Shown here: positions 1 through 64,000 of the stretch, piece by piece | How the letters are laid out: every line of letters begins with the position of its first letter | Position numbering within the stretch: the first letter of the stretch is position 1 | NCBI GenBank assembly: GCA_963995525.1 | Contig: OZ023213.1 | Coordinates: 34,612,193 to 34,676,192, forward strand | Direction: 5' to 3' | DNA length: 64,000 nt | DNA from: Escarpia spicata | Taxonomy: Eukaryota > Annelida > Polychaeta > Sabellida > Siboglinidae | Program-made: the position numbers and the translations under genes | The notes under the pieces: generated by a model | Databases searched by the model: none | The model's input: only the letters and a program-made list of their open reading frames with translations | What the model was told of the DNA's origin: nothing

Positions 1-516
1 GAGATCTACGCCATTAAGTGTCACATCCAAAAGACACAGGCGAAATGGAATGAACGAAATCGGCACAATTTTGAAACGGCGAATCCCCACCAGACACTCA
101 TCACTAATTCCCCCTAAATGAGAAATTATATAGTGATATCGAGGTTTTGAGGAAGACGGCATCATTCGTGAGGGCGACAGGCGTTCCCGTCTAGGTGAAC
201 GACGAAGAAGAAGACTTTTTTAATTCGATTCATCCGCTATACTACACGCACAGGGAGTTCATAGTAAACTGTCGTTGTTGGTTAAGTAAGTAAGTCTGTT
301 TCCTGCACACGTCTATGTAACTTTCAAATAGCCGCAACTAACGTTCGTCAGCCAGCTATTGACTGGGTTGGATTTAGGGCTGCCGAGGCCCGGGGCAGTG
401 ATTGGCGGGTGATCATATCACAATAGTGCTAGCTCCCCCCACCTACAACACTACAGCGTAGACTTCAGAAAACAACTTTTTACCCTTTAGAGCACAACAT
501 AAAATTATGTTACAGT
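1..516. other. no gene seen
   Basis: I read both strands and saw no recognisable exon, RNA gene or transposon end here. The sequence is unique-looking and of mixed composition. Confidence 0.4.
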
Positions 517-630
517 TGTTGTTACACATGTAATTACAATTGTTGTTACACATATAATTACAAATGTTGTTACAAATACAATTACACTTGTTGTTACAAA
601 TGTAATTACAAGTGTTGTTACAAATGTTAC
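517..630 (+). repeat. 24-bp tandem repeat, about 4.75 copies
   Basis: Units start at 517, 541, 565, 589 and 613. The consensus begins TGTTGTTACA and continues with an AATTACA core. The period is exactly 24 bp; copies differ by one to three substitutions. It is non-coding in appearance. Confidence 0.9.
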
Positions 631-1496
631 CATGGCTGTTAACATGTTACCACTTTTTTGCTACCATTTATTCCGTTGTTTTGTTTACAGTTTATTAAAA
701 CAATTTTGAAGACATTTTAAAGACGTTTTTTTAAAGAATAATATATCTAACAATGGACTTATGCATGACTGTATAGTTTGCTGGAATCAGTCAAAAGATC
801 AAAATGAAAAATCCTGGCTACTGTCACTTGGCAAAAACGGACAGCCTATATGCGTCTGCAAAATGAACATTACTAGAATAAGCAAAACACGAACTATCGA
901 TAACAAAGACAATTACTACACAACTTATTCTAGAAAATATCAGAAATGTTGCTATGTTCCGTTTCGTCGAGTACAACAGAAATTTGCCCGCCTAATGACA
1001 TCGTAAGAGTTAATATAAGTATTTGTTTTTAATGTCTGTGGCAGAAAATCGCAGACAAGAGTCACATGTGACGTCATGACAAAACAGTTTGAATTCCTAC
1101 GCAACTGAAAAAACAGTTTGCTAGGCGAACAGAAATTGCCTTTATCCCTGTGCTCACTGAATGAAACCAACCATTGGAACGATATATATCACTCTCTCGG
1201 CGTAATAAATAATCAAATCAACAAATGATATGTGTAGTAAAGTCAACAGGCGTTCACACGTTTGAAAGGCGTGTGGTCGAAATCGACGACTGTGTTTTAC
1301 GATTATCGCTCTGCGTTACACGACGCCGTGAGTCAGACTAGTAGTTTCGTAATGCTATCTCATTGGTGTTTGCTCGCGTCATTTGGCTTGCTACGTCACA
1401 TGTATAAACAATAGATCGTGTGACCCGACCGCTATGTTAAAATAGTAGATGATTTACATGCTAAGCCGGGTATTCCCTCGTTCGTATGTATAGTCA
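631..1496. other. no gene seen
   Basis: Only short chance ORFs are present, without recognisable motifs, splice structure or repeats. Confidence 0.4.
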
Positions 1497-1705
1497 GGAG
1501 TGGATCTAGGAGTTCACCAATGGGGAGATAGCAACCACCCGCCACTCCCTTGAGGCACACAAAAACACCAAAAGCACCCTCTTTGGGCTCACTAAAAACC
1601 TCTAACTGCAATCCCGTTTAGGCTCACAAAAACTCTCCAACTGCACCGATCATGAGGCTCACACAAAACAACTTTCAATTGCAGTCCCTCTTGAGGCAGA
1701 AAGGC
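1497..1705 (+). repeat. dispersed repeat family R1, copy 1
   Basis: The head resembles the GGCGGATCC-type start seen at 10457. It is followed by three or four diverged ~50-bp units built on AACTGCA ... GAGGCTCACAAAAAC. The same units recur at 10.5, 11.0, 24.1 (inverted) and 32.6 kb (inverted), so this is a mobile or formerly mobile family. No coding capacity is seen. Confidence 0.6.
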
Positions 1706-1814
1706 GGAGGGCATGCACGCCCTTTACACATACCCTGACTCCGCGAAATACATCCAATTAAACCCCCGTTGACACCGGTTCAAGGAAACAGAGGCGACGC
1801 ACCCCCGCGACCCC

Positions 1815-1966
1815 ACCCTGAATCCGCGACCAAACCCTGGATCCGCGTCCTCATCCTGGATCCGAGTCTCCACCCTACACCCGCGCCCCCACCCTGGATC
1901 CACGGCCCCAGCATGGATCTGCGCCCCCACCCTGGATCCGCACACCCACCCTAGATCCGCACCTGA
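1815..1966 (+). repeat. 19-bp minisatellite, 8 copies
   Basis: Eight consecutive 19-bp units with consensus ACCCTGGATCCGCGCCCCC. The array is GC-rich against an AT-richer background and lies just after the R1 copy. ORFs across it on both strands are by-products of the repeat. Confidence 0.85.
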
Positions 1967-4204
1967 CAACGGGCCCAGCTTAGCAATATTGCGCATAAGA
2001 AAATCACTAGACAAGTGGAATTAAATAAATTGGCTAAGACTGAAGCGTTCTTATTTCTGTTGTAGTGAATTGCGCCGTTTTAAGACTCAGCTGGTGCATT
2101 GAATCAAACTGCTGTGGTCAGATATGATTCTATTTTAAGTAGAGTTGGCCTATCACTGTTTCGCCTCTGACTGTGTTAGGTGTCCGATAATTTGTAATCA
2201 CGCATCGGCAAACTCTAACGCGGTTACCCATGCGAACAACTATGCTCGACATAGTTATCAAATCGTTAACAGGTTACCAATACAAATCACTACGCTCAAT
2301 ATAATTAACAAATCGCTGGCATACATCCCGACTTGACTTGTATGATAACAAATAATGAGTAATAAATAAAGTACTGTACGAAATACATATAACGACATTG
2401 TCAATTAGCCAACGTAAATGTTCAAATGTTTTGCAAATGTAAACCTATACGTCCAACAGCAAGTGTACATTGGCACTCTGAATGGTAGCGCCCTTGTTGT
2501 CGTACGATCACGCTACTAGTAATAGTAGTAACGTACGCTGGCCCTTGGCTTTCGACAGTAATAACTTGACATGGTGACATTAGGTAATCGCTTCAGCATT
2601 GACCGGCAACTTCATTTGAAGGAACTGCTCCTGTAGAAATGTCGTCTAATTTACAGAGGGCCGTTGTAATTTGGTTCATTAAGATGAATTTTTATTCCAG
2701 CGAAAAGGTCGGAAGATTCGTTGAGCAATGCAGTATCCGCGTTAAAGGCAATTCGTCAAGACAAGGACTGACTGAACGGGAAAGATTTGTATTAATACAT
2801 ATGCTTAATAACAATGTTAAGTAACTAAATCTACTACGGCATAGCTATCGTGTTTGTTGGGACGCCGAGGGGAAACACAGCAACAAGTAAGAACATATAG
2901 AAGTTAAGAACGTGTCCCCCATATGGTACGGAAACGAGCTATGGCATAATTCCTTACTACCGCCGCGTCTGTCTTCAAGAAGTCGTGATATTGTAATAAG
3001 CGATATATCATTCGCTAACGCCACTCGCGAGCTTACCAAACCAAACTCGTACCGGCACCTGTATGATAAAATACTCCAATTTCAAGCAAAAATACCCCAA
3101 AACACGCGATCTTTTTGAGCGATATTACAAAATGAACCTACCTGGATCCAGACGGGAGTTATGACGATTTTTCGTAAGTTTCCGGGTGACCTGGCACGGG
3201 TCGATCGGTCACGGACAATCTACTATATAGCGTTCGACGGGCGTGATCGGATCAAATTATATGGCAGAGTGACTGCGCGAAGTTCGACCAGCGGCCGCGT
3301 GCGTGAAGCCTTTTGGCGGTGGGGGCCGCGGTAGAAGAAGTCGCGTCGGTTAATTGGGGCATGACGGATTGAGATACGACGTAACGTAGACCAATTTACA
3401 CAGTTCTAAAAAAATTCTTCGTTACACGGATGATTTATTCGGCCATAGTTGCAATTGCTGAGGTTTTACACGCCCCAATTGTGATGGTACTATGAATGGA
3501 TGATTTATCGAAGTATACTGGAAAAGTCAACCCGGGTTATCCATTATAGAGTGAATATAAAACAGCATATATTGCATTATGTTAACATGTCATTGCTGTT
3601 CGTTTCATAGTACTTTTATGTATTAGGTTCCTATGTTTATAGTGATATTTATTTTATCTACACAAAAAGCATTGTCAATGAAAATTAGTATTATTATGAA
3701 ATCGGTGGCAAACATTCGTTTGAAATCTCATATATTCTACATATTTTGCTCATCTTCGTTCATTTCGTTCCCGTTAGCCCCAATCGTTGTGTTACTTTTA
3801 CATCCCGCTCACAACGGTAGCCCTCCGACTTTCGATCCATTAAACCATTATCTTATCTTATCTTATTAGTTTCTTCCAAAAACACCTGTCCTGTCCCCTC
3901 CGTTATCACACTGACTTTCCATCTGCCTCCCCAACTGCGTACCAGTCAAACTCCCCAAAATCCCGTATACCAAACATCGTTCCTGTCGTGCTTGTCTACC
4001 TACGCACTGGACGCAGAATTCTCAGAGCAAAGACGTCAAACAAGTGTTCCAATCACATTAAACGGGACTTTACCAAACGCCGGTTATTATGACGTCACTG
4101 TAGATAACGAAGTTGAGATGGGCGATAAAACCAGCAGACTACACAGTTCGTTGCGTCGGGTAACCCCCAAAGGGCATACGAGTCACCAAGTGGCGTGATT
4201 CGAG
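1967..4204. other. no gene seen
   Basis: Two imperfect ~60-bp copies containing GTTACC and ACAACTATGCTC/ACTACGCTC lie at about 2217-2315. A CpG-rich stretch lies at about 3180-3380. Neither is next to a recognisable exon. Confidence 0.35.
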
Positions 4205-4345
4205 CGCACGCGGGTTCGTTTGTGTGTGCGGGCGTTCGTGTGTGTGTGTGTGCGTGTGTGTATGCGTGTGTGCGTGCTACATCTGTGTGTGCGTGCGTGC
4301 GTGCACATGTGCGTGTCTTTACAAGCTTGTGTGTGTGCAAGCACA
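4205..4345 (+). repeat. GT-rich simple repeat
   Basis: Interrupted (GT)n/(GTGC)n tract. The open frames on both strands (Cys-Val or Thr-His rich) come from the repeat. Confidence 0.9.
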
Positions 4346-7300
4346 TTGTTATCTGTTTGTGCGGCCACTGGTGCGTGCATATTCAAGAATATGTCTACGC
4401 TGTTTACTCCAATACACGGAAGTATGAAATATAAAAACTGTAATGATAAATTGATGTCATTATGCACATGAAACGTGGTTGATAAGCACGTGAGTGGGAA
4501 CACGTGTGCGTCTTCTGATGCGAAGCAGACACCAACAAGCGGTCTATACAGTCACGCAATCACGACGCACGGAACTCAGCGCACGAATTCTTTGTATCAG
4601 ATTAACCTTTCCTGTCGCATCAATGTTATTCGGCGGATATACCCGCGTACGGTTGGATCAACGATCAACCTGCCCCCAAATCAGTCGCAACCAATTAGTA
4701 GTCTAGAGTAATACCAGGCGTACAAGGTGCCGATGGGGTTTGATGCTGGCTCATTTTTTTTCGCGTCGGTTCGCGTATAATATTGAACGATCGGTGTCCT
4801 ATTAATGAGACACATCGCTCATGACGAGTGCCAACGCCATAAGTCGTAAAAACAACGATTGCACATTATGGCCGTCGGGACAACGCACGCAGAATGCCAA
4901 AACGACACATGTAACAAAGTAGTCATTCTTTCAGAAAAGGCGACCGCACAATCTAGTTGCTTTTCAGAGTCTTATCTGTCCAGAGTCGAGGTTGGCCGTT
5001 GAGTGTTGTCTGAAACGCTGGAGGGCGTCACGCTTGGCCGGACACATAAGTTCGGCCCGCGTCTTAGTACAGATCGGTTGTTTTCCGTTAGGACACAATG
5101 GCTCTGTGGTGGACGACGGTTGGTGTGTGACGATGCAGTTTTTAAAACAGTGTTGACGCGCACGATTACAAAGCGGCACGCACACAAGCACGTACAGGTC
5201 GCGCACACACACACGCACGCGCGCGCACACGAATCTAAATGTTTGGTCGACAGATAGCATAGATGAAGCTAAATGTTTGGCCGACAGACAGCATAGAGTA
5301 CTCCACTCAAGATTATTATCATTATCGTCGTAATAGCAGAACATCCTATCCTTGGAGCATGATCTTAAGCACATATACCCCCCTGCCGTTTACATGTATT
5401 GAAGCCATCTTCAATCGTAACATTTCGACGTGCGCATTTTCACATTTGTTTCTTACAATTCATGCACACCGCACGACACCGCACCTACGTTTACCCCATC
5501 ACGTGACAACACGACCAGTGACATCGTAATAGTATCTGACTGCGAAAATCCATAAATTATCAAACTTGGTCCATTTACACCTGTAACTGTCCTGGGTCGG
5601 GGACACCTAAAAACTAGGTGACACATACACAAACCAGGGTGCGCAAACAATTCAAGACGATTGATCATGTTCTGTCAGGCGCGGAGAACAACCTACCAAA
5701 ATATGGCGGTTATGAACTGGCTGGCATGATTAAATCAGCTCGACCTGGCTCCATCTACAATGGTTTGATATACTGCAATGTCGTGTACCAAGCTAACCTA
5801 TTTGAAGAAACACAGTAATAACATTTTAAAAAGAAGAATGTTCATAAAACATTCGCGTTAATATGACTCTGTTTACCGGATAAAAAAATAGCAACCATGT
5901 TTTTCACATTGATGACGACAAATATACCACACTATTTAAGTGTTACCCGTACAAAGACTACTCATTTATGTACCGTAAAAAGGCAATGTAGACACAGCAT
6001 TCCAGTCAAAACATTAAACTTAAACAATAAACGTTAAATTTATTTTAAAATGGTAGTCCATTAGAACTTTTATATTATATAACATTATATATAAATACAC
6101 TGTATAAGATATAATTATACCTGTGTGATACGTTGTACCCTTAGTGGTGAATGCTGTGTCTATTGGGCAGGTAGTAAAGATGTGTAAAGTTCTTTTCAGG
6201 GATTCGCCAGATATCAGACACAACAACACGGAATAGATTCGTTCACGGGTTTGCAAGTCCGCCTTGTAAACCCAATGCCGGTTTAGTGCAGGGCAGACGG
6301 GGCAGTTGCCAAGGAGCCTCCGCAAGATGATATTTATGGGGGGCCTACATTCCTACACAACACGCTTCTTGGGTAATTTCTTTGGAATCCGAAACTTTGT
6401 TGGGTGTACCAATGTAACTAGAGTACAGAACAACACAATCTGGCACAATGCAAATACGTTCGAATTCAGTCACGTCGACACAATCCATTAATTGTCAGTT
6501 CTCTGGAACAATGACTCAGTGCCTACGAGCTAATCTATTCTCGATTTTGTTTATTGGTTCAACTGAAACCACTTAGTCCTGAAGATATCCAGAATGCTGG
6601 GTCGAAGTTTGCTCTGATGCCTTTGTACTGAAGTTATAAATTGCGCTGAATTGTCAAATATGTGAGAAAACCGAGGAAGGCGATGCATGGCACACGCAGA
6701 GAACGGTCCCTATGTGAGCTGATGCTAGATAATCGAGTAAAGGTGCATTTTCTAATGTCGAAGTAGCACACCGTAGGTCCATATATCGCGTCAGTAGTGA
6801 TGCGCAGGTTTGTGCTCTAAAAAGTTATGTTATGTTGACGAATATTATTGTTGTATGTTTTTTTTTTGGGGGGGTGAGAATTAATATGATATAGGATCAC
6901 TGCTCAATCGCTGCTGTATAGACCCAGAAAACACGCTATTCGCTAACCATGCACTACCCATGTTAGCCAGTTTGGTTGCAACGTTAACAATAAACATGTC
7001 ACGCTCTGTAAAGCCAAGTAAGATATTATTGAAGAAAAAGTCACCGCGGGTCCGTGTCACAATAGTCACCTGCAGTGTTCAAATAATAAAAATAATCAGG
7101 AACACACAAACTATCACACATGTCTAATGTACGGTTCGCGTGGAACCACAGATCGTAACTACGACATAACGTGACGTTAATCAGAATACCCCCAGCAGTC
7201 ACACGTGAGATCGTAATATATCGTTCTATGAATTTGACTGCAGCCGCTATCAACATTGACAACCGACAGTTGCTTAATTTGGTCGACGATACAGACACAC

Positions 7301-7994
7301 TCGCTGTCAACATAGACAGCCGACCAGACATTTAATTAATTTGATCGACGATGCTCATCGTTTACACTATAGCGAAGGCGCCAACATCTTCAAAGCTGAT
7401 CATCTGCAGAACAAAACCATACACAAAGACTATGCTATTGTGTCGTTGTTTTCATAGACCATATTAAATGTCCATTGACCGGAAGTGGTTATTTGCTAGT
7501 GATCTGAGCGTTTTCTAACGATGTTTACAAGATATTCGCGAAGCTTTTATTCTGAGGTGGCGATGGTTCAGCACGGGGTCAAGCCGGTTGCCATTGCCTT
7601 TCAAGGCGCGCACTGATCTTTGCGCCTATTAAATACATATTAATGCCGTCTTCACATCACGCAGACGAACATTTGACGTAGATGATTAAACGATCTATTC
7701 TCTCGGGGTTTGCACCAGACCCTCACGCGCACGCGCACGTGCATACGTAGCCCCCCACCCCCTGTCTGACATTGTGTGGTCTCGCCTCACGGTTTCGTGA
7801 TCTAAGTTAATACATACGGTGAGACGCCGGTATCACGCTCACCATAGACAGTGTCTGATTTCAACGTCATATCCTGTTTGTTTTATTCCAAAAGAAATCA
7901 TGCTGGGTTGCATGAACTGTTTGATAATTGGTCACGCGCTGTTGCATTAGTCACGCGAAATGTTCGCTGAGAGTTGTCACAAAGACTGCCAAAT
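4346..7994. other. no gene seen; small repeats
   Basis: The stretch holds a CA-rich run at about 5205-5232, two tandem ~34-bp copies with CTAAATGTTTGG at about 5236-5300, and a T/G homopolymer run at about 6859-6875. No conserved protein motif or transposon end was recognised in any frame. Confidence 0.35.
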
Positions 7995-8081
7995 ATGCCT
8001 CCTCCATGCAATAGTTGTTGTTGCTGTTGTTGTTGTTGCCGTTGTTGCTGCTGCGGTTGTTGTTGTTGCTGCTGCTGCTAA
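7995..8081 (+). repeat. TGT/TGC triplet tract; 28-codon poly-Cys ORF
   Basis: The tract reads, from ATG (7995) to TAA (8079-8081), as a 28-residue peptide with 20 cysteines. It starts MPPPCNS and has one Arg and one Gly inside the Cys runs. TGT and TGC are mixed, so it is not a pure microsatellite. It could be a diverged (GTT/GCT)n tract that happens to be framed by ATG and TAA, or a Cys-rich micro-peptide. The repeat reading is more likely. Confidence 0.6.
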
Positions 8082-8549
8082 GCACTACTAATTTGCAGCT
8101 TTGCATAAAACGTCGAATCCCTTTTTAAACAATTTGACAGACCTGTAAATTGCACTGTATCTAAAATGCACCCCCGAAAAAACTAAATAACCCGGGAGCC
8201 AGCATATGGCTTACACGGATGACGTTTGTAATTTACTGGCGACGTGTACAGCTATAAATGTCTTATATAAGAGAAACATCTTGATAGGTCAACGAGCCCT
8301 TCATTTGATACATATTTAGGTTGCTTTGACTCGACGACATAGTAGGCCTAAGTGCATGGTGGCGACATACCATTTACGCCTACTATATTTCGTACATGCC
8401 ATTTATACACAATGCAAGTATAAAGCGTCACACCAGGGTTGTCATTATGATTGAATGTTATAAAACAATGCGTAAAATGTCTTCGTGATGTTGATTTGAT
8501 CACCCGACTCCTTTTTGGCGAATACTACAGACAATTGAACCGGTTTAAT
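8082..8549. other. no gene seen
   Basis: Sequence between the poly-Cys tract and the L2 fragment; no features recognised. Confidence 0.4.
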
Positions 8550-8556
8550 ATTCACT

Positions 8557-9395
8557 ATGTCATGCCGGCTAGTTTGTAAAGATTTGTCCGATGCACTACC
8601 AAAAATCGACGACTGTGTACGTGATATAAGACGCTGGCTAAATTGTAACCATCTCCTACTAAACGCGACCAAAACAGAAGCCATTGTTTTTTGCTCTAGA
8701 CCCGTCCGTTCGCCTTCTGCAGTGTCCACCATCGACGTATGTGGGTCCACCATATCACTGACGCCGACTGTTCGTGATATCGGCGTAAATACTTGACATC
8801 AGACTTAACATGTCGGCTCAAGTATCGAACGCCTGTCGTGCTGCTTACTCCAGTCTATTTCGCAATGCCAAGATACGAGCAAGCCTGACAATTACAGCAT
8901 GTAAGACTCTCGGCCACTCCCTTGTTACATCACGGCTCGACCACGGGAACGCTGTCCTGTATGGCATATCCGACCGCCTCCTTCACCGTCTTGGGATGGT
9001 GCAGCGCTCGGCGGCCAGAGTCGTGCTGTGAATTAGGAGGGGCGACCGGCGAAGCATGACGGCCGCATTGCAACAGCTCCACTGGTTGCTCGTGAAGTAT
9101 CGCATTAAGTACAAGTTACTCGTCATTGTGTTTCGCGCCCTCCACGATCGGACGCCGGCGTACATCGCCTCGCTCATCACGCCGTACGTGCCGCACCACG
9201 CCGCGCCCTACGATCTGCCGACCGCGCGTTGCTGGCCGTTCGGCGCCACAACCTCGAACGATATGGCCGCCGTTCATTCTCTCGCGAGGGGCCAACTTGA
9301 ACGCGCTACCCGAGGTTCTACGTCTGACCGAGTGCATGAACACATTTAAAGCGCGTCTTAAGACTCATTATTTCAAGCTTGCTTTTAATGTCTAG
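8557..9395 (+). pseudogene. L2 LINE reverse transcriptase, C-terminal remnant
   Basis: Recognisable pieces, in order: a thumb/connection segment with NHLLLNATKTEAIVF (from 8557), a segment with SRLDHGNAVLYGI (8810-9031), then LHWLLVKYRIKYKLLVIVF (from about 9080), the L2/CR1 C-terminal signature. The end reads LKTHYFKLAFNV then stop at 9395. Frameshifts lie near 8790 and 9230-9300 and there is a stop at about 9029, so it is dead. No catalytic YADD is left. Confidence 0.8.
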
Positions 9396-9444
9396 TTCTT
9401 TATACCATTCCCTCTCCACATCGTAGTATTTATTATTACTACTG

Positions 9445-9770
9445 TTTTGTACTATTTTACTAGCTTATTATTTTTATTATGTACTCATTAATATTTTATT
9501 GTCTACTTATTTATTTATTTATTATCTGTTATGTACGTTTGATATTTTAAACTTAGATTTGTTGAGTACATTTTATATTTTAATGCAGTTCTAGCCTTTT
9601 CATACATTTAATTAGCTTAGCTAGCCTATTATTTAAATAATGTATTTATTAATATTTTATTGTCTTTTTTATATAATTATTTTATGTATGTCTTCATAGT
9701 TTTAGTTTAGGTTTGTTTAGTAATTTTTTTTAGTTCAATGCAGTTCTAGTCTTTTTACACGTTGAATTAT
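9445..9770 (+). repeat. duplicated ~190-bp segment in L2 3' UTR
   Basis: Two diverged copies, about 9445-9620 and 9623-9770, share TTAATATTTTATTGTCT and AATGCAGTTCTAG blocks in the same order. It is an internal duplication of the LINE 3' UTR. Confidence 0.6.
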
Positions 9771-9846
9771 GTACATTTAGTTGTCAACACCCTTGAACAG
9801 AGTCCTACTCTGTATGAGTGTATAAATAAAGTGTATTATGATTATT

Positions 9847-10456
9847 TTGTTATTCAGTTTTGCTGAAATCACCGGTCAAACTATTAAACCATTGTTGACC
9901 GAGTCCTGCAAACATCTGGTGCAAAAATTACAAACATGGTCCTGCACTTTTGCCAAGCAGCCAATCTAAACATCAAAGTCGATTATTTCGAATTTTTTTA
10001 ACAAAGGTATGCATCATTTAATAAACCTATTGCGATTATAATTTAAATAACATATTCACACACCACGTGATAGACTAAATCAACCGAGGAAAGGTGACGT
10101 TTTTTGTTTTGGTGATAATAATATTGGAAACGTATTATTATATTGCTAACTAGTTGTCAGACAAACATCATCACTTGGAATTAGATAACCATATACACGT
10201 ACTTATGAACAAAACAAGCGGACCTTTATATGTGTGTGCGTGATTTCAGTATATGCTCAGTGATCGTTAACTGAAAGGAATCTCTCATCGTCGGAGGCTA
10301 CTGTAGTGCTCTCGGCTAGGTAGAGATGATCAACAAAATGAATTAGGTTTCAACAATGCATACAAAACGTGTGTGATTTGATAGAAGTCGTGAAAACGCT
10401 GGTTGTTATTTTGAGGTTAGGGAAATACGGTCACGATGACAACACGAATATTTATC
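9847..10456. other. no gene seen
   Basis: AT-rich sequence without recognisable features. Confidence 0.4.
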
Positions 10457-10555
10457 ATGGGCGGATCCAGACAGTGTAGTCTGGGGAGGGGCTAAACCAC
10501 TCCAAGTGCACCCTCCCTCAGGCTCGACGAAACCTCCAGGGGTCATGTTCTAGTT
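10457..10555 (+). repeat. dispersed repeat family R1, copy 2 (head)
   Basis: Starts CATGGGCGGATCCAGAC and carries a TCCAAGTGCACCC ... CAGGCTCGACGAAACC unit matching the other R1 copies. It appears truncated after about 100 bp. Confidence 0.6.
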
Positions 10556-10964
10556 AGACTTCCTGAAAGTAAACTGCAGTGTATTTTTGAGAAATTATTT
10601 TTTTCCTAAATTCACATGCCGTGACACAAATGCATTTGAGTAGGGAGATTTTCATGTGTGATTGTAGAAGGTGTTGACTGTAAATGGTGGATTTCTAGAT
10701 GATTTGAATAAGCGGAAGGATATTTGGCAGCAATTTGCCTGTGTGACCTGTTTGCGGAGTAATTCTTGCCGGCATTTGTAAATATTGACGGATGTCACAC
10801 ATACAGGCATTTTTACGAGAGCTGGATGTATGCAATTTAAAAAACCCATCGGCATGTCAATGAGATGATGATAACAGCAGGTGAGAAGTTTAAGACATTT
10901 TATAGGTCACGTTTTCTTATAATCAGACAACACGATAACATGGTCGCCTATGGGAAAACCAACA

Positions 10965-11222
10965 GTGTGCTGACCCCTCCAGTTGCACCCCGTTGAGGCT
11001 CGCCAAAAATACCAGGACTTCAGGCTCCAGAAAATTCTGCAATTGCATACCTCCTTGAAGATTGCTATTTGCATCCCTTTGAGGCTCGCTTAAGACTGAC
11101 CAAAAACTTCAATCCAAATTCCACCAACCTTCCCTAAATATTGGGGAGCTAATCTCAAGACCCCACCTAAATTATTGGGGGACTGAGTTCCCAGGCCCCC
11201 TCGTCCGGCTCCGACGCCTATG
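10965..11222 (+). repeat. dispersed repeat family R1, copy 3 (with tail)
   Basis: Contains CCAGTTGCACCCCGTTGAGG-type units, then a tail with CCTAAATATTGGGGAGCT and CTAAATTATTGGGGGACT, ending GTCCGGCTCCGACGCCTATG. The tail matches, in inverse orientation, the start of the copy at 32624, which defines this end of the family. Confidence 0.7.
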
Positions 11223-12339
11223 AAGTAATTTCCGAAAGACAGCAATAACTTAGGTGTCCAATGAAATACTAGAACATCGTGACGCGGATGTCGAGTAGGC
11301 TCGACTCCATTTCGGTCATTTAGGCTTTGCCCCATTCGGTATTCAACCAGATACCCCTATTTGTGGACACATTTGAGCTTTCTAGCCTTTTAGCGTACAC
11401 GCCCTTCTCAAAATCCAGGTTAACCACATTCTAAAAAGACTATCGATGTCCTGATAATATATTTGTGTGTTATCGTGCAACGACACTATTAACGGCGGTA
11501 TCAACTTACGACAGCGACTGTCGTCTTTGTTGTGCGGAATGAATTACGCCTAAGCTAGCTGTCAAGAAGGTGGTCTCTCCTCCTAAGAGCGACTTGTGAA
11601 ACGCGACAACAGGGGCGGTTGAAGGGACTGAGCTTGTTTATAAAATGCGCGGAAAACAGATTAAATGAAGTGTAAATCAACATATCAAAACAGCAAACGT
11701 AGTAGTAATGATAAATACGTGCAAATAAATAGTGACTGCGAACCACTTTTGAAAAAGCCTTACTTTGTATTTAAATGGAAACTAATTAACTTTGCTATTA
11801 AACAAATAATTATCTGTTATATATATAAGTGATATAAGGTAGGTCAAATGTTGTAGTGATTTTCTCAATCAAAGTTGTCGTGTTGTAAAATGTTAGGCGT
11901 TTTGAAAACTCCGCACAAACCCAACTACATTACGTCACCATGACGTCAACGACGTAAAAAGAAATGTATGTGGGCCAAAGTACGTACTTAATTATTTCGG
12001 ACAGATCGCCTTGTAGTGAGGTAGTCTAGTCTAAATTTATTGACCATTTAAAATGTATGGCTGCAGTAAGTGGGTTACTCCGATTAATCTCTAAACTACA
12101 TTAATCGTTACACGTCGCTGGGCAAGGTCCATAGCATACTAAAAATTTAGACCTTTCATGCTCAAGTCTGAGAACGAGAAGATGCTCAGAAAGAGTTTTA
12201 TAACCTCCGTGAGTATGAGCATGGTGTGAAAGCGAGGCTGGAGCATGACATTCTGAGCATCGAGCATTGAGTACGGCTTTATAACCTCGGGCCCGGGTCA
12301 CACCGGCGCGACGCCACTACAAATCATTACCGTTGTAGC
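11223..12339. other. no gene seen
   Basis: No exon or transposon recognised. Around 12170-12300 the motif TTTATAACCTC occurs twice, with TGAGCAT words between, possibly a diverged repeat. Confidence 0.35.
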
Positions 12340-12442
12340 AAAAATCCTGCCGCTGAAAAATACTGCCGCACCGACCCTTAATGCGCATGTCCCGAAGTAC
12401 AGTTTTCCGTTGGGAGACGTCAGGGATTGTTATATGTTAGCA
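12340..12442 (+). repeat. left copy of ~103-bp inverted repeat pair
   Basis: Starts AAAAATCCTGCCGCTGAAAA and ends GTTATATGTTAGCA. It matches 15898-15998 in inverse orientation with roughly one difference per ten bases. The core AAAATCCTGCCGC recurs just downstream (about 12448-12482). The pair brackets the RTE LINE and (AC)n tract. Confidence 0.8.
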
Positions 12443-12682
12443 AGGGGCGAAAAATCCTGCCGCTGTAAAATCCTGCCGCACCTACCACGGATTCTGGCTG
12501 GCACCTGGTCGGGTCCTGTTGATTTGTTTGTTTTTAAGTCATGAAGTAAACTGGCGACTCCTTTTATTGTGATTGTGATGTGTTTTATACTAGTGATCTA
12601 ATGATATTTGTGTGTGTATACATTGCATGTTGCAATTTTGTATATATAGCATATAGCAGAACTTGTTCTGTGCATAACAAAG

Positions 12683-14972
12683 CGCTACAAACTGAAGATA
12701 GTACAAGTATATGCACCAACAACATCATACTCAGAAGAAGACACAGACAACTTCTACAACGACGTGGATGAGACCTTAGAAAAGCCAACCCACTACACAA
12801 TAGTGATGGGAGAATTTAATGCGCAAGCAGGGAAACGAACAAACATTTCGGAAACGGCAACAGGAAAAAATTTGGCCTAGGAGTGAAAAACGAAAGAGGC
12901 GACACCTTGGTAGAATGGGCAACATCAAGAAAGTACAAAATCATGAATACCATGTTCCAGAAAAAAACAGGGAGGAGATGGACATGGAAAAGTCCAAATG
13001 GACAAACGAAGAACGAAACTGACTACATCCTGACAAACAAGCCAGACATGGTCACTGACGTAACTGTCATCAACCAAGTCAACAATGGAAGTAACCACAG
13101 AATGGTAATGAGCAACATCAAACTAGACGTCAAGGCTGGAAGGAAGAAGTTGATCAACAAGTGATCACCGAGTGTAGATACCACACAAATCGGAAGAAAA
13201 AAGATCGAATTCCAACTTGAACTGCGAAGTCGATTCGAGACACTACAGGAACTAGACGACATTAACACCATGAGCGAAAACATCACTGAGATGATCCAAC
13301 TAAGTGCAACAAGTGAAGCCAAAGCAATCAACAGGCATGTAGTGACGAGAATATCGTCACCGACACGAGCACTAATGAAGAAACGACGAGAAATGGTGGA
13401 TAACGGCGACCGTAAAAACAAATAGAGTACGCAGAAATATGCAAGACCATCAAAACGAAAGCGAAGTAGGACATCAGAAAGTACAGTGAACATAGTACCA
13501 TAATTCATACCGACCCGAAAGAGGTACCAGAGATAATACCATGGGAAGTGGAAGCTGAAGAATGGGAAGACATCAGGCAATGACCATGTAAACATTGAAA
13601 CATTAAAAGCAGGAGAAGATATCATCTCGAAGACACTGGCTAAGCTATATACTAAATGCTTATCAGAAAGACAAATACACACGGCTTGGAAGAACGCAAA
13701 GATGATGATAATCTTCAAGAAGGCAAATAAGAAAGACTTAAAGAACTACAGACCGATATGTATGTTATCAAACATTTACAAATTACTCACAAAGATACTA
13801 ACGAATAGAATAGAGAAGACACTGGACGAAAAGCAACTACGAGAGCAAGCAGGATTCAGAAGCGGGTACTCAACGACAGACCACATACACGTCGTAAACC
13901 AACTGAAAGGGAAGTGCCGATGATATAATATCCCGCTCTGCATCGCTTTCGTCGACTACTAGAAGGCTTTCGATTCGACCTCCCTTCAAGAACAGGGGAT
14001 AGAAGATGTGTATATCGATCTCCTGAAAGACATCTACATCAACAGCTCGGCGACAGTCCACCTACACAAAACGAGCAACAAGATCAACATCAAGAGAGGA
14101 TTACGACAGGGTGACACCATATCGCCCAAGCTGTTCATGACAACACTCGAAAGCATATTCCGAAGACTGACCTGGGAAACCAGAGGCTTGATGATAGACG
14201 GAGAATCTTCGCTTCGCCGACGACATACTCATATGCGCTACTACACCCGCAAGAACTACAAAACATGCTGCAGGAGCTAGCTGATGAAAGTGAAAAACAA
14301 GGTCTCAAGATGAACATCTCGAAGACAAAAATGATGCTAGAAATATACACACCAATATATATCAACACGACGCAGATAGAGAACGTTGAACGCTACGTCT
14401 ATCTGGGACAGTAATACAGTATCAGAGACAAAAACCTAGACAAGGAGATTCAAAGAAGGATCACCGCCGGCTGGACAGCATTCGCCAAACACCGCAACAT
14501 CTTCAAGGGTAACTTTGGAACCTGCTTGAAGAGACAAGTCTTCAACTCCCGCGTACTTCCAGCGATGACATGCGGTGCGGAAACATGGGCACTCACCATC
14601 CAGGCAAAGAACAAGCTAGCAGCCGTACAAACAAAGATGGAAAGACGTATATTAAACATCACATATCGGGAGAGAAAAACAAACATCTGGGTAAGGCAGA
14701 AGACAAAGGTCATAGACGTGATAGAACAAATCAGAATACAGAAGTGGACCTGGGCAGGGCACATCAGCAGACTACGAGATAACCGCTTACAACATGCTTA
14801 CGAGGGAAACGATCTAGAGGAAGACTGGCGAGACGATAGAGAGACGAACTAGACGAGTACTGGAAGGGCACCATCTGGCAGATGATAGTGCAAGACAGGC
14901 AGATTTGTAAACGACATGCTGAGGCCTTCGCCCAACCACGGGACACTACAGCTGCACAATGATGATGATATA
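12683..14972 (+). mobile_element. RTE-type LINE, 5'-truncated
   Basis: An endonuclease to reverse-transcriptase reading with RTE signatures runs through several frames. The 3' end carries TGATGATGAT directly before a (AC)n tract, and many RTE elements end in such short repeats. The copy starts inside the endonuclease domain. Multiple frameshifts and stops make it non-functional. Confidence 0.85.
12685..14850 (+). pseudogene. RTE endonuclease/reverse transcriptase, degenerate
   Basis: Segments in order: KIVQVYAPTTS (about 12700), VMGEFNAQ (about 12805, where RTE endonucleases usually have GDFNAK), GRRWTWKSPNGQTKNETDYI (about 12970-13030) and GSNHRMV (SDHRLV in intact members, about 13090). 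Then come the RT finger KKDLKNYRPICML (about 13740), AFVDYxKAFDS with an internal stop (about 13950), GLRQGDTISPKLF (about 14095), LRFADDILICA (about 14205) and the C-terminal CGAETWAL ... RIQKWTWAGHISR (about 14575-14770). Stops and frameshifts occur near 12878, 13163, 13425, 13920 and 14412. The catalytic FADD itself survives. Confidence 0.85.
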
Positions 14973-14977
14973 CATAA

Positions 14978-15440
<463 letters not shown>

Positions 15441-15444
<4 letters not shown>

Positions 15445-15897
15445 TGGCATAGGTTGCTTTAGGAAATACACCTTTGAACGACACACATATCTAAAACTAC
15501 ATCAATATATAGGGCCTACATGATATGCTAAAGTTAAACTTAGCAGCAACAAATATTTTTGAAATGTTATTACAAAGAGAAAAAGACGACAACAATCCCC
15601 CAGTCTTCCCTAATACGCTAGCAAGATTAAAGTTAAATTAATTAATTATTAGTTTTGCGCATGTTCTAGCATGTTATTATATCAATACAAAGGTAATTGT
15701 TGTTCCACATTGTACTTATTTGCTTCGTGTTTACAATGTGTTAAGATACTAGTAGGACAACATTTACAATTAATGGATTTCGCGACTGTCCTAATCAATA
15801 TCAGTAAAAATTTGCCGCTAAAAAGTATAATCTGGATGAACGTACGTATACATAGGGCCCTGGCGACCTGTTTGTAAAGTTAGTCTGTGTACTTATG
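15441..15897. other. no gene seen
   Basis: Sequence between the microsatellite and the right inverted-repeat copy; nothing recognised. Confidence 0.4.
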
Positions 15898-15998
15898 TGC
15901 TAACATATAACAAGCCCTGACGACTCCTCGCGAAAAACTGTACTTCGGGGCATGGGCATTAAGAGTCGGTGGGCGGTATTTTCAGCGGCAGGATTTTT
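15898..15998 (-). repeat. right copy of ~103-bp inverted repeat pair
   Basis: Reverse complement begins AAAAATCCTGCCGCTGAAAA and ends GTTATATGTTAGCA, matching 12340-12442. Similarity stops outside the ~100 bp on both sides. It may be two insertions of one family in opposite orientation, or the remnant ends of one element into which the RTE LINE inserted. Confidence 0.8.
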
Positions 15999-16689
15999 CG
16001 TTACCCCGTACTGCCTTCAGACACATTCTTACCACTGCTAATTCCTGTGGGCAGAATGTTAAACTCATACACGGTGCTTGTAACTGTTTATTTTAGTATT
16101 AGTAGGTTATAATAGTATCGTCTTCTCAAAGACTATTTTAATATATCAAATCTATTGTAATACACACGCACGCACTCACGCGTGTACGCGCGTACGCATT
16201 CACACACACACGCGCACGCACGCACACACACACACAGACAGACAGAAGACAGGAACGCTCGTGAATCAAATATTTCCAAGAAAAACAAATAATTTATTGG
16301 AACGACTGCGTTTCAAATATCGATGATCATCTTACAAACGGCTGCAGACGAATTGTTGAACTTCTTTCGGCGTCTCCTTTGTGTGTAGTTACTTGGGCCG
16401 ACCGACCGTACAGGACACCGTTTAGCCACGCTAATAAACAACTCCACGCAATAGAAGCTGTCGAATCTACGGTGCGTTTATCTTTTATGTTATCATATAG
16501 ATCTATGGCGTTAGCCCGGCGTAAATTTGGTGACGGTTGTCGCGATATACTACAGAATAATTCAGAATTATTTAATTGTGTGTGTCCGTTCAGTTAACAT
16601 AATAACGAGTCATAATTTCGTTAGCAGCCGCCATACAATTTAGAAACCAGTCCAAGCTGTAGTTAATCATAGATGATTATAAAACATAT
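15999..16689. other. no gene seen; CA-rich repeat at 16160-16245
   Basis: An interrupted CA/CACG simple repeat with GACA units lies at about 16160-16245. The 72-codon ORF at 16379 has no recognisable motif. Confidence 0.4.
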
Positions 16690-17025
16690 AAAAAGTATAC
16701 GTAAGTTCTTATATAGCGCAGTATCGAGTCATTAGGATTGCTCAAAGGGCTTCACACGTTACTCCCTGGCAGATCTATTCAATCAAACATAATCTTGACT
16801 TATCTGGGAAGCTTTCAGCCATGCTACAATTGATGCGCGAATACTATTAGTACACCAATATCCACCACTGTCTATAGACATGTTCTCATTCATACAGCTG
16901 AGTGAATTGGAGCAACGTAGAGTGAACGAACTTGCCCAAGGTTCAGAAAGACAGCACAGGGTTCGAACCCGGGTTCTCTCGATTGCGAGTCTGATGTTCT
17001 AGTTACTGAGCACTGAGTTATTTTC
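16690..17025 (-). mobile_element. tRNA-headed SINE with L2-like 3' tail
   Basis: Read on the minus strand, a tRNA-like head lies at about 17025-16950. It has an A-box-like CTCAGTAACTAGAACATC, an anticodon-like stem with ACTCGCAATC, and a perfect B box GGTTCGAACCC. A body with CTTGGGCAAGTT and CACTCAGCTGTATGAATGAG follows. The tail has CTTTGAGCAATCC and TGCGCTATATAAG, the type of end that L2 LINEs recognise. This is the standard layout of an L2-mobilised SINE. It is not a functional tRNA: the acceptor stem is not formed. Confidence 0.75.
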
Positions 17026-17049
17026 GGTTGTGTTCATTTTAACGTGTAT

Positions 17050-17240
17050 TTCAGGTGCTCCGAAGTGTTCACTGAAAGCACCGCAGGTCGAATCATCCCC
17101 ACTGCCGTTTCGAAATATGTACAATTGTATTCACACATTTTTCAACATCTTTCGGAAGGTGTTGTGCTGTTAGCCCATTTGTTTTCTTAGCATTGATGAA
17201 TGGGAGAAACTTCTAGGTTAACTACTTCGCGAAACAAAGA
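17050..17240 (+). mobile_element. SINE family 2, diverged copy
   Basis: Contains CAGGTCGAATCATCCCCACT (a decayed B box), then GCCGTTTCGAAA ... ACAATT and a TTTCGGAAGGTG ... GTTAGCCC block. It shares these blocks in order with the copies at 35036 and 41690. Only part of the tRNA head is recognisable. Confidence 0.5.
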
Positions 17241-17511
17241 GTAAGTTCTGACGAAACTACTAGGTTATGTATCGGACAGAAACACGACTAACTGACTGTT
17301 ATTTATGGGACGGAATAACAGACTGTTCTAAGCCAAGTTACGCCAACTCGTCTAGTTTGGTAACAATTGCTACGTTATATAAGTAAGATATACAATGGCT
17401 ATAAAACTTAAAGGTTTTCAATCGGAGGCGTTATCGGTAAGGCCCGGCCAGTAGTTAATCAGACAACAATAACCATATGTCACGTGCCTCGTTACATTTG
17501 ACAAGTTCTAT

Positions 17512-17909
17512 ATCTCACTCACTCACTCACTCACTCACTCACTCACTCACTCACTCACTCACTCACTCACTCACTCACTCACTCACTCACTCACTCACTC
17601 ACTCACTCACTCACTCACTCACTCACTCACTCACTCACTCACTCACTCACTCACTCACTCACTCACTCACTCACTCACTCACTCACTCACTCACTCACTC
17701 ACTCACTCACTCACTCACTCACTCACTCACTCACTCACTCACTCACTCACTCACTCACTCACTCACTCACTCACTCACTCACTCACTCACTCACTCACTC
17801 ACTCACTCACTCACTCACTCACTCACTCACTCACTCACTCACTCACTCACTCACGCACTCACGCACTCACTCACTCACTCACTCACTCACTCAATGACTC
17901 ACTCACTCA
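17512..17909 (+). repeat. (TCAC)n microsatellite, ~400 bp
   Basis: About 100 tandem TCAC units with three single-base variants near the right end. It abuts the 3' end of a minus-strand LINE, so on that strand it is a (TGAG)n tail. The Ser-Leu-Thr-His repeat ORF is an artefact. Confidence 0.97.
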
Positions 17910-18025
17910 TGTTGGCCACTGGGGACGAACATTAGTGGCTTCAATCATCCGTCTCCACTTCCCTCTGTCTGCCATTGTCGTCTTAAGCTCCTCCGTCTCT
18001 AGACCCACATCTTTCATTAAACAGT
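17910..18025 (-). mobile_element. LINE 3'-end fragment
   Basis: On the minus strand the DNA reads MADRGKWRRMIEA ... RPQWPT followed by stop, which resembles the extreme C-terminus of LINE reverse transcriptases (AxDRxxWRxx). It runs directly into (TGAG)n. Upstream similarity is lost within about 100 bp. The clade is not certain. Confidence 0.6.
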
Positions 18026-18029
18026 CGAT

Positions 18030-18240
18030 TGTTACGACCCATTTTGTAATAATACACCAATTTTGTAATAACGACCCTATTTGTAATAAAAACAGGCCGA
18101 TTTTGTAATAACGACCTATTTTGTAATAAAAACGCTATAATAATGTAATAACACTATATAATGACATTGAGGCCCATTTTGTAATAATTTCAGGTTTGCA
18201 CATTTTGTAAGAACACGCAGATCCATTTTGTAATAACAAT
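18030..18240 (+). repeat. scattered ATTTTGTAATAA motif cluster
   Basis: The word TTTTGTAATAA or a one-base variant occurs about eight times in 210 bp with irregular 15-45-bp spacing, often followed by CGACC. The irregular spacing separates it from an ordinary tandem repeat. Confidence 0.7.
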
Positions 18241-18299
18241 GACTGGCCATCAACTAATATCAAAAAAGATTACGATGATTAGGGGGAAGAGGATTGTTA

Positions 18300-18890
18300 T
18301 AGTGAAAATTAAGATAAAGAAGATGACGAAAAAGATATGATGATGCCGACAATGAAGATGATACATACGAATATGAAGATTAAGATGACGAAGACGAAGG
18401 TGATAATGACGATGAAAGTGCAGATTTTGATGTAGGTGATGCTAAATAATGTTGATGAATATGAAGGTTACCGTGATGATTATGGTGAAGTTGAAGATGG
18501 TGGTGAAGATTATTACACATGTGTATACAAAATGATGAGGAAGGAGGCGATGACGACGCACATTGTGACGAAGATGATGATGGCGATGATGAAGATTGTC
18601 ACTGTGTTTAGAATGACGACGAAGATATAAACGTCGATGATGATTACGATAACGACGATGGCGATGATGAAGATTGTCACTGTGTTTAGAATGACGACGA
18701 AGATGTAAACGTCGATGATGATTACGATAACGACGATGGCGATGATGAAGATTGTCACTGTGTTTAGAATTATGACGAAGATGTAAACGTCGATGATGAT
18801 TACGATAACGACGATGGCGATGATGAAGACCAACATGTTGATAATGTAGGTGATGTTGAAGAAGAAACGATGAATTGATGATGATGATGA
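18300..18890 (+). repeat. GAT-rich region with 78-bp tandem repeat
   Basis: GAT/GAC-rich DNA containing three to four copies of a 78-bp unit (starts at 18585, 18663 and 18741, plus a partial). 78 is 26 codons, so minus-strand frames stay open with a 26-residue His/Arg period in one frame and an Ile/Val period in another. Two overlapping frames being open equally argues for a repeat artefact, not a gene. Confidence 0.8.
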
Positions 18891-19635
18891 TAACGTATCT
18901 ACTGCTGTCGTGATGGGTTCTCTGGTGACCGTGGCCGTTATACCATACGACCTGTATAGTAACATCATTGTTCGTGCAATATGTCCAAGATTTAGACAAT
19001 TTCTTACAATCCGAGGACTGTTATTTAAGCAATGTTCGTGAGTCATAGTAAAGCTATCGTTACGATTGACTAATGACGGCGTGTTCGTATTGCAATGTTT
19101 CGAGACGGCAACAGGGATTGTGCTTTTGTAGTCACATCGACAGTTTATTTTCTCGCATTCTTAGACACGCTATGGAATGTCCGCCGGGTTTATTGTCCAC
19201 ATGTCGGGCTTTCAGATAGTTCTGAATACGTCCCATTTCACCCCGATGTGTTTCTAGGTCCTTACATAGCTAGTCGATGATATAGGCTGACTTTTCATAT
19301 CGTGAACACCGGGTCTATCGAGATCAATAGACCCCCTATCACTTTACAAGGACATATTGTAACATAAACACGCGATGATTTTGTCTACCATGAACACACG
19401 TAACGTTTCGTAACAAAAACACTCGTAATATTTCGAAATTCCTGTTTTAAATGTACCGTTATTGCGTTGTGCTGATCAAAAGGCTATAGAAGCTAAACCT
19501 ATGGTGACGTTTGTGTCTTCTGTCTCAGAGAAGAGAAGTACCATCGTCACTAACACGAGTGGCAACATGAAGGATTTAGTGAATTTGCGAGGAAAGAACA
19601 TACTCATGTCGTCGACTCTGTCCCACAAGGAAATA
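18891..19635. other. no gene seen
   Basis: Nothing recognised on either strand. Confidence 0.4.
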
Positions 19636-20216
19636 CAGTAGTCCCCATCTAGCCCCAGCGGCCACCCTCAAAAAGAGGCCAGATGCCCGTCGAGCGTTGC
19701 GTTAAATGTTCTGTCGTTAAAACAACCCTTCCAATGCGGTCACCTGCCTAACGCAACTAGTGGCCGGCTTTTCAATCCATTTTGTTCCGCTACATCGCCC
19801 AGTTGACGCAGCTACGATTCCATGTACGGAAACGCGTACGGAAACGCAAGCGGAATGGGGAATATCTCTGTAGTGACGTCACTACTGGGAAATTCGTGTG
19901 CGGATACGATTCGAATCGCTACACGGAGCGATTCAATTTGCCGCAACCCAGTTTCCTAGGATGTTTGTCGTGCGTACGGAGGCAGAGCGGTTGGTCGGGC
20001 CTGTGCCGAGTTCTAATTCGGTTACGTTGCGTTAATAGACGTTGTGTTTGTTCAACAGGGTTAGCGCATCCATACATCCATAACATATATTCCGCGCATA
20101 AAGTTCAATGTTGAAGATAGGAGGATGACTATGTGTCCCTCTGTAGAGCGGCCACTCCTCTTATACGGCCAAAGTACCTTTCCGGAAGGGGTAGCTGCTC
20201 AAGAGGGGAACTACTG
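19636..20216. mobile_element. pogo/Tigger-like MITE, 581 bp
   Basis: Ends CAGTAGTCCCCATCT and, inverted, CAGTAGTTCCCCTCT, flanked on both sides by TA (19634-19635 and 20217-20218). CAGT ends plus a TA duplication are typical of the pogo/Tc1 group. GCGGCCA-type subterminal words occur near both ends. There is no transposase; the 110-codon ORF inside has no DDD/E motif I can see. Confidence 0.75.
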
Positions 20217-20218
20217 TA

Positions 20219-21149
20219 TTTGTGTATTAATAGATCAACTATTAACTACCAGCTTACACCCATCCATCGAGCTACACACAACCTACACTGGCGCCATCTG
20301 GTGAATTGATTACGACTTAATTGTATGAGAAAGACCCTCCAGAAATACCGTGAAAAACACGTAAGTCAATAACTCTAAAATACATATCGTTCTGTTTTCA
20401 TAAATATAATTATTATCGCCAGTTGCTCAGAGGCTAATGGTCGAAGGACGCTAATGGTCACAGAAAGATTGAACCTAGGCGTTTCGCAGAGGATACACTT
20501 ACACTACTCAAGAGTTGCCGTGTAAATAGGCCCTATAGAGATCCATTAACGTCGGGAATTCGTTGTGTCGTTATTTCGATGGAGAATAACACGTGAAGAC
20601 TAAAACGGAATAGCTATGACTTATATTAAAGCATTTAACACGATTTCCGCACACAACAACAAGCACCGAATGACAACGGGACAACGTATATATTTAGCCA
20701 TTGGTTTATGGCGAGTCCGACCATGATTGTGGGGGAGCCCGTTGAGGATTTGCTGCACAGTCGGAATGACTTAATATAACTGAAATTTTGTCGAGTGTCT
20801 AGTATTTGTAAAACAAATTAGGCGTACTAGAATCTACACGTTATCCGGATAACATCACTTCAGTTACGCCAGGTAAATATTGACTGACATCGCCGGCACT
20901 TCCGCAAATCTGTGCTTACAAACTTATCACACATATTCACTCGGTAAGAACTTCGGATATAACGCATAATTATCGTCGCTTGGGAAGAATAGAACCGTTT
21001 TATCTCTCGTCTACATACACCTATTCCAATGAACGTTGGTTTTCTGGAAACATTCAGTCACATCACAATTATATATATTCATAAACACTGTCTATAGTCA
21101 GGCAGAAATCTAGGCCTTGAGTGAGGTTGATTAATCGAACTTATCCAAG
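20219..21149. other. no gene seen
   Basis: Nothing recognised. Confidence 0.4.
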
Positions 21150-21540
21150 CTTTAAAACTCTCGCGCTGTGGATAGCCTGCGTTGAGGCGCGTCCCCCGGG
21201 TGGCGGATGGGGGAGCCCTTCCTCGGAGGGGGTGCACCTGATAATACAGAAGAAGGTGCCGCGGACCAAACTATCCTAGGTGAAGGACAACACTGATTCC
21301 AAACCCGGGTAGACCCAGTTCGATAGCCTGGTAAGGCAGTGGGTCTAGAAGAAGGAAACTCTGATTCCAAACCCAGGTAGACCGAACCCGTTAGCCTTGG
21401 AGGGCAGTCGGTCTAGGAGAAGGAAACTCTGATTACAAACCACCTGTTGCCTTAGAGATTGTGGTTCATCGGAACCAAAGGCTAGGCCCACCGCCTATAA
21501 CTGTGGTTGGCGTCAGGAAGGGCATCCGGCCACAAAAATC

Positions 21541-22520
21541 ATGCCAAATCCAAAAATGATGATGATTATTCAGCGAGCCTCGGATGCAGTTAGGGCATAC
21601 CCTGTAAGCGACGCGCAGAGGACTCGACTGACCTCTGTGAACAGTGGACAAGGGCTACCGGGCCTTGGGCGGTCCCGGTTAAAGAGGTTAGTCCGGATGA
21701 GAGTGGGGACGTTGAATGTGGGGACAATGACTGGACGAGGAAGGGAGTTGGCGGATCTGATGAAGAGGAGGAGGGTGGGAGTGCTGTGTGTGCAGGAGAC
21801 TCGGTGGAAGGGGGACAAAGCGAGAGAGTTGGAAGGAAAATGCAAGTTGCTATATAGTGGAACAGATGAGCGAGGGCGAAATGGGGTGGGGATAGTGCTA
21901 CACAAAGAACTTAAGGATAGCCTAGTGAGTGTGAGCAGAAGGAACGATCGATTGATGAGTGTCAAGCTGGGCTTAGGTGAGACGGTGGTTGACATCATAT
22001 GCGCGTACGCCCCCCAAGTGGGCTGTGAAGAGGAGGAGAAGGAAACCTTCTGGAGACAGATGGATCAAGAGATCAGGTCGATACCAGAGGGAGAAAGGGT
22101 GATTGTAGGCGGAGACCTAAACGGTCACGTGGGAATGAGTAGAGATGAGATTGAGGGATACACGGTGGCTGGGGAGTGGGAGAGAGGAACGAGGAAGGCG
22201 AAAGGGTAGTAGGCTTTGCGATGGAATTTGATTTGGCGATAGGGAATACTTTCTTCGAGAAGAGAGCGAATGGAGGAAGAGAAAGTCAAATAGACTTCCT
22301 AATGTGTAGAAGATCCCATCTGAAAGAAGCTAAGAACTGCAAGGTCATAAACGGGGAAAGTGTGGCGGCACAACACAAAGTACTGGTGATGGACTGGGAG
22401 ATTAAGTGTAGTAAGAAAAGAAGAACAGAGCAGGTGACACCGAAGATCAAGTGGTGGAGATTGAAAGAAGAGGACCCAAAGACGCAGTTTAGGGAGAAAG
22501 TGTTGGAGGAAAGGAGATTG
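21541..22520 (+). pseudogene. RTE endonuclease domain, frameshifted
   Basis: APE-type endonuclease. VGTLNVGTMTGRG (about 21705) is the N-terminal asparagine motif, VGVLCVQETRWKG (about 21775) carries the catalytic Glu, IICAYAPQVG (about 21995) is the third motif, and VGGDLNGHVG (about 22105) matches GDFN with Leu for Phe. QIDFLM is at about 22290, and where SDH is expected the DNA reads AQHKVLV (about 22372). One frameshift near 22190 splits the frame. Confidence 0.8.
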
Positions 22521-22901
22521 TTGGCGGAGACATGGGCGGCAAAGAAGACACAGGAAAAGAAGTTGAATGTCGCATAAATGCGAATGCTACGATGGATGTG
22601 CGGAGCCACAAAGATTGACAAGATAAGAAACGAAAGAATCAGAGGGAAAACGAAAGTGGGGGAAATATCAAAGAAAGTCCAAGAAAGTAGGTTGAGATGG
22701 TATGGACACGTGATGAGAAGAGAGGAGGATTACGTAGGAAGGGGAGCGATGGGAATGAAAGTGCAAGGGAAGAGGAGGAGAGGAAGGCCGAAGAGGAGGT
22801 GGTTGGATAGTGTGAGGGCAGATCTCAGGGAGAAGGGACTGTCGGGGGAGGAAGTGTACGACCGAGCGACATGGAGGCGAATGTCATCATACACCACATA
22901 A
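22521..22901 (+). pseudogene. RTE reverse transcriptase, C-terminal end only
   Basis: Begins in AETWAAKKTQEKKLNVA, a TAA at 22575-22577 stands where a Glu codon is usual, and MRMLRWMCGATK continues the same frame. Then RLRWYGHVMRRE and GRPKRRWLDSVRADLR close the domain at 22901. The frame is shared with the endonuclease part, so the RT core was lost by one internal deletion near 22515-22525. Confidence 0.8.
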
Positions 22902-22960
22902 AAGTGGGACAAAGATGAAGAAGATCCAAACTTTAAATCCAGATGCATTGTTAAGTATTA

Positions 22961-23387
22961 TTAACCGACGCCATTGTAGGGTATCAATGACATTCCCGGG
23001 CTAGTGGACCACTTTCAATAGTAGTATTTCCTTAAAGCGACAACACAATCAATTAATTGTCGTAATATGTGAATTACGTGAAAATGCGTACCACCTTTTT
23101 CAGTAAATCACATCCGCACCTGATACCCGCAATTATGAATCAGCATGACGAATGGTAGGCCCTAATAAAAACGAGATTGGTGTGTTCGGCCTATTAACCA
23201 CTGTGTTGATATTTAAGTAGGCAGCGTTTGTGAAATGCCATCAAATGAAATGCCTAATGCACTAGTACAGGAAATGTTCTTGCTCTGGTAACTGATGATT
23301 CAATACTAATGTTCTACTAAAAACCATAACACAGTATCGATACTCTTCCGTGGCGGACTTTTCGTATTATAAAAGTTACTATGTTCA
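22961..23387. other. no gene seen
   Basis: Nothing recognised. Confidence 0.4.
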
Positions 23388-23745
23388 TGGGCGTATCCGG
23401 GGGGGGGGGTGGGGCGGGGGCACATGCTCTCATTGGCCATAGGATTTTGGCGTACCCCCAGACCCCTGTTACCGTGTCCCCTTAGACCTTTGGAATGTGC
23501 CTACGCTTAGGTTACAACTAGCTGAAATTACGACGACGCGGCGGCCAAATATTTTCAACAGCACCTCCCGCTCCCCCCCCCCCCCCCCCCCCCCGTCTTC
23601 GGATGTCATGAATGGTCCGACAGCGGGATCATGCTGAAGGTCCGGCTTGGACCACCGACTGTGAATTTATAAATTTGCGTCGGTCGTCAGTGGATATTTT
23701 CATGCCCCCTAGACTACCCTCTCTGGATCTTCCCTGATATTCCCA
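23388..23745 (+). mobile_element. GGCGGATCC-type MITE (family R2), copy 1
   Basis: Starts CATGGGCGTATCCGGGGGG. Shares with 25936-26226, in order, blocks around CCTTAGACCTTTGG, GAATGTG, AGCTGAAATTACGACG, TTTTCAACAGCACC and the GTCAGTGGATATTTTCATGC block. A run of about 20 C lies at 23574-23594. No coding capacity. Confidence 0.6.
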
Positions 23746-24084
23746 TAAGCACCCCCATACTTACCAGTGCTGTCCCAAGCAGTCAAACGCCACGCCAGCA
23801 TCTTCTGCGACAAATTAGCGACCAGTAAGTTAGTGCCGAAGGAGTCATCCTAGGGATCACCCCGACATCCCTTTATCCTGACCGTTGGTGGCGGACATTA
23901 GCAATGTGCTCCACAGGACGCAGTCCATGGTCATCATAATGTTACTTCGAAAACAGTAATCCTGTTTATCGAGTATATTTACCTGGCTTCAGCGTTGGCA
24001 AACAATGCTCTCGAGGGAAAGGGCCTACTCTTTAAGATGTCGCCTTCTTGAAACGTAGAAGTCTGGTTGAGTCCGTTATAATAA
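23746..24084. other. no gene seen
   Basis: Nothing recognised. Confidence 0.4.
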
Positions 24085-24275
24085 TAACATGTAGGATTAG
24101 CCCCCAATATTTACAGTCTGAATGCGTTTTTGGTAATCCTCAAAGGGTGGGTGGTGGAAATCGATGTTTTTTTAGAGCGTCGAGGTGGCGTTTTGGTGAG
24201 CTTCAAGGGGGGGTACAATTGGAGGTTTTGGCAAGTCTCAACCCCCAATATTCACCAGGTTCCGACATTTAATCC
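24085..24275 (-). repeat. dispersed repeat family R1, copy 4 (inverted)
   Basis: Contains GATTAGCCCCCAATAT, two TTTTGGTGAGC/TTTTGGTAATC units with CTTCAAGGGGGGGT and ACAATTGGAGGTTTTGG, and CAACCCCCAATATTCACCA. The same blocks occur at 32624-32905. Confidence 0.65.
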
Positions 24276-24616
24276 TCGGAAACCAATCACACAGAGGTGC
24301 ATCAAGACAAAAGTGTTGGTCAATTTCAAAATCGATAAGCAGTATTAAGTTGTCAACATATGGATGTATACGCCACGGATCAAAGGTGGATAAGCAATAT
24401 TATCCACGTTTTTTTCATCCAATCAACTCGTTGCCATTCAAGTTAGGACGATTTGTGTTTGCACCGGTCGTGTCATATGCTACATGTAATGTTCGGGAAG
24501 TAACGGCGCTGGCTTATGGGAATGGTCGGACGGATAATGACTGATTTCCTGGACCTTTGATGTGAGGCGCTGGCGTTTGCACCGTTACCAAGGCCAAAAT
24601 TGCACAGGGCGAAGAC

Positions 24617-25478
24617 AGGAACTATAACGAAGTACAGCTGATTCAGCGAACTTCCATACATTGCATGATATATCAGCAAAGGGTATCGTACAACGATAAC
24701 GAAGTACAACTGATTGAGCCAACTTCATACATTGCATAAGATATCAACAAGGGGCAGCGTACAACTATGACGAAGTACAACCGATTCCGTGAACTTCCAT
24801 ACACTGCATAAGATATCAGCAAGGGGTGGCGTACAACTGTGACGAAGTACAACTGATTCTGCGAACTTCCATACATTGCATAAGATATCAGCAAGGGTAG
24901 CGTACAACTGTGACGAAGTACAACTGATTCTGCGAACTTCCATACATTGCATAAGATATCAGCAAGGGTAGCGTACAACTGTGACGAAGTACAACTGATT
25001 CAGCGAACGTCCATACATTGCATAAGGTATCAGCAAAGGTAGCGTACAACTGTGACGAAGTACAACTGATTCAGCGAACGTCCATACATTGCATAAGGTA
25101 TCAGCAAGGGTAGCGTACAACTGTGACGAAGTACAGCTGATTCGGAGAACTTCCATACATTGCATAAGGTATCAGCAAGGGTAGCGTACAACTGTGACGA
25201 AGTACAGCTGATTCGGAGAACTTCCATACATTGCATAAGGTATCAGCAAGGGTAGCGTACAACTGTGACGAAGTACAGCTGATTCGGAGAACTTCCATAC
25301 ATTGCATAAGGCATCAGCAAGGGTAGCGTACAACTGTGACGAAGTACAGCTGATTCGGAGAACTTCCATACATTGCATAAGGTATCAGCAAGGGTAGCGT
25401 ACAACTGTGACGAAGTACAGCTGATTCGGAGAACTTCCATACATTGCATAAGGTATCAGCAAGGGTAGCGTACAACTA
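24617..25478. repeat. 71-bp tandem array, about 12 copies
   Basis: Unit of exactly 71 bp, with key words GACGAAGTACAGCTGATTC, GAACTTCCATACATTGCATA and TATCAGCAAGGGTAGCGTAC. The left two or three copies are more diverged and the right five nearly identical. 71 is not a multiple of 3, yet minus-strand frames stay open because the unit has no stop in any minus-strand phase. It is a minisatellite, not a gene. Confidence 0.95.
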
Positions 25479-25935
25479 CCAGCCCTCACGCTCCTGTTCT
25501 AATGGTGACGCTCGCTTCACTGGTTCGGCGACGTTGTTTCTGTATTATGCACGCAACAATTAGAACTGCCCGAGAGGTTCTACTTCAAATAACAATCTCT
25601 ATGACAATATATTGTGCCCCCATGATTCAGGAGGACCGCAAAAACAAACGCCTGTTGTACCAGAGAAAGAACGGTCACAGGTCGGTTGTGTCATTTGCAA
25701 TATTTCATCACGAATCCGGGTGATTTATACAGAGATTGCGTTAGCCATTATGCGAGTCTGAAATATGACAGGCGAAGGTATAAGTGCAACTCGGGCGTTT
25801 TCTGACAAACGTTGAAAGTAAAAAATCAGTCGATTGTCCGATTTCAGTAGAGCGTGGAGAGATGAGGACCGCGAGAGAGGTGGGATTGGAATGGGTGAAC
25901 GGGTCAAGTCGTAAACAAAGTCATACTGTACTGGT
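25479..25935. other. no gene seen
   Basis: Nothing recognised. Confidence 0.4.
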
Positions 25936-26226
25936 GGCATAGGCGGATCCAAAGGGGCTGGGGGCATGTGCCCCCCTAGACCTTTTGGCGTGCCTTTCTG
26001 AATTTACCTTTTTGAATGGGCCCACCTGACTGAGCCACTCCCCCTACACTCTTGGGAATGTGTCCCATTCAGATTAGAATAAGCTGAAGTTAGACAATTT
26101 CTCAACAGCACCCCCGAGAAGCTGAAGTGACGGCGGCGCGGCAGCGACTACACTATTTCGTTCGGCCGCCAGTGGAGGGTTTGTGCCCCCTCCCAAAGAC
26201 TACGATCTTTGGACCCGCCCCTAGGT
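25936..26226 (+). mobile_element. GGCGGATCC-type MITE (family R2), copy 2
   Basis: Left end CATAGGCGGATCCAAAGG and right end CTTTGGACCCGCCCCTAG are imperfect inverted repeats. GGTGG flanks both sides (a possible 5-bp duplication). It shares an internal block order with 23388-23745. No coding capacity and superfamily not assigned. Confidence 0.65.
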
Positions 26227-26734
26227 GGAGTATTCGTGATGTGAAGTTCGCTGCTTTTAGTGTCTACATTGGATGCATACATACGTTTAATCTACAGTGA
26301 AATGCACTGTAAAATTTACGGTTTTTCAACCAATGTACAATTTGTACTTTCGTAAGATTACAATTTTGTTTCTCACTTGTTGACATGTACATAACAGGTA
26401 GTGACTCGTGTGCTCTCCATACAGGTGTTCACCACATTGCGCCACCTAAATAGCACTGTTATATATTTATCAACTGATGTAGATAACAAACTGCACATTT
26501 TGGAATACGGTGATTACATACACATATGTATAGGCATCTTTCATAATACATTTCTTTAACCAGTCCAATGACGGTTTGTGTAACTTCCATCACCTCACAA
26601 GTTGAACGAAACATATCAGGCCAAGCATATGAAGGAAGCTCTTACAGGCACAAATAGAGTATAGCAAGTTGGTATAGTAATGGGGTCAACTTGAAAGGCT
26701 TTAGGAGCCAAGAAGGTTTGCATCAAAATGTAGT
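26227..26734. other. no gene seen
   Basis: Nothing recognised. Confidence 0.4.
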
Positions 26735-27240
26735 GGATCTTGGCCTATGGATATTGTCAACAAAGTACATGGGGCAGGTCATGGGCCATAGATATTATCA
26801 ACAAAGGTACTTGGGGCAGGTCATGGGCCATGGATATTGTCAACAAAGATATATGAGGCAGGTCATGGGCCATGGATATTGTCAACAAAAATGCATGGGA
26901 TAGGTCATGGGCCATGGATATTGTCAACAAAAGTGCATGGGACAGGTCATAGGCCATGGATATTGTCAACATAATGGTACATGGGCTGTCAATGGTCAAT
27001 AAAAGGTATATATCATAGGTAATGGGGCATCGGTGAGGTCAACATTAATGATGACACATCAGATGCAGTCATAAAGGTACTCATTGTGACCCATGGGACA
27101 CGTATATAGTCAACACCCATTCTGGCTCATTGGCTATGGATACAATTAACATCATGTAACATGTGATGGCCCATGAGCCACTGATGGTCAACAAAAAAGA
27201 ATGCACAGTAGTTCATGGGTCATGGACAGTCAACTCGAGG
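26735..27240 (+). repeat. 42-bp tandem repeat, decaying to the right
   Basis: Five or six copies of a 42-bp unit (GGTCATGGGCCATGGATATT plus GTCAACAAA) are clear to about 27000. Weaker GTCAACA and CATGGGCCAT words continue to about 27240. The 14-codon period explains the open frames. Confidence 0.85.
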
Positions 27241-27712
27241 ACTCACATTTTCTCCTGGATGTACAACAATGGATCCAGCACCAAAGATCGCCGTAACATC
27301 ACCTTTGCATTATCTGCCTCTCCTCCAGCTGCTAAATTTATATATCTCTTTTATATGCGATTTAATTTTATTTACATATTATTATTTTGTAAACCCCAGT
27401 GAATGGGGCATTAGCCCCGGATTTGATGGTGTCTACATATTGTTTATTATTATAATTATTAAATAATTATCACCTGTCATTACACAAGATTAACAATGAT
27501 AGGTTTAATGAACTATTACTATTCTCGCCCAACAGATACAGCAGCCGAATAAGTGTAACTGACACCATACATGGAACTAGATGAATCAGTTTATCAGCCA
27601 TCCATCTCAATGTCACAACAAAACTGCAGCTAGAACATGGTTGCCTCTTGCTAAAACCAATCGTGACAACTTTTCAATGTCAATAGCATGGCGGATGTTC
27701 TTTGCCCAAGCA
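27241..27712 (-). other. EMG1 3' flank / probable 3' UTR
   Basis: No other exon recognised. AATAAA on the minus strand at 27372-27367 would give a 3' UTR of about 360 nt; this is unproven. Confidence 0.35.
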
Positions 27713-27826
27713 CTATACAATGCTCCAAGCTTGCTCAAATGCTGTGCAGAGTTTTGCACAAGTGAGGGCCCCGGAAAGAGGGTAGCTGCTTAATGATACT
27801 GTCTCTTCTGTGTAGTCAGGTTCCAC
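27713..27826 (-). CDS. EMG1: EMG1 exon 6 (last)
   Basis: 37 codons and [23 protein letters not shown], then [17 protein letters not shown]. Acceptor TTTCAG|GTG. The C-terminal helix of the knot is intact. A possible poly(A) signal (AATAAA on the minus strand) lies at 27372-27367. Confidence 0.93.
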   Translation of the reverse strand: MEPDYTEETVSLSSYPLSGALTCAKLCTAFEQAWSIV

Positions 27827-30800
27827 CTGAAACAATGAACAGGGATTTCATTGATTAATTACCAGGAGCATCTGACACATATACTGCAGCAAAGTAATTT
27901 ATTTTTAGTTGTTATGACATCGTGTGTACTTCATCTGGATTATCCGGTTGTCAATAATCACTTAATAATACATAATAACAATTTATTTAACGGCCATCAA
28001 CACTGGGGCTAATACCGAGTTCATTGGTGCAAATACAAAATACACTAAAAGTTGACAAAGCTAAATACTATGTAATTTATACATAATGCAAATTGTATGT
28101 AGCAAAATTGCAGGTAAGATGAAATGATAAAGCAATGATTAGCAAACGTGCTGAAAAGCTAATCAGACTGGACATAAGAAGCTACAAATACAGATTAAAT
28201 TATACTAAATATTTTGAGTACCTACTAACATCCTATAGATGCTAACGTACATAAACAAAACATAAATTAAAACTGCACTATGTATAAATAATATTTTTTT
28301 TTATACTACACTAATTTGAGAAAATAAATGTTTTCGGTACTTTTCTGAACTGCCTAATGTTCTCATTTGCACGTTAATAATGCTAACTAATTAAATAGTT
28401 TAAATCTGATTCCTCAACCGGTTCAGTCCATTGTGAATCCGTTGAAATCTGTGTAAATATTTTAATATCGACAGATAGCTTCATACAAAAGGTGTGCACT
28501 TATGCTAAATAGTAAAAAGAATTTACTTTCGCTTTGGCATTTGTTACCTGCCAATTGCCGGGACAACAATCAGTTGTTGGTCACATGATTTACGAGAGAG
28601 CAAACATACAAATATGTATAAAATCGTATCGCACATTCACATGAAGGTTTCAATTTTGAGAATCACTTGACATAATGTTGGGTCCAACTTTAATATAATT
28701 TAATAGTTTGTCAGACACTTTCCCAAAAATAACATAAGTAAGTAACATAAAAAAGCCAGCATGTCTTAGAGAATAGTAGGTAGGTTACTACAATAATTTG
28801 AAACAAGATGTGTGAAAAAAATTGAGCTGAGAGGGCGACTTTATAGTTTAGTTACCCTACAGTTTTGAAGTGGTGCTCAACTGCACTTTCAAAATTATAG
28901 CCATTAGTCTAACCCCTGCAAAACTTCAGATATTAATCTAAATTACTAGACTGAAATATTGTGCAGAAAAAAATGATTTATTGCTGGTTATATTTATAAA
29001 TAGAGAGACAGGGTCCGTATACAATGACAGATACCAAAAGGAAAATGCAAGGCTATTTTATAGATGTAGAGTACTAACTTTTCAAGACCTAGTAGATTTT
29101 AAGATCTTGTCAATTATGTATAAAGTGTATAACAATTTACTAGTACCTGTCAATTTGCAGTCTTTGTTTACAAAACAGTCTTCTTAACACTCATTCCGAG
29201 TTCAGTATCAATATGTCAGACAAAGTGTTCGAACAAACGTGAAGTTAAAGTGTCTATCAATTTATGGAGTAAAATGTTGGAATTCATTGCCTTCCTGTAC
29301 TGCCGTGAAGCCCACATTTCAGGCTTTTGTTTGTACATTAAAAAGGTACATTATCGAATATATGTAAAAAATACATGTCACTGCTAAAAAACTGCTGCCA
29401 GTCAATATAAAGTACCGATTATCACAAAATTACTGTTATTAATGTGTATTTATGTAATCTTTGTCATAATTCATAGGGGTATACAAATATAAGAATTTTC
29501 TCGTCAGTATACCCCTTTTTTCTGACATAATTATTTCTTGATGTATCACACATTGTGAATTGTTCTTATGTTGGAAAAATAAACACAATTATTATTATTA
29601 TTATTATTTAACCGAGATTGAACTGGCACAAGTCAGCAACCTACGTAGCTGGTCAACAAAACATCAAAATGCTAACAAATAACAGACCTGGGTGGAATGC
29701 TTTGACCGCCTCGTACATCTATAGATGCATGAACTGCTAAATCAAAGTACGTAACATCCATACCCATAAAAAGTGACTGGTCAAGGAAGATCAATTTTAA
29801 TGAACAGGAAGCCCTGCATCATAAGAGAACTGCCGGTACGTTATCACACCGTAACTGCCGTTTATAGGTTACCACACATGTTGACTCACTAACGCACGAT
29901 AAACGAAATTCGGTGCTGCCCCCTGACGAATGAGTGATAAACCAAATCATTGTTGACGTTAAAATTGTCACGAAATTCGATTGCATATCAGGATATTCTT
30001 ACCTTGGCATCTACTTTATATTTACATTCCATGCTTTCAAATGCTGGTGGAGATTCATTAAGGTGTATGTGGGTTTAAGATTTCAGTATATCAGAATAAT
30101 TCTAAGATCATTTCCTGTGATAAATTCAACATTTCATTGTGAGACCCTCTAAGATCATAGAGGGCCTTAAGCACCAACTAGAGTATAAATTCATCGTAGG
30201 ATCTATTTAATATTATTCTTTAAAAAGCGTACAATTTTATTAAACTAGCATGTCGCTGAACAATGTGCACTCCGTTCCTCTTTTATTGAATTGTTCACCT
30301 AATATCTTGAAATCAAATCTATAATAATAATAATAATACATAACTTCTTACGCGCCAATATCCTCAGACAATCTGAGCTCAGTGGCGCACCAAAACCAAA
30401 GGATTGAGCATTCTCATACTTGTGTGATAGGCGAAAGTCGTCAACAAATGGATGGATGTGCTAGGAAGCTAGGGAGGATAGGCGATATTGAAAAGATAGG
30501 TTTTGAGGTGACGACGAAATGTAATAATATTTTCTGCTGATTTAACATTAACGGGAAGCGACAACTGAAAAAGCTCGAGTTCCAGCCTTTGTTTTAACTC
30601 TAGGAACAGATAGCAACTTCAAACTAGACGACTGAAGTTGTCTGGCTTGTCTAGCTGGTGTGAGCATTGAGTGTAAATAATTAGATTGTTTGGATGAAAG
30701 GGGAGCCAATGCAGTGATTTTAGAAGTGGTACTGAGCGGGAGAATCGAGGAGATTGTGTGACTATGATCTTTTCAGAACTTTCTTAGAAATTTCACATTA

Positions 30801-33800
30801 AAAAGTTCACATTTATAAAGATGCTTTCAACGCCTTAGGACACAACATCCAAATTAACACCCAGAATTATTCATATTACACCACTTAGCTATTATATTTA
30901 CAACAAGTGACCTGCCACAATGGAGAGGGTATTATGTCAAAACAGTTTGAAATGGAGTTTTGTACATTTTTGGATTCCACAGATCATAAGTTTTAAAACA
31001 ATGCTTCATTTGTTGAAACATCTTCTGTAGTTTTTGATTGATTGCTAAAACGGAAGCAAACCTTAAAAGAGCGATGTTTTGAGACACGTGTTCGTTTTTA
31101 CTCTCATTGCCTACTCTCTCTGAAGCAGTCTTTTATTACTTTTAGATTATTTATTGAGGAAAATAAACTGGAAATTTAAAGATTAGATTATAAGTTATAC
31201 ATTTCTGCCAAAATAAAAAAATGTATGCCACGTGATCTAAGACAAGTAGTTTTAGTTAGTGTGCCGAATAGAGTTGTGTGACATCATATCCAGTTTTGCT
31301 GTCGCAGGTCACATATTGGCATCTTGATAAATCGCAGAAACCAGAAACGATATACATACACTGCCATGTGCCATTGCGCCAACCACAAAGACGATAGGTT
31401 TGTCTTCTGGCACCAGGGTATCAAGACTGGGGATGTTCTCTGTGTGGAATGACGTCGCCACCTTCTTGCAGCCGACTGGTAGATGGTCTGTGATTGGATT
31501 CTTTATCACCTGCAGAAAATTTACATTTAGCAATGCATACAAAACACTGACCTGTTCTGCTATCAGTTCATTTCGACTGTACGCAATGTATTATGGGTAA
31601 AATTGCATCATCTGCGTAGTGCAGAATTTTTAAGTGACAAGAACAACTGTGCTGCCTTCGGTCAAAGTGAGTTTGATATAACAGTCGGTACTCCAATCAC
31701 AATGCAAACAAACAACTTTTGTTGTACATTCCTGTTTACATTTTGAACTAAATTCTCCCCACAATACCATGTCCGCACATGCGCAGCCGTGAAAATTGGC
31801 GATCTATAAACAGGTCAATCTAGTGTTAGTAAAATGCTTAGTCATAAGGGAGAGGTTATTATTTATAAGGGTATGTGGGCCAAGGGAGTAATGCTAATTA
31901 GAAATCCAATTTACCCAAAAATCATGTGAAGTGAACTGGGACCACCATTTGTGCATGAGTGAACACTTGTTGCTGACCAAATTCAATATGTAATGAAATT
32001 TGACCCACCCAAACCTTCAATAAATAAAATCATTCCTACCTTGAAATCATGTGCACCAAAACTTAGATTCCCCCCGATCACCCTTACCCCTGGTAAACTA
32101 TGACCTTTCATGAGTTATATGTAAAAACCCTGACTCCAGTTCACTCAGCTTTTTGAATGGCAACAGTCAGTAGTGGATATTTGTACACGAACAGCTGTCG
32201 CACATTAATTCCAGTGTGGCTGAATGCTACCCAGAGAAGTCGATATGGTGTTTGATTGAACAGGTCTCTACTTTGAGCAGTCCTAAGGACTATATATGCT
32301 ATGTAAGAAGTTACCCATTATATTTTGGGTCACATGGATAAATGTTTTAACTTTGAAAATGTTTGCAGGTGTAATTACTTACACACATATAGAGAACTTA
32401 CGATAACCAAAAATGTGCACGTTAATGAATAGATTGATAAGTTTGTTGCATGATGTGGACTTGTGTCTTTGCAGATTAATATACCTAGGATTGATATTTG
32501 GAAAATTTGTTCCTGCAAAATTCTGATGTTTCTAAATGATTAATCAAGTCCGGTAGCAATGCATCTTGCTAAATAGCCTTTATATATTATATTGATGTAT
32601 AAATTTGTATCTAAGTGCTTTCCATAGGCGTTGGAACAGCTCTCCAAATAATTGGGGGGGGTTGGTGATAGGATTAGCCCCCAATAATTAGGGAAGGTGG
32701 ATCCATTTTTAGGATTTGGAGAGCCTCAAGGTGTGTTTTGGTGAGATTCAACAGGGGTGCAAATTGAGGTTTTTGGAGAGCTTGAAGGTGGGTTTTTTGG
32801 TAAGCCTCAAAATGGGGGTATAAACTGAGGAATTGGAGAGCCTCAATCTGGGTGTTTTGTGGTGAGCCTCAACCCCCCAAAATTCACCATGTTCTGACAG
32901 TCCATTCAACTATCACGCTGCATAAAACTGCAGAGATGTATGTTCCAACTTACCTTAAGTAGCTTCTGAGGTCCGTCTGATGCATGGATGCTCAGTTTGT
33001 GAAGGAGTTGAACTGTGAAAAAAAGAGACGATTCCATCATTAAATAAAAAAATGAAGTTTGTTTGTGTGTATTCATTTGAAGATACGAGGTCTGACTATT
33101 TTTATTGAAACATGATACTATATAGTGTAAACAATATCTACATTCTAACGTCTCGATCAGTCCTAGGGTGGAAGTACTGCACTAGGAACTCGTGTACTCA
33201 AGTATTATATATATTTGACCTATTTGTTCTTTCTCTTTAAAATTATTGGTCCTACCAATGTAGCCAGATTTTACGAGTACATGTATCTGAGTACATTTTT
33301 ATTTGATGAGTTTCAAAACAGATTTTGTTTCTTGTGTAAGTAAAATCTTTAACAGCATTTACTTAAAAAACCACAGCATTACTACGTCTGGTTTCCATGT
33401 CAAGTCGGTCAATAACTCGGTGGAGAGTTATTACTATACACTGCTGCAAAAAATTAAGCACAAACATAAAATAATATCAACTGTACTTAAATCTAACTTC
33501 ATAGTGAATGTGATAGTAGGGAAGCTATCGCTACGGAATTGCAAACCCTGCAAAGATGAGACAAAAAATTACGATATTATACAAGTTGTATAATAACGTA
33601 ATTTATTTGTCAGGTATCTGGTAATCTGGTTTAATTCCAGCTTAAGCAACTTCGTCTTCTGTTTTGTCATAAAGTTTTTTGTCTTCTGTTTTTGTTATAA
33701 AGAAAAAACATTTGCAGTGAGAATTTCAAGAATGTCCAAACGTTTCATGTGTTCAGAATCCATTTTGACAGATGTCATTGCTAGGCAACAAGCCATGTGA

Positions 33801-36800
33801 TGGACAGGTCAATTACAATTACATCATCAAAGTGGCTTATATATCAAGAAATTGTATAAACAGAGATGACCCTGAGTGACCTACCCATGAGGCCACAGAA
33901 CCTGTCAAATGTTCGTGGGATTCTTGTCTGCGGGTTTACTTCTATTAAAACGTTCTTCGCCGTGTGAACGTAGACTTGGAGAAGACCTGCTCGGTTGAGT
34001 GGACTGTCCATTAACATCAACAGACACTGTCAACAACAACAACAATGAGAAACAACACCAACCGTAAACAACAACACCAACCGAAAACAAGGACAGGAAT
34101 TTATCAAGTGAGTTGGGCTGGTACGGTCGACGATGTTGTACAATAAAATGAATAAAACAATTTAATAAAATTGCTTACAATTCTACATTCTTGGCCAAGT
34201 ACAGTGATGGTAAAATGTATTAATTGTACATACAGTATTTATAACAAAATATGTAAAATATGACATTGTTATCTAAAGTACAAATGAGTGTTAGTACACA
34301 GTAATAAGTTAACCACAGAATTACACATAATAATAACTAGTGTGAACCTTTCAAGAACGTCAAACTCATTGTCTGGTCTCCTGTTGTCTAACAGTAGCTT
34401 TTCTTACTTGTAGATATAAAAGTATATTCATTCAAATGTAGATAAAAAGTATTCATTCAAAAAAACATTCAACAAATTTCATACATTTGCTACAATTCGA
34501 TAATCAATTTTGTCTCCATATAATCAACATCTTACAATAATATAAATGTTTTGCCTGGATATTAGACATTAGGTTTTAGTTTTGTTACAGCAATGATCTG
34601 CCCAACCTGTGTGATATCTCACCTGATGCGTGATGTCTGGTCGACACTTGGAGACATCCTTCTTAAACTTCTTCATCAGATGTTTGTGTCGGTCGCAATT
34701 CAGAAGTTCATACTGTTTACCCACCTGAAAATAAAAATCAGATCAACAATTTCAGCTAGAATTGACATTTACCAACAATAAGCTCCAAAATGACGTGGCT
34801 CTACTCTAGTACAAAAACGTGCAGAGTATCATTCTTAACTAAACAAAAATGGACCCAGACCACAACCAAAATTGATTCATGCCACACCATTGGAAACTTC
34901 ACATACTGACGTATTTTCATACAAACTTTGGCGCCACATATTATACAGTTCCTCAACGAAAGCCAAACCTGTCAATATAACAGTCCATAGACGCATGGTT
35001 CACTGTTCAGTCCATGTTGGATTTGGCCTCAGATGAGTGGGGAGAGCTGTTCGAATGGTAGAGTGTCAGACTGTCTTTTGAGGGGACAGAGGTTCAAATC
35101 TTACTACCGACTGCAGTTTTGAAAAATGTGCAATTGTGTTTATGCCATGTTGTATGTAATTTGGACGAGACATTACAAGCTGTTGGCCCTTCCTACGTGG
35201 TGTCTAGATGTCGGGGGAACTAGACCCCACCCAGCCAGCTATGACACAGGGGGTAAGTGTGTAACCTCTAAAGTGTAATGAACTCACACAGCTGACTAAA
35301 AGACAGCCAATTATAGATGTAGTTTAGAAAGGGAGTATTTAAAAGTTTAAATGTCCGAGATACATTGCCTACACAGCTAGGCTACACTCACTCAGCGACA
35401 CAAAATGTATGTTGTCGAAAAAACCTGGCTCTCAACATTGGGGACTGTGTATCCCTCGTGACTTTGAGATCACATTAATGTTGATCCAGTCTCAATTTTG
35501 GACGTAAAAGAATGACTGAGGACGACAAGCACCCTGGCAGTGACCACCCTCAGTGCCCACATAGAAAGGTCAGTTTGGCGATGTTCTGAAAAACGCTGAC
35601 TAGTTGAACAAGACCCTTATAAGGCCACAACAATTACTAACGTTCTTACTACAATATATATATATATCCGTTGGGGGCGAAGAGGATTGTTGGATGAGTC
35701 CGAAACTGCCATGCGTCACTTCCGGTGCAAAATGGGAATCCCATAATGCCCCGGTGAAGTGGTGACAGTTCGTTCAGTCGCATTACAGTCATTAGCTGGG
35801 TGAGACGTGTTTCTCCAAGCTTCATATCTTTGATTTATATTACGACACATGCTGGACAGACATTGCAAATTTAGTTAATTTGTTGTTTGCTGTAAATTTG
35901 GATGTTAAGCGAGTTTTGATTTAAGGGTTTTATACAAAATTACATTGTTCTGGGATGTTTGTGGTAACCTAGTTAGTGACGTGATGACGACGTTTAAGTA
36001 CGATTAACGTAAGTTAACCATTGACAGACCCATTGGCATTGACAGGCTCTTTCATAAATATCGTAATTTTCAATATGGATACTGCTATAATGCGAGAAAG
36101 TGGAAATAATGCATGTGTTTGTATCGATGAAAACGTGTATTCCTTCATGTATCTTCTAGTTCGCTTATAAACGATTCTCGGCAATTGACTCACGTGTCGA
36201 ACATCTTCCTTATTGGTCAGTGTAGAAGTAACAAGCACCAATAAGACATTGGCGTTATAACAGCATTATTCCCATTTTGTCCTGGGGCAAAGTGGGAATA
36301 AATGCTCTAACTCGACATCAAGTTTAAATATTGCTTCAGTTCTGTATCTGTCGGCTGGCATTTACATAGTATCATACGCAAGAACAGTTGGACCGACGTG
36401 TTCACACGCAGACATTTCCACAGTATATATACAATTTGACAACTGCGTGTTGGAAATAATGACATTATTCCCATTTCGCCCTGGAGCAAAGTGGGAATAA
36501 CTGGTCTTGCTTCATGATAATTTGATATATTGCATAATTTTAGTATTAGTCGGCTAACATTTACAAAGTATAAAATGAACTACGAGTTGGGCTTATATAA
36601 ACTCTAACATTTCAGAATATAATATTTTGTATATGATTTGGCGATTACACGATGAAACTAACGGTATTACTCCCATTCTGCCCGGGCGAATTGGGAATAA
36701 ATGTTCTAGCTCATTATTAGGTTGACATTTTGTTATTGTACCACATCAGACGCAATAACAGTTGGACCTACATCGTACGCAGATATTTTCACGATATATA

Positions 36801-39800
36801 TATATACGTACACAAGGGCGGGGGACATGGAAACTGTGATCAAAGGACAGACGGGCGAGTCCAACTGATTGCTGTTGTTGCTGATTACATTTTAGTGACA
36901 ACTTAATGGTAAGAAGATGTTAGTTTCTCTCTCTGGCAGGCTCTGGCAATGATCTCGATGACTTTATACATAGTCACAGGAAAGAAACAGATGTAATAAT
37001 AATTTTATTGCATTTCTCTGCACCATAAATCTGGCAATTATTACCATTCAAAGGTGCTTTACAATCTATGTAATGTAGCTATAATAATTATTAAAAACAT
37101 TAAATATATCTCAATAAGTTGGCCCTATATATACACAGAAAATTAAGACTACAATAGTACGTACGATTATGGCATTATTCCCATTCTGCTAAGGGGCTTT
37201 ATCAGAATAAATGGTCTCGTTTCATAGTATTGTGTCGTTTTTGCATCAGTTACACAATTACAAAGTAAGCCTATTCATACTCACCAGACATGGGGTCAAA
37301 TACATTGAAAAGTATTTAAATGCAAATACTGTTGACATTTCAAATGCAAATACTTTTCAAAAGTATTTCAAATACTTTTCTAATTCTCTTGATCTTGTCG
37401 TGCTCATGCACAATAAATAATTACAAAAAAGAGCTATACTTGATCATTGTTTATTCAGAATTAAGGACGTTCATCGAGTCAATAGTACCAAGCTCTAATC
37501 GGTCACACATTGTTAATTTTTTTCCCCTGTGACAGGTTAATCCTGTTTTCCATTTCCTGTGCCCACTGATGCACTAAACTATGACACTGTATTTCAATAA
37601 AATTAGATTAAGGCACACACTATCAATTAAATGCTTGCTAACCTGACCCTGAGGCAGGTCAGCTGATACACTGATCATCCATCTGACAATGACCCAAGTT
37701 ACAGTTACTGATCAAAGCTTGCAACTGGCTGCAGTTGGTCAGCAAATAAAAGAGCTATAGGGAGGCCAGTTTTCTCTCAGTTAATGTCATGCCTCGGTGA
37801 TCACATAAGTAACATCAGTGACCTGTATCAACTGCCTTGACCAAGCAACAATTTAATTAAGTACAGCTGTGATAACAGTTTTCATTGACAGAATTAAATG
37901 CTATAAGTATTTGATAAAAGTATTTGAAAAGTATTTGATTTTAAAAATACTTTTAAAATGTATTTAAATGCAAATATTTTTGGCTCAAAATTTTGAAATG
38001 CAAATATTGGATCAGTTGGATTTAAATGCATTTAGGATAAATGCATTTGCTTTTGACCCCATGTCTGATACTCACTAATAGTACATGTGACAGCATAAAA
38101 AGTGATAAACGATTTGGCGACTACCGGTACCTGATGAAAATGATGGCATTTTCCCATTCAGCCCCAGGGAGAATTCGGAATCAATGGTATTTCATTACTG
38201 CATTTGGCTTACTGCTACCGATTCCAATACAGCCGGGCATTGTGGGAATTCCCATAATGACCCAGGCGAAGTGAGAATCATTCCCACTTCACACAGATTC
38301 TCCAAACACCAGCAACATATATACGAAGACTACAGACTGACTTAGTCTTAGTGATGAATAGTCAGTTAATTACTTAAAAAATCAGGCCTCAACATTGGCA
38401 CTGCCTTGCTGGCCCAGCACCTTTTTTGAGGCTGTCAGGCTACTTCGGGCACAAGTTTTCATATTTTACTGGCCTGCCGGACCACTGGTTTCAATCTAAT
38501 TGTCTACCACAGTGTTTCCTGTAACCCGACCCTACCTAGAAAAATTAGACGACACGAACGCATCCCACATATTAATGATGGGAGACTTCAATTACCCAAA
38601 TATTAACTGGATGGACGATGCAAATATTGATGAGAGAGCGTGCAGAACAGTGCAGAACAGAGAAGCAGTTCTTAGAAGGCACAAGAGATGCATTCCTTAT
38701 ACAACACATCATGGAACCGACACGCTGCAGATTAAACCAAGTCCCACATCTATTAGACTTGATCTTTTCTAATGAAGAGGACATGGTAAACCACTACAAT
38801 GTCAAGGATCCTCTCGGAAAGAGTGACCACTGTCTGATCACATTTACTTACCAATGTTGTACACCAGTTTCAGGTCAAAGCAGTGAAACGTTCATGTATG
38901 AGAAGGGAAATTATGAACAACTACGGGAAATGTTGCGAGATGACTGGGAAACCAAATTTGAGAAACTAGATCCAGAGGAAAGCTGGGAAATGCTTACAAG
39001 TAGACTAGAAAAGGCAGAGCATAAGTGTATCCCCAAGAAGAAATCAAGGGAATTAGGAAAGTATAAGCCATTGTGGATGAACAAGAAAACAATGGAGAAA
39101 GTGAGGAAAAAGCACAGGGCTTGGAAGAAATACCTACGAACAAAGGAATGGAAAGACTACCTAGATTACACAAAAGCTAGGAATCAAGCAAGAAGAGCTA
39201 CTCGACAGGCAGTCCAGACACTTGAGCAGTCCATTGCACATGAGATTAAAAGCAATCCAAAATATTTCTGGAACTATGCTCGGTAAAAAATGAAAACAAG
39301 ACCAATAGTAGCTGATCTCCAAAATGAAGACACTAAAGAACTAACAACTACAGACAGAGAGAAGACAGAGGTTCTGAGTAAATTCTTTAGTGATGTTTTC
39401 ACTAGGGAAGATTTAACAAATGTACCAACAGTTGAGGAGCACCAGGGAATCGATACCCTAGATGATATCAACTTCACCATTGAAGATGTTGAGAAAAAAC
39501 TGAGAGATCTCAAAACTGGGAAATCACCAGGACCTGATGGTATACACCCCCGTGTACTAAAGGAACTCACGATGAAACTGAGAGTGCCATTGTACATCAT
39601 ATTCAGGAAGTCCTTGGATACAGGCATATTACCAAAAGTTTGGAAAACTGCGAATGTGTCACCAATTTACAAGAAAGGCAGTAGGCATCTAGCAGCAAAC
39701 TACAGGCCGGTAAGCTTGACTGCAGTGGCTTGTAAAGTCATGGAATCGCTGATTAAGGATGCCATTATAACACACACGGAAACTAACAAGTTAATTGCAG

Positions 39801-41422
39801 ACCAGCAACATGGTTTCATTGCTGGGAGATCATGTATCACACAACTAATGTCAACGCTGGATGACTGGACAAGAACATTAGATGAAGGAAAATGTGTAGA
39901 CGCTATATACATGGACTTCAAGAAGGCATTTGACTCAGTACCGCATCTGAGACTACTTTCAAGGTTAAATGGATATGGAATCAAAGGAAAACTACTGAAA
40001 TGGATAGAAGCATTACTCACATGCCACAAGCAAAGGGTCTTAGTCAATGGTGTATCATCCCCCTGGTCAGATGTTATAAGTGGGATACCCCAGGGAAGTG
40101 TTCTTGGTCCCATTCTTTTTATATTGTATATTGATGATATAACAAATGTAGTCGGATGTGGCATGAAGATTTTTGCGGATGATACAAAAATATACCATGA
40201 AATTTCAACAAGAAAAGATTGCTTAGATCTGCAGAAAGACCTAGACAAATTACAGGAATGGTCCGAAAAGTGGCAATTAAACTGTCACCCGGACAAATGC
40301 AAAGTAATGAGAATTGGACATGGGCACCCAGAATTTAACTACACCTTGACTACAGCAGCAGGTACAAATCCTCTGGAGTGTAGCCATGTCGAGAAAGACC
40401 TAGGTATCCATGTCGATGATCAGCTGAGATTCACACAACATATCCAAAAGGCTGTATCTAATACAAACAAGTTGCTGGGTATAATTCGTCGTACGTATCA
40501 ATACCTAGACAAGACAACCTTTCTCCATCTCTATAAGGGACTTGTCCGACCATCTCTGGAGTATGGCGTAGCAGTCTGGTCTCCACATTATCAGTACGAT
40601 ATTGATGCTGTGGAGGCTGTCCAAAGAAGAGCGACACGAATGGTGCCAGAATTAAAACATTATGATTATGAAACGAGACTAAAGGTCATAAACTTACCAA
40701 CGTTAACATATCGTAGATTACGAGGGGACGTTATAAATGTTTTCAAATACTTGAATGGCATATTTACCTGCACGCACACTATGTTTAACCTGGACCTGTA
40801 TGAAGGAACACGGGGACATTCTTTAAAGTTGTACAAAAACAGGAGTAAACGAGAACTAAGCCTCTAAGGAGACACTTCTTTAGCGAGAGAGTAATTGATG
40901 TATGGAACACATTACCCAAAGCCATTGTCACAGCTCCAACTGTCAATGCACTGAAGAACCGACTCGATGTATTATGGATGCATCAGCCAGTCAAATTTGA
41001 TTATAAAGCTACATTGGACGATTGGTTAAAGAGCGGTACATAGGCAAATTTGCCTGAAGACCGAAGAGGATGTATGTATGTATGTTAAATCTTCGTCTTT
41101 GATAGACATGACGGTACCGACATGACAACGATTTACAAGATCTGAACAGTGTTTTAATTAGTCTAAGCTTAACTAAATGTAGACATTGAATCATTACTAT
41201 GATTAAAGTTAAACATAGTTAAATCTACGCATGGCAGTGAGCGATAATGACGGAAGAGTAGCCGATAAACCATAAATAGGCTAGATGATAACATATCGGC
41301 AGCATTACCTTGACAGTTTCTAACGACGCTTGTTCTAGCACTACGATTAACCGCTTTTTGTTTGCCTTGGTGTGTTTTGCTAGTTTATGAAGAGGTTTAT
41401 TGGTCGATTCCTCCGAAGCCAT
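27713..41422 (-). CDS. EMG1: EMG1/NEP1, 18S rRNA pseudouridine N1-methyltransferase (6 exons)
   Basis: Complete spliced gene of 226 codons. EMG1/Nep1 is a SPOUT-class methyltransferase of the nucleolar small-subunit processome. It N1-methylates the hypermodified pseudouridine of 18S rRNA and is needed for 40S assembly. Exons (minus strand): 41422-41309, 34724-34623, 34026-33885, 33012-32954, 31509-31360, 27826-27713. All five introns are GT-AG, with phases 0, 0, 1, 0, 0. Family-diagnostic stretches in order: [79 protein letters not shown] and [12 protein letters not shown], the last in the SAM-binding knot. From what I know of the family, the human protein is 244 aa; here the N-terminus is shorter. 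Intron 1 (6.6 kb) and intron 5 (3.5 kb) are swollen by LINEs, a hAT MITE, a SINE and a satellite. No coding damage is seen, so the gene is probably active. Confidence 0.95.
28985..29612 (+). mobile_element. 5'-truncated LINE with (ATT)n tail, in EMG1 intron 5
   Basis: The RT C-terminus reads [20 protein letters not shown] (about 29070), then after a frameshift [13 protein letters not shown] (about 29255-29300) and a stop near 29368. The end is AATAAACACAATTATTATT up to about 29612. The GVKxWNSLP signature is shared by LINE C-termini of the L2/CR1 type. It is antisense to EMG1. Confidence 0.75.
30318..30735 (-). mobile_element. L2-type LINE 3' fragment, in EMG1 intron 5
   Basis: On the minus strand it holds [16 protein letters not shown], an L2 C-terminal signature. 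Then come stops, a GGTGCGCCACTGAGCTC ... TTGGCGCGTAAGAAG terminus and a (ATT)n tail at about 30335-30318. It is severely truncated and dead. Confidence 0.75.
31360..31509 (-). CDS. EMG1: EMG1 exon 5
   Basis: 50 codons: [16 protein letters not shown] ... [13 protein letters not shown]. Acceptor TCTGCAG|GTG, donor AGT|GTATGT. The GAxAHG loop is part of the cofactor-binding knot in the family. Confidence 0.95.
32624..32905 (-). repeat. dispersed repeat family R1, copy 5, in EMG1 intron 4
   Basis: Starts CATAGGCGTTGGAACAGC and contains two AATAATT-G blocks, then three or four ~50-bp units (TTTTGGTGAG, GAGCCTCAA, AAACTGAGG). It ends ACCCCCCAAAATTCACCA. It is the inverse of the tail at 11222, confirming the family end. 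Confidence 0.75.
32954..33012 (-). CDS. EMG1: EMG1 exon 4
   Basis: 59 nt. With the base from exon 3 it codes [20 protein letters not shown]. Acceptor TTCACAG|TT, donor AAG|GTAAGT. Confidence 0.95.
33885..34026 (-). CDS. EMG1: EMG1 exon 3
   Basis: 142 nt: [14 protein letters not shown] ... [17 protein letters not shown] plus one base. Acceptor TTGACAG|TG, donor ATGG|GTAGGT, phase 1. This is the most conserved part of the protein. A signal-peptide-like ORF in another frame of the same strand is rejected in its favour. Confidence 0.96.
34623..34724 (-). CDS. EMG1: EMG1 exon 2
   Basis: 34 codons, [11 protein letters not shown] ... CRPDITHQ. Acceptor TTTTCAG|GTG, donor CAG|GTGAGA, phase 0 on both sides. 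It lies on the minus strand, antisense to a 62-codon plus-strand ORF that is only a shadow. Confidence 0.95.
35036..35290 (+). mobile_element. SINE family 2, copy A, in EMG1 intron 1
   Basis: tRNA-like head: GGTAGAGTGTCAGACTGTC (A-box/anticodon part) and AGGTTCAAATCTTAC (B box). The body contains CTGCAGTTTTGAAAAATGTG, then AAGCTGTTGGCCC. The same layout occurs at 41690 and 17050. It is presumably Pol III-derived and not a functional tRNA. Confidence 0.7.
36985..37080 (-). mobile_element. possible L2-type 3' tail fragment
   Basis: The minus strand reads AAAGCACCTTTGAATGG ... GCAATAAAATTATTATTA, like an L2/SINE 3' terminus with an ATT tail. No coding part is present. This is a weak call. Confidence 0.4.
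37285..38067. mobile_element. hAT-like MITE, 783 bp, 8-bp TSD
   Basis: Inverted ends CAGACATGGGGTCAAA are flanked by a perfect 8-bp duplication ATACTCAC (37277-37284 and 38068-38075). Subterminal zones are dense in AAAGTATTT and AAATGCAAATA words on both sides, the usual hAT arrangement. There is no transposase. It inserted into the hairpin satellite of EMG1 intron 1. Confidence 0.9.
38545..39286 (+). pseudogene. CR1 endonuclease, C-terminal half
   Basis: [15 protein letters not shown] (about 38560) holds the GDFN motif. A frameshift at about 38640-38660 moves to the frame with [12 protein letters not shown] and [12 protein letters not shown], which holds the catalytic SDH motif. A Lys/Arg-rich linker follows to the stop at 39284-39286. 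The N-terminal endonuclease motifs (Asn and Glu) are absent. Confidence 0.85.
39290..40867 (+). CDS. CR1 LINE reverse transcriptase (525-codon open frame)
   Basis: Non-LTR reverse transcriptase, which copies the element RNA at a nicked target. In order: [58 protein letters not shown] (first catalytic Asp, about residue 208), [23 protein letters not shown] (catalytic FADD, about residue 294), [23 protein letters not shown] and [17 protein letters not shown] frameshift at about 40860 moves the last ~60 codons ([14 protein letters not shown] ... to about 41042) into another frame, and one stop (39284-39286) separates the frame from the endonuclease. It is a retrotransposon remnant inside an intron, not a host gene. 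Confidence 0.9.
   Translation: MKTRPIVADLQNEDTKELTTTDREKTEVLSKFFSDVFTREDLTNVPTVEEHQGIDTLDDINFTIEDVEKKLRDLKTGKSPGPDGIHPRVLKELTMKLRVPLYIIFRKSLDTGILPKVWKTANVSPIYKKGSRHLAANYRPVSLTAVACKVMESLIKDAIITHTETNKLIADQQHGFIAGRSCITQLMSTLDDWTRTLDEGKCVDAIYMDFKKAFDSVPHLRLLSRLNGYGIKGKLLKWIEALLTCHKQRVLVNGVSSPWSDVISGIPQGSVLGPILFILYIDDITNVVGCGMKIFADDTKIYHEISTRKDCLDLQKDLDKLQEWSEKWQLNCHPDKCKVMRIGHGHPEFNYTLTTAAGTNPLECSHVEKDLGIHVDDQLRFTQHIQKAVSNTNKLLGIIRRTYQYLDKTTFLHLYKGLVRPSLEYGVAVWSPHYQYDIDAVEAVQRRATRMVPELKHYDYETRLKVINLPTLTYRRLRGDVINVFKYLNGIFTCTHTMFNLDLYEGTRGHSLKLYKNRSKRELSL
41309..41422 (-). CDS. EMG1: EMG1 exon 1
   Basis: 38 codons from ATG at 41422. The Lys-rich leader is followed by [15 protein letters not shown]. 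Donor AAG|GTAATG, phase 0. A SINE ends about 270 bp upstream. Confidence 0.93.
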
Positions 41423-41689
41423 CTTATTGTACGATGATGAAGATGATCAAAACTGTATATTAGAATTTAACGACGCCCCCTTGTGAATAAATCTGCCAAA
41501 TTCATACCAAATGTATCCGGCAGATGGCACGACTGGATTTTTGACAGCGTTTGTTTCACGGGCCACTAGAATTGCGTTTGCTTATAGTAGGCTACATCTT
41601 CTGGCATACATCTGCGTACATAGTGTTGCATACATGTCAGCCCGTGATAATAAAATGACTGAGATTATTAGCATGCCTGCGAAGGAGAC

Positions 41690-41905
41690 CGGTGGTGGAG
41701 CGATAGATCGCCGGACTGTCGGTTGAGGGAACTGGAGTTCGAATCCCACTATCGACCGCCGTTTCGAAACTTGAACAATTTCGTTCACTTTGCGTTTCCT
41801 GTGTCTTTCGAAAGATACACTATAAACCGTTGGTCCCTTTTACCTGGTGACTATGTCAGAGAAAGAAAATATCCCACACAATGGGTAAATGTGTAATATG
41901 TAGTG
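41690..41905 (+). mobile_element. SINE family 2, copy B
   Basis: Best copy of the family. It has GGTGGAGCGATAGATCGCC (A-box region), GGACTGTCGGTTGAGG, and the B box GAGTTCGAATCCCAC. The body has CGCCGTTTCGAAACTTG, CTTTCGAAAGATACACTA and CCGTTGGTCCCTTTTACC. It lies between the EMG1 start and the 3' end of the L2 LINE. Confidence 0.75.
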
Positions 41906-42285
41906 GACTGTCTAACTTTATTATTATTTATTATTACTAGCATTTCTATAGCGCCATATCTCCGGGACCAGCCCGTTCATAGGCGCGTACACACATTGTA
42001 AGACGTACATGGAAACAAATGTAAAAATATATATGTATAAAGATACCGGTATATGTAATAATTATTAAGATTTACAAGATTGTATATATATATAATGTGA
42101 CCAACATACATGACATATTTGCAGAAATATTAATATAATTAAGTAAGATAATATACATTATGATATATATATATAATTGCATTAAAAGATAAATAATAAT
42201 AAATTAATTAGAATACATTATATAATAGAAATAAATTAATTGATTAAATACATATTTTAAAAAAAGTGTCCTACAGCACAGTTCC

Positions 42286-44949
42286 TCAGTCGATGTACGC
42301 CTGCTTAAATAGATACGTTTTAAGGCAAGTTTTGAATTTATCCAAAGTCTCTATTTGACGAACGTTTATTGGTAGAGCGTTCCAGAGCGTAGGTCCAGCC
42401 ACGGAGAAAGCTCGTCTGCCGTAGCCCTCTAAGTTGTAGCGCGGGACTACAAGCAGATGTAGATCAGCAGATCGGAGGTTGCGGGTGGGCGCATACGGTA
42501 TTATGAGATCTTGGATATACACTGGAGCAAGACCATGTAAAGCTGTGAAAACAAGGACCAGCAGTTTGTACTGGATACGCCAGCGAACTGGAAGCCAATG
42601 CAGTTCGACCAGCACAGGTGTTATGTGCTGGTGCTTTCGGTGTCTTGAAATTAGTCTTGCTGCCGAGTTCTGTACCATCTGCAATTTGTTCATAAGTGCC
42701 TCGGTGATGCCGTACAGGACCGCGTTACTCTAGTCCAGCCGCGATGTCACCAGGGCGTGGACTAGTGTCTTACATGCATCAGTAGTAAGACAAAGTCTTA
42801 TTTTTGAAATTGCGTAGAGATGGTAGTACGCTGACTTGGTCATCTGTGACACGTGTGACGACATTGCTAGTCCAGAGTCGATTGTAATCCCGATGTTGCG
42901 GATGGTCGGTGACGGAACAATGTTACATCCGCATACACTAACACACGAAACGTCATGCAGGTGTTTACGATTTGGTGCCGATATGATAATAGCCTCGGTC
43001 TTGTTTTCGTTCAGCAGTAGTTTGTGGTCTGACATACACTGCTTCGCTTCTTCGATGCGTCGCTCGATGCGGTCAACCGCAACAGCGGCTTCTCCATCCC
43101 GCGTTTCACTCAAGTCAACATACAATTGGGCGTCATCTGCATAAAGATGGTATTGCAGCTGGTGCCTTCTGAAGATAGCACCCAATGGGAGAGTGTATAT
43201 GGAGAAGAGAATTGGGTCCAGCACAGACCCGTGTGGGATGCCAGATTCGAGCAATGTTCTATTTGAGTTGTGGCCACTAATGCACATTGACTAAGTCCGG
43301 TTCGACAGGTATGACTCCAGCCATTTCAGTGCGATGCATTCAATGCCTATGCTGCGCAACTGGTTGATTAATATCGAGTGGTCAACAATATCAAACGCCG
43401 CACTCATATCGAGCAGCACTGCCAGCACACTTTTCCTTTTGTCAAGGGAATGGAGATGGTCATTCTAAATGCGCACCAGTGCTGTCTCAGTGCTGTGATG
43501 TTGTCTGTACGCACTTTGGAAAATGTCCATCAAATTGTTGTCGTCTAGATGCTGGCGCTCCAGTAACTTTGAAACAAATGACAAGTTCGATATAGGCCGG
43601 TAGTTGTTCATCGAGTCTGAATCATGGTTTGGTTTCGTTAATAGTGGTGTGATCACAGCATGTTTGAAGTTGGCCGGCACGGACCCCGACTCGAGCGACA
43701 TGTTGATGATTGTAGCTAATGTCGGCGCAAGAATGTCAATGTTGGTTTTCACGAGTGAGGTAGGAAGTGGATCGAGCGCGCTTGATATTTTATTGGACAC
43801 TTCCTTACCAAAGAGAGAACGCCGTCTATGGTGATGCCGTAAAAAGCATTGACTGTGCAAGACTGTTCACAATGCACGTACTCAGCGTTGACAGTTTGCA
43901 GGCGTCTACTCGCTAACTGGCTTCGAATGTCTAACACTTTGCGTGTGAAGTGCACGAGAAAGTCATCTGCCAGTTGTGCTATACCAGACACAAGACTGGG
44001 CTGTTTTGGAGTAGTTTTTGTCTTCATCAAGCCATCCATGATCCTGAACAGTGCTTTGTTGTTACGTGCACATTCATCAATTTTTGTTGTGTAGAATTTG
44101 GCTTTCACAGACTGTATTTGCTGTTTGTAAGTTCCACGCTGTCCAGTGTAGATGTCTCGGTGAATCTGCAGCTTTGTCAGTTTCCATTTCCGCTCTGCTT
44201 GTCGGAGCTTTCGCTTAGCAAGCGATAATTCCACTGTGTGCCAAGCGTGTTGGGGCGCACAGTAATTGACCGTGTGATCAACGGAGCGTGGCTGTCTAAC
44301 AGTTCTTGCAAGGAAGTGTCATACTGTTGCGATAAGTCTGCAATGTTGTTACACGGGCGTGTTGCCAGGTGTGAAAGTTCGAAATCTGATCTGAAATTCG
44401 TGGGATTAATCGCAGCATATTTTCGATAAGAAACCCGCTTCTTTGTTTGGTTCGGCTTTGGTGCTTGGAGCAGGCAGTGTACAGCGTGGTGATCGGTGAG
44501 CAGGGATCCCACCGTCACTGATGTCAGAACGCTTCCTGACGATGGTGAAATTACTAGTTCCAAAATATTGCCGATGGTGTGTGTCGGATCACGAACATGT
44601 TGCTGCAAGTTGGTGACGTGCAGGAGATCAGAGAAGTCGTTTGAGTCTTTATTTCCGGCCTTTCCGTAATGGATGTTAAAATCGCCCACGATAATTAGTC
44701 CAGTCAACTGTGCTGTGAAAAGTTCCAGGAGATTGATGAACTCGGCCATAAACTTGTTGAAAGAAACACCGCCTCGGCCTGTGGATGGAGGTCTGTAAAC
44801 GAGTAATAACCTGATAACACTTGATGGTGTAGCAAACACCACCTCGAGTCACTGGAAGGACAACGCTGGCCAGTGTCGCGATAAGATCATGTTGATACAC
44901 GACTTGTATAAAACACCGATTCCCCCACCTCGTCGGTCGGGCCGAGGTT
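42286..44949 (-). pseudogene. L2 endonuclease (C-term half) and reverse transcriptase, degenerate
   Basis: Reading down from 44949: RRGGGIGVLYKSCINM, LLLVYRPPSTGRGG, LIIVGDFNIHYG (about 44695) and LLTDHHAVHCLL (about 44490), the last two being endonuclease motifs. A frameshift near 44190-44230 leads to a Lys-rich linker. RT: KHAVITPLLTKPN, NNYRPISNLSFVSKLLE (about 43610), LLDMSAAFDIVDHS (about 43405), GIPHGSVLDPILF (His and Asp where Gln and Gly are usual, about 43240), LYADDAQLYV (catalytic YADD, about 43140). C-terminus: LHWLPVRWRIQYKLLVLVF (about 42600) and LKTYLFKQAYID. In-frame stops are at about 43466, 43294 and 42731. Confidence 0.9.
44944..44949. other. target-site duplication, left (GAGGTT)
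   Basis: GAGGTT directly precedes the first base of the palindromic element and is repeated directly after its last base at 58092-58097. Confidence 0.9.
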
Positions 44950-45019
44950 AGTAGTATGGAGGATACACACACACGAGGACACGCCCCCTTTTGTATCTAG
45001 GTACGTGCATAAAAAACGT

Positions 45020-45420
45020 CGATTTCAAAATCGGGATCCTACTTATAAAAAAAGATCAAAGGCTTTTTGGTAACCTGAGTGGAATCGGGATCCTAGTTAT
45101 AAAAAACGTGATTGATGGCCTGTCACTTTTTGTGACTGAAAAGCGCCCTCTAGTGGTTAATAACAACGTCCTAGTTACGGCGTCCTTAGTTACGGCGTCC
45201 CTAGTTACGTGATAACGCCATCTAGCGAATAATAATAGCGTCCCTAGTTACGTGATAACGCCATCTAGCGAATAATATAATAACAGCGTCCCTAGTTACG
45301 ATACGGAGATATAGCAGAAACCAATGGTTATAGCTGAAACCACCGTGGTTATAGCTAAAACCACCGTGGTTACGACATACGGTTATAGCTAAAACCACCG
45401 TGGTTATAAATTAATTAATT
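45020..45420 (+). repeat. subterminal repeats, left arm
   Basis: Short words repeat close to the terminus: GCGTCCCTAGTTACG or a variant about five times, ATCGGGATCCTA twice, ACGCCATCTAGCGAATAAT twice, and GGTTATAGCTAAAACCACCG about four times. Clusters like this near transposon ends often bind the element's own transposase. The mirror lies at about 57620-58020. Confidence 0.8.
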
Positions 45421-45617
45421 AAAATTAATTAATTATATATATAGGCCTGTCACGTTTTGATTGATGACCCTTCCTTGCTTGAGGTGTCACCACCTATCGG
45501 TTATCCCAGTGACTAATTCCCTAGCGATCAACGTAGGACCTACCGTTGTGCTTACGTAAGCACTTATATAGCGTCCCTAGCGATCGTTGTATATATACGT
45601 AATAGGCCTTTATATAA

Positions 45618-45930
45618 CCACAACGGTTATAGCTAAAACCACTGGGTTATAACGGCGCTCTAAACCCATTGTGTGAGAATAACACCGCTGTACCCTATGT
45701 AGCAGTAGCCAGCAGCGCTGGCCTATGATCTGGCGGCCTAGTCGCCTTGCCACGACGTCTTACGTACACCGAGCTCCACCTTCGTGCCAGTTAATGCCAG
45801 CCCGATATATATATATATATGCTTATGTAAGCCCGTATATAACCACAACGGTTATAGCGGCGCTGCGCTCTAAACCCATTGTGTGAAAATAACCCCGCTG
45901 TACCCTATGTAGCAGCAGCGGCGTGCGCTC

Positions 45931-45963
<33 letters not shown>

Positions 45964-45990
45964 ATGACCTATGATCCGGCGGTCTAGTTT
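45618..45990 (+). repeat. duplicated block with (AGC)n, left arm
   Basis: Two copies (about 45618-45750 and 45840-45990) share ACCACAACGGTTATAGC, CTCTAAACCCATTGTGTGA, GCTGTACCCTATGTAGCAG and CCTATGATC(C/T)GGCGG. The second copy has an expanded (AGC)n tract of about 11 units at 45930-45963. Confidence 0.8.
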
Positions 45991-46325
45991 CTAAATATAA
46001 CCATGCGACTAGCCGACTCTGTAACGGCGTTAATTTCAGCCGTGGCGCTATCAAAACGAAACGAATTCCATGCATGCATTTAGCGTTTAAAAGCTGTACT
46101 CAGCGGCCTGTTAAAGCAGGATGGTTATATCGGTGGATAGACGAATGGACGCAAAATGGTGTAAGTTATGTTTTATTAATAGAAGTCACGGTGGCGTGAG
46201 CCAGGTCTGCGTAATGTTTGCTTGAGAGCCTCGTCCCTGTCGTAACCGAGCGGCGCGTGAGTTGTCCCCGTCAAACTGCCGTTGTAGCATTTGTTGAGCG
46301 ACTGGCTGGAATTAACGGCAAGTTT

Positions 46326-46855
46326 TCACACGACATACAGGTTTGTTGTAGAGTGTTGTGTGTAGGCAGGTTCCTTTCCACGTCGAGGCAGGTGGATTCT
46401 GTGAAATAATGCATATGAATAATGAGGAGTTTCCCAAGAACTAAATCACTGTTATTAATATAAAAGTAAATAATAAAAGAATAGTTTAATACATAGCATA
46501 TAAATAATATAAAAAGTAATTAATATAAAATTTACCGATAGGATAAAAGACGAAATACCGCTGTACTAAATAAAATAAATAAAATAAAACTTACCGCTGT
46601 TCTTTGCATATGAATAATGGAGGAGAACTAAATCACTGTTATTAATATAAGAGGAGAACTAAATCAATAATTAATCAAGAATAGTAATTAATAAAGAATA
46701 GTATATTATTAATATAAAAGTAATTAATAAAGAATATAAAACTTACGGATAGGCTAAAAGACGACTTAACGCTCTACTAAATAAATAAAATAAAATAAAA
46801 CTTACCGCTGATCTTTCGTGGAAGGTTGCTCAGACGTTGTGCTGGCGGTAGCCAT
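46326..46855 (-). CDS. putative two-exon mini-gene, left arm (hypothetical)
   Basis: ATG at 46855 opens 16 codons (MATASTTSEQPSTKDQ). Then there is a consensus donor CG|GTAAGT at 46805 and an AT-rich intron. The acceptor TTATTTCACAG lies before 46398, and the frame continues RIHLPRRGKEP to a stop at 46328-46326. It would give a 40-residue peptide; a longer frame also exists in exon 2. An exact mirror copy is in the right arm. Function unknown. The gene-like signals are real; protein expression is inference. Confidence 0.3.
46400..46805 (-). repeat. tandemly duplicated intron block, left arm
   Basis: Two ~200-bp copies, each starting AGCGGTAAGTTTTATTTTAT. Each contains a second GTAA-type donor after CCTATC and ends AACAGTGATTTAGTTCT ... 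ATTATTCATATGCA. The duplication therefore multiplies donor-like GTAAGT sites. The mirror is 56224-56630. Confidence 0.75.
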
Positions 46856-46919
46856 GATTGAATGAAAATGAGCAACGACCGTTGCATGCATGCATTATTT
46901 CCTAAAGACATTTATGCGT

Positions 46920-46960
46920 TAAGCGCGCATGCGCGAAAATGTTAAGCGCGCATGCGCAAA
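46920..46960. promoter_or_regulatory. paired GCGCATGCGC palindromes between divergent ORFs, left arm
   Basis: Two copies of (T/C)GCGCATGCGC(G/A), which fits the published NRF1 binding consensus, sit in a 139-bp gap between ATG 46855 (minus) and ATG 46995 (plus). Binding is inferred, not shown. The mirror pair is at 56071-56106. Confidence 0.6.
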
Positions 46961-46994
46961 AGTGAAGTAAAACATTGAAGGCAAAGAGATCAAA

Positions 46995-47156
46995 ATGGCA
47001 ATAAACGAACGTTTAAATCATAAAATGAACCGTTGTATACGCTTAGTTAGGGATCAGGCATATTGTGGAGTATTAATAATAGAGAAATTCGATGTGAAAG
47101 TCACATTTGACAACGAACGCGCTAACGTGAACGTCGAATTTTTTTCTTGGCAATAA
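46995..47156 (+). CDS. 53-aa hypothetical ORF, left arm
   Basis: ATG in a good context (CAAAATGG) opens MAINERLNHKMNRCIRLV and runs to TAA at 47154-47156. No family is recognised. It is charged, with alternating hydrophobic residues towards the end (VKVTF, VNVEFF). It is divergent to the mini-gene at 46855 and separated from it by the GCGCATGCGC palindromes. It is exactly mirrored at 56034-55873. A frame this long could be chance. It may be a first exon of a transcript continuing to the block at 47503-47886. Confidence 0.3.
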   Translation: MAINERLNHKMNRCIRLVRDQAYCGVLIIEKFDVKVTFDNERANVNVEFFSWQ

Positions 47157-47229
47157 CTGAAACCGGATGGTGACGCAAGCCAGCTGTGGCGCGCGTGACG
47201 CTAATGGGGGTAGCTTATCACGATCGGAA

Positions 47230-47420
47230 TGTGAAGCTAGAACAATGCCATTTCAAAAACGATACACGAACTATAAAAGCATGAATTGAAGCGTTGTTTA
47301 GGATCAGTGGAGAGTAGGGATCTGTGTAGTGCCATTATATTATAGAAAATCGATGTAAATAACGTTTGTGAACGAAAAGCACTACATGACCGTTCATTTT
47401 TTTTTCTCCGAAAGCAAAGA
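47230..47420 (+). repeat. diverged second copy of the 46996-47152 segment, left arm
   Basis: Aligns with the 53-aa ORF region through AAACGATACACGAAC, GCGTTGTTTAGGATCAG, TATTATAGAAAATCGATGT and GTTCATTTTTTTTTCTCCG, but stops occur in every frame. It is an old tandem duplication in which only the first copy is open. Confidence 0.6.
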
Positions 47421-47502
47421 CATCCGAGACTAGTCAGTTATGCGTTAGGCGATTAGTAGGATCTGCTTTGTGCTGTAGGGGTGCGTGCGTAGCGATAACG
47501 AG

Positions 47503-47886
47503 TTGGACGTTATCATCGAGGAGGCGTACCACACATCGAACCGCCGACGTACGAGAGTCTGTACACGGTGTCGCCAACACCGCCGGAAGTGATACAACGT
47601 CAAGTCATCGCGCCGGGTCGGGGTCAGTTGGCCTTCCGCTATGAGCGGCACGCGATGTCCCCCCTCGCCGAACACCTCAGTGAGATGATTCTGGAGAGGG
47701 CGCGCGATCGATGCGGCGCTGTATCTGGTCCAGTTCGTTTCGGACTGGCTGCTAGGCACGGACTGGCGCGACTACATCAACCGCGCTCTGCTGGAGTCGA
47801 CCGTCCATACGTACATTCAGCGCAGGAGCGGACTCGAATAGAACATTATGCTTGCTTTGTTTGCTATAACATTGGTTAAAAATAAA
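47503..47886 (+). pseudogene. coding-like block with poly(A) signal, left arm
   Basis: GC-rich island among AT-rich and repeat DNA. One frame (about 47503-47696) reads IEPPTYESLYTVSPTPPEV and RHAMSPLAEHLSEMILERA. After a one-base shift another frame reads LYLVQFVSDWLLGTDWRDYI and ends in TAG at 47839-47841. AATAAA follows at 47881-47886. Composition and the abrupt frame change look like a protein gene with a frameshift. No family is recognised. A competing minus-strand ORF (47759-47445) is probably a shadow. The mirror is 55538-55155. Confidence 0.35.
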
Positions 47887-48054
47887 AGCCGTTGTTTTGA
47901 ATGTTGTATTACGATGGCGACGCTTAATAAAACGTTGAAAATGTACTTTCCGTTCGACAGTCCCACACAGCTCCCCGAAAGTGCCACACAATTTCCTGAT
48001 AGTCCCACACAGCTCCTTGACAGTAACACACCGCTCCCCGGCAGTACGTCTAAC

Positions 48055-49010
48055 TTGTTACATGTTTGCCTTCCGTACATGGTCCAGCTTGTTACACGTC
48101 TACCTTCCATACATGTACTAGCTTTTTTAATTATTTGCTATCCATACATGGTCTAGCTTGTTACATGTTTGCCTTCCATACACGGACTAGCTTGTTACAT
48201 GTTTACCTTCCATACACGGTCTGGCTTGTTACATGTCTACCTTCCATACATGGTCTAGCTTCTTACATGTCTGCCTTTCATACATGGTCTAGCCTGTTAC
48301 ATGTCTGCCTTCCGTACATGGACTAGCTTGTTACATGTTGGCCTTCCGTACATGGGCTAGCTTGTTACATGTTTGCCTTACGTACATGGACTAGCTTGTT
48401 ACATGTGTGCCTTCCATACACGAACAAGCTTGTTACATGTTTGCCTTACGTACATGGACTAACTTGTTACATGTTTGCCTTCCATACACGGACTAGCTTG
48501 TTACATGTTTGCCTTACATACATGGACTAGCTTGTTACATGTTTACCTTCCATACATGGTCTAGCTTGTTACAGGTCTGCCTTTCATACATGGTCTAGCT
48601 TGATACATGTTTCCCTTCCGTACATGGACAAGCTTGTTACATGTTTACCTTCCATACACGGACTAGCTTGTTACATGTTTACCTTCCATACACGGACTAG
48701 CTTGTTACATGTTTGCCTTCCATACACGGACTAGCTTGTTACATGTTTGCCTTCCGTACATGGTCTGGCTTGTTACATGTCTGTCTTCCATACATGGTCT
48801 AGCTTGCTACATGTTTCCCTTCCATACATGGTCTAACTTGTGACATGTTTGCCTTCCATACATGGTCTAGCTTGTTACATGTTTGCCTTCCATACACGGA
48901 CTAGCTTGTTACATATTTGCATTCCATACATGATCTAGCTTGTTACATGTCTACCTTCCATATATGGTCTAGCTTGTTACATGTCTGCCTTCCGTACATG
49001 GACTAGGTTC
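48055..49010 (+). repeat. 34-bp minisatellite, about 28 copies, left arm
   Basis: Period 34 bp: CTTGTTACATGTTTGCCTTC then CATACATGGTCTAG, with alternations of CATGGTC and CACGGAC. One or two units reappear at 50460-50700, inside the next array. Open frames are artefacts. The mirror is about 54019-54974. Confidence 0.95.
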
Positions 49011-50834
49011 CCTGACAGTCCCACACAGCTTCCGACAGTCACACGCAGTTCCCTGACAGTCCCACACAGCTCCATGACAGTCCCACACAGTTTCCGACAG
49101 TCCCACACAGCTTCCCGACAGTCTCATACAGCTTCCGACAGTCCCACACAGCTCCATGACATTTATTTTATTTAGGTCTTATTATTTAGCAATAGACCGG
49201 TAAGTTGCCTTTTACACGAGTCCTATTAATTATCTTTATTAATTAATAAGAACCTCATTAGTCATGTTTTGATTTAATTTGGGAACCTCCTCATTAGTCA
49301 CAGCGATAGAGCGGTAGGTTCTGGCAGTCCCACACAGCTCCATGACAGTCCCACCCAGTTTCCGACAGTCCCACACAGCTCCATAACAGTATTACACAGC
49401 TTCCTGACAGTCCCACACAGTTCCTGGCAGTCCCACACAGCTCCCCGACAGTCACACGCAGTTCCCTGACAGTCCCACACAGCTCCCTGACAGCCCCACA
49501 CAGTTTCCGACAGTCCCACACAGCTTCCCGACAGTCTCATACAGCTTCCGACAGTCCCACACAGCTCCATGACATTTATTTTATTTAGGTCTTATTATTT
49601 AGCAATAGACCGGTAAGTTGCCTTTTACACGAGTCCTATTAATTATCTTTTATTAATTAATAAGAACCTCATTAGTCATGTTTTGATTTAATTCGGGAAC
49701 CTCCTCATTAGTCACAGCGATAGAGCGGTAGGTTCCGGCAGTCCCACACAGCTCCATGACAGTCCCACGCAGTTTCCGACAGTCCCACACAACTTCCCGA
49801 CAGTCTCATACAGCTTCCGACATTCACACGCAGTTCCCTGACAGTCCCACACAGTTACCCGACAGTCATACACAGCTTCCCGACAGTCCCACACAGCTCC
49901 CTACCACACAATTCCCTGACAGTCCCACACAGTTCCGGTCAGTCCCACACAGCTCCCCGACAGTCTCACACAGCTCCCTGAAAGTACCACACAATTCCCT
50001 GACAGTCCCACACAGTTCCCTTACAGTCACACACAGCTCCCTGTCAGTCCCACACAGCTCCCTGACAGTCCCACACAACCCCCTGACAGTCTCACACAGT
50101 TCCGCCTGATAGTCCCAAAACTCCCGACAGGCCCACACAGCTCCCTGACAGTCACACACAGCTCCCCGGCAGTACCACACAGTTCCTGGCAGTCCCACAC
50201 AGCTCCATGACATTTATTTTATTTAGTTCTTATTATTTAGCAATAGACCGGTAAGTTGCCTTTTACACGAGTCCTATTAATTATCTTTATTAATTAATAA
50301 GAACCTCATTAGTCATGTTTTGATTTAATTTGGGAACCTCCTCATTAGTCACAGCGATAGAGCGGTAGGTTCTGGCAGTCCCACACAGCTCCATGACAGT
50401 CCCACCATACACTTCCCGACAGTCCCACACAGCTTCCCGACAGTCCCACACAGCTCCCTGGCTACATGTCTCCCTTCCATACATGGTCTAACTTGTGACA
50501 TGTTTGCCTTCCATACATGGTCTAGCTTGTTACATGTTTGCCTTCCATACACGGACTAGGTTGTTACATATTTGCCTTCCATACATGAACTAGCTTGTTA
50601 CATGTATACCTTCCATATATGGTCTAGCTTGTTACATGTTTGCCTTTCATACATGGTCTAGCCTGTTACATGTCTGCCTTCCGTACATGGACTAGGTTGT
50701 TACAGCTCCCTGACAGTCCCACACAGTTACCCGACAGACACACAAACTCCTGACTGACAGTGCCACACAGCTCCCTGACAGTCTCACACAGCTCCCTGAC
50801 AGTACCACGCAGTTCCTCGTCAGTCCCATACAGG
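49010..50834 (+). repeat. higher-order array: 21-bp units plus ~160-bp AT-rich blocks, left arm
   Basis: 21-bp units (GACAGTCCCACACAGCTCCCT and variants) form blocks at about 49010-49160, 49317-49570, 49737-50210, 50378-50460 and 50700-50834. Three nearly identical ~160-bp blocks (49160-49316, 49572-49736, 50211-50377) lie between them. Each contains TAGCAATAGACCGGTAAGTT and GTCACAGCGATAGAGCGGTA. The 7-codon period gives long open frames on both strands, with no sign of a real gene. Confidence 0.9.
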
Positions 50835-50994
50835 GGTTCTGTATGTATGTATGTATGTAGGAGCCGTCGCACCACGGCGCCGATACTCGTCTAACTCGTA
50901 TAACTAACTAACTAACTCGTCTAACTCGTAGGGGGGTGGCGGGGGGTTCTGTATGTATGTAGGTATGTAGGTATGTAGGGTAATAAAAACATAC
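50835..50994 (+). repeat. (ATGT)n and AACT-rich central segment, left arm
   Basis: (TATG)n flanks a CCACGGCGCCGATACTCGTC core, (TAAC)n and a GGGGGGTGGCGGGGGG run. It is mirrored at 51361-51526 and again, in part, at 52133-52198. Confidence 0.85.
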
Positions 50995-51360
50995 AATTGT
51001 TTTCAGACTGACAGGAACTGTGTGGGATTGCCAGGAAGATGTGTAATACTGTTATGGAGCTGTGTGGGACTGTCAGGCGGAGCTGTGTGAGACTGTCAGG
51101 GAGTTGTGTGGGACTGTCAGGGAGCTGTGTGGGACTGACAGGGAACGAACTATGTGGTACTGTCAGGGAGCTGTGTGTGACTGTAAGGGAACTGTATGGG
51201 ACTGTCAGGAGCTGTGTGTGATGGTCAGGAGCTGTGTGGGACTGTCAGGGAGCTGTGTGGGACTGTTAGGGAATTGTGTGGTACTGCCGGGGAGCTGTGT
51301 GTGACTGTCAGGGAGCTGTGTGGGACTGCGCGCTTTTACGTGTATAGTAGTAGTAATAAA
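50995..51360. other. unique centre (spacer) of the palindrome
   Basis: 366 bp that is not mirrored. It consists mostly of 21-bp units in right-arm orientation (GGGACTGTCAGGGAGCTGTG), bordered by ATTGTTTTCAGACTGACAGG and TTTTACGTGTATAGTAG. It would be the loop if the arms paired. Confidence 0.8.
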
Positions 51361-51461
51361 GTATGTTTTTATTACCCTACATACCTACATACCTACATAC
51401 ATACAGAACCCCCCGCCACCCCCCTACGAGTTAGACGAGTTAGTTAGTTAGTTATACGAGT

Positions 51462-52803
51462 TAGACGAGTATCGGCGCCGTGGTGCGACGACTCCTACAT
51501 ACATACATACATACATACAGAACCCCTGTATGGGACTGACGAGGAACTGCGTGGTACTGTCAGGGAGCTGTGTGAGACTGTCAGGGAGCTGTGTGGCACT
51601 GTCAGTCAGGAGTTTGTGTGTCTGTCGGGTAACTGTGTGGGACTGTCAGGGAGCTGTAACAACCTAGTCCATGTACGGAAGGCAGACATGTAACAGGCTA
51701 GACCATGTATGAAAGGCAAACATGTAACAAGCTAGACCATATATGGAAGGTATACATGTAACAAGCTAGTTCAAGTATGGAAGGCAAATATGTAACAACC
51801 TAGTCCGTGTATGGAAGGCAAACATGTAACAAGCTAGACCATGTATGGAAGGCAAACATGTCACAAGTTAGACCATGTATGGAAGGGAGACATGTAGCCA
51901 GGGAGCTGTGTGGGACTGTCGGGAAGCTGTGTGGGACTGTCGGGAAGTGTATGGGACTGTCATGGAGCTGTGTGGGACTGCCAGAACCTACCGCTCTATC
52001 GCTGTGACTAATGAGGAGGCTCCCAAATTAAATCAAAACATGACTAATGAGGTTCTTATTAATTAATAAAGATAATTAATAGGACTCGTGTAAAAGGCAA
52101 CTTACCGGTCTATTGCTAAATAATAAGATACGAGTTAGACGAGTATCGGCGCCGTGGTGCGACGGCTCCTACATACATACATACATACAGAACCCCTGTA
52201 TGGGACTGACGAGGAACTGCGTGGTACTGTCAGGGAGCTGTGTGAGACTGTCAGGGAGCTGTGTGGCACTGTCAGTCAGGAGTTTGTGTGTCTGTCGGGT
52301 AACTGTGTGGGACTGTCAGGGAGCTGTAACAACCTAGTCCATGTACGGAAGGCAGACATGTAACAGGCTAGACCATGTATGAAAGGCAAACATGTAACAA
52401 GCTAGACCATATATGGAAGGTATACATGTAACAAGCTAGTTCATGTATGGAAGGCAAATATGTAACAACCTAGTCCGTGTATGGAAGGCAAACATGTAAC
52501 AAGCTAGACCATGTATGGAAGGCAAACATGTCACAAGTTAGACCATGTATGGAAGGGAGACATGTAGCCAGGGAGCTGTGTGGGACTGTCGGGAAGCTGT
52601 GTGGGACTGTCGGGAAGTGTATGGTGGGACTGTCATGGAGCTGTGTGGGACTGCCAGAACCTACCGCTCTATCGCTGTGACTAATGAGGAGGTTCCCAAA
52701 TTAAATCAAAACATGACTAATGAGGTTCTTATTAATTAATAAAGATAATTAATAGGACTCGTGTAAAAGGCAACTTACCGGTCTATTGCTAAATAATAAG
52801 AAC
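51462..52803. repeat. 671-bp direct duplication in the right arm
   Basis: Copy 1 (51462-52132) and copy 2 (52133-52803) start at TACGAGTTAGACGAGTATCG and run through the 34-bp and 21-bp units and the AT-rich block. At sites where they differ (a 3-bp indel near 52622, GACGACTCC versus GACGGCTCC, TTCAAGTATG versus TTCATGTATG), the left arm agrees with copy 2. Confidence 0.85.
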
Positions 52804-54019
52804 TAAATAAAATAAATGTCATGGAGCTGTGTGGGACTGCCAGGAACTGTGTGGTACTGCCGGGGAGCTGTGTGTGACTGTCAGGGAGCTGTGTGGGCCT
52901 GTCGGGAGTTTTGGGACTATCAGGCGGAACTGTGTGAGACTGTCAGGGGGTTGTGTGGGACTGTCAGGGAGCTGTGTGGGACTGACAGGGAGCTGTGTGT
53001 GACTGTAAGGGAACTGTGTGGGACTGTCAGGGAATTGTGTGGTACTTTCAGGGAGCTGTGTGAGACTGTCGGGGAGCTGTGTGGGACTGACCGGAACTGT
53101 GTGGGACTGTCAGGGAATTGTGTGGTAGGGAGCTGTGTGGGACTGTCGGGAAGCTGTGTATGACTGTCGGGTAACTGTGTGGGACTGTCAGGGAACTGCG
53201 TGTGAATGTCGGAAGCTGTATGAGACTGTCGGGAAGTTGTGTGGGACTGTCGGAAACTGCGTGGGACTGTCATGGAGCTGTGTGGGACTGCCGGAACCTA
53301 CCGCTCTATCGCTGTGACTAATGAGGAGGTTCCCGAATTAAATCAAAACATGACTAATGAGGTTCTTATTAATTAATAAAAGATAATTAATAGGACTCGT
53401 GTAAAAGGCAACTTACCGGTCTATTGCTAAATAATAAGACCTAAATAAAATAAATGTCATGGAGCTGTGTGGGACTGTCGGAAGCTGTATGAGACTGTCG
53501 GGAAGCTGTGTGGGACTGTCGGAAACTGTGTGGGGCTGTCAGGGAGCTGTGTGGGACTGTCAGGGAACTGCGTGTGACTGTCGGGGAGCTGTGTGGGACT
53601 GCCAGGAACTGTGTGGGACTGTCAGGAAGCTGTGTAATACTGTTATGGAGCTGTGTGGGACTGTCGGAAACTGGGTGGGACTGTCATGGAGCTGTGTGGG
53701 ACTGCCAGAACCTACCGCTCTATCGCTGTGACTAATGAGGAGGTTCCCAAATTAAATCAAAACATGACTAATGAGGTTCTTATTAATTAATAAAGATAAT
53801 TAATAGGACTCGTGTAAAAGGCAACTTACCGGTCTATTGCTAAATAATAAGACCTAAATAAAATAAATGTCATGGAGCTGTGTGGGACTGTCGGAAGCTG
53901 TATGAGACTGTCGGGAAGCTGTGTGGGACTGTCGGAAACTGTGTGGGACTGTCATGGAGCTGTGTGGGACTGTCAGGGAACTGCGTGTGACTGTCGGAAG
54001 CTGTGTGGGACTGTCAGGG
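52803..54019 (-). repeat. higher-order array, right arm
   Basis: Mirror of 49010-50230: 21-bp blocks separated by the ~160-bp AT-rich blocks at 52652-52818, 53293-53457 and 53713-53869. Confidence 0.9.
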
Positions 54020-54974
54020 AACCTAGTCCATGTACGGAAGGCAGACATGTAACAAGCTAGACCATATATGGAAGGTAGACATGTAACAAGCTAGATCATG
54101 TATGGAATGCAAATATGTAACAAGCTAGTCCGTGTATGGAAGGCAAACATGTAACAAGCTAGACCATGTATGGAAGGCAAACATGTCACAAGTTAGACCA
54201 TGTATGGAAGGGAAACATGTAGCAAGCTAGACCATGTATGGAAGACAGACATGTAACAAGCCAGACCATGTACGGAAGGCAAACATGTAACAAGCTAGTC
54301 CGTGTATGGAAGGCAAACATGTAACAAGCTAGTCCGTGTATGGAAGGTAAACATGTAACAAGCTAGTCCGTGTATGGAAGGTAAACATGTAACAAGCTTG
54401 TCCATGTACGGAAGGGAAACATGTATCAAGCTAGACCATGTATGAAAGGCAGACCTGTAACAAGCTAGACCATGTATGGAAGGTAAACATGTAACAAGCT
54501 AGTCCATGTATGTAAGGCAAACATGTAACAAGCTAGTCCGTGTATGGAAGGCAAACATGTAACAAGTTAGTCCATGTACGTAAGGCAAACATGTAACAAG
54601 CTTGTTCGTGTATGGAAGGCACACATGTAACAAGCTAGTCCATGTACGTAAGGCAAACATGTAACAAGCTAGCCCATGTACGGAAGGCCAACATGTAACA
54701 AGCTAGTCCATGTACGGAAGGCAGACATGTAACAGGCTAGACCATGTATGAAAGGCAGACATGTAAGAAGCTAGACCATGTATGGAAGGTAGACATGTAA
54801 CAAGCCAGACCGTGTATGGAAGGTAAACATGTAACAAGCTAGTCCGTGTATGGAAGGCAAACATGTAACAAGCTAGACCATGTATGGATAGCAAATAATT
54901 AAAAAAGCTAGTACATGTATGGAAGGTAGACGTGTAACAAGCTGGACCATGTACGGAAGGCAAACATGTAACAA
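54019..54974 (-). repeat. 34-bp minisatellite, right arm
   Basis: Mirror of 48055-49010, same unit order. Confidence 0.95.
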
Positions 54975-55154
54975 GTTAGACGTACTGCCGGGGAGCGGTG
55001 TGTTACTGTCAAGGAGCTGTGTGGGACTGTCAGGAAATTGTGTGGCACTTTCGGGGAGCTGTGTGGGACTGTCGAACGGAAAGTACATTTTCAACGTTTT
55101 ATTAAGCGTCGCCATCGTAGTACAACATTCAAAACAACGGCTTTTATTTTTAAC

Positions 55155-55538
55155 CAATGTTATAGCAAACAAAGCAAGCATAATGTTCTATTCGAGTCCG
55201 CTCCTGCGCTGAATGTACGTATGGACGGTCGACTCCAGCAGAGCGCGGTTGATGTAGTCGCGCCAGTCCGTGCCTAGCAGCCAGTCCGAAACGAACTGGA
55301 CCAGATACAGCGCCGCATCGATCGCGCGCCCTCTCCAGAATCATCTCACTGAGGTGTTCGGCGAGGGGGGACATCGCGTGCCGCTCATAGCGGAAGGCCA
55401 ACTGACCCCGACCCGGCGCGATGACTTGACGTTGTATCACTTCCGGCGGTGTTGGCGACACCGTGTACAGACTCTCGTACGTCGGCGGTTCGATGTGTGG
55501 TACGCCTCCTCGATGATAACGTCCAACTCGTTATCGCT
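55155..55538 (-). pseudogene. coding-like block with poly(A) signal, right arm
   Basis: Mirror copy of 47503-47886, with the same frame change and the same AATAAA (here on the minus strand). The two copies are essentially identical. Confidence 0.35.
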
Positions 55539-55872
55539 ACGCACGCACCCCTACAGCACAAAGCAGATCCTACTAATCGCCTAACGCATAACTGACTAGT
55601 CTCGGATGTCTTTGCTTTCGGAGAAAAAAAAATGAACGGTCATGTAGTGCTTTTCGTTCACAAACGTTATTTACATCGATTTTCTATAATATAATGGCAC
55701 TACACAGATCCCTACTCTCCACTGATCCTAAACAACGCTTCAATTCATGCTTTTATAGTTCGTGTATCGTTTTTGAAATGGCATTGTTCTAGCTTCACAT
55801 TCCGATCGTGATAAGCTACCCCCATTAGCGTCACGCGCGCCACAGCTGGCTTGCGTCACCATCCGGTTTCAG

Positions 55873-56034
55873 TTATTGCCAAGAAAAAAATTCGACGTTC
55901 ACGTTAGCGCGTTCGTTGTCAAATGTGACTTTCACATCGAATTTCTCTATTATTAATACTCCACAATATGCCTGATCCCTAACTAAGCGTATACAACGGT
56001 TCATTTTATGATTTAAACGTTCGTTTATTGCCAT
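55873..56034 (-). CDS. 53-aa hypothetical ORF, right arm
   Basis: Mirror of 46995-47156: ATG at 56034, TAA at 55875-55873, same length. See the left-arm copy for content. Intactness in both arms is expected from arm identity alone and is not independent evidence of selection. Confidence 0.3.
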   Translation of the reverse strand: MAINERLNHKMNRCIRLVRDQAYCGVLIIEKFDVKVTFDNERANVNVEFFSWQ

Positions 56035-56070
56035 TTTGATCTCTTTGCCTTCAATGTTTTACTTCACTTT

Positions 56071-56106
56071 TGCGCATGCGCGCTTAACATTTTCGCGCAT
56101 GCGCGC
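56071..56106. promoter_or_regulatory. paired GCGCATGCGC palindromes, right arm
   Basis: TGCGCATGCGCG at 56071-56082 and CGCGCATGCGCG at 56094-56105, each followed by CTTAAC. They lie between the ATGs at 56034 (minus) and 56174 (plus). NRF1-like by sequence only. Confidence 0.6.
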
Positions 56107-56173
56107 TTAACGCATAAATGTCTTTAGGAAATAATGCATGCATGCAACGGTCGTTGCTCATTTTCATTCAATC

Positions 56174-56707
56174 ATGGCTACCGCCAGCACAACGTCTGAG
56201 CAACCTTCCACGAAAGATCAGCGGTAAGTTTTATTTTATTTTATTTATTTAGTAGAGCGTTAAGTCGTCTTTTAGCCTATCCGTAAGTTTTATATTCTTT
56301 ATTAATTACTTTTATATTAATAATATACTATTCTTTATTAATTACTATTCTTGATTAATTATTGATTTAGTTCTCCTCTTATATTAATAACAGTGATTTA
56401 GTTCTCCTCCATTATTCATATGCAAAGAACAGCGGTAAGTTTTATTTTATTTATTTTATTTAGTACAGCGGTATTTCGTCTTTTATCCTATCGGTAAATT
56501 TTATATTAATTACTTTTTATATTATTTATATGCTATTCTTGTATTAAACTATTCTTTTATTATTTACTTTTATATTAATAACAGTGATTTAGTTCTTGGG
56601 AAACTCCTCATTATTCATATGCATTATTTCACAGAATCCACCTGCCTCGACGTGGAAAGGAACCTGCCTACACACAACACTCTACAACAAACCTGTATGT
56701 CGTGTGA
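56174..56707 (+). CDS. putative two-exon mini-gene, right arm (hypothetical)
   Basis: Mirror of 46855-46326. Exon 1 is 56174-56223, donor GTAAGT at 56224, acceptor TTTCACAG ending at 56634, exon 2 is 56635-56707 with TGA. Predicted peptide 40 aa, no family recognised. Exon 2 also has a longer open frame (about 56637-56758, SCENLPLIPASRSTN) that would need a different splice phase. Confidence 0.3.
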
Positions 56708-57067
56708 AAACTTGCCGTTAATTCCAGCCAGTCGCTCAACAAATGCTACAACGGCAGTTTGACGGGGACAACTCACGCGCCGCTCGGTTACGACAGGGAC
56801 GAGGCTCTCAAGCAAACATTACGCAGACCTGGCTCACGCCACCGTGACTTCTATTAATAAAACATAACTTACACCATTTTGCGTCCATTCGTCTATCCAC
56901 CGAATATAACCATCCTGCTTTAACAGGCCGCTGAGTACAGCTTTTAAACGCTAAATGCATGCATGGAATTCGTTTCGTTTTGATAGCGCCACGGCTGAAA
57001 TTAACGCCGTTACAGAGTCGGCTAGTCGCATGGTTATATTTAGAAACTAGACCGCCGGATCATAGGT

Positions 57068-57070
57068 CAT

Positions 57071-57109
<39 letters not shown>

Positions 57110-57112
57110 GAG
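57068..57112 (-). repeat. (AGC)n tract, right arm
   Basis: About 12 CTG units on the plus strand, mirror of 45930-45963, next to CCGGATCATAGG. Confidence 0.95.
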
Positions 57113-57619
57113 CGCACGCCGCTGCTGCTACATAGGGTACAGCGGGGTTATTTTCACACAATGGGTTTAGAGCGCAGCGCCGCTATAACCGTTGTGGTTA
57201 TATACGGGCTTACATAAGCATATATATATATATATCGGGCTGGCATTAACTGGCACGAAGGTGGAGCTCGGTGTGCGTAAGACGTCGTGGCAAGGCGACT
57301 AGGCCGCCAGATCATAGGCCAGCGCTGCTGGCTACTGCTACATAGGGTACAGCGGTGTTATTCTCACACAATGGGTTTAGAGCGCCGTTATAACCCAGTG
57401 GTTTTAGCTATAACCGTTGTGGTTATATAAAGGCCTATTACGTATATATACAACGATCGCTAGGGACGCTATATAAGTGCTTACGTAAGCACAACGGTAG
57501 GTCCTACGTTGATCGCTAGGGAATTAGTCACTGGGATAACCGATAGGTGGTGACACCTCAAGCAAGGAAGGGTCATCAATCAAAAAGTGACAGGCCTATA
57601 TATATAATTAATTAATTTT

Positions 57620-58020
57620 AATTAATTAATTTATAACCACGGTGGTTTTAGCTATAACCGTATGTCGTAACCACGGTGGTTTTAGCTATAACCACGGTGG
57701 TTTCAGCTATAACCATTGGTTTCTGCTATATCTCCGTATCGTAACTAGGGACGCTGTTATTATATTATTCGCTAGATGGCGTTATCACGTAACTAGGGAC
57801 GCTATTATTATTCGCTAGATGGCGTTATCACGTAACTAGGGACGCCGTAACTAAGGACGCCGTAACTAGGACGTTGTTATTAACCACTAGAGGGCGCTTT
57901 TCAGTCACAAAAAGTGACAGGCCATCAATCACGTTTTTTATAACTAGGATCCCGATTCCACTCAGGTTACCAAAAAGCCTTTGATCTTTTTTTTATAAGT
58001 AGGATCCCGATTTTGAAATC
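57620..58020 (-). repeat. subterminal repeats, right arm
   Basis: Mirror of 45020-45420: CGTAACTAGGGACGC about five times and CGGTGGTTTTAGCTATAACC about four times. Confidence 0.8.
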
Positions 58021-58091
58021 GACGTTTTTTATGCACGTACCTAGATACAAAAGGGGGCGTGTCCTCGTGTGTGTGTATCCTCCATACTACT

Positions 58092-58097
58092 GAGGTT
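58092..58097. other. target-site duplication, right (GAGGTT)
   Basis: Second copy of the 6-bp duplication flanking the 13.1-kb element. Confidence 0.9.
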
Positions 58098-58560
58098 GGT
58101 GGACGAAGTTGTATCCATCCGGGGTCAACTTGCTGGTGTTTGGGATGTCCTTGGCGTCATCTGTCAGCCACGTCTCTGTAAGCGCGATGATGTCAAGATC
58201 ATGTTCGTGGATATAATCGGTAATGAAATCAGTTTTGTTCCTGACGGATCTTGCATTTAGCAGAGCAAGGTTTGTGCAGTTGCAAGGATTGTATGGTAAT
58301 GTCAGAGTAATTAAGTTGTCACGTCGAGGTACAGGCTTAATGGGAGTTGTTGGTCGCGCTGACACAAGAAAACGTATCGGTCGTTGTTTGCGTGCACCCT
58401 CACGACAACCTCGATGGGTGGGCCGATGGAGTGCCACCCCCGCTTCACAAGCTGCTCTCCAGGCAGCATTGTTGAGCCGAATGTGACGGCGACCGCTGGG
58501 CAGTAACCGATACAGGCAGGGTCATGTTGGGCGTGTAAACAATGTTTTCTTTGTCCGGGT
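58092..58560 (-). pseudogene. L2-type LINE, 5' part (endonuclease N-terminus)
   Basis: The minus strand reads an Arg-rich leader, then LALLNARSVRNKTDFITDYI (first endonuclease motif with the conserved Asn), DLDIIALTETWL (catalytic Glu), DGYNFVHQP, and stops at the palindrome. Joined across one GAGGTT it continues in frame into RPDRRGGGIGVLY at 44949, the usual order in L2/CR1 endonucleases. The 5' boundary is uncertain; similarity fades above about 58560. Confidence 0.88.
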
Positions 58561-59152
58561 TACACAAAATATATATACAAACTTGAGTGCTGTAGATTGG
58601 CTAGAACTGGTAAAATCCTCAATATATCCAGATAGCATCTATAGGTGCAGCCACATAGGCATAGACCAATATACTGCAACTATAGAGAAGGAAAACTTTG
58701 AAAATAAACCACTAATATGTATTACCTCTAGATAGGGCTATCTGGAGTTGACTATCATAAGACTTGGTTACTTCGCACCTATGCCCCTCGAACATGTATT
58801 CACGTAATCGATCTGCCGACCGTTTCACATACTGTGTATAACCCACCAAAATGAACACATTCAAGTAATGCAAATTATGTTTGTATGATAGGAATAATAA
58901 CTGTTTTGCTTTTTGCGAGACTACCTGCGAAGGTTCATCTGATTGCGAGTTTGAGCTGCAGCTCGCCTTTTCTTAGAGAAGATCAGTAACATGGTCTATC
59001 TCGCCAACTCTGGACATTGATCTCTGCAAACATGACACCTTTCTGACCAGTTGCTGCACGTGGGGTATGCCGAGATGCACTTTCTCTAGCTTTGATAACG
59101 GATAACAAAATAATTGGCCTGTAAACGTAATAGTAGCCCGTTATTTATGCCT
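58561..59152. other. no gene seen
   Basis: Nothing recognised on either strand. Confidence 0.4.
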
Positions 59153-59213
59153 ATTACAAAGTTTTCCTATCGGGGCCTACTGACCATATGTCCCGATAGG
59201 ATAACTTTGTAAT
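59153..59213. repeat. 23-bp-stem inverted repeat
   Basis: ATTACAAAGTT(T)TCCTATCGGG and its inverse TCCCGATAGGATAACTTTGTAAT are separated by about 15 bp, with one or two mismatches. It could be a compact MITE end pair or a transcribed hairpin. Confidence 0.75.
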
Positions 59214-60429
59214 GCACTATCACCAAATCACTTGACTCTGTTTTGGACAAACCACTTGATTTCATTCCACGCCGTCCACCAATTTAGATCTTGAACATTT
59301 CAGACTTTGACAATATAAACTTTTATCCAGTGGCCCAATGGGCCAGTATATTTGAAACGTTATTGACCCGACAAAAACGTGACTGACCCGAACATTTATG
59401 CATGCAATTTATATTATAATCTAGGTACACATTATCGCTACCAATGTTGGAGCTGTAGGGTCCATAGACGCGGAGACAGGGGAAAGGGCAATTTCTCTGG
59501 AGGGCAGACATATAGTTCTGCCCCCCCCATTAAATATGAGTGTGAATGTTTGTTTTTGTGGCGAGTGGAAATTAAATTTTATTAGACCATTAATGTGTAT
59601 TTTTGTTGATTGTGAAAGGTGTGTGCAATTGGAGGGTAGATATATTGTTTTCTGCCCCCCCCCCCAGTAATAGGCGGCGGGGTGGCGAAAATGTTTTCGA
59701 AAGCAACCTCCCCCCGTCTTTGGATATCATCATTACAATTTCAGCGGAAACAGCGGAGAGAAGCCGGAGAAGGTAAATTGACAGGAGCGGCGCGTTTAAA
59801 AGCGCGCGTAACCCAAATTCCCCCAAACACAACTCAAATAACAGCGCACTTCTTCAAAATTTAATATATGAACTAAACAGACATTGCTGACATTAAACGA
59901 ACTTCAATTATATACATCTTAGCCTAAGACATGTACAGACAAATCCGAATTGTAGCCTGCCAGTAGCCAACCATAGACCAGCAGTAAAGATTATACAATA
60001 ATTTGTTCACTAATAGGCCTTTCACCAAGACGCTCTTTATCCAATATCGCCCTGAGGCCCAACCAGGGTGAAGACCTTCATTTCTATTGCACAGCACAAA
60101 GCGCCTTGCAACCCATTCACGTTCTCCTATAAGTTGCAAGATCTAAAATACTACAGCCTACCCAACTCGGACTTTTACTTGGGCAATTACAAGATCATTA
60201 TTATTTTTATTATCTATATATTATTTTAAAGTCACCATTTGATTGTGTTTATATAATATCTTACTGCGATTTTAAATTATAACAACTGTGATTTATACTT
60301 AGTGAACTTTTACTACTGCCATTTTCATCTACTGTGATTTTACGACTACTGTGATTTTATATTAGCTGTGATGTACAACTTAATCAGAAAAACAAATACC
60401 CACATCTAGTGAAATATAATCTCTCTTTT
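59214..60429. other. no gene seen; small duplications
   Basis: Two ~150-bp copies with GGAGGG(C/T)AGA ... TTCTGCCCCCCCC lie at about 59497-59665. ACTGTGATTTTA words repeat at about 60280-60370. The latter may belong to the leader of the LINE that follows. Confidence 0.4.
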
Positions 60430-60689
60430 TTACTGTTTTAACATTTCTGTACCAGAAAAGCAGCTTGTGCAATGGCTGCTCTTATGATGGTGCCACCCAA
60501 AACGGGCACACCAGTGGTAGTTTTAATTAGTATCTTTATTGCATTCATACCCAAATTCCCGATAAAACTTGACCATACCCAATTCCCGGATGATCCAAAG
60601 GGTCTGCTAACACATGACATGCCTTGTTGGACTAACACAAGTATTGTACTGACACTAGCTTTCACCAGAGACTCCGGTAACAAGTACTA

Positions 60690-60985
60690 CACCAATCCCT
60701 ACATCGGGACACAAAACATGTTATCTTGTCCTACTAATCCTCTGTGGGGACATCCAAACAAACCCAGGCCCAGTCAGACACCCCTGTGGATTTTGCAAAA
60801 AGCCTGTTGCTTCAAATCACCGAGCAGTCTGCTGCGACCGGTGCAACCAATGGGTACACATTAAATGTTGTGACATAAGTCTAGATCAATTTCATCTCCT
60901 GTGTAACAGTTCCTGTTCCTGGCACTGCATGAAATGCGACCATCCTGACTACAGTCATTCCTTCTTCCAAGACCATTTATTGGCA
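60690..60985 (+). pseudogene. LINE leader: 2A-like motif and PHD-type finger
   Basis: In one frame: LVLLILCGDIQTNPGP (NPGP core at 60761-60772), then HPCGFCKKP, AVCCDRCNQWVHIKCC and WHCMKC, a Cys4-His-Cys3 pattern from about 60785 to 60935. A 2A motif makes the ribosome release the upstream peptide; the family consensus is D(V/I)ExNPGP, so Gln replaces Glu here. The frame has no clear start codon, and a longer overlapping ORF (60472-60864) in another frame is a shadow. Confidence 0.75.
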
Positions 60986-61239
60986 TGTTCTTACAACCAT
61001 TATTAACAGCCTTAGTGACACAGACTAATGTAATCAAAACATTGACCCCCACACACAGACCTCGCAAACAAACACGGGTCGTATATCCCACACCTGCGAT
61101 TCAACCTTTGGACCGAACCCTCAAAATGCACCAACCCCTGAACGTCGTATGAAAACCAAACGAAAACACTTAACGGAATTTTGATCAACACCAACAGGGT
61201 CAAAAGCATCGCAAAGACAACCCAATTAAAACAACTATT

Positions 61240-62190
61240 CAGTAAAATAATCCTGACATCATATTCCTAGTCGAAACCAAAATACATGAAAACCACCCTA
61301 CCTATTTGTTCCAACCACCTAACTATAATGCCATCCGAAAGGACAGAAACGCCCATGACGGTGGAGTTCTCATAGCCTTCCGCGATGACATTGTAGCAGA
61401 ACCACTTATAAAACTAAACTCAAGCTGTGAAATAGTATGGACAAAAATCCATTTCACACGAAACAAATCCATATACTTTGCATCATACTACCAACCCCCC
61501 AGTGACCATCTCCAATCCCTTGAAGCTCTCCACGAATCCCTGACAAAACTGTACAGCTCATAAAAAACTTCCCCTAATAATGTTATAGCAGGTGACTTCA
61601 GCCATCCTGATATTAACTGGGGCAAGCAGCAAACCACTGACAACAGAACTGCCAGCAAGCATAACAAACTGCTAGAAATAATGAGAGAATTTGGATTACA
61701 AAACATGGTCGACGATCCCACACGAGTTGATACCGGCAATATCCTTGACCTCATACTCACTTCTAATCCATCGATAATTGCTAACACTCACACCACTCCC
61801 GGCATGAGTGATAATGAAGCTGTCACCTTTAACGTAAACCTAAATCCAGTCCGTAACAGTAAACCACCACACAAAGTGTTCCAATATAAATCTGCAAACT
61901 GGGATAAGCTTAAAGGCGACATAGAACAACTAGCAACAACATACTTTGACACGAACCCAAACTCAAGAGATATCAACCCAAATTAGAACTTGTTCCGAAA
62001 TAATCTGACTCCAGTAGTCAACAATAATATTCCCAGCCGCAACACCAACGCAAAAACCCACCTCCCCTGGATAACACGTGAACTAATAAGAATGCAAAAC
62101 AAACTGGACGTAATAGCGACTGGGAAAGGTTTAGGCAACTCCGAAAACAAGCCACTAAAACTGCTGCCAAATCCTACTCAGACTATCTAA
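61240..62190 (+). pseudogene. CR1-like LINE endonuclease, interrupted
   Basis: DIIFLVETKIHE (catalytic Glu, about 61255) and NAHDGGVLIAFRDD (about 61350) lead to a stop at 61561-61563. VIAGDFSHPDINW (about 61580) holds the GDF motif with Ser for Asn. ILDLILTSNP and PGMSDNEAVTF (SDN where SDH is expected) follow. Another stop is at 61984-61986, and a linker with LPWITRELI follows. The changed catalytic positions also indicate inactivity. Confidence 0.8.
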
Positions 62191-62519
62191 ACAATCACAT
62201 TGGAGACAACCTAAAAACAAACCCAAAACAATGTTGGTCATTCATTAAAGCAAACAAACGAGAATACATTGGCACCCCTACACTACAAGCAAACGACCAA
62301 CCAATCACAAACGATCACGACAAAGCAAATACACTTAACAACCAATTCAGTTCCGTGTTTACTCAAGAAATCTACCCCATCCCCCAACTACCTCCATCCA
62401 TCTATCCCAATATCCCCTCCCTCGAAATCGGGATAGACGGAGTAATTAAGCAACTAAAAAACCTAAACCAAAATAAAGCTACAAGCCCCGACGAACTCCC
62501 AGTCAGTCCTTAAAGAGAC

Positions 62520-63242
62520 TGCAGTGGAAATTGCCCCTGTCATCACACACATTTTCCAGCAGTCATACAACGCTTGCAAACTCCCAGATGACTGGCTCCA
62601 AGCACTAGTAACACCAATATATAAAAAAGCCACAAATCAGACCCCACTAATTATAAACCAATTTCGTTAAAATGCATCCTCTGCAAAGTTATGGAGCACA
62701 TCATTCTAAGCAATATTTGGAAACACTTACACAAACACAACGTCATCCTCCACTTCCAACATGGATTCCAGTCAGGTCTGTCTTGTGAATCCCAACTCAT
62801 CGAGACAGTCCACGACTGGATGACTGCTATGAACAATAAGACACAAATATATGCCATCCTATTTGATTTCGCCAAAGCCTCCGATAAAGTCCCCCATAAA
62901 CGCCGCCTATCCAAATTAGCTTTCTATGGAATAACTGGAAACACACAACACTGGATCAAATCGTTTCTATCCAATCGCAAACAGAGAGTCTCAATCAATG
63001 GAGCCCTGTCGGACAGAACAGATGTTACATCTGGTGTACCACAGGGCTCAGTCCTAGGACCTGTCCTATTTTTAATCTACACAAACGACATAACCGAAAA
63101 TGTCCAATCTCCCGTACGTCTCTCTGCAGACGACATATATATATTTAACATATCCAAATGTGTGCATATCCCAATAAAAAAACCCCAAACCCAAACTACA
63201 TTCATATTCACTCTTTGGCGTGCCACTCTCTACAGTCTCTAG
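62520..63242 (+). pseudogene. CR1-like reverse transcriptase with palm deletion
   Basis: LPDDWLQALVTPIYKK (about 62580) and, after a frameshift at about 62680, MEHIILSNIWKHL, LHFQHGFQSGLSCESQL, LFDFAKASDKVPH (KAFD in intact members) and [13 protein letters not shown] (about 63033). SADDIYIF (F/YADD changed to SADD, about 63122) runs directly into NISKCVHIPI. In intact relatives about 35-40 codons separate these blocks, so a deletion lies near 63145. Confidence 0.85.
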
Positions 63243-63846
63243 CCATCCATATCTTGGAGTAAAATTAGATTCTAAACTAACCTGGGCAAACCATATCACT
63301 GACATAGCTTCCAAATCTTAAAAAGTCCTAGGCATGATCAAACGAACCCTGGGACCATGCAAACCCGAGGTAAAGGAAATAGCCTATAACAGGCTAATCC
63401 GACCAAAACTCGAGTATGCCTCTCCCATATGGAATCCACAAACTGCCACCCAAATTAAACACTTTGAAAGAGTACAATACTGTGCTGCCAGATTTTTCAG
63501 AAATGATTACAGACGCCAAGCAAACTCAGCAGACCTAATAGCCACCTTTGGGAGGTCAACTCTTGAACGACGACGTATTATCAAACACGTCATGACATCA
63601 AAAATATTAAATAACATAATTAACATCACACCCCTACCAGGTCTACTAACACAGTCAAAAAACCGTGGCCACTACGTAGCCCCTAGGTGCCACAACAATG
63701 CAGCAGTGTTCTCTTTCTACCCCCGAGCAGTTCGAATCTGGAATATGATCCCACCACAAATTACAGAACTAGAAAACCCCATAGCATTTCAAACAGCAAT
63801 CATGAACCTCCCTTTCACCACTCCCAATCAACTAAAATGCCTATAA
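63243..63846 (+). pseudogene. CR1-like reverse transcriptase C-terminus
   Basis: SHPYLGVKLDSKLTWANHI (from about 63243) precedes a stop at 63319-63321. An open frame of 170 codons follows from 63334: RLIRPKLEYASPIWNP, ERVQYCAARFFRNDY, TLERRRIIKHVM and FYPRAVRIWNMIPP. It ends TAA at 63844-63846. The order and motifs match the end of a complete CR1-like RT. Confidence 0.85.
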
Positions 63847-64000
63847 AATAAACAAACAAACTACACACAACGCATGCGCACAAACAAAGCACCATAAAAC
63901 TCATGCGTTAGCTCAAGTTTGGGCTGTTTGGAGTAAATCACCAAAGACCTTTCTGGGATGAAAAAGGAACTGATTGTCAGGTATGTATATGCATGCCTGC
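63847..64000 (+). other. LINE 3' UTR and window end
   Basis: Contains ATAAAATAAACAAACAAAC just after the stop, then unique-looking sequence to the end of the window. Confidence 0.4.

What the first reader, a model, noticed from the sequence alone, without database searches (positions are those of the whole stretch)
44950..58091. A 13.1-kb almost perfect palindrome behaves as a single transposed unit
Seen: exact inverted ends (AGTAGTATGG...), arms of about 6.05 kb that mirror each other with about 12 nt net length difference, a 366-bp loop, and a 6-bp direct duplication GAGGTT outside. Known: foldback elements and Polintons have long inverted repeats, but arms covering essentially the whole element at this size and identity are unusual. 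Inference: a giant non-autonomous foldback-type element, possibly undescribed, that is young or kept uniform by gene conversion between arms.
Basis: partly seen in the sequence, partly recalled or inferred. Interest (0 to 1): 0.93.

Follow-up and report, generated by a model that had tools for sequence, protein, structure and literature searches.

The report
Palindromic satellite of a virus-like transposon
A 13-kb stretch of this large genome is a mirror-image, gene-less hitchhiker of a virus-like jumping element (a Polinton), seen in at least eight copies whose two halves tend to change together, which hints at a copy-back way of replicating.

Summary
The palindrome is real (44950-58091, 13,142 bp; arms 6,045 and 6,731 bp, loop 366 bp, duplication GAGGTT). 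The arm claim needs correction: the right arm holds an extra 674-bp tandem copy. It is not a classic foldback element. Tips (AGTAGT...ACTACT), 6-bp duplications and outer 426 bp match Polintons of the same genome, one of which has rve/chromo integrase, RPA-like and (marginally scored) PolB ORFs. Both arms derive from the Polinton LEFT end; the arm interior follows its left half in order at about 80% identity. So it is a non-autonomous left-left inverted duplication. Eight copies were found (lower bound), seven with different 6-bp duplications. The six other copies compared share its loop, so the palindrome arose once. Yet tips agree at both ends in 8 of 8, in five types of which four occur exactly in Polintons, and outer blocks were replaced through non-homologous junctions, the same in both arms in 7 of 8. 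Best mechanism: a Polinton-dependent satellite rebuilt by copy-back synthesis, like snapback defective viral genomes. Copy-back is inferred; chromosomal gene conversion between arms is the main rival. C3a, and the young differences between C891 and C11, do not show joint change.

The parts
44944..44949 (.). left copy of the 6-bp target-site duplication GAGGTT
58092..58097 (.). right copy of the 6-bp target-site duplication GAGGTT
44950..50994 (+). left arm of the palindrome, 6,045 bp
50995..51360 (.). 366-bp loop, mostly 21-bp repeats; found full length at 99.2-100% in the 6 other palindromes compared
51361..58091 (-). right arm of the palindrome, 6,731 bp
44950..45375 (+). outer left block, 97% identical to the left end of Polintons of the same genome
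57665..58091 (-). outer right block, also the Polinton LEFT end, 97% identical
46940..47954 (+). arm interior with five blocks in Polinton order, 76-89% identical (arm 1991-2497, 2504-2577, 2631-2771, 2770-2885, 2971-3005)
48050..49006 (+). 34-bp tandem array, 28.1 copies, left arm
54023..54981 (-). 34-bp tandem array, about 28 copies, right arm
50870..50995 (+). inner end of left arm, matches Polinton sequence at the 3' end of and just behind the PolB-like ORF (76-81%)
51331..51360 (-). last 30 bp of the loop, 100% match to the Polinton slightly further behind the PolB-like ORF; marks the turning point
51454..52801 (.). 674-bp tandem duplication (two copies) at the inner end of the right arm
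44177..44842 (-). part of the interrupted non-LTR retrotransposon endonuclease region (Exo_endo_phos_2)
58087..58521 (-). other part of the same region (Exo_endo_phos weakly, below cut-off); with one GAGGTT the flanks join into one open frame across the junction

Best explanation
It is a non-autonomous Polinton/Maverick derivative made of two inverted copies of a Polinton left half around a loop, moved by the enzymes of Polintons in the same genome. SHOWN: left-left structure, Polinton tips and 6-bp target duplications, no long ORF in what was scanned, several insertions of the whole unit, one common loop, and mostly joint change of the two arms. INFERRED: movement in trans by Polinton integrase and DNA polymerase. 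INFERRED with less certainty: the palindrome is rebuilt by copy-back. A strand starts at a tip, copies one arm, passes the loop and then uses its own complementary 5' half as template (or snaps back as a hairpin whose mismatches are repaired). Both arms, and any new tip or outer block gained by template switching from a Polinton, then become identical in one round.
For: Same tips and outer 426 bp as Polintons. The C9 Polinton (16,555 bp, TSD ATCCAC) has rve+chromo, RPA-like and PolB-like ORFs. Its right terminal repeat matches its left end for only about 230-260 bp, whereas both palindrome arms match the LEFT end for 426, 509 or 1,462 bp. Eight palindromes, seven with perfect, different 6-bp duplications. 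The C10 loop is present in the 6 other palindromes compared. Outer 3 kb of the arms differ by 0.03-0.17% within 6 of 7 elements, against 0.04-6.6% between elements; the nearest relative of 13 of 14 arms is its own partner. In the A group 37 of 48 variable sites are shared by both arms, 9 are single-arm, 2 multi-allelic. Tips identical at both ends in 8 of 8. Outer blocks joined to the core at non-homologous points, same junction in both arms in 7 of 8. Outer 1,462 bp of C891 and C11 are 99.7% identical to one Polinton copy (L034), the core 79-84% to Polintons.
Against: No replication intermediate, excision or transposition was observed. C3a's arms carry different outer blocks, and there single-arm changes outnumber joint ones 13 to 4. 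Between the near-identical copies C891 and C11, 11 differences are single-arm and 2 joint over whole arms, and C891_L is nearer to a C11 arm than to its partner: recent changes are not yet, or not always, shared. Over whole A-group arms 53 of 109 variable sites are single-arm, 35 of them in one C14 arm. C9a has no target duplication and 74 bp of mirrored flank, which looks chromosomal. The PolB score is marginal (26.2 bits, cut-off 25.8), and the genome-wide search with that family reported one place only, on C1, not the C9 element. Capsid, ATPase and protease genes were not recognised. Tip agreement also holds for ordinary Polintons, so on its own it does not single out the palindrome.
Confidence: 0.66

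Rival explanations
1. The same Polinton-derived unit, but the arms are kept alike by gene conversion between them while sitting in the chromosome, as in sex-chromosome palindromes; tips and outer blocks change first in one arm and are then copied to the other.
For: C9a: flank mirrored for exactly 74 bp and no target duplication, as if a conversion tract ran past the end. Single-arm differences between C891 and C11 fit slow conversion as well.
Against: C3a's arms have drifted and carry different outer blocks. Outer-block junctions are non-homologous, which needs template switching or end joining first. Only 1 of 8 elements shows unlike outer blocks.
Confidence: 0.28
2. Each copy was folded into a palindrome independently from a single-arm progenitor, so arms look identical because each palindrome is new.
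For: Very high arm identity in 6 of 7 elements.
Against: The same 366-bp loop at the turning point in all 7 palindromes whose centre was fetched.
Confidence: 0.03
3. Assembly or read artefact (missed-adapter hairpin reads, or polishing that copied one arm onto the other).
For: Near-perfect arms over 6 kb; reads could not be inspected.
Against: Matching, different 6-bp duplications at seven loci and unmirrored flanks at 6 of 7 loci compared; single-arm differences such as the 674-bp copy-number difference are kept. Only C9a has a mirrored flank (74 bp).
Confidence: 0.03
4. A classical foldback (FB/Galileo, Mutator-like) element.
For: Long inverted arms with internal 21- and 34-bp tandem arrays.
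Against: 6-bp duplications, AGTAGT tips and direct homology to Polintons.
Confidence: 0

Closest known systems
Polinton/Maverick transposons (polintoviruses)
   Same: Terminal motif (AGT)2//(ACT)2, perfect 6-bp target duplications and the size range (12.7-24.6 kb for intact vertebrate Mavericks; passages of PMC8097293); direct homology to Polintons of this genome.
   Different: No long ORF found; inverted arms of 6.0-7.5 kb against terminal repeats of 46-1,447 bp in intact vertebrate Mavericks and about 230-260 bp in the local Polinton; both ends are the left end.
Snapback (self-complementary) defective genomes of adeno-associated virus
   Same: One end of the parent genome in self-complementary form, symmetric or asymmetric with a loop, replicating with helper functions (passages of PMC8235507).
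   Different: Parvoviral and found in virions; here the unit is integrated with target duplications and inherited, and the parent encodes a PolB-like polymerase.
Left-end DNA in adenovirus incomplete particles (Daniell 1976)
   Same: Recalled as left-end inverted duplications of a protein-primed linear genome; [quoted passage not shown]
   Different: The 1976 paper is not held, so the inverted-duplication claim is recalled; transient, not heritable insertions.
Foldback elements (FB, Galileo)
   Same: Very long inverted repeats with internal sub-repeats (recalled).
   Different: Different superfamily, recalled as having other target duplications and Mutator- or P-like transposases.

Membership tests
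Polinton/Maverick (as non-autonomous derivative) | terminal motif (AGT)2 // (ACT)2 | tested here: met
   AGTAGT...ACTACT at both ends of 8 of 8 palindromes; motif from passages of PMC8097293
Polinton/Maverick (as non-autonomous derivative) | 6-bp target-site duplication | tested here: met
   perfect in 7 of 8 palindromes; C9a lacks it; the C8 one (CACACA) lies in CA-rich sequence and is weaker evidence
Polinton/Maverick (as non-autonomous derivative) | terminal sequence shared with a Polinton of the same genome | tested here: met
   426 to 1,462 bp at 97-99.7%; 92.6-94.5% in C8
Polinton/Maverick (autonomous) | own PolB and rve integrase genes | tested here: not met
   no stop-to-stop frame of 200 aa in 7 of the 12 fetched loci of six palindromes; in the window copy none of 150 aa with a start codon, and 4 of its ORFs have no Pfam match
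Polinton/Maverick (helper in this genome) | PolB and rve integrase | tested here: met
   C9 element: rve 47.4 bits and chromo 30.6 (over cut-off), RPA-C 41; PolB marginal, 26.2 against 25.8; genome-wide PF03175 search listed only another place on C1
Polinton/Maverick (helper in this genome) | capsid, ATPase and protease genes | tested here: inconclusive
   no profile or PDB-sequence match for the other ORFs tested
Snapback defective genome (works like) | inverted duplication of one parental end around a loop | tested here: met
   left-left arms, turning point just behind the PolB-like ORF
Snapback defective genome (works like) | replicates only with helper; interferes with it or is packaged | not testable with these tools
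   needs experiments
Foldback (FB/Galileo, Mutator-like) | family-specific termini and longer target duplication (recalled, about 9 bp) | tested here: not met
   6-bp duplications and Polinton tips

The most novel reading that the evidence does not exclude
A heritable lineage of snap-back satellites of a Polinton, spreading in a genome as near-perfect 13-14-kb palindromes, rebuilt by self-templated copy-back during replication and repeatedly re-capped, at both ends at once, with the tips of whichever Polinton serves it. Its joint arm changes would be a sequence record of Polinton DNA replication through an extrachromosomal, strand-displacing intermediate.
Probability: 0.48. Interest if true: 0.87.

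Novelty: new variant of a known kind. Interest (0 to 1): 0.73.

Why it matters
How Polintons copy themselves has not, as far as I recall, been seen directly. This family is a natural experiment: one palindrome origin, at least three outer-block replacements and two further tip switches, mirrored in both arms through non-homologous junctions in all copies but C3a. That makes copy-back against chromosomal gene conversion directly testable. It also suggests that virus-like transposons can have their own heritable, defective-genome-like satellites, and shows that palindromes with 6-kb arms can spread in a genome.

Tried and rejected
Rejected: classical foldback element (Polinton homology); independent folding of each copy (shared loop); pure artefact (different matching duplications, unmirrored flanks at 6 of 7 loci compared); coding capacity inside the palindrome: no stop-to-stop frame of 200 aa in L009, L010, L011, L013, L015, L017, L019, i.e. 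7 of the 12 loci fetched for six palindromes (L012, L014, L016, L018, L020 not scanned), and 4 window ORFs without Pfam match.

Led nowhere: a genome-wide count with a palindrome-specific probe and a genome-wide look for the 74-bp mirrored flank of C9a (both did not complete; in the loci held, the flank has no further copy); PDB sequence search for two helper ORFs; PHROGs; tip motif in viral contigs, 0 matches. The host was not identified. In one search only 40 of 1,048 candidates were scored, so eight palindromes is a lower bound.

Literature (10 searches): no paper on palindromic or snap-back Polinton derivatives stood in the listings; several listings were cut (for example 15 of 276, 12 of 561, 15 of 98), only open-licence PMC papers are searched, and Repbase is not. 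Seen in passages only: PMC6431247, PMC12090768, PMC8097293, PMC2871265, PMC2836005, PMC8235507, PMC4028283, PMC5718144. Not seen: Kapitonov and Jurka 2006, Pritham 2007, Daniell 1976.
Full report
OBSERVATION. The palindrome occupies 44950-58091, 13,142 bp. Outer arms 44950-50901 and 52128-58091 are 99.73% identical (4 mismatches, 12 gap bases in 5,964 columns). The complete arms are 6,045 bp (left) and 6,731 bp (right) around a 366-bp loop. The right arm is longer because a 674-bp segment is present twice at its inner end. GAGGTT lies on both sides. With one copy of it the two flanks join into one frame that is open across the junction and for some distance on both sides, with one stop further on; the neighbouring frames match Exo_endo_phos_2 and RVT_1, and the right-hand piece matches Exo_endo_phos weakly, below its cut-off. 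The element therefore sits in an older retrotransposon as a clean insertion.

COPIES. The terminal 301 bp gave 42 matches in the genome, with only 40 of 1,048 candidates scored. Sorted by later calls: 17 matches belong to eight palindromes (C3a and C8 have an extra tip copy; the left end of C8 was not among the 42), 4 to a tandem array of 3,597-bp units on C3, and 21 to non-palindromic elements, 3 fetched and 18. Of those 18, 17 follow the Polinton left end over about 2 kb (L047 at 93%) and one (L046) over 881 bp. The palindromes measure 13,122 to 14,527 bp. Target duplications: C10 (the window copy) GAGGTT, C891 GCCATG, C11 CACAGT, C14 CATTCT, C12a AACATA, C3a CACCTG, C8 CACACA, the last in CA-rich sequence. 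C9a has none; its flank is mirrored for exactly 74 bp. Of C8 only 5 kb at one end and 2 kb at the other were fetched; its centre is unseen.

THE PARENT. The element at C9:21602489-21619043 (16,555 bp by the coordinates) has ATCCAC on both sides and ORFs with rve (47.4 bits, cut-off 32.6), chromo (30.6, 25.1), Rep_fac-A_C (41, 28.5) and DNA_pol_B_2 (26.2, 25.8). The last is marginal; the same family on the C3 array element scores below its cut-off (22.7), and the genome-wide search with PF03175 reported a single place on C1. Capsid-type genes were not recognised. Right ends of ten further Polinton copies were sought (two of them with long ORFs seen, eight known by their ends only) and nine were found, all nine with perfect 6-bp duplications; eight have identical 45-bp tips at both ends, one (L032) differs by one base, and for L038 no right tip lay in the stretch fetched. 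For intact vertebrate Mavericks the end motif (AGT)2//(ACT)2, perfect 6-bp duplications and terminal repeats of 46-1,447 bp are reported (passages of PMC8097293). The tips here fit that motif.

LEFT-LEFT STRUCTURE. The right terminal repeat of the C9 Polinton matches its left end for about 230-260 bp. Both palindrome arms match the LEFT end for longer: 426-427 bp in C10, C14 and C12a, 509 bp in C9a, 1,462 bp in C891 and C11. Further in, blocks of the C10 arm follow the Polinton left half in order at 76-89% identity, with protein-level remnants of the 201-aa ORF and a 20-aa match to the RPA-like one; no PolB remnant was found by tblastn. The inner arm end and the last 30 bp of the loop match sequence at the end of and just behind the PolB-like ORF. 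Between them lie 34-bp and 21-bp arrays. The element is thus an old inverted duplication of the Polinton left half that lost its genes.

ONE ORIGIN, JOINT EVOLUTION. The C10 loop is found full length at 99.2-100% in the 6 other palindromes compared, so the palindrome formed once. In the outer 3 kb the two arms of one element differ by 0.03-0.17% in six of seven elements and by 0.66% in C3a, while arms of different elements differ by 0.04-6.6%; for 13 of 14 arms the nearest relative is the partner arm, the exception being C891_L, nearer to a C11 arm, and C10_R is a near tie with C14_L. Part of the larger values comes from outer blocks that are not homologous. Over all seven elements 118 of 137 variable columns are shared by both arms, 10 are single-arm, 6 mixed, 3 multi-allelic, with the same caveat. 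Within the A group (C10, C14, C12a, C9a) 48 sites vary in 2,971 gap-free columns of the outer 3,050 bp: 33 shared by both arms of one element, 4 by both arms of more than one, 9 single-arm, 2 multi-allelic, none mixed. Against this: in group B (C891, C11, C3a) 16 sites are single-arm and 6 joint, C3a giving 13 and 4; between C891 and C11 over whole arms 11 are single-arm and 2 joint; over whole arms of the A group 53 of 109 are single-arm, 35 in one C14 arm. Joint change thus dominates between diverged copies in the outer arm, not among the most recent differences.

TIPS AND OUTER BLOCKS. The first 45 bp are identical at both ends in 7 of 7 palindromes and in C8. They fall into five types; four occur exactly in Polintons, and the C9a type differs from a Polinton type at one base. 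C10 and C14, whose arms differ by 0.1-0.24%, have different tips. Random pairing of the 16 tips would make all eight pairs agree with probability 2.2e-5; copies are related, so this is a guide only, and ordinary Polintons show tip agreement too. The outer Polinton-like block ends at different places: Polinton 426-427 (C10, C14, C12a; C10 is the reference, so the core side is undefined), 509 joined to arm 452 (C9a), 1,462 joined to arm 898 (C891, C11), a tip duplication plus about 895-903 joined to arm 1296 (C8); both arms of each element show the same junction. C3a is the exception: 747 joined to 1065 in one arm, tip duplication plus 1,153 joined to 1063 in the other. At the junctions displayed, Polinton and core are not homologous and share at most a few bases. 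The outer 1,462 bp of C891 is 99.73% identical without gaps to one Polinton copy (L034, C3:36423138), while the core is 79-84% identical to Polintons.

MECHANISM. Shown: a Polinton-derived, left-left palindromic mobile unit, inserted as a whole, whose arms and tips have largely changed together. Inferred: movement in trans by Polinton integrase and replication by Polinton polymerase. Inferred with less certainty: copy-back. A strand that has copied one arm and the loop is complementary to its own first half; finishing on itself makes both arms identical and copies a newly gained outer end to the other side. Tip agreement in ordinary Polintons suggests that copying one end onto the other belongs to Polinton replication in general; in the palindrome it would reach through the whole arm. 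The rival is chromosomal arm-to-arm conversion: C9a's mirrored flank speaks for such events, C3a's diverged arms against their being efficient, and the C891/C11 single-arm differences fit either.

COMPARISON. It is a non-autonomous Polinton derivative by tips, duplications and homology; it is not an autonomous Polinton. It works most like snapback defective genomes, described for adeno-associated virus (passages of PMC8235507). The similar claim for adenovirus left-end duplications is recalled; the source is not held. Ten literature searches, some with cut listings, showed no palindromic Polinton; subscription papers and Repbase were not searched.

LIMITS.

Noticed in passing
C3:60345202-60356294 (L027, L028): Four Polinton left tips in direct orientation, exactly 3,597 bp apart, with a 278-aa ORF in each of the three 3.6-kb units, followed by a 1,315-aa PolB-like ORF: an amplified Polinton left end.
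   Followed up: partly
C9:58808944-58823084 (L019, L020): Palindrome C9a lacks a target duplication; 74 bp of flank are mirrored exactly on the other side, then similarity stops.
   Followed up: partly
L024:9501-10000 (C9b): A Polinton (TSD CAGCTC) sits directly beside 21-bp and 34-bp arrays up to 95.6% identical to the palindrome arm, so perhaps inside a palindrome copy.
   Followed up: no
C3a, L017/L018: Both arms share the core-side junction (arm 1063-1065) but carry different Polinton blocks outside it, as if a truncated palindrome had been capped separately at each end.
   Followed up: partly
window 14980-15440: A nearly perfect array of a 6-bp unit, about 0.4 kb, open in several frames.
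   Followed up: no
window 38618-40867: Two adjacent plus-strand ORFs of 222 and 525 aa, the second with a reverse transcriptase domain: part of a non-LTR-type element.
   Followed up: no
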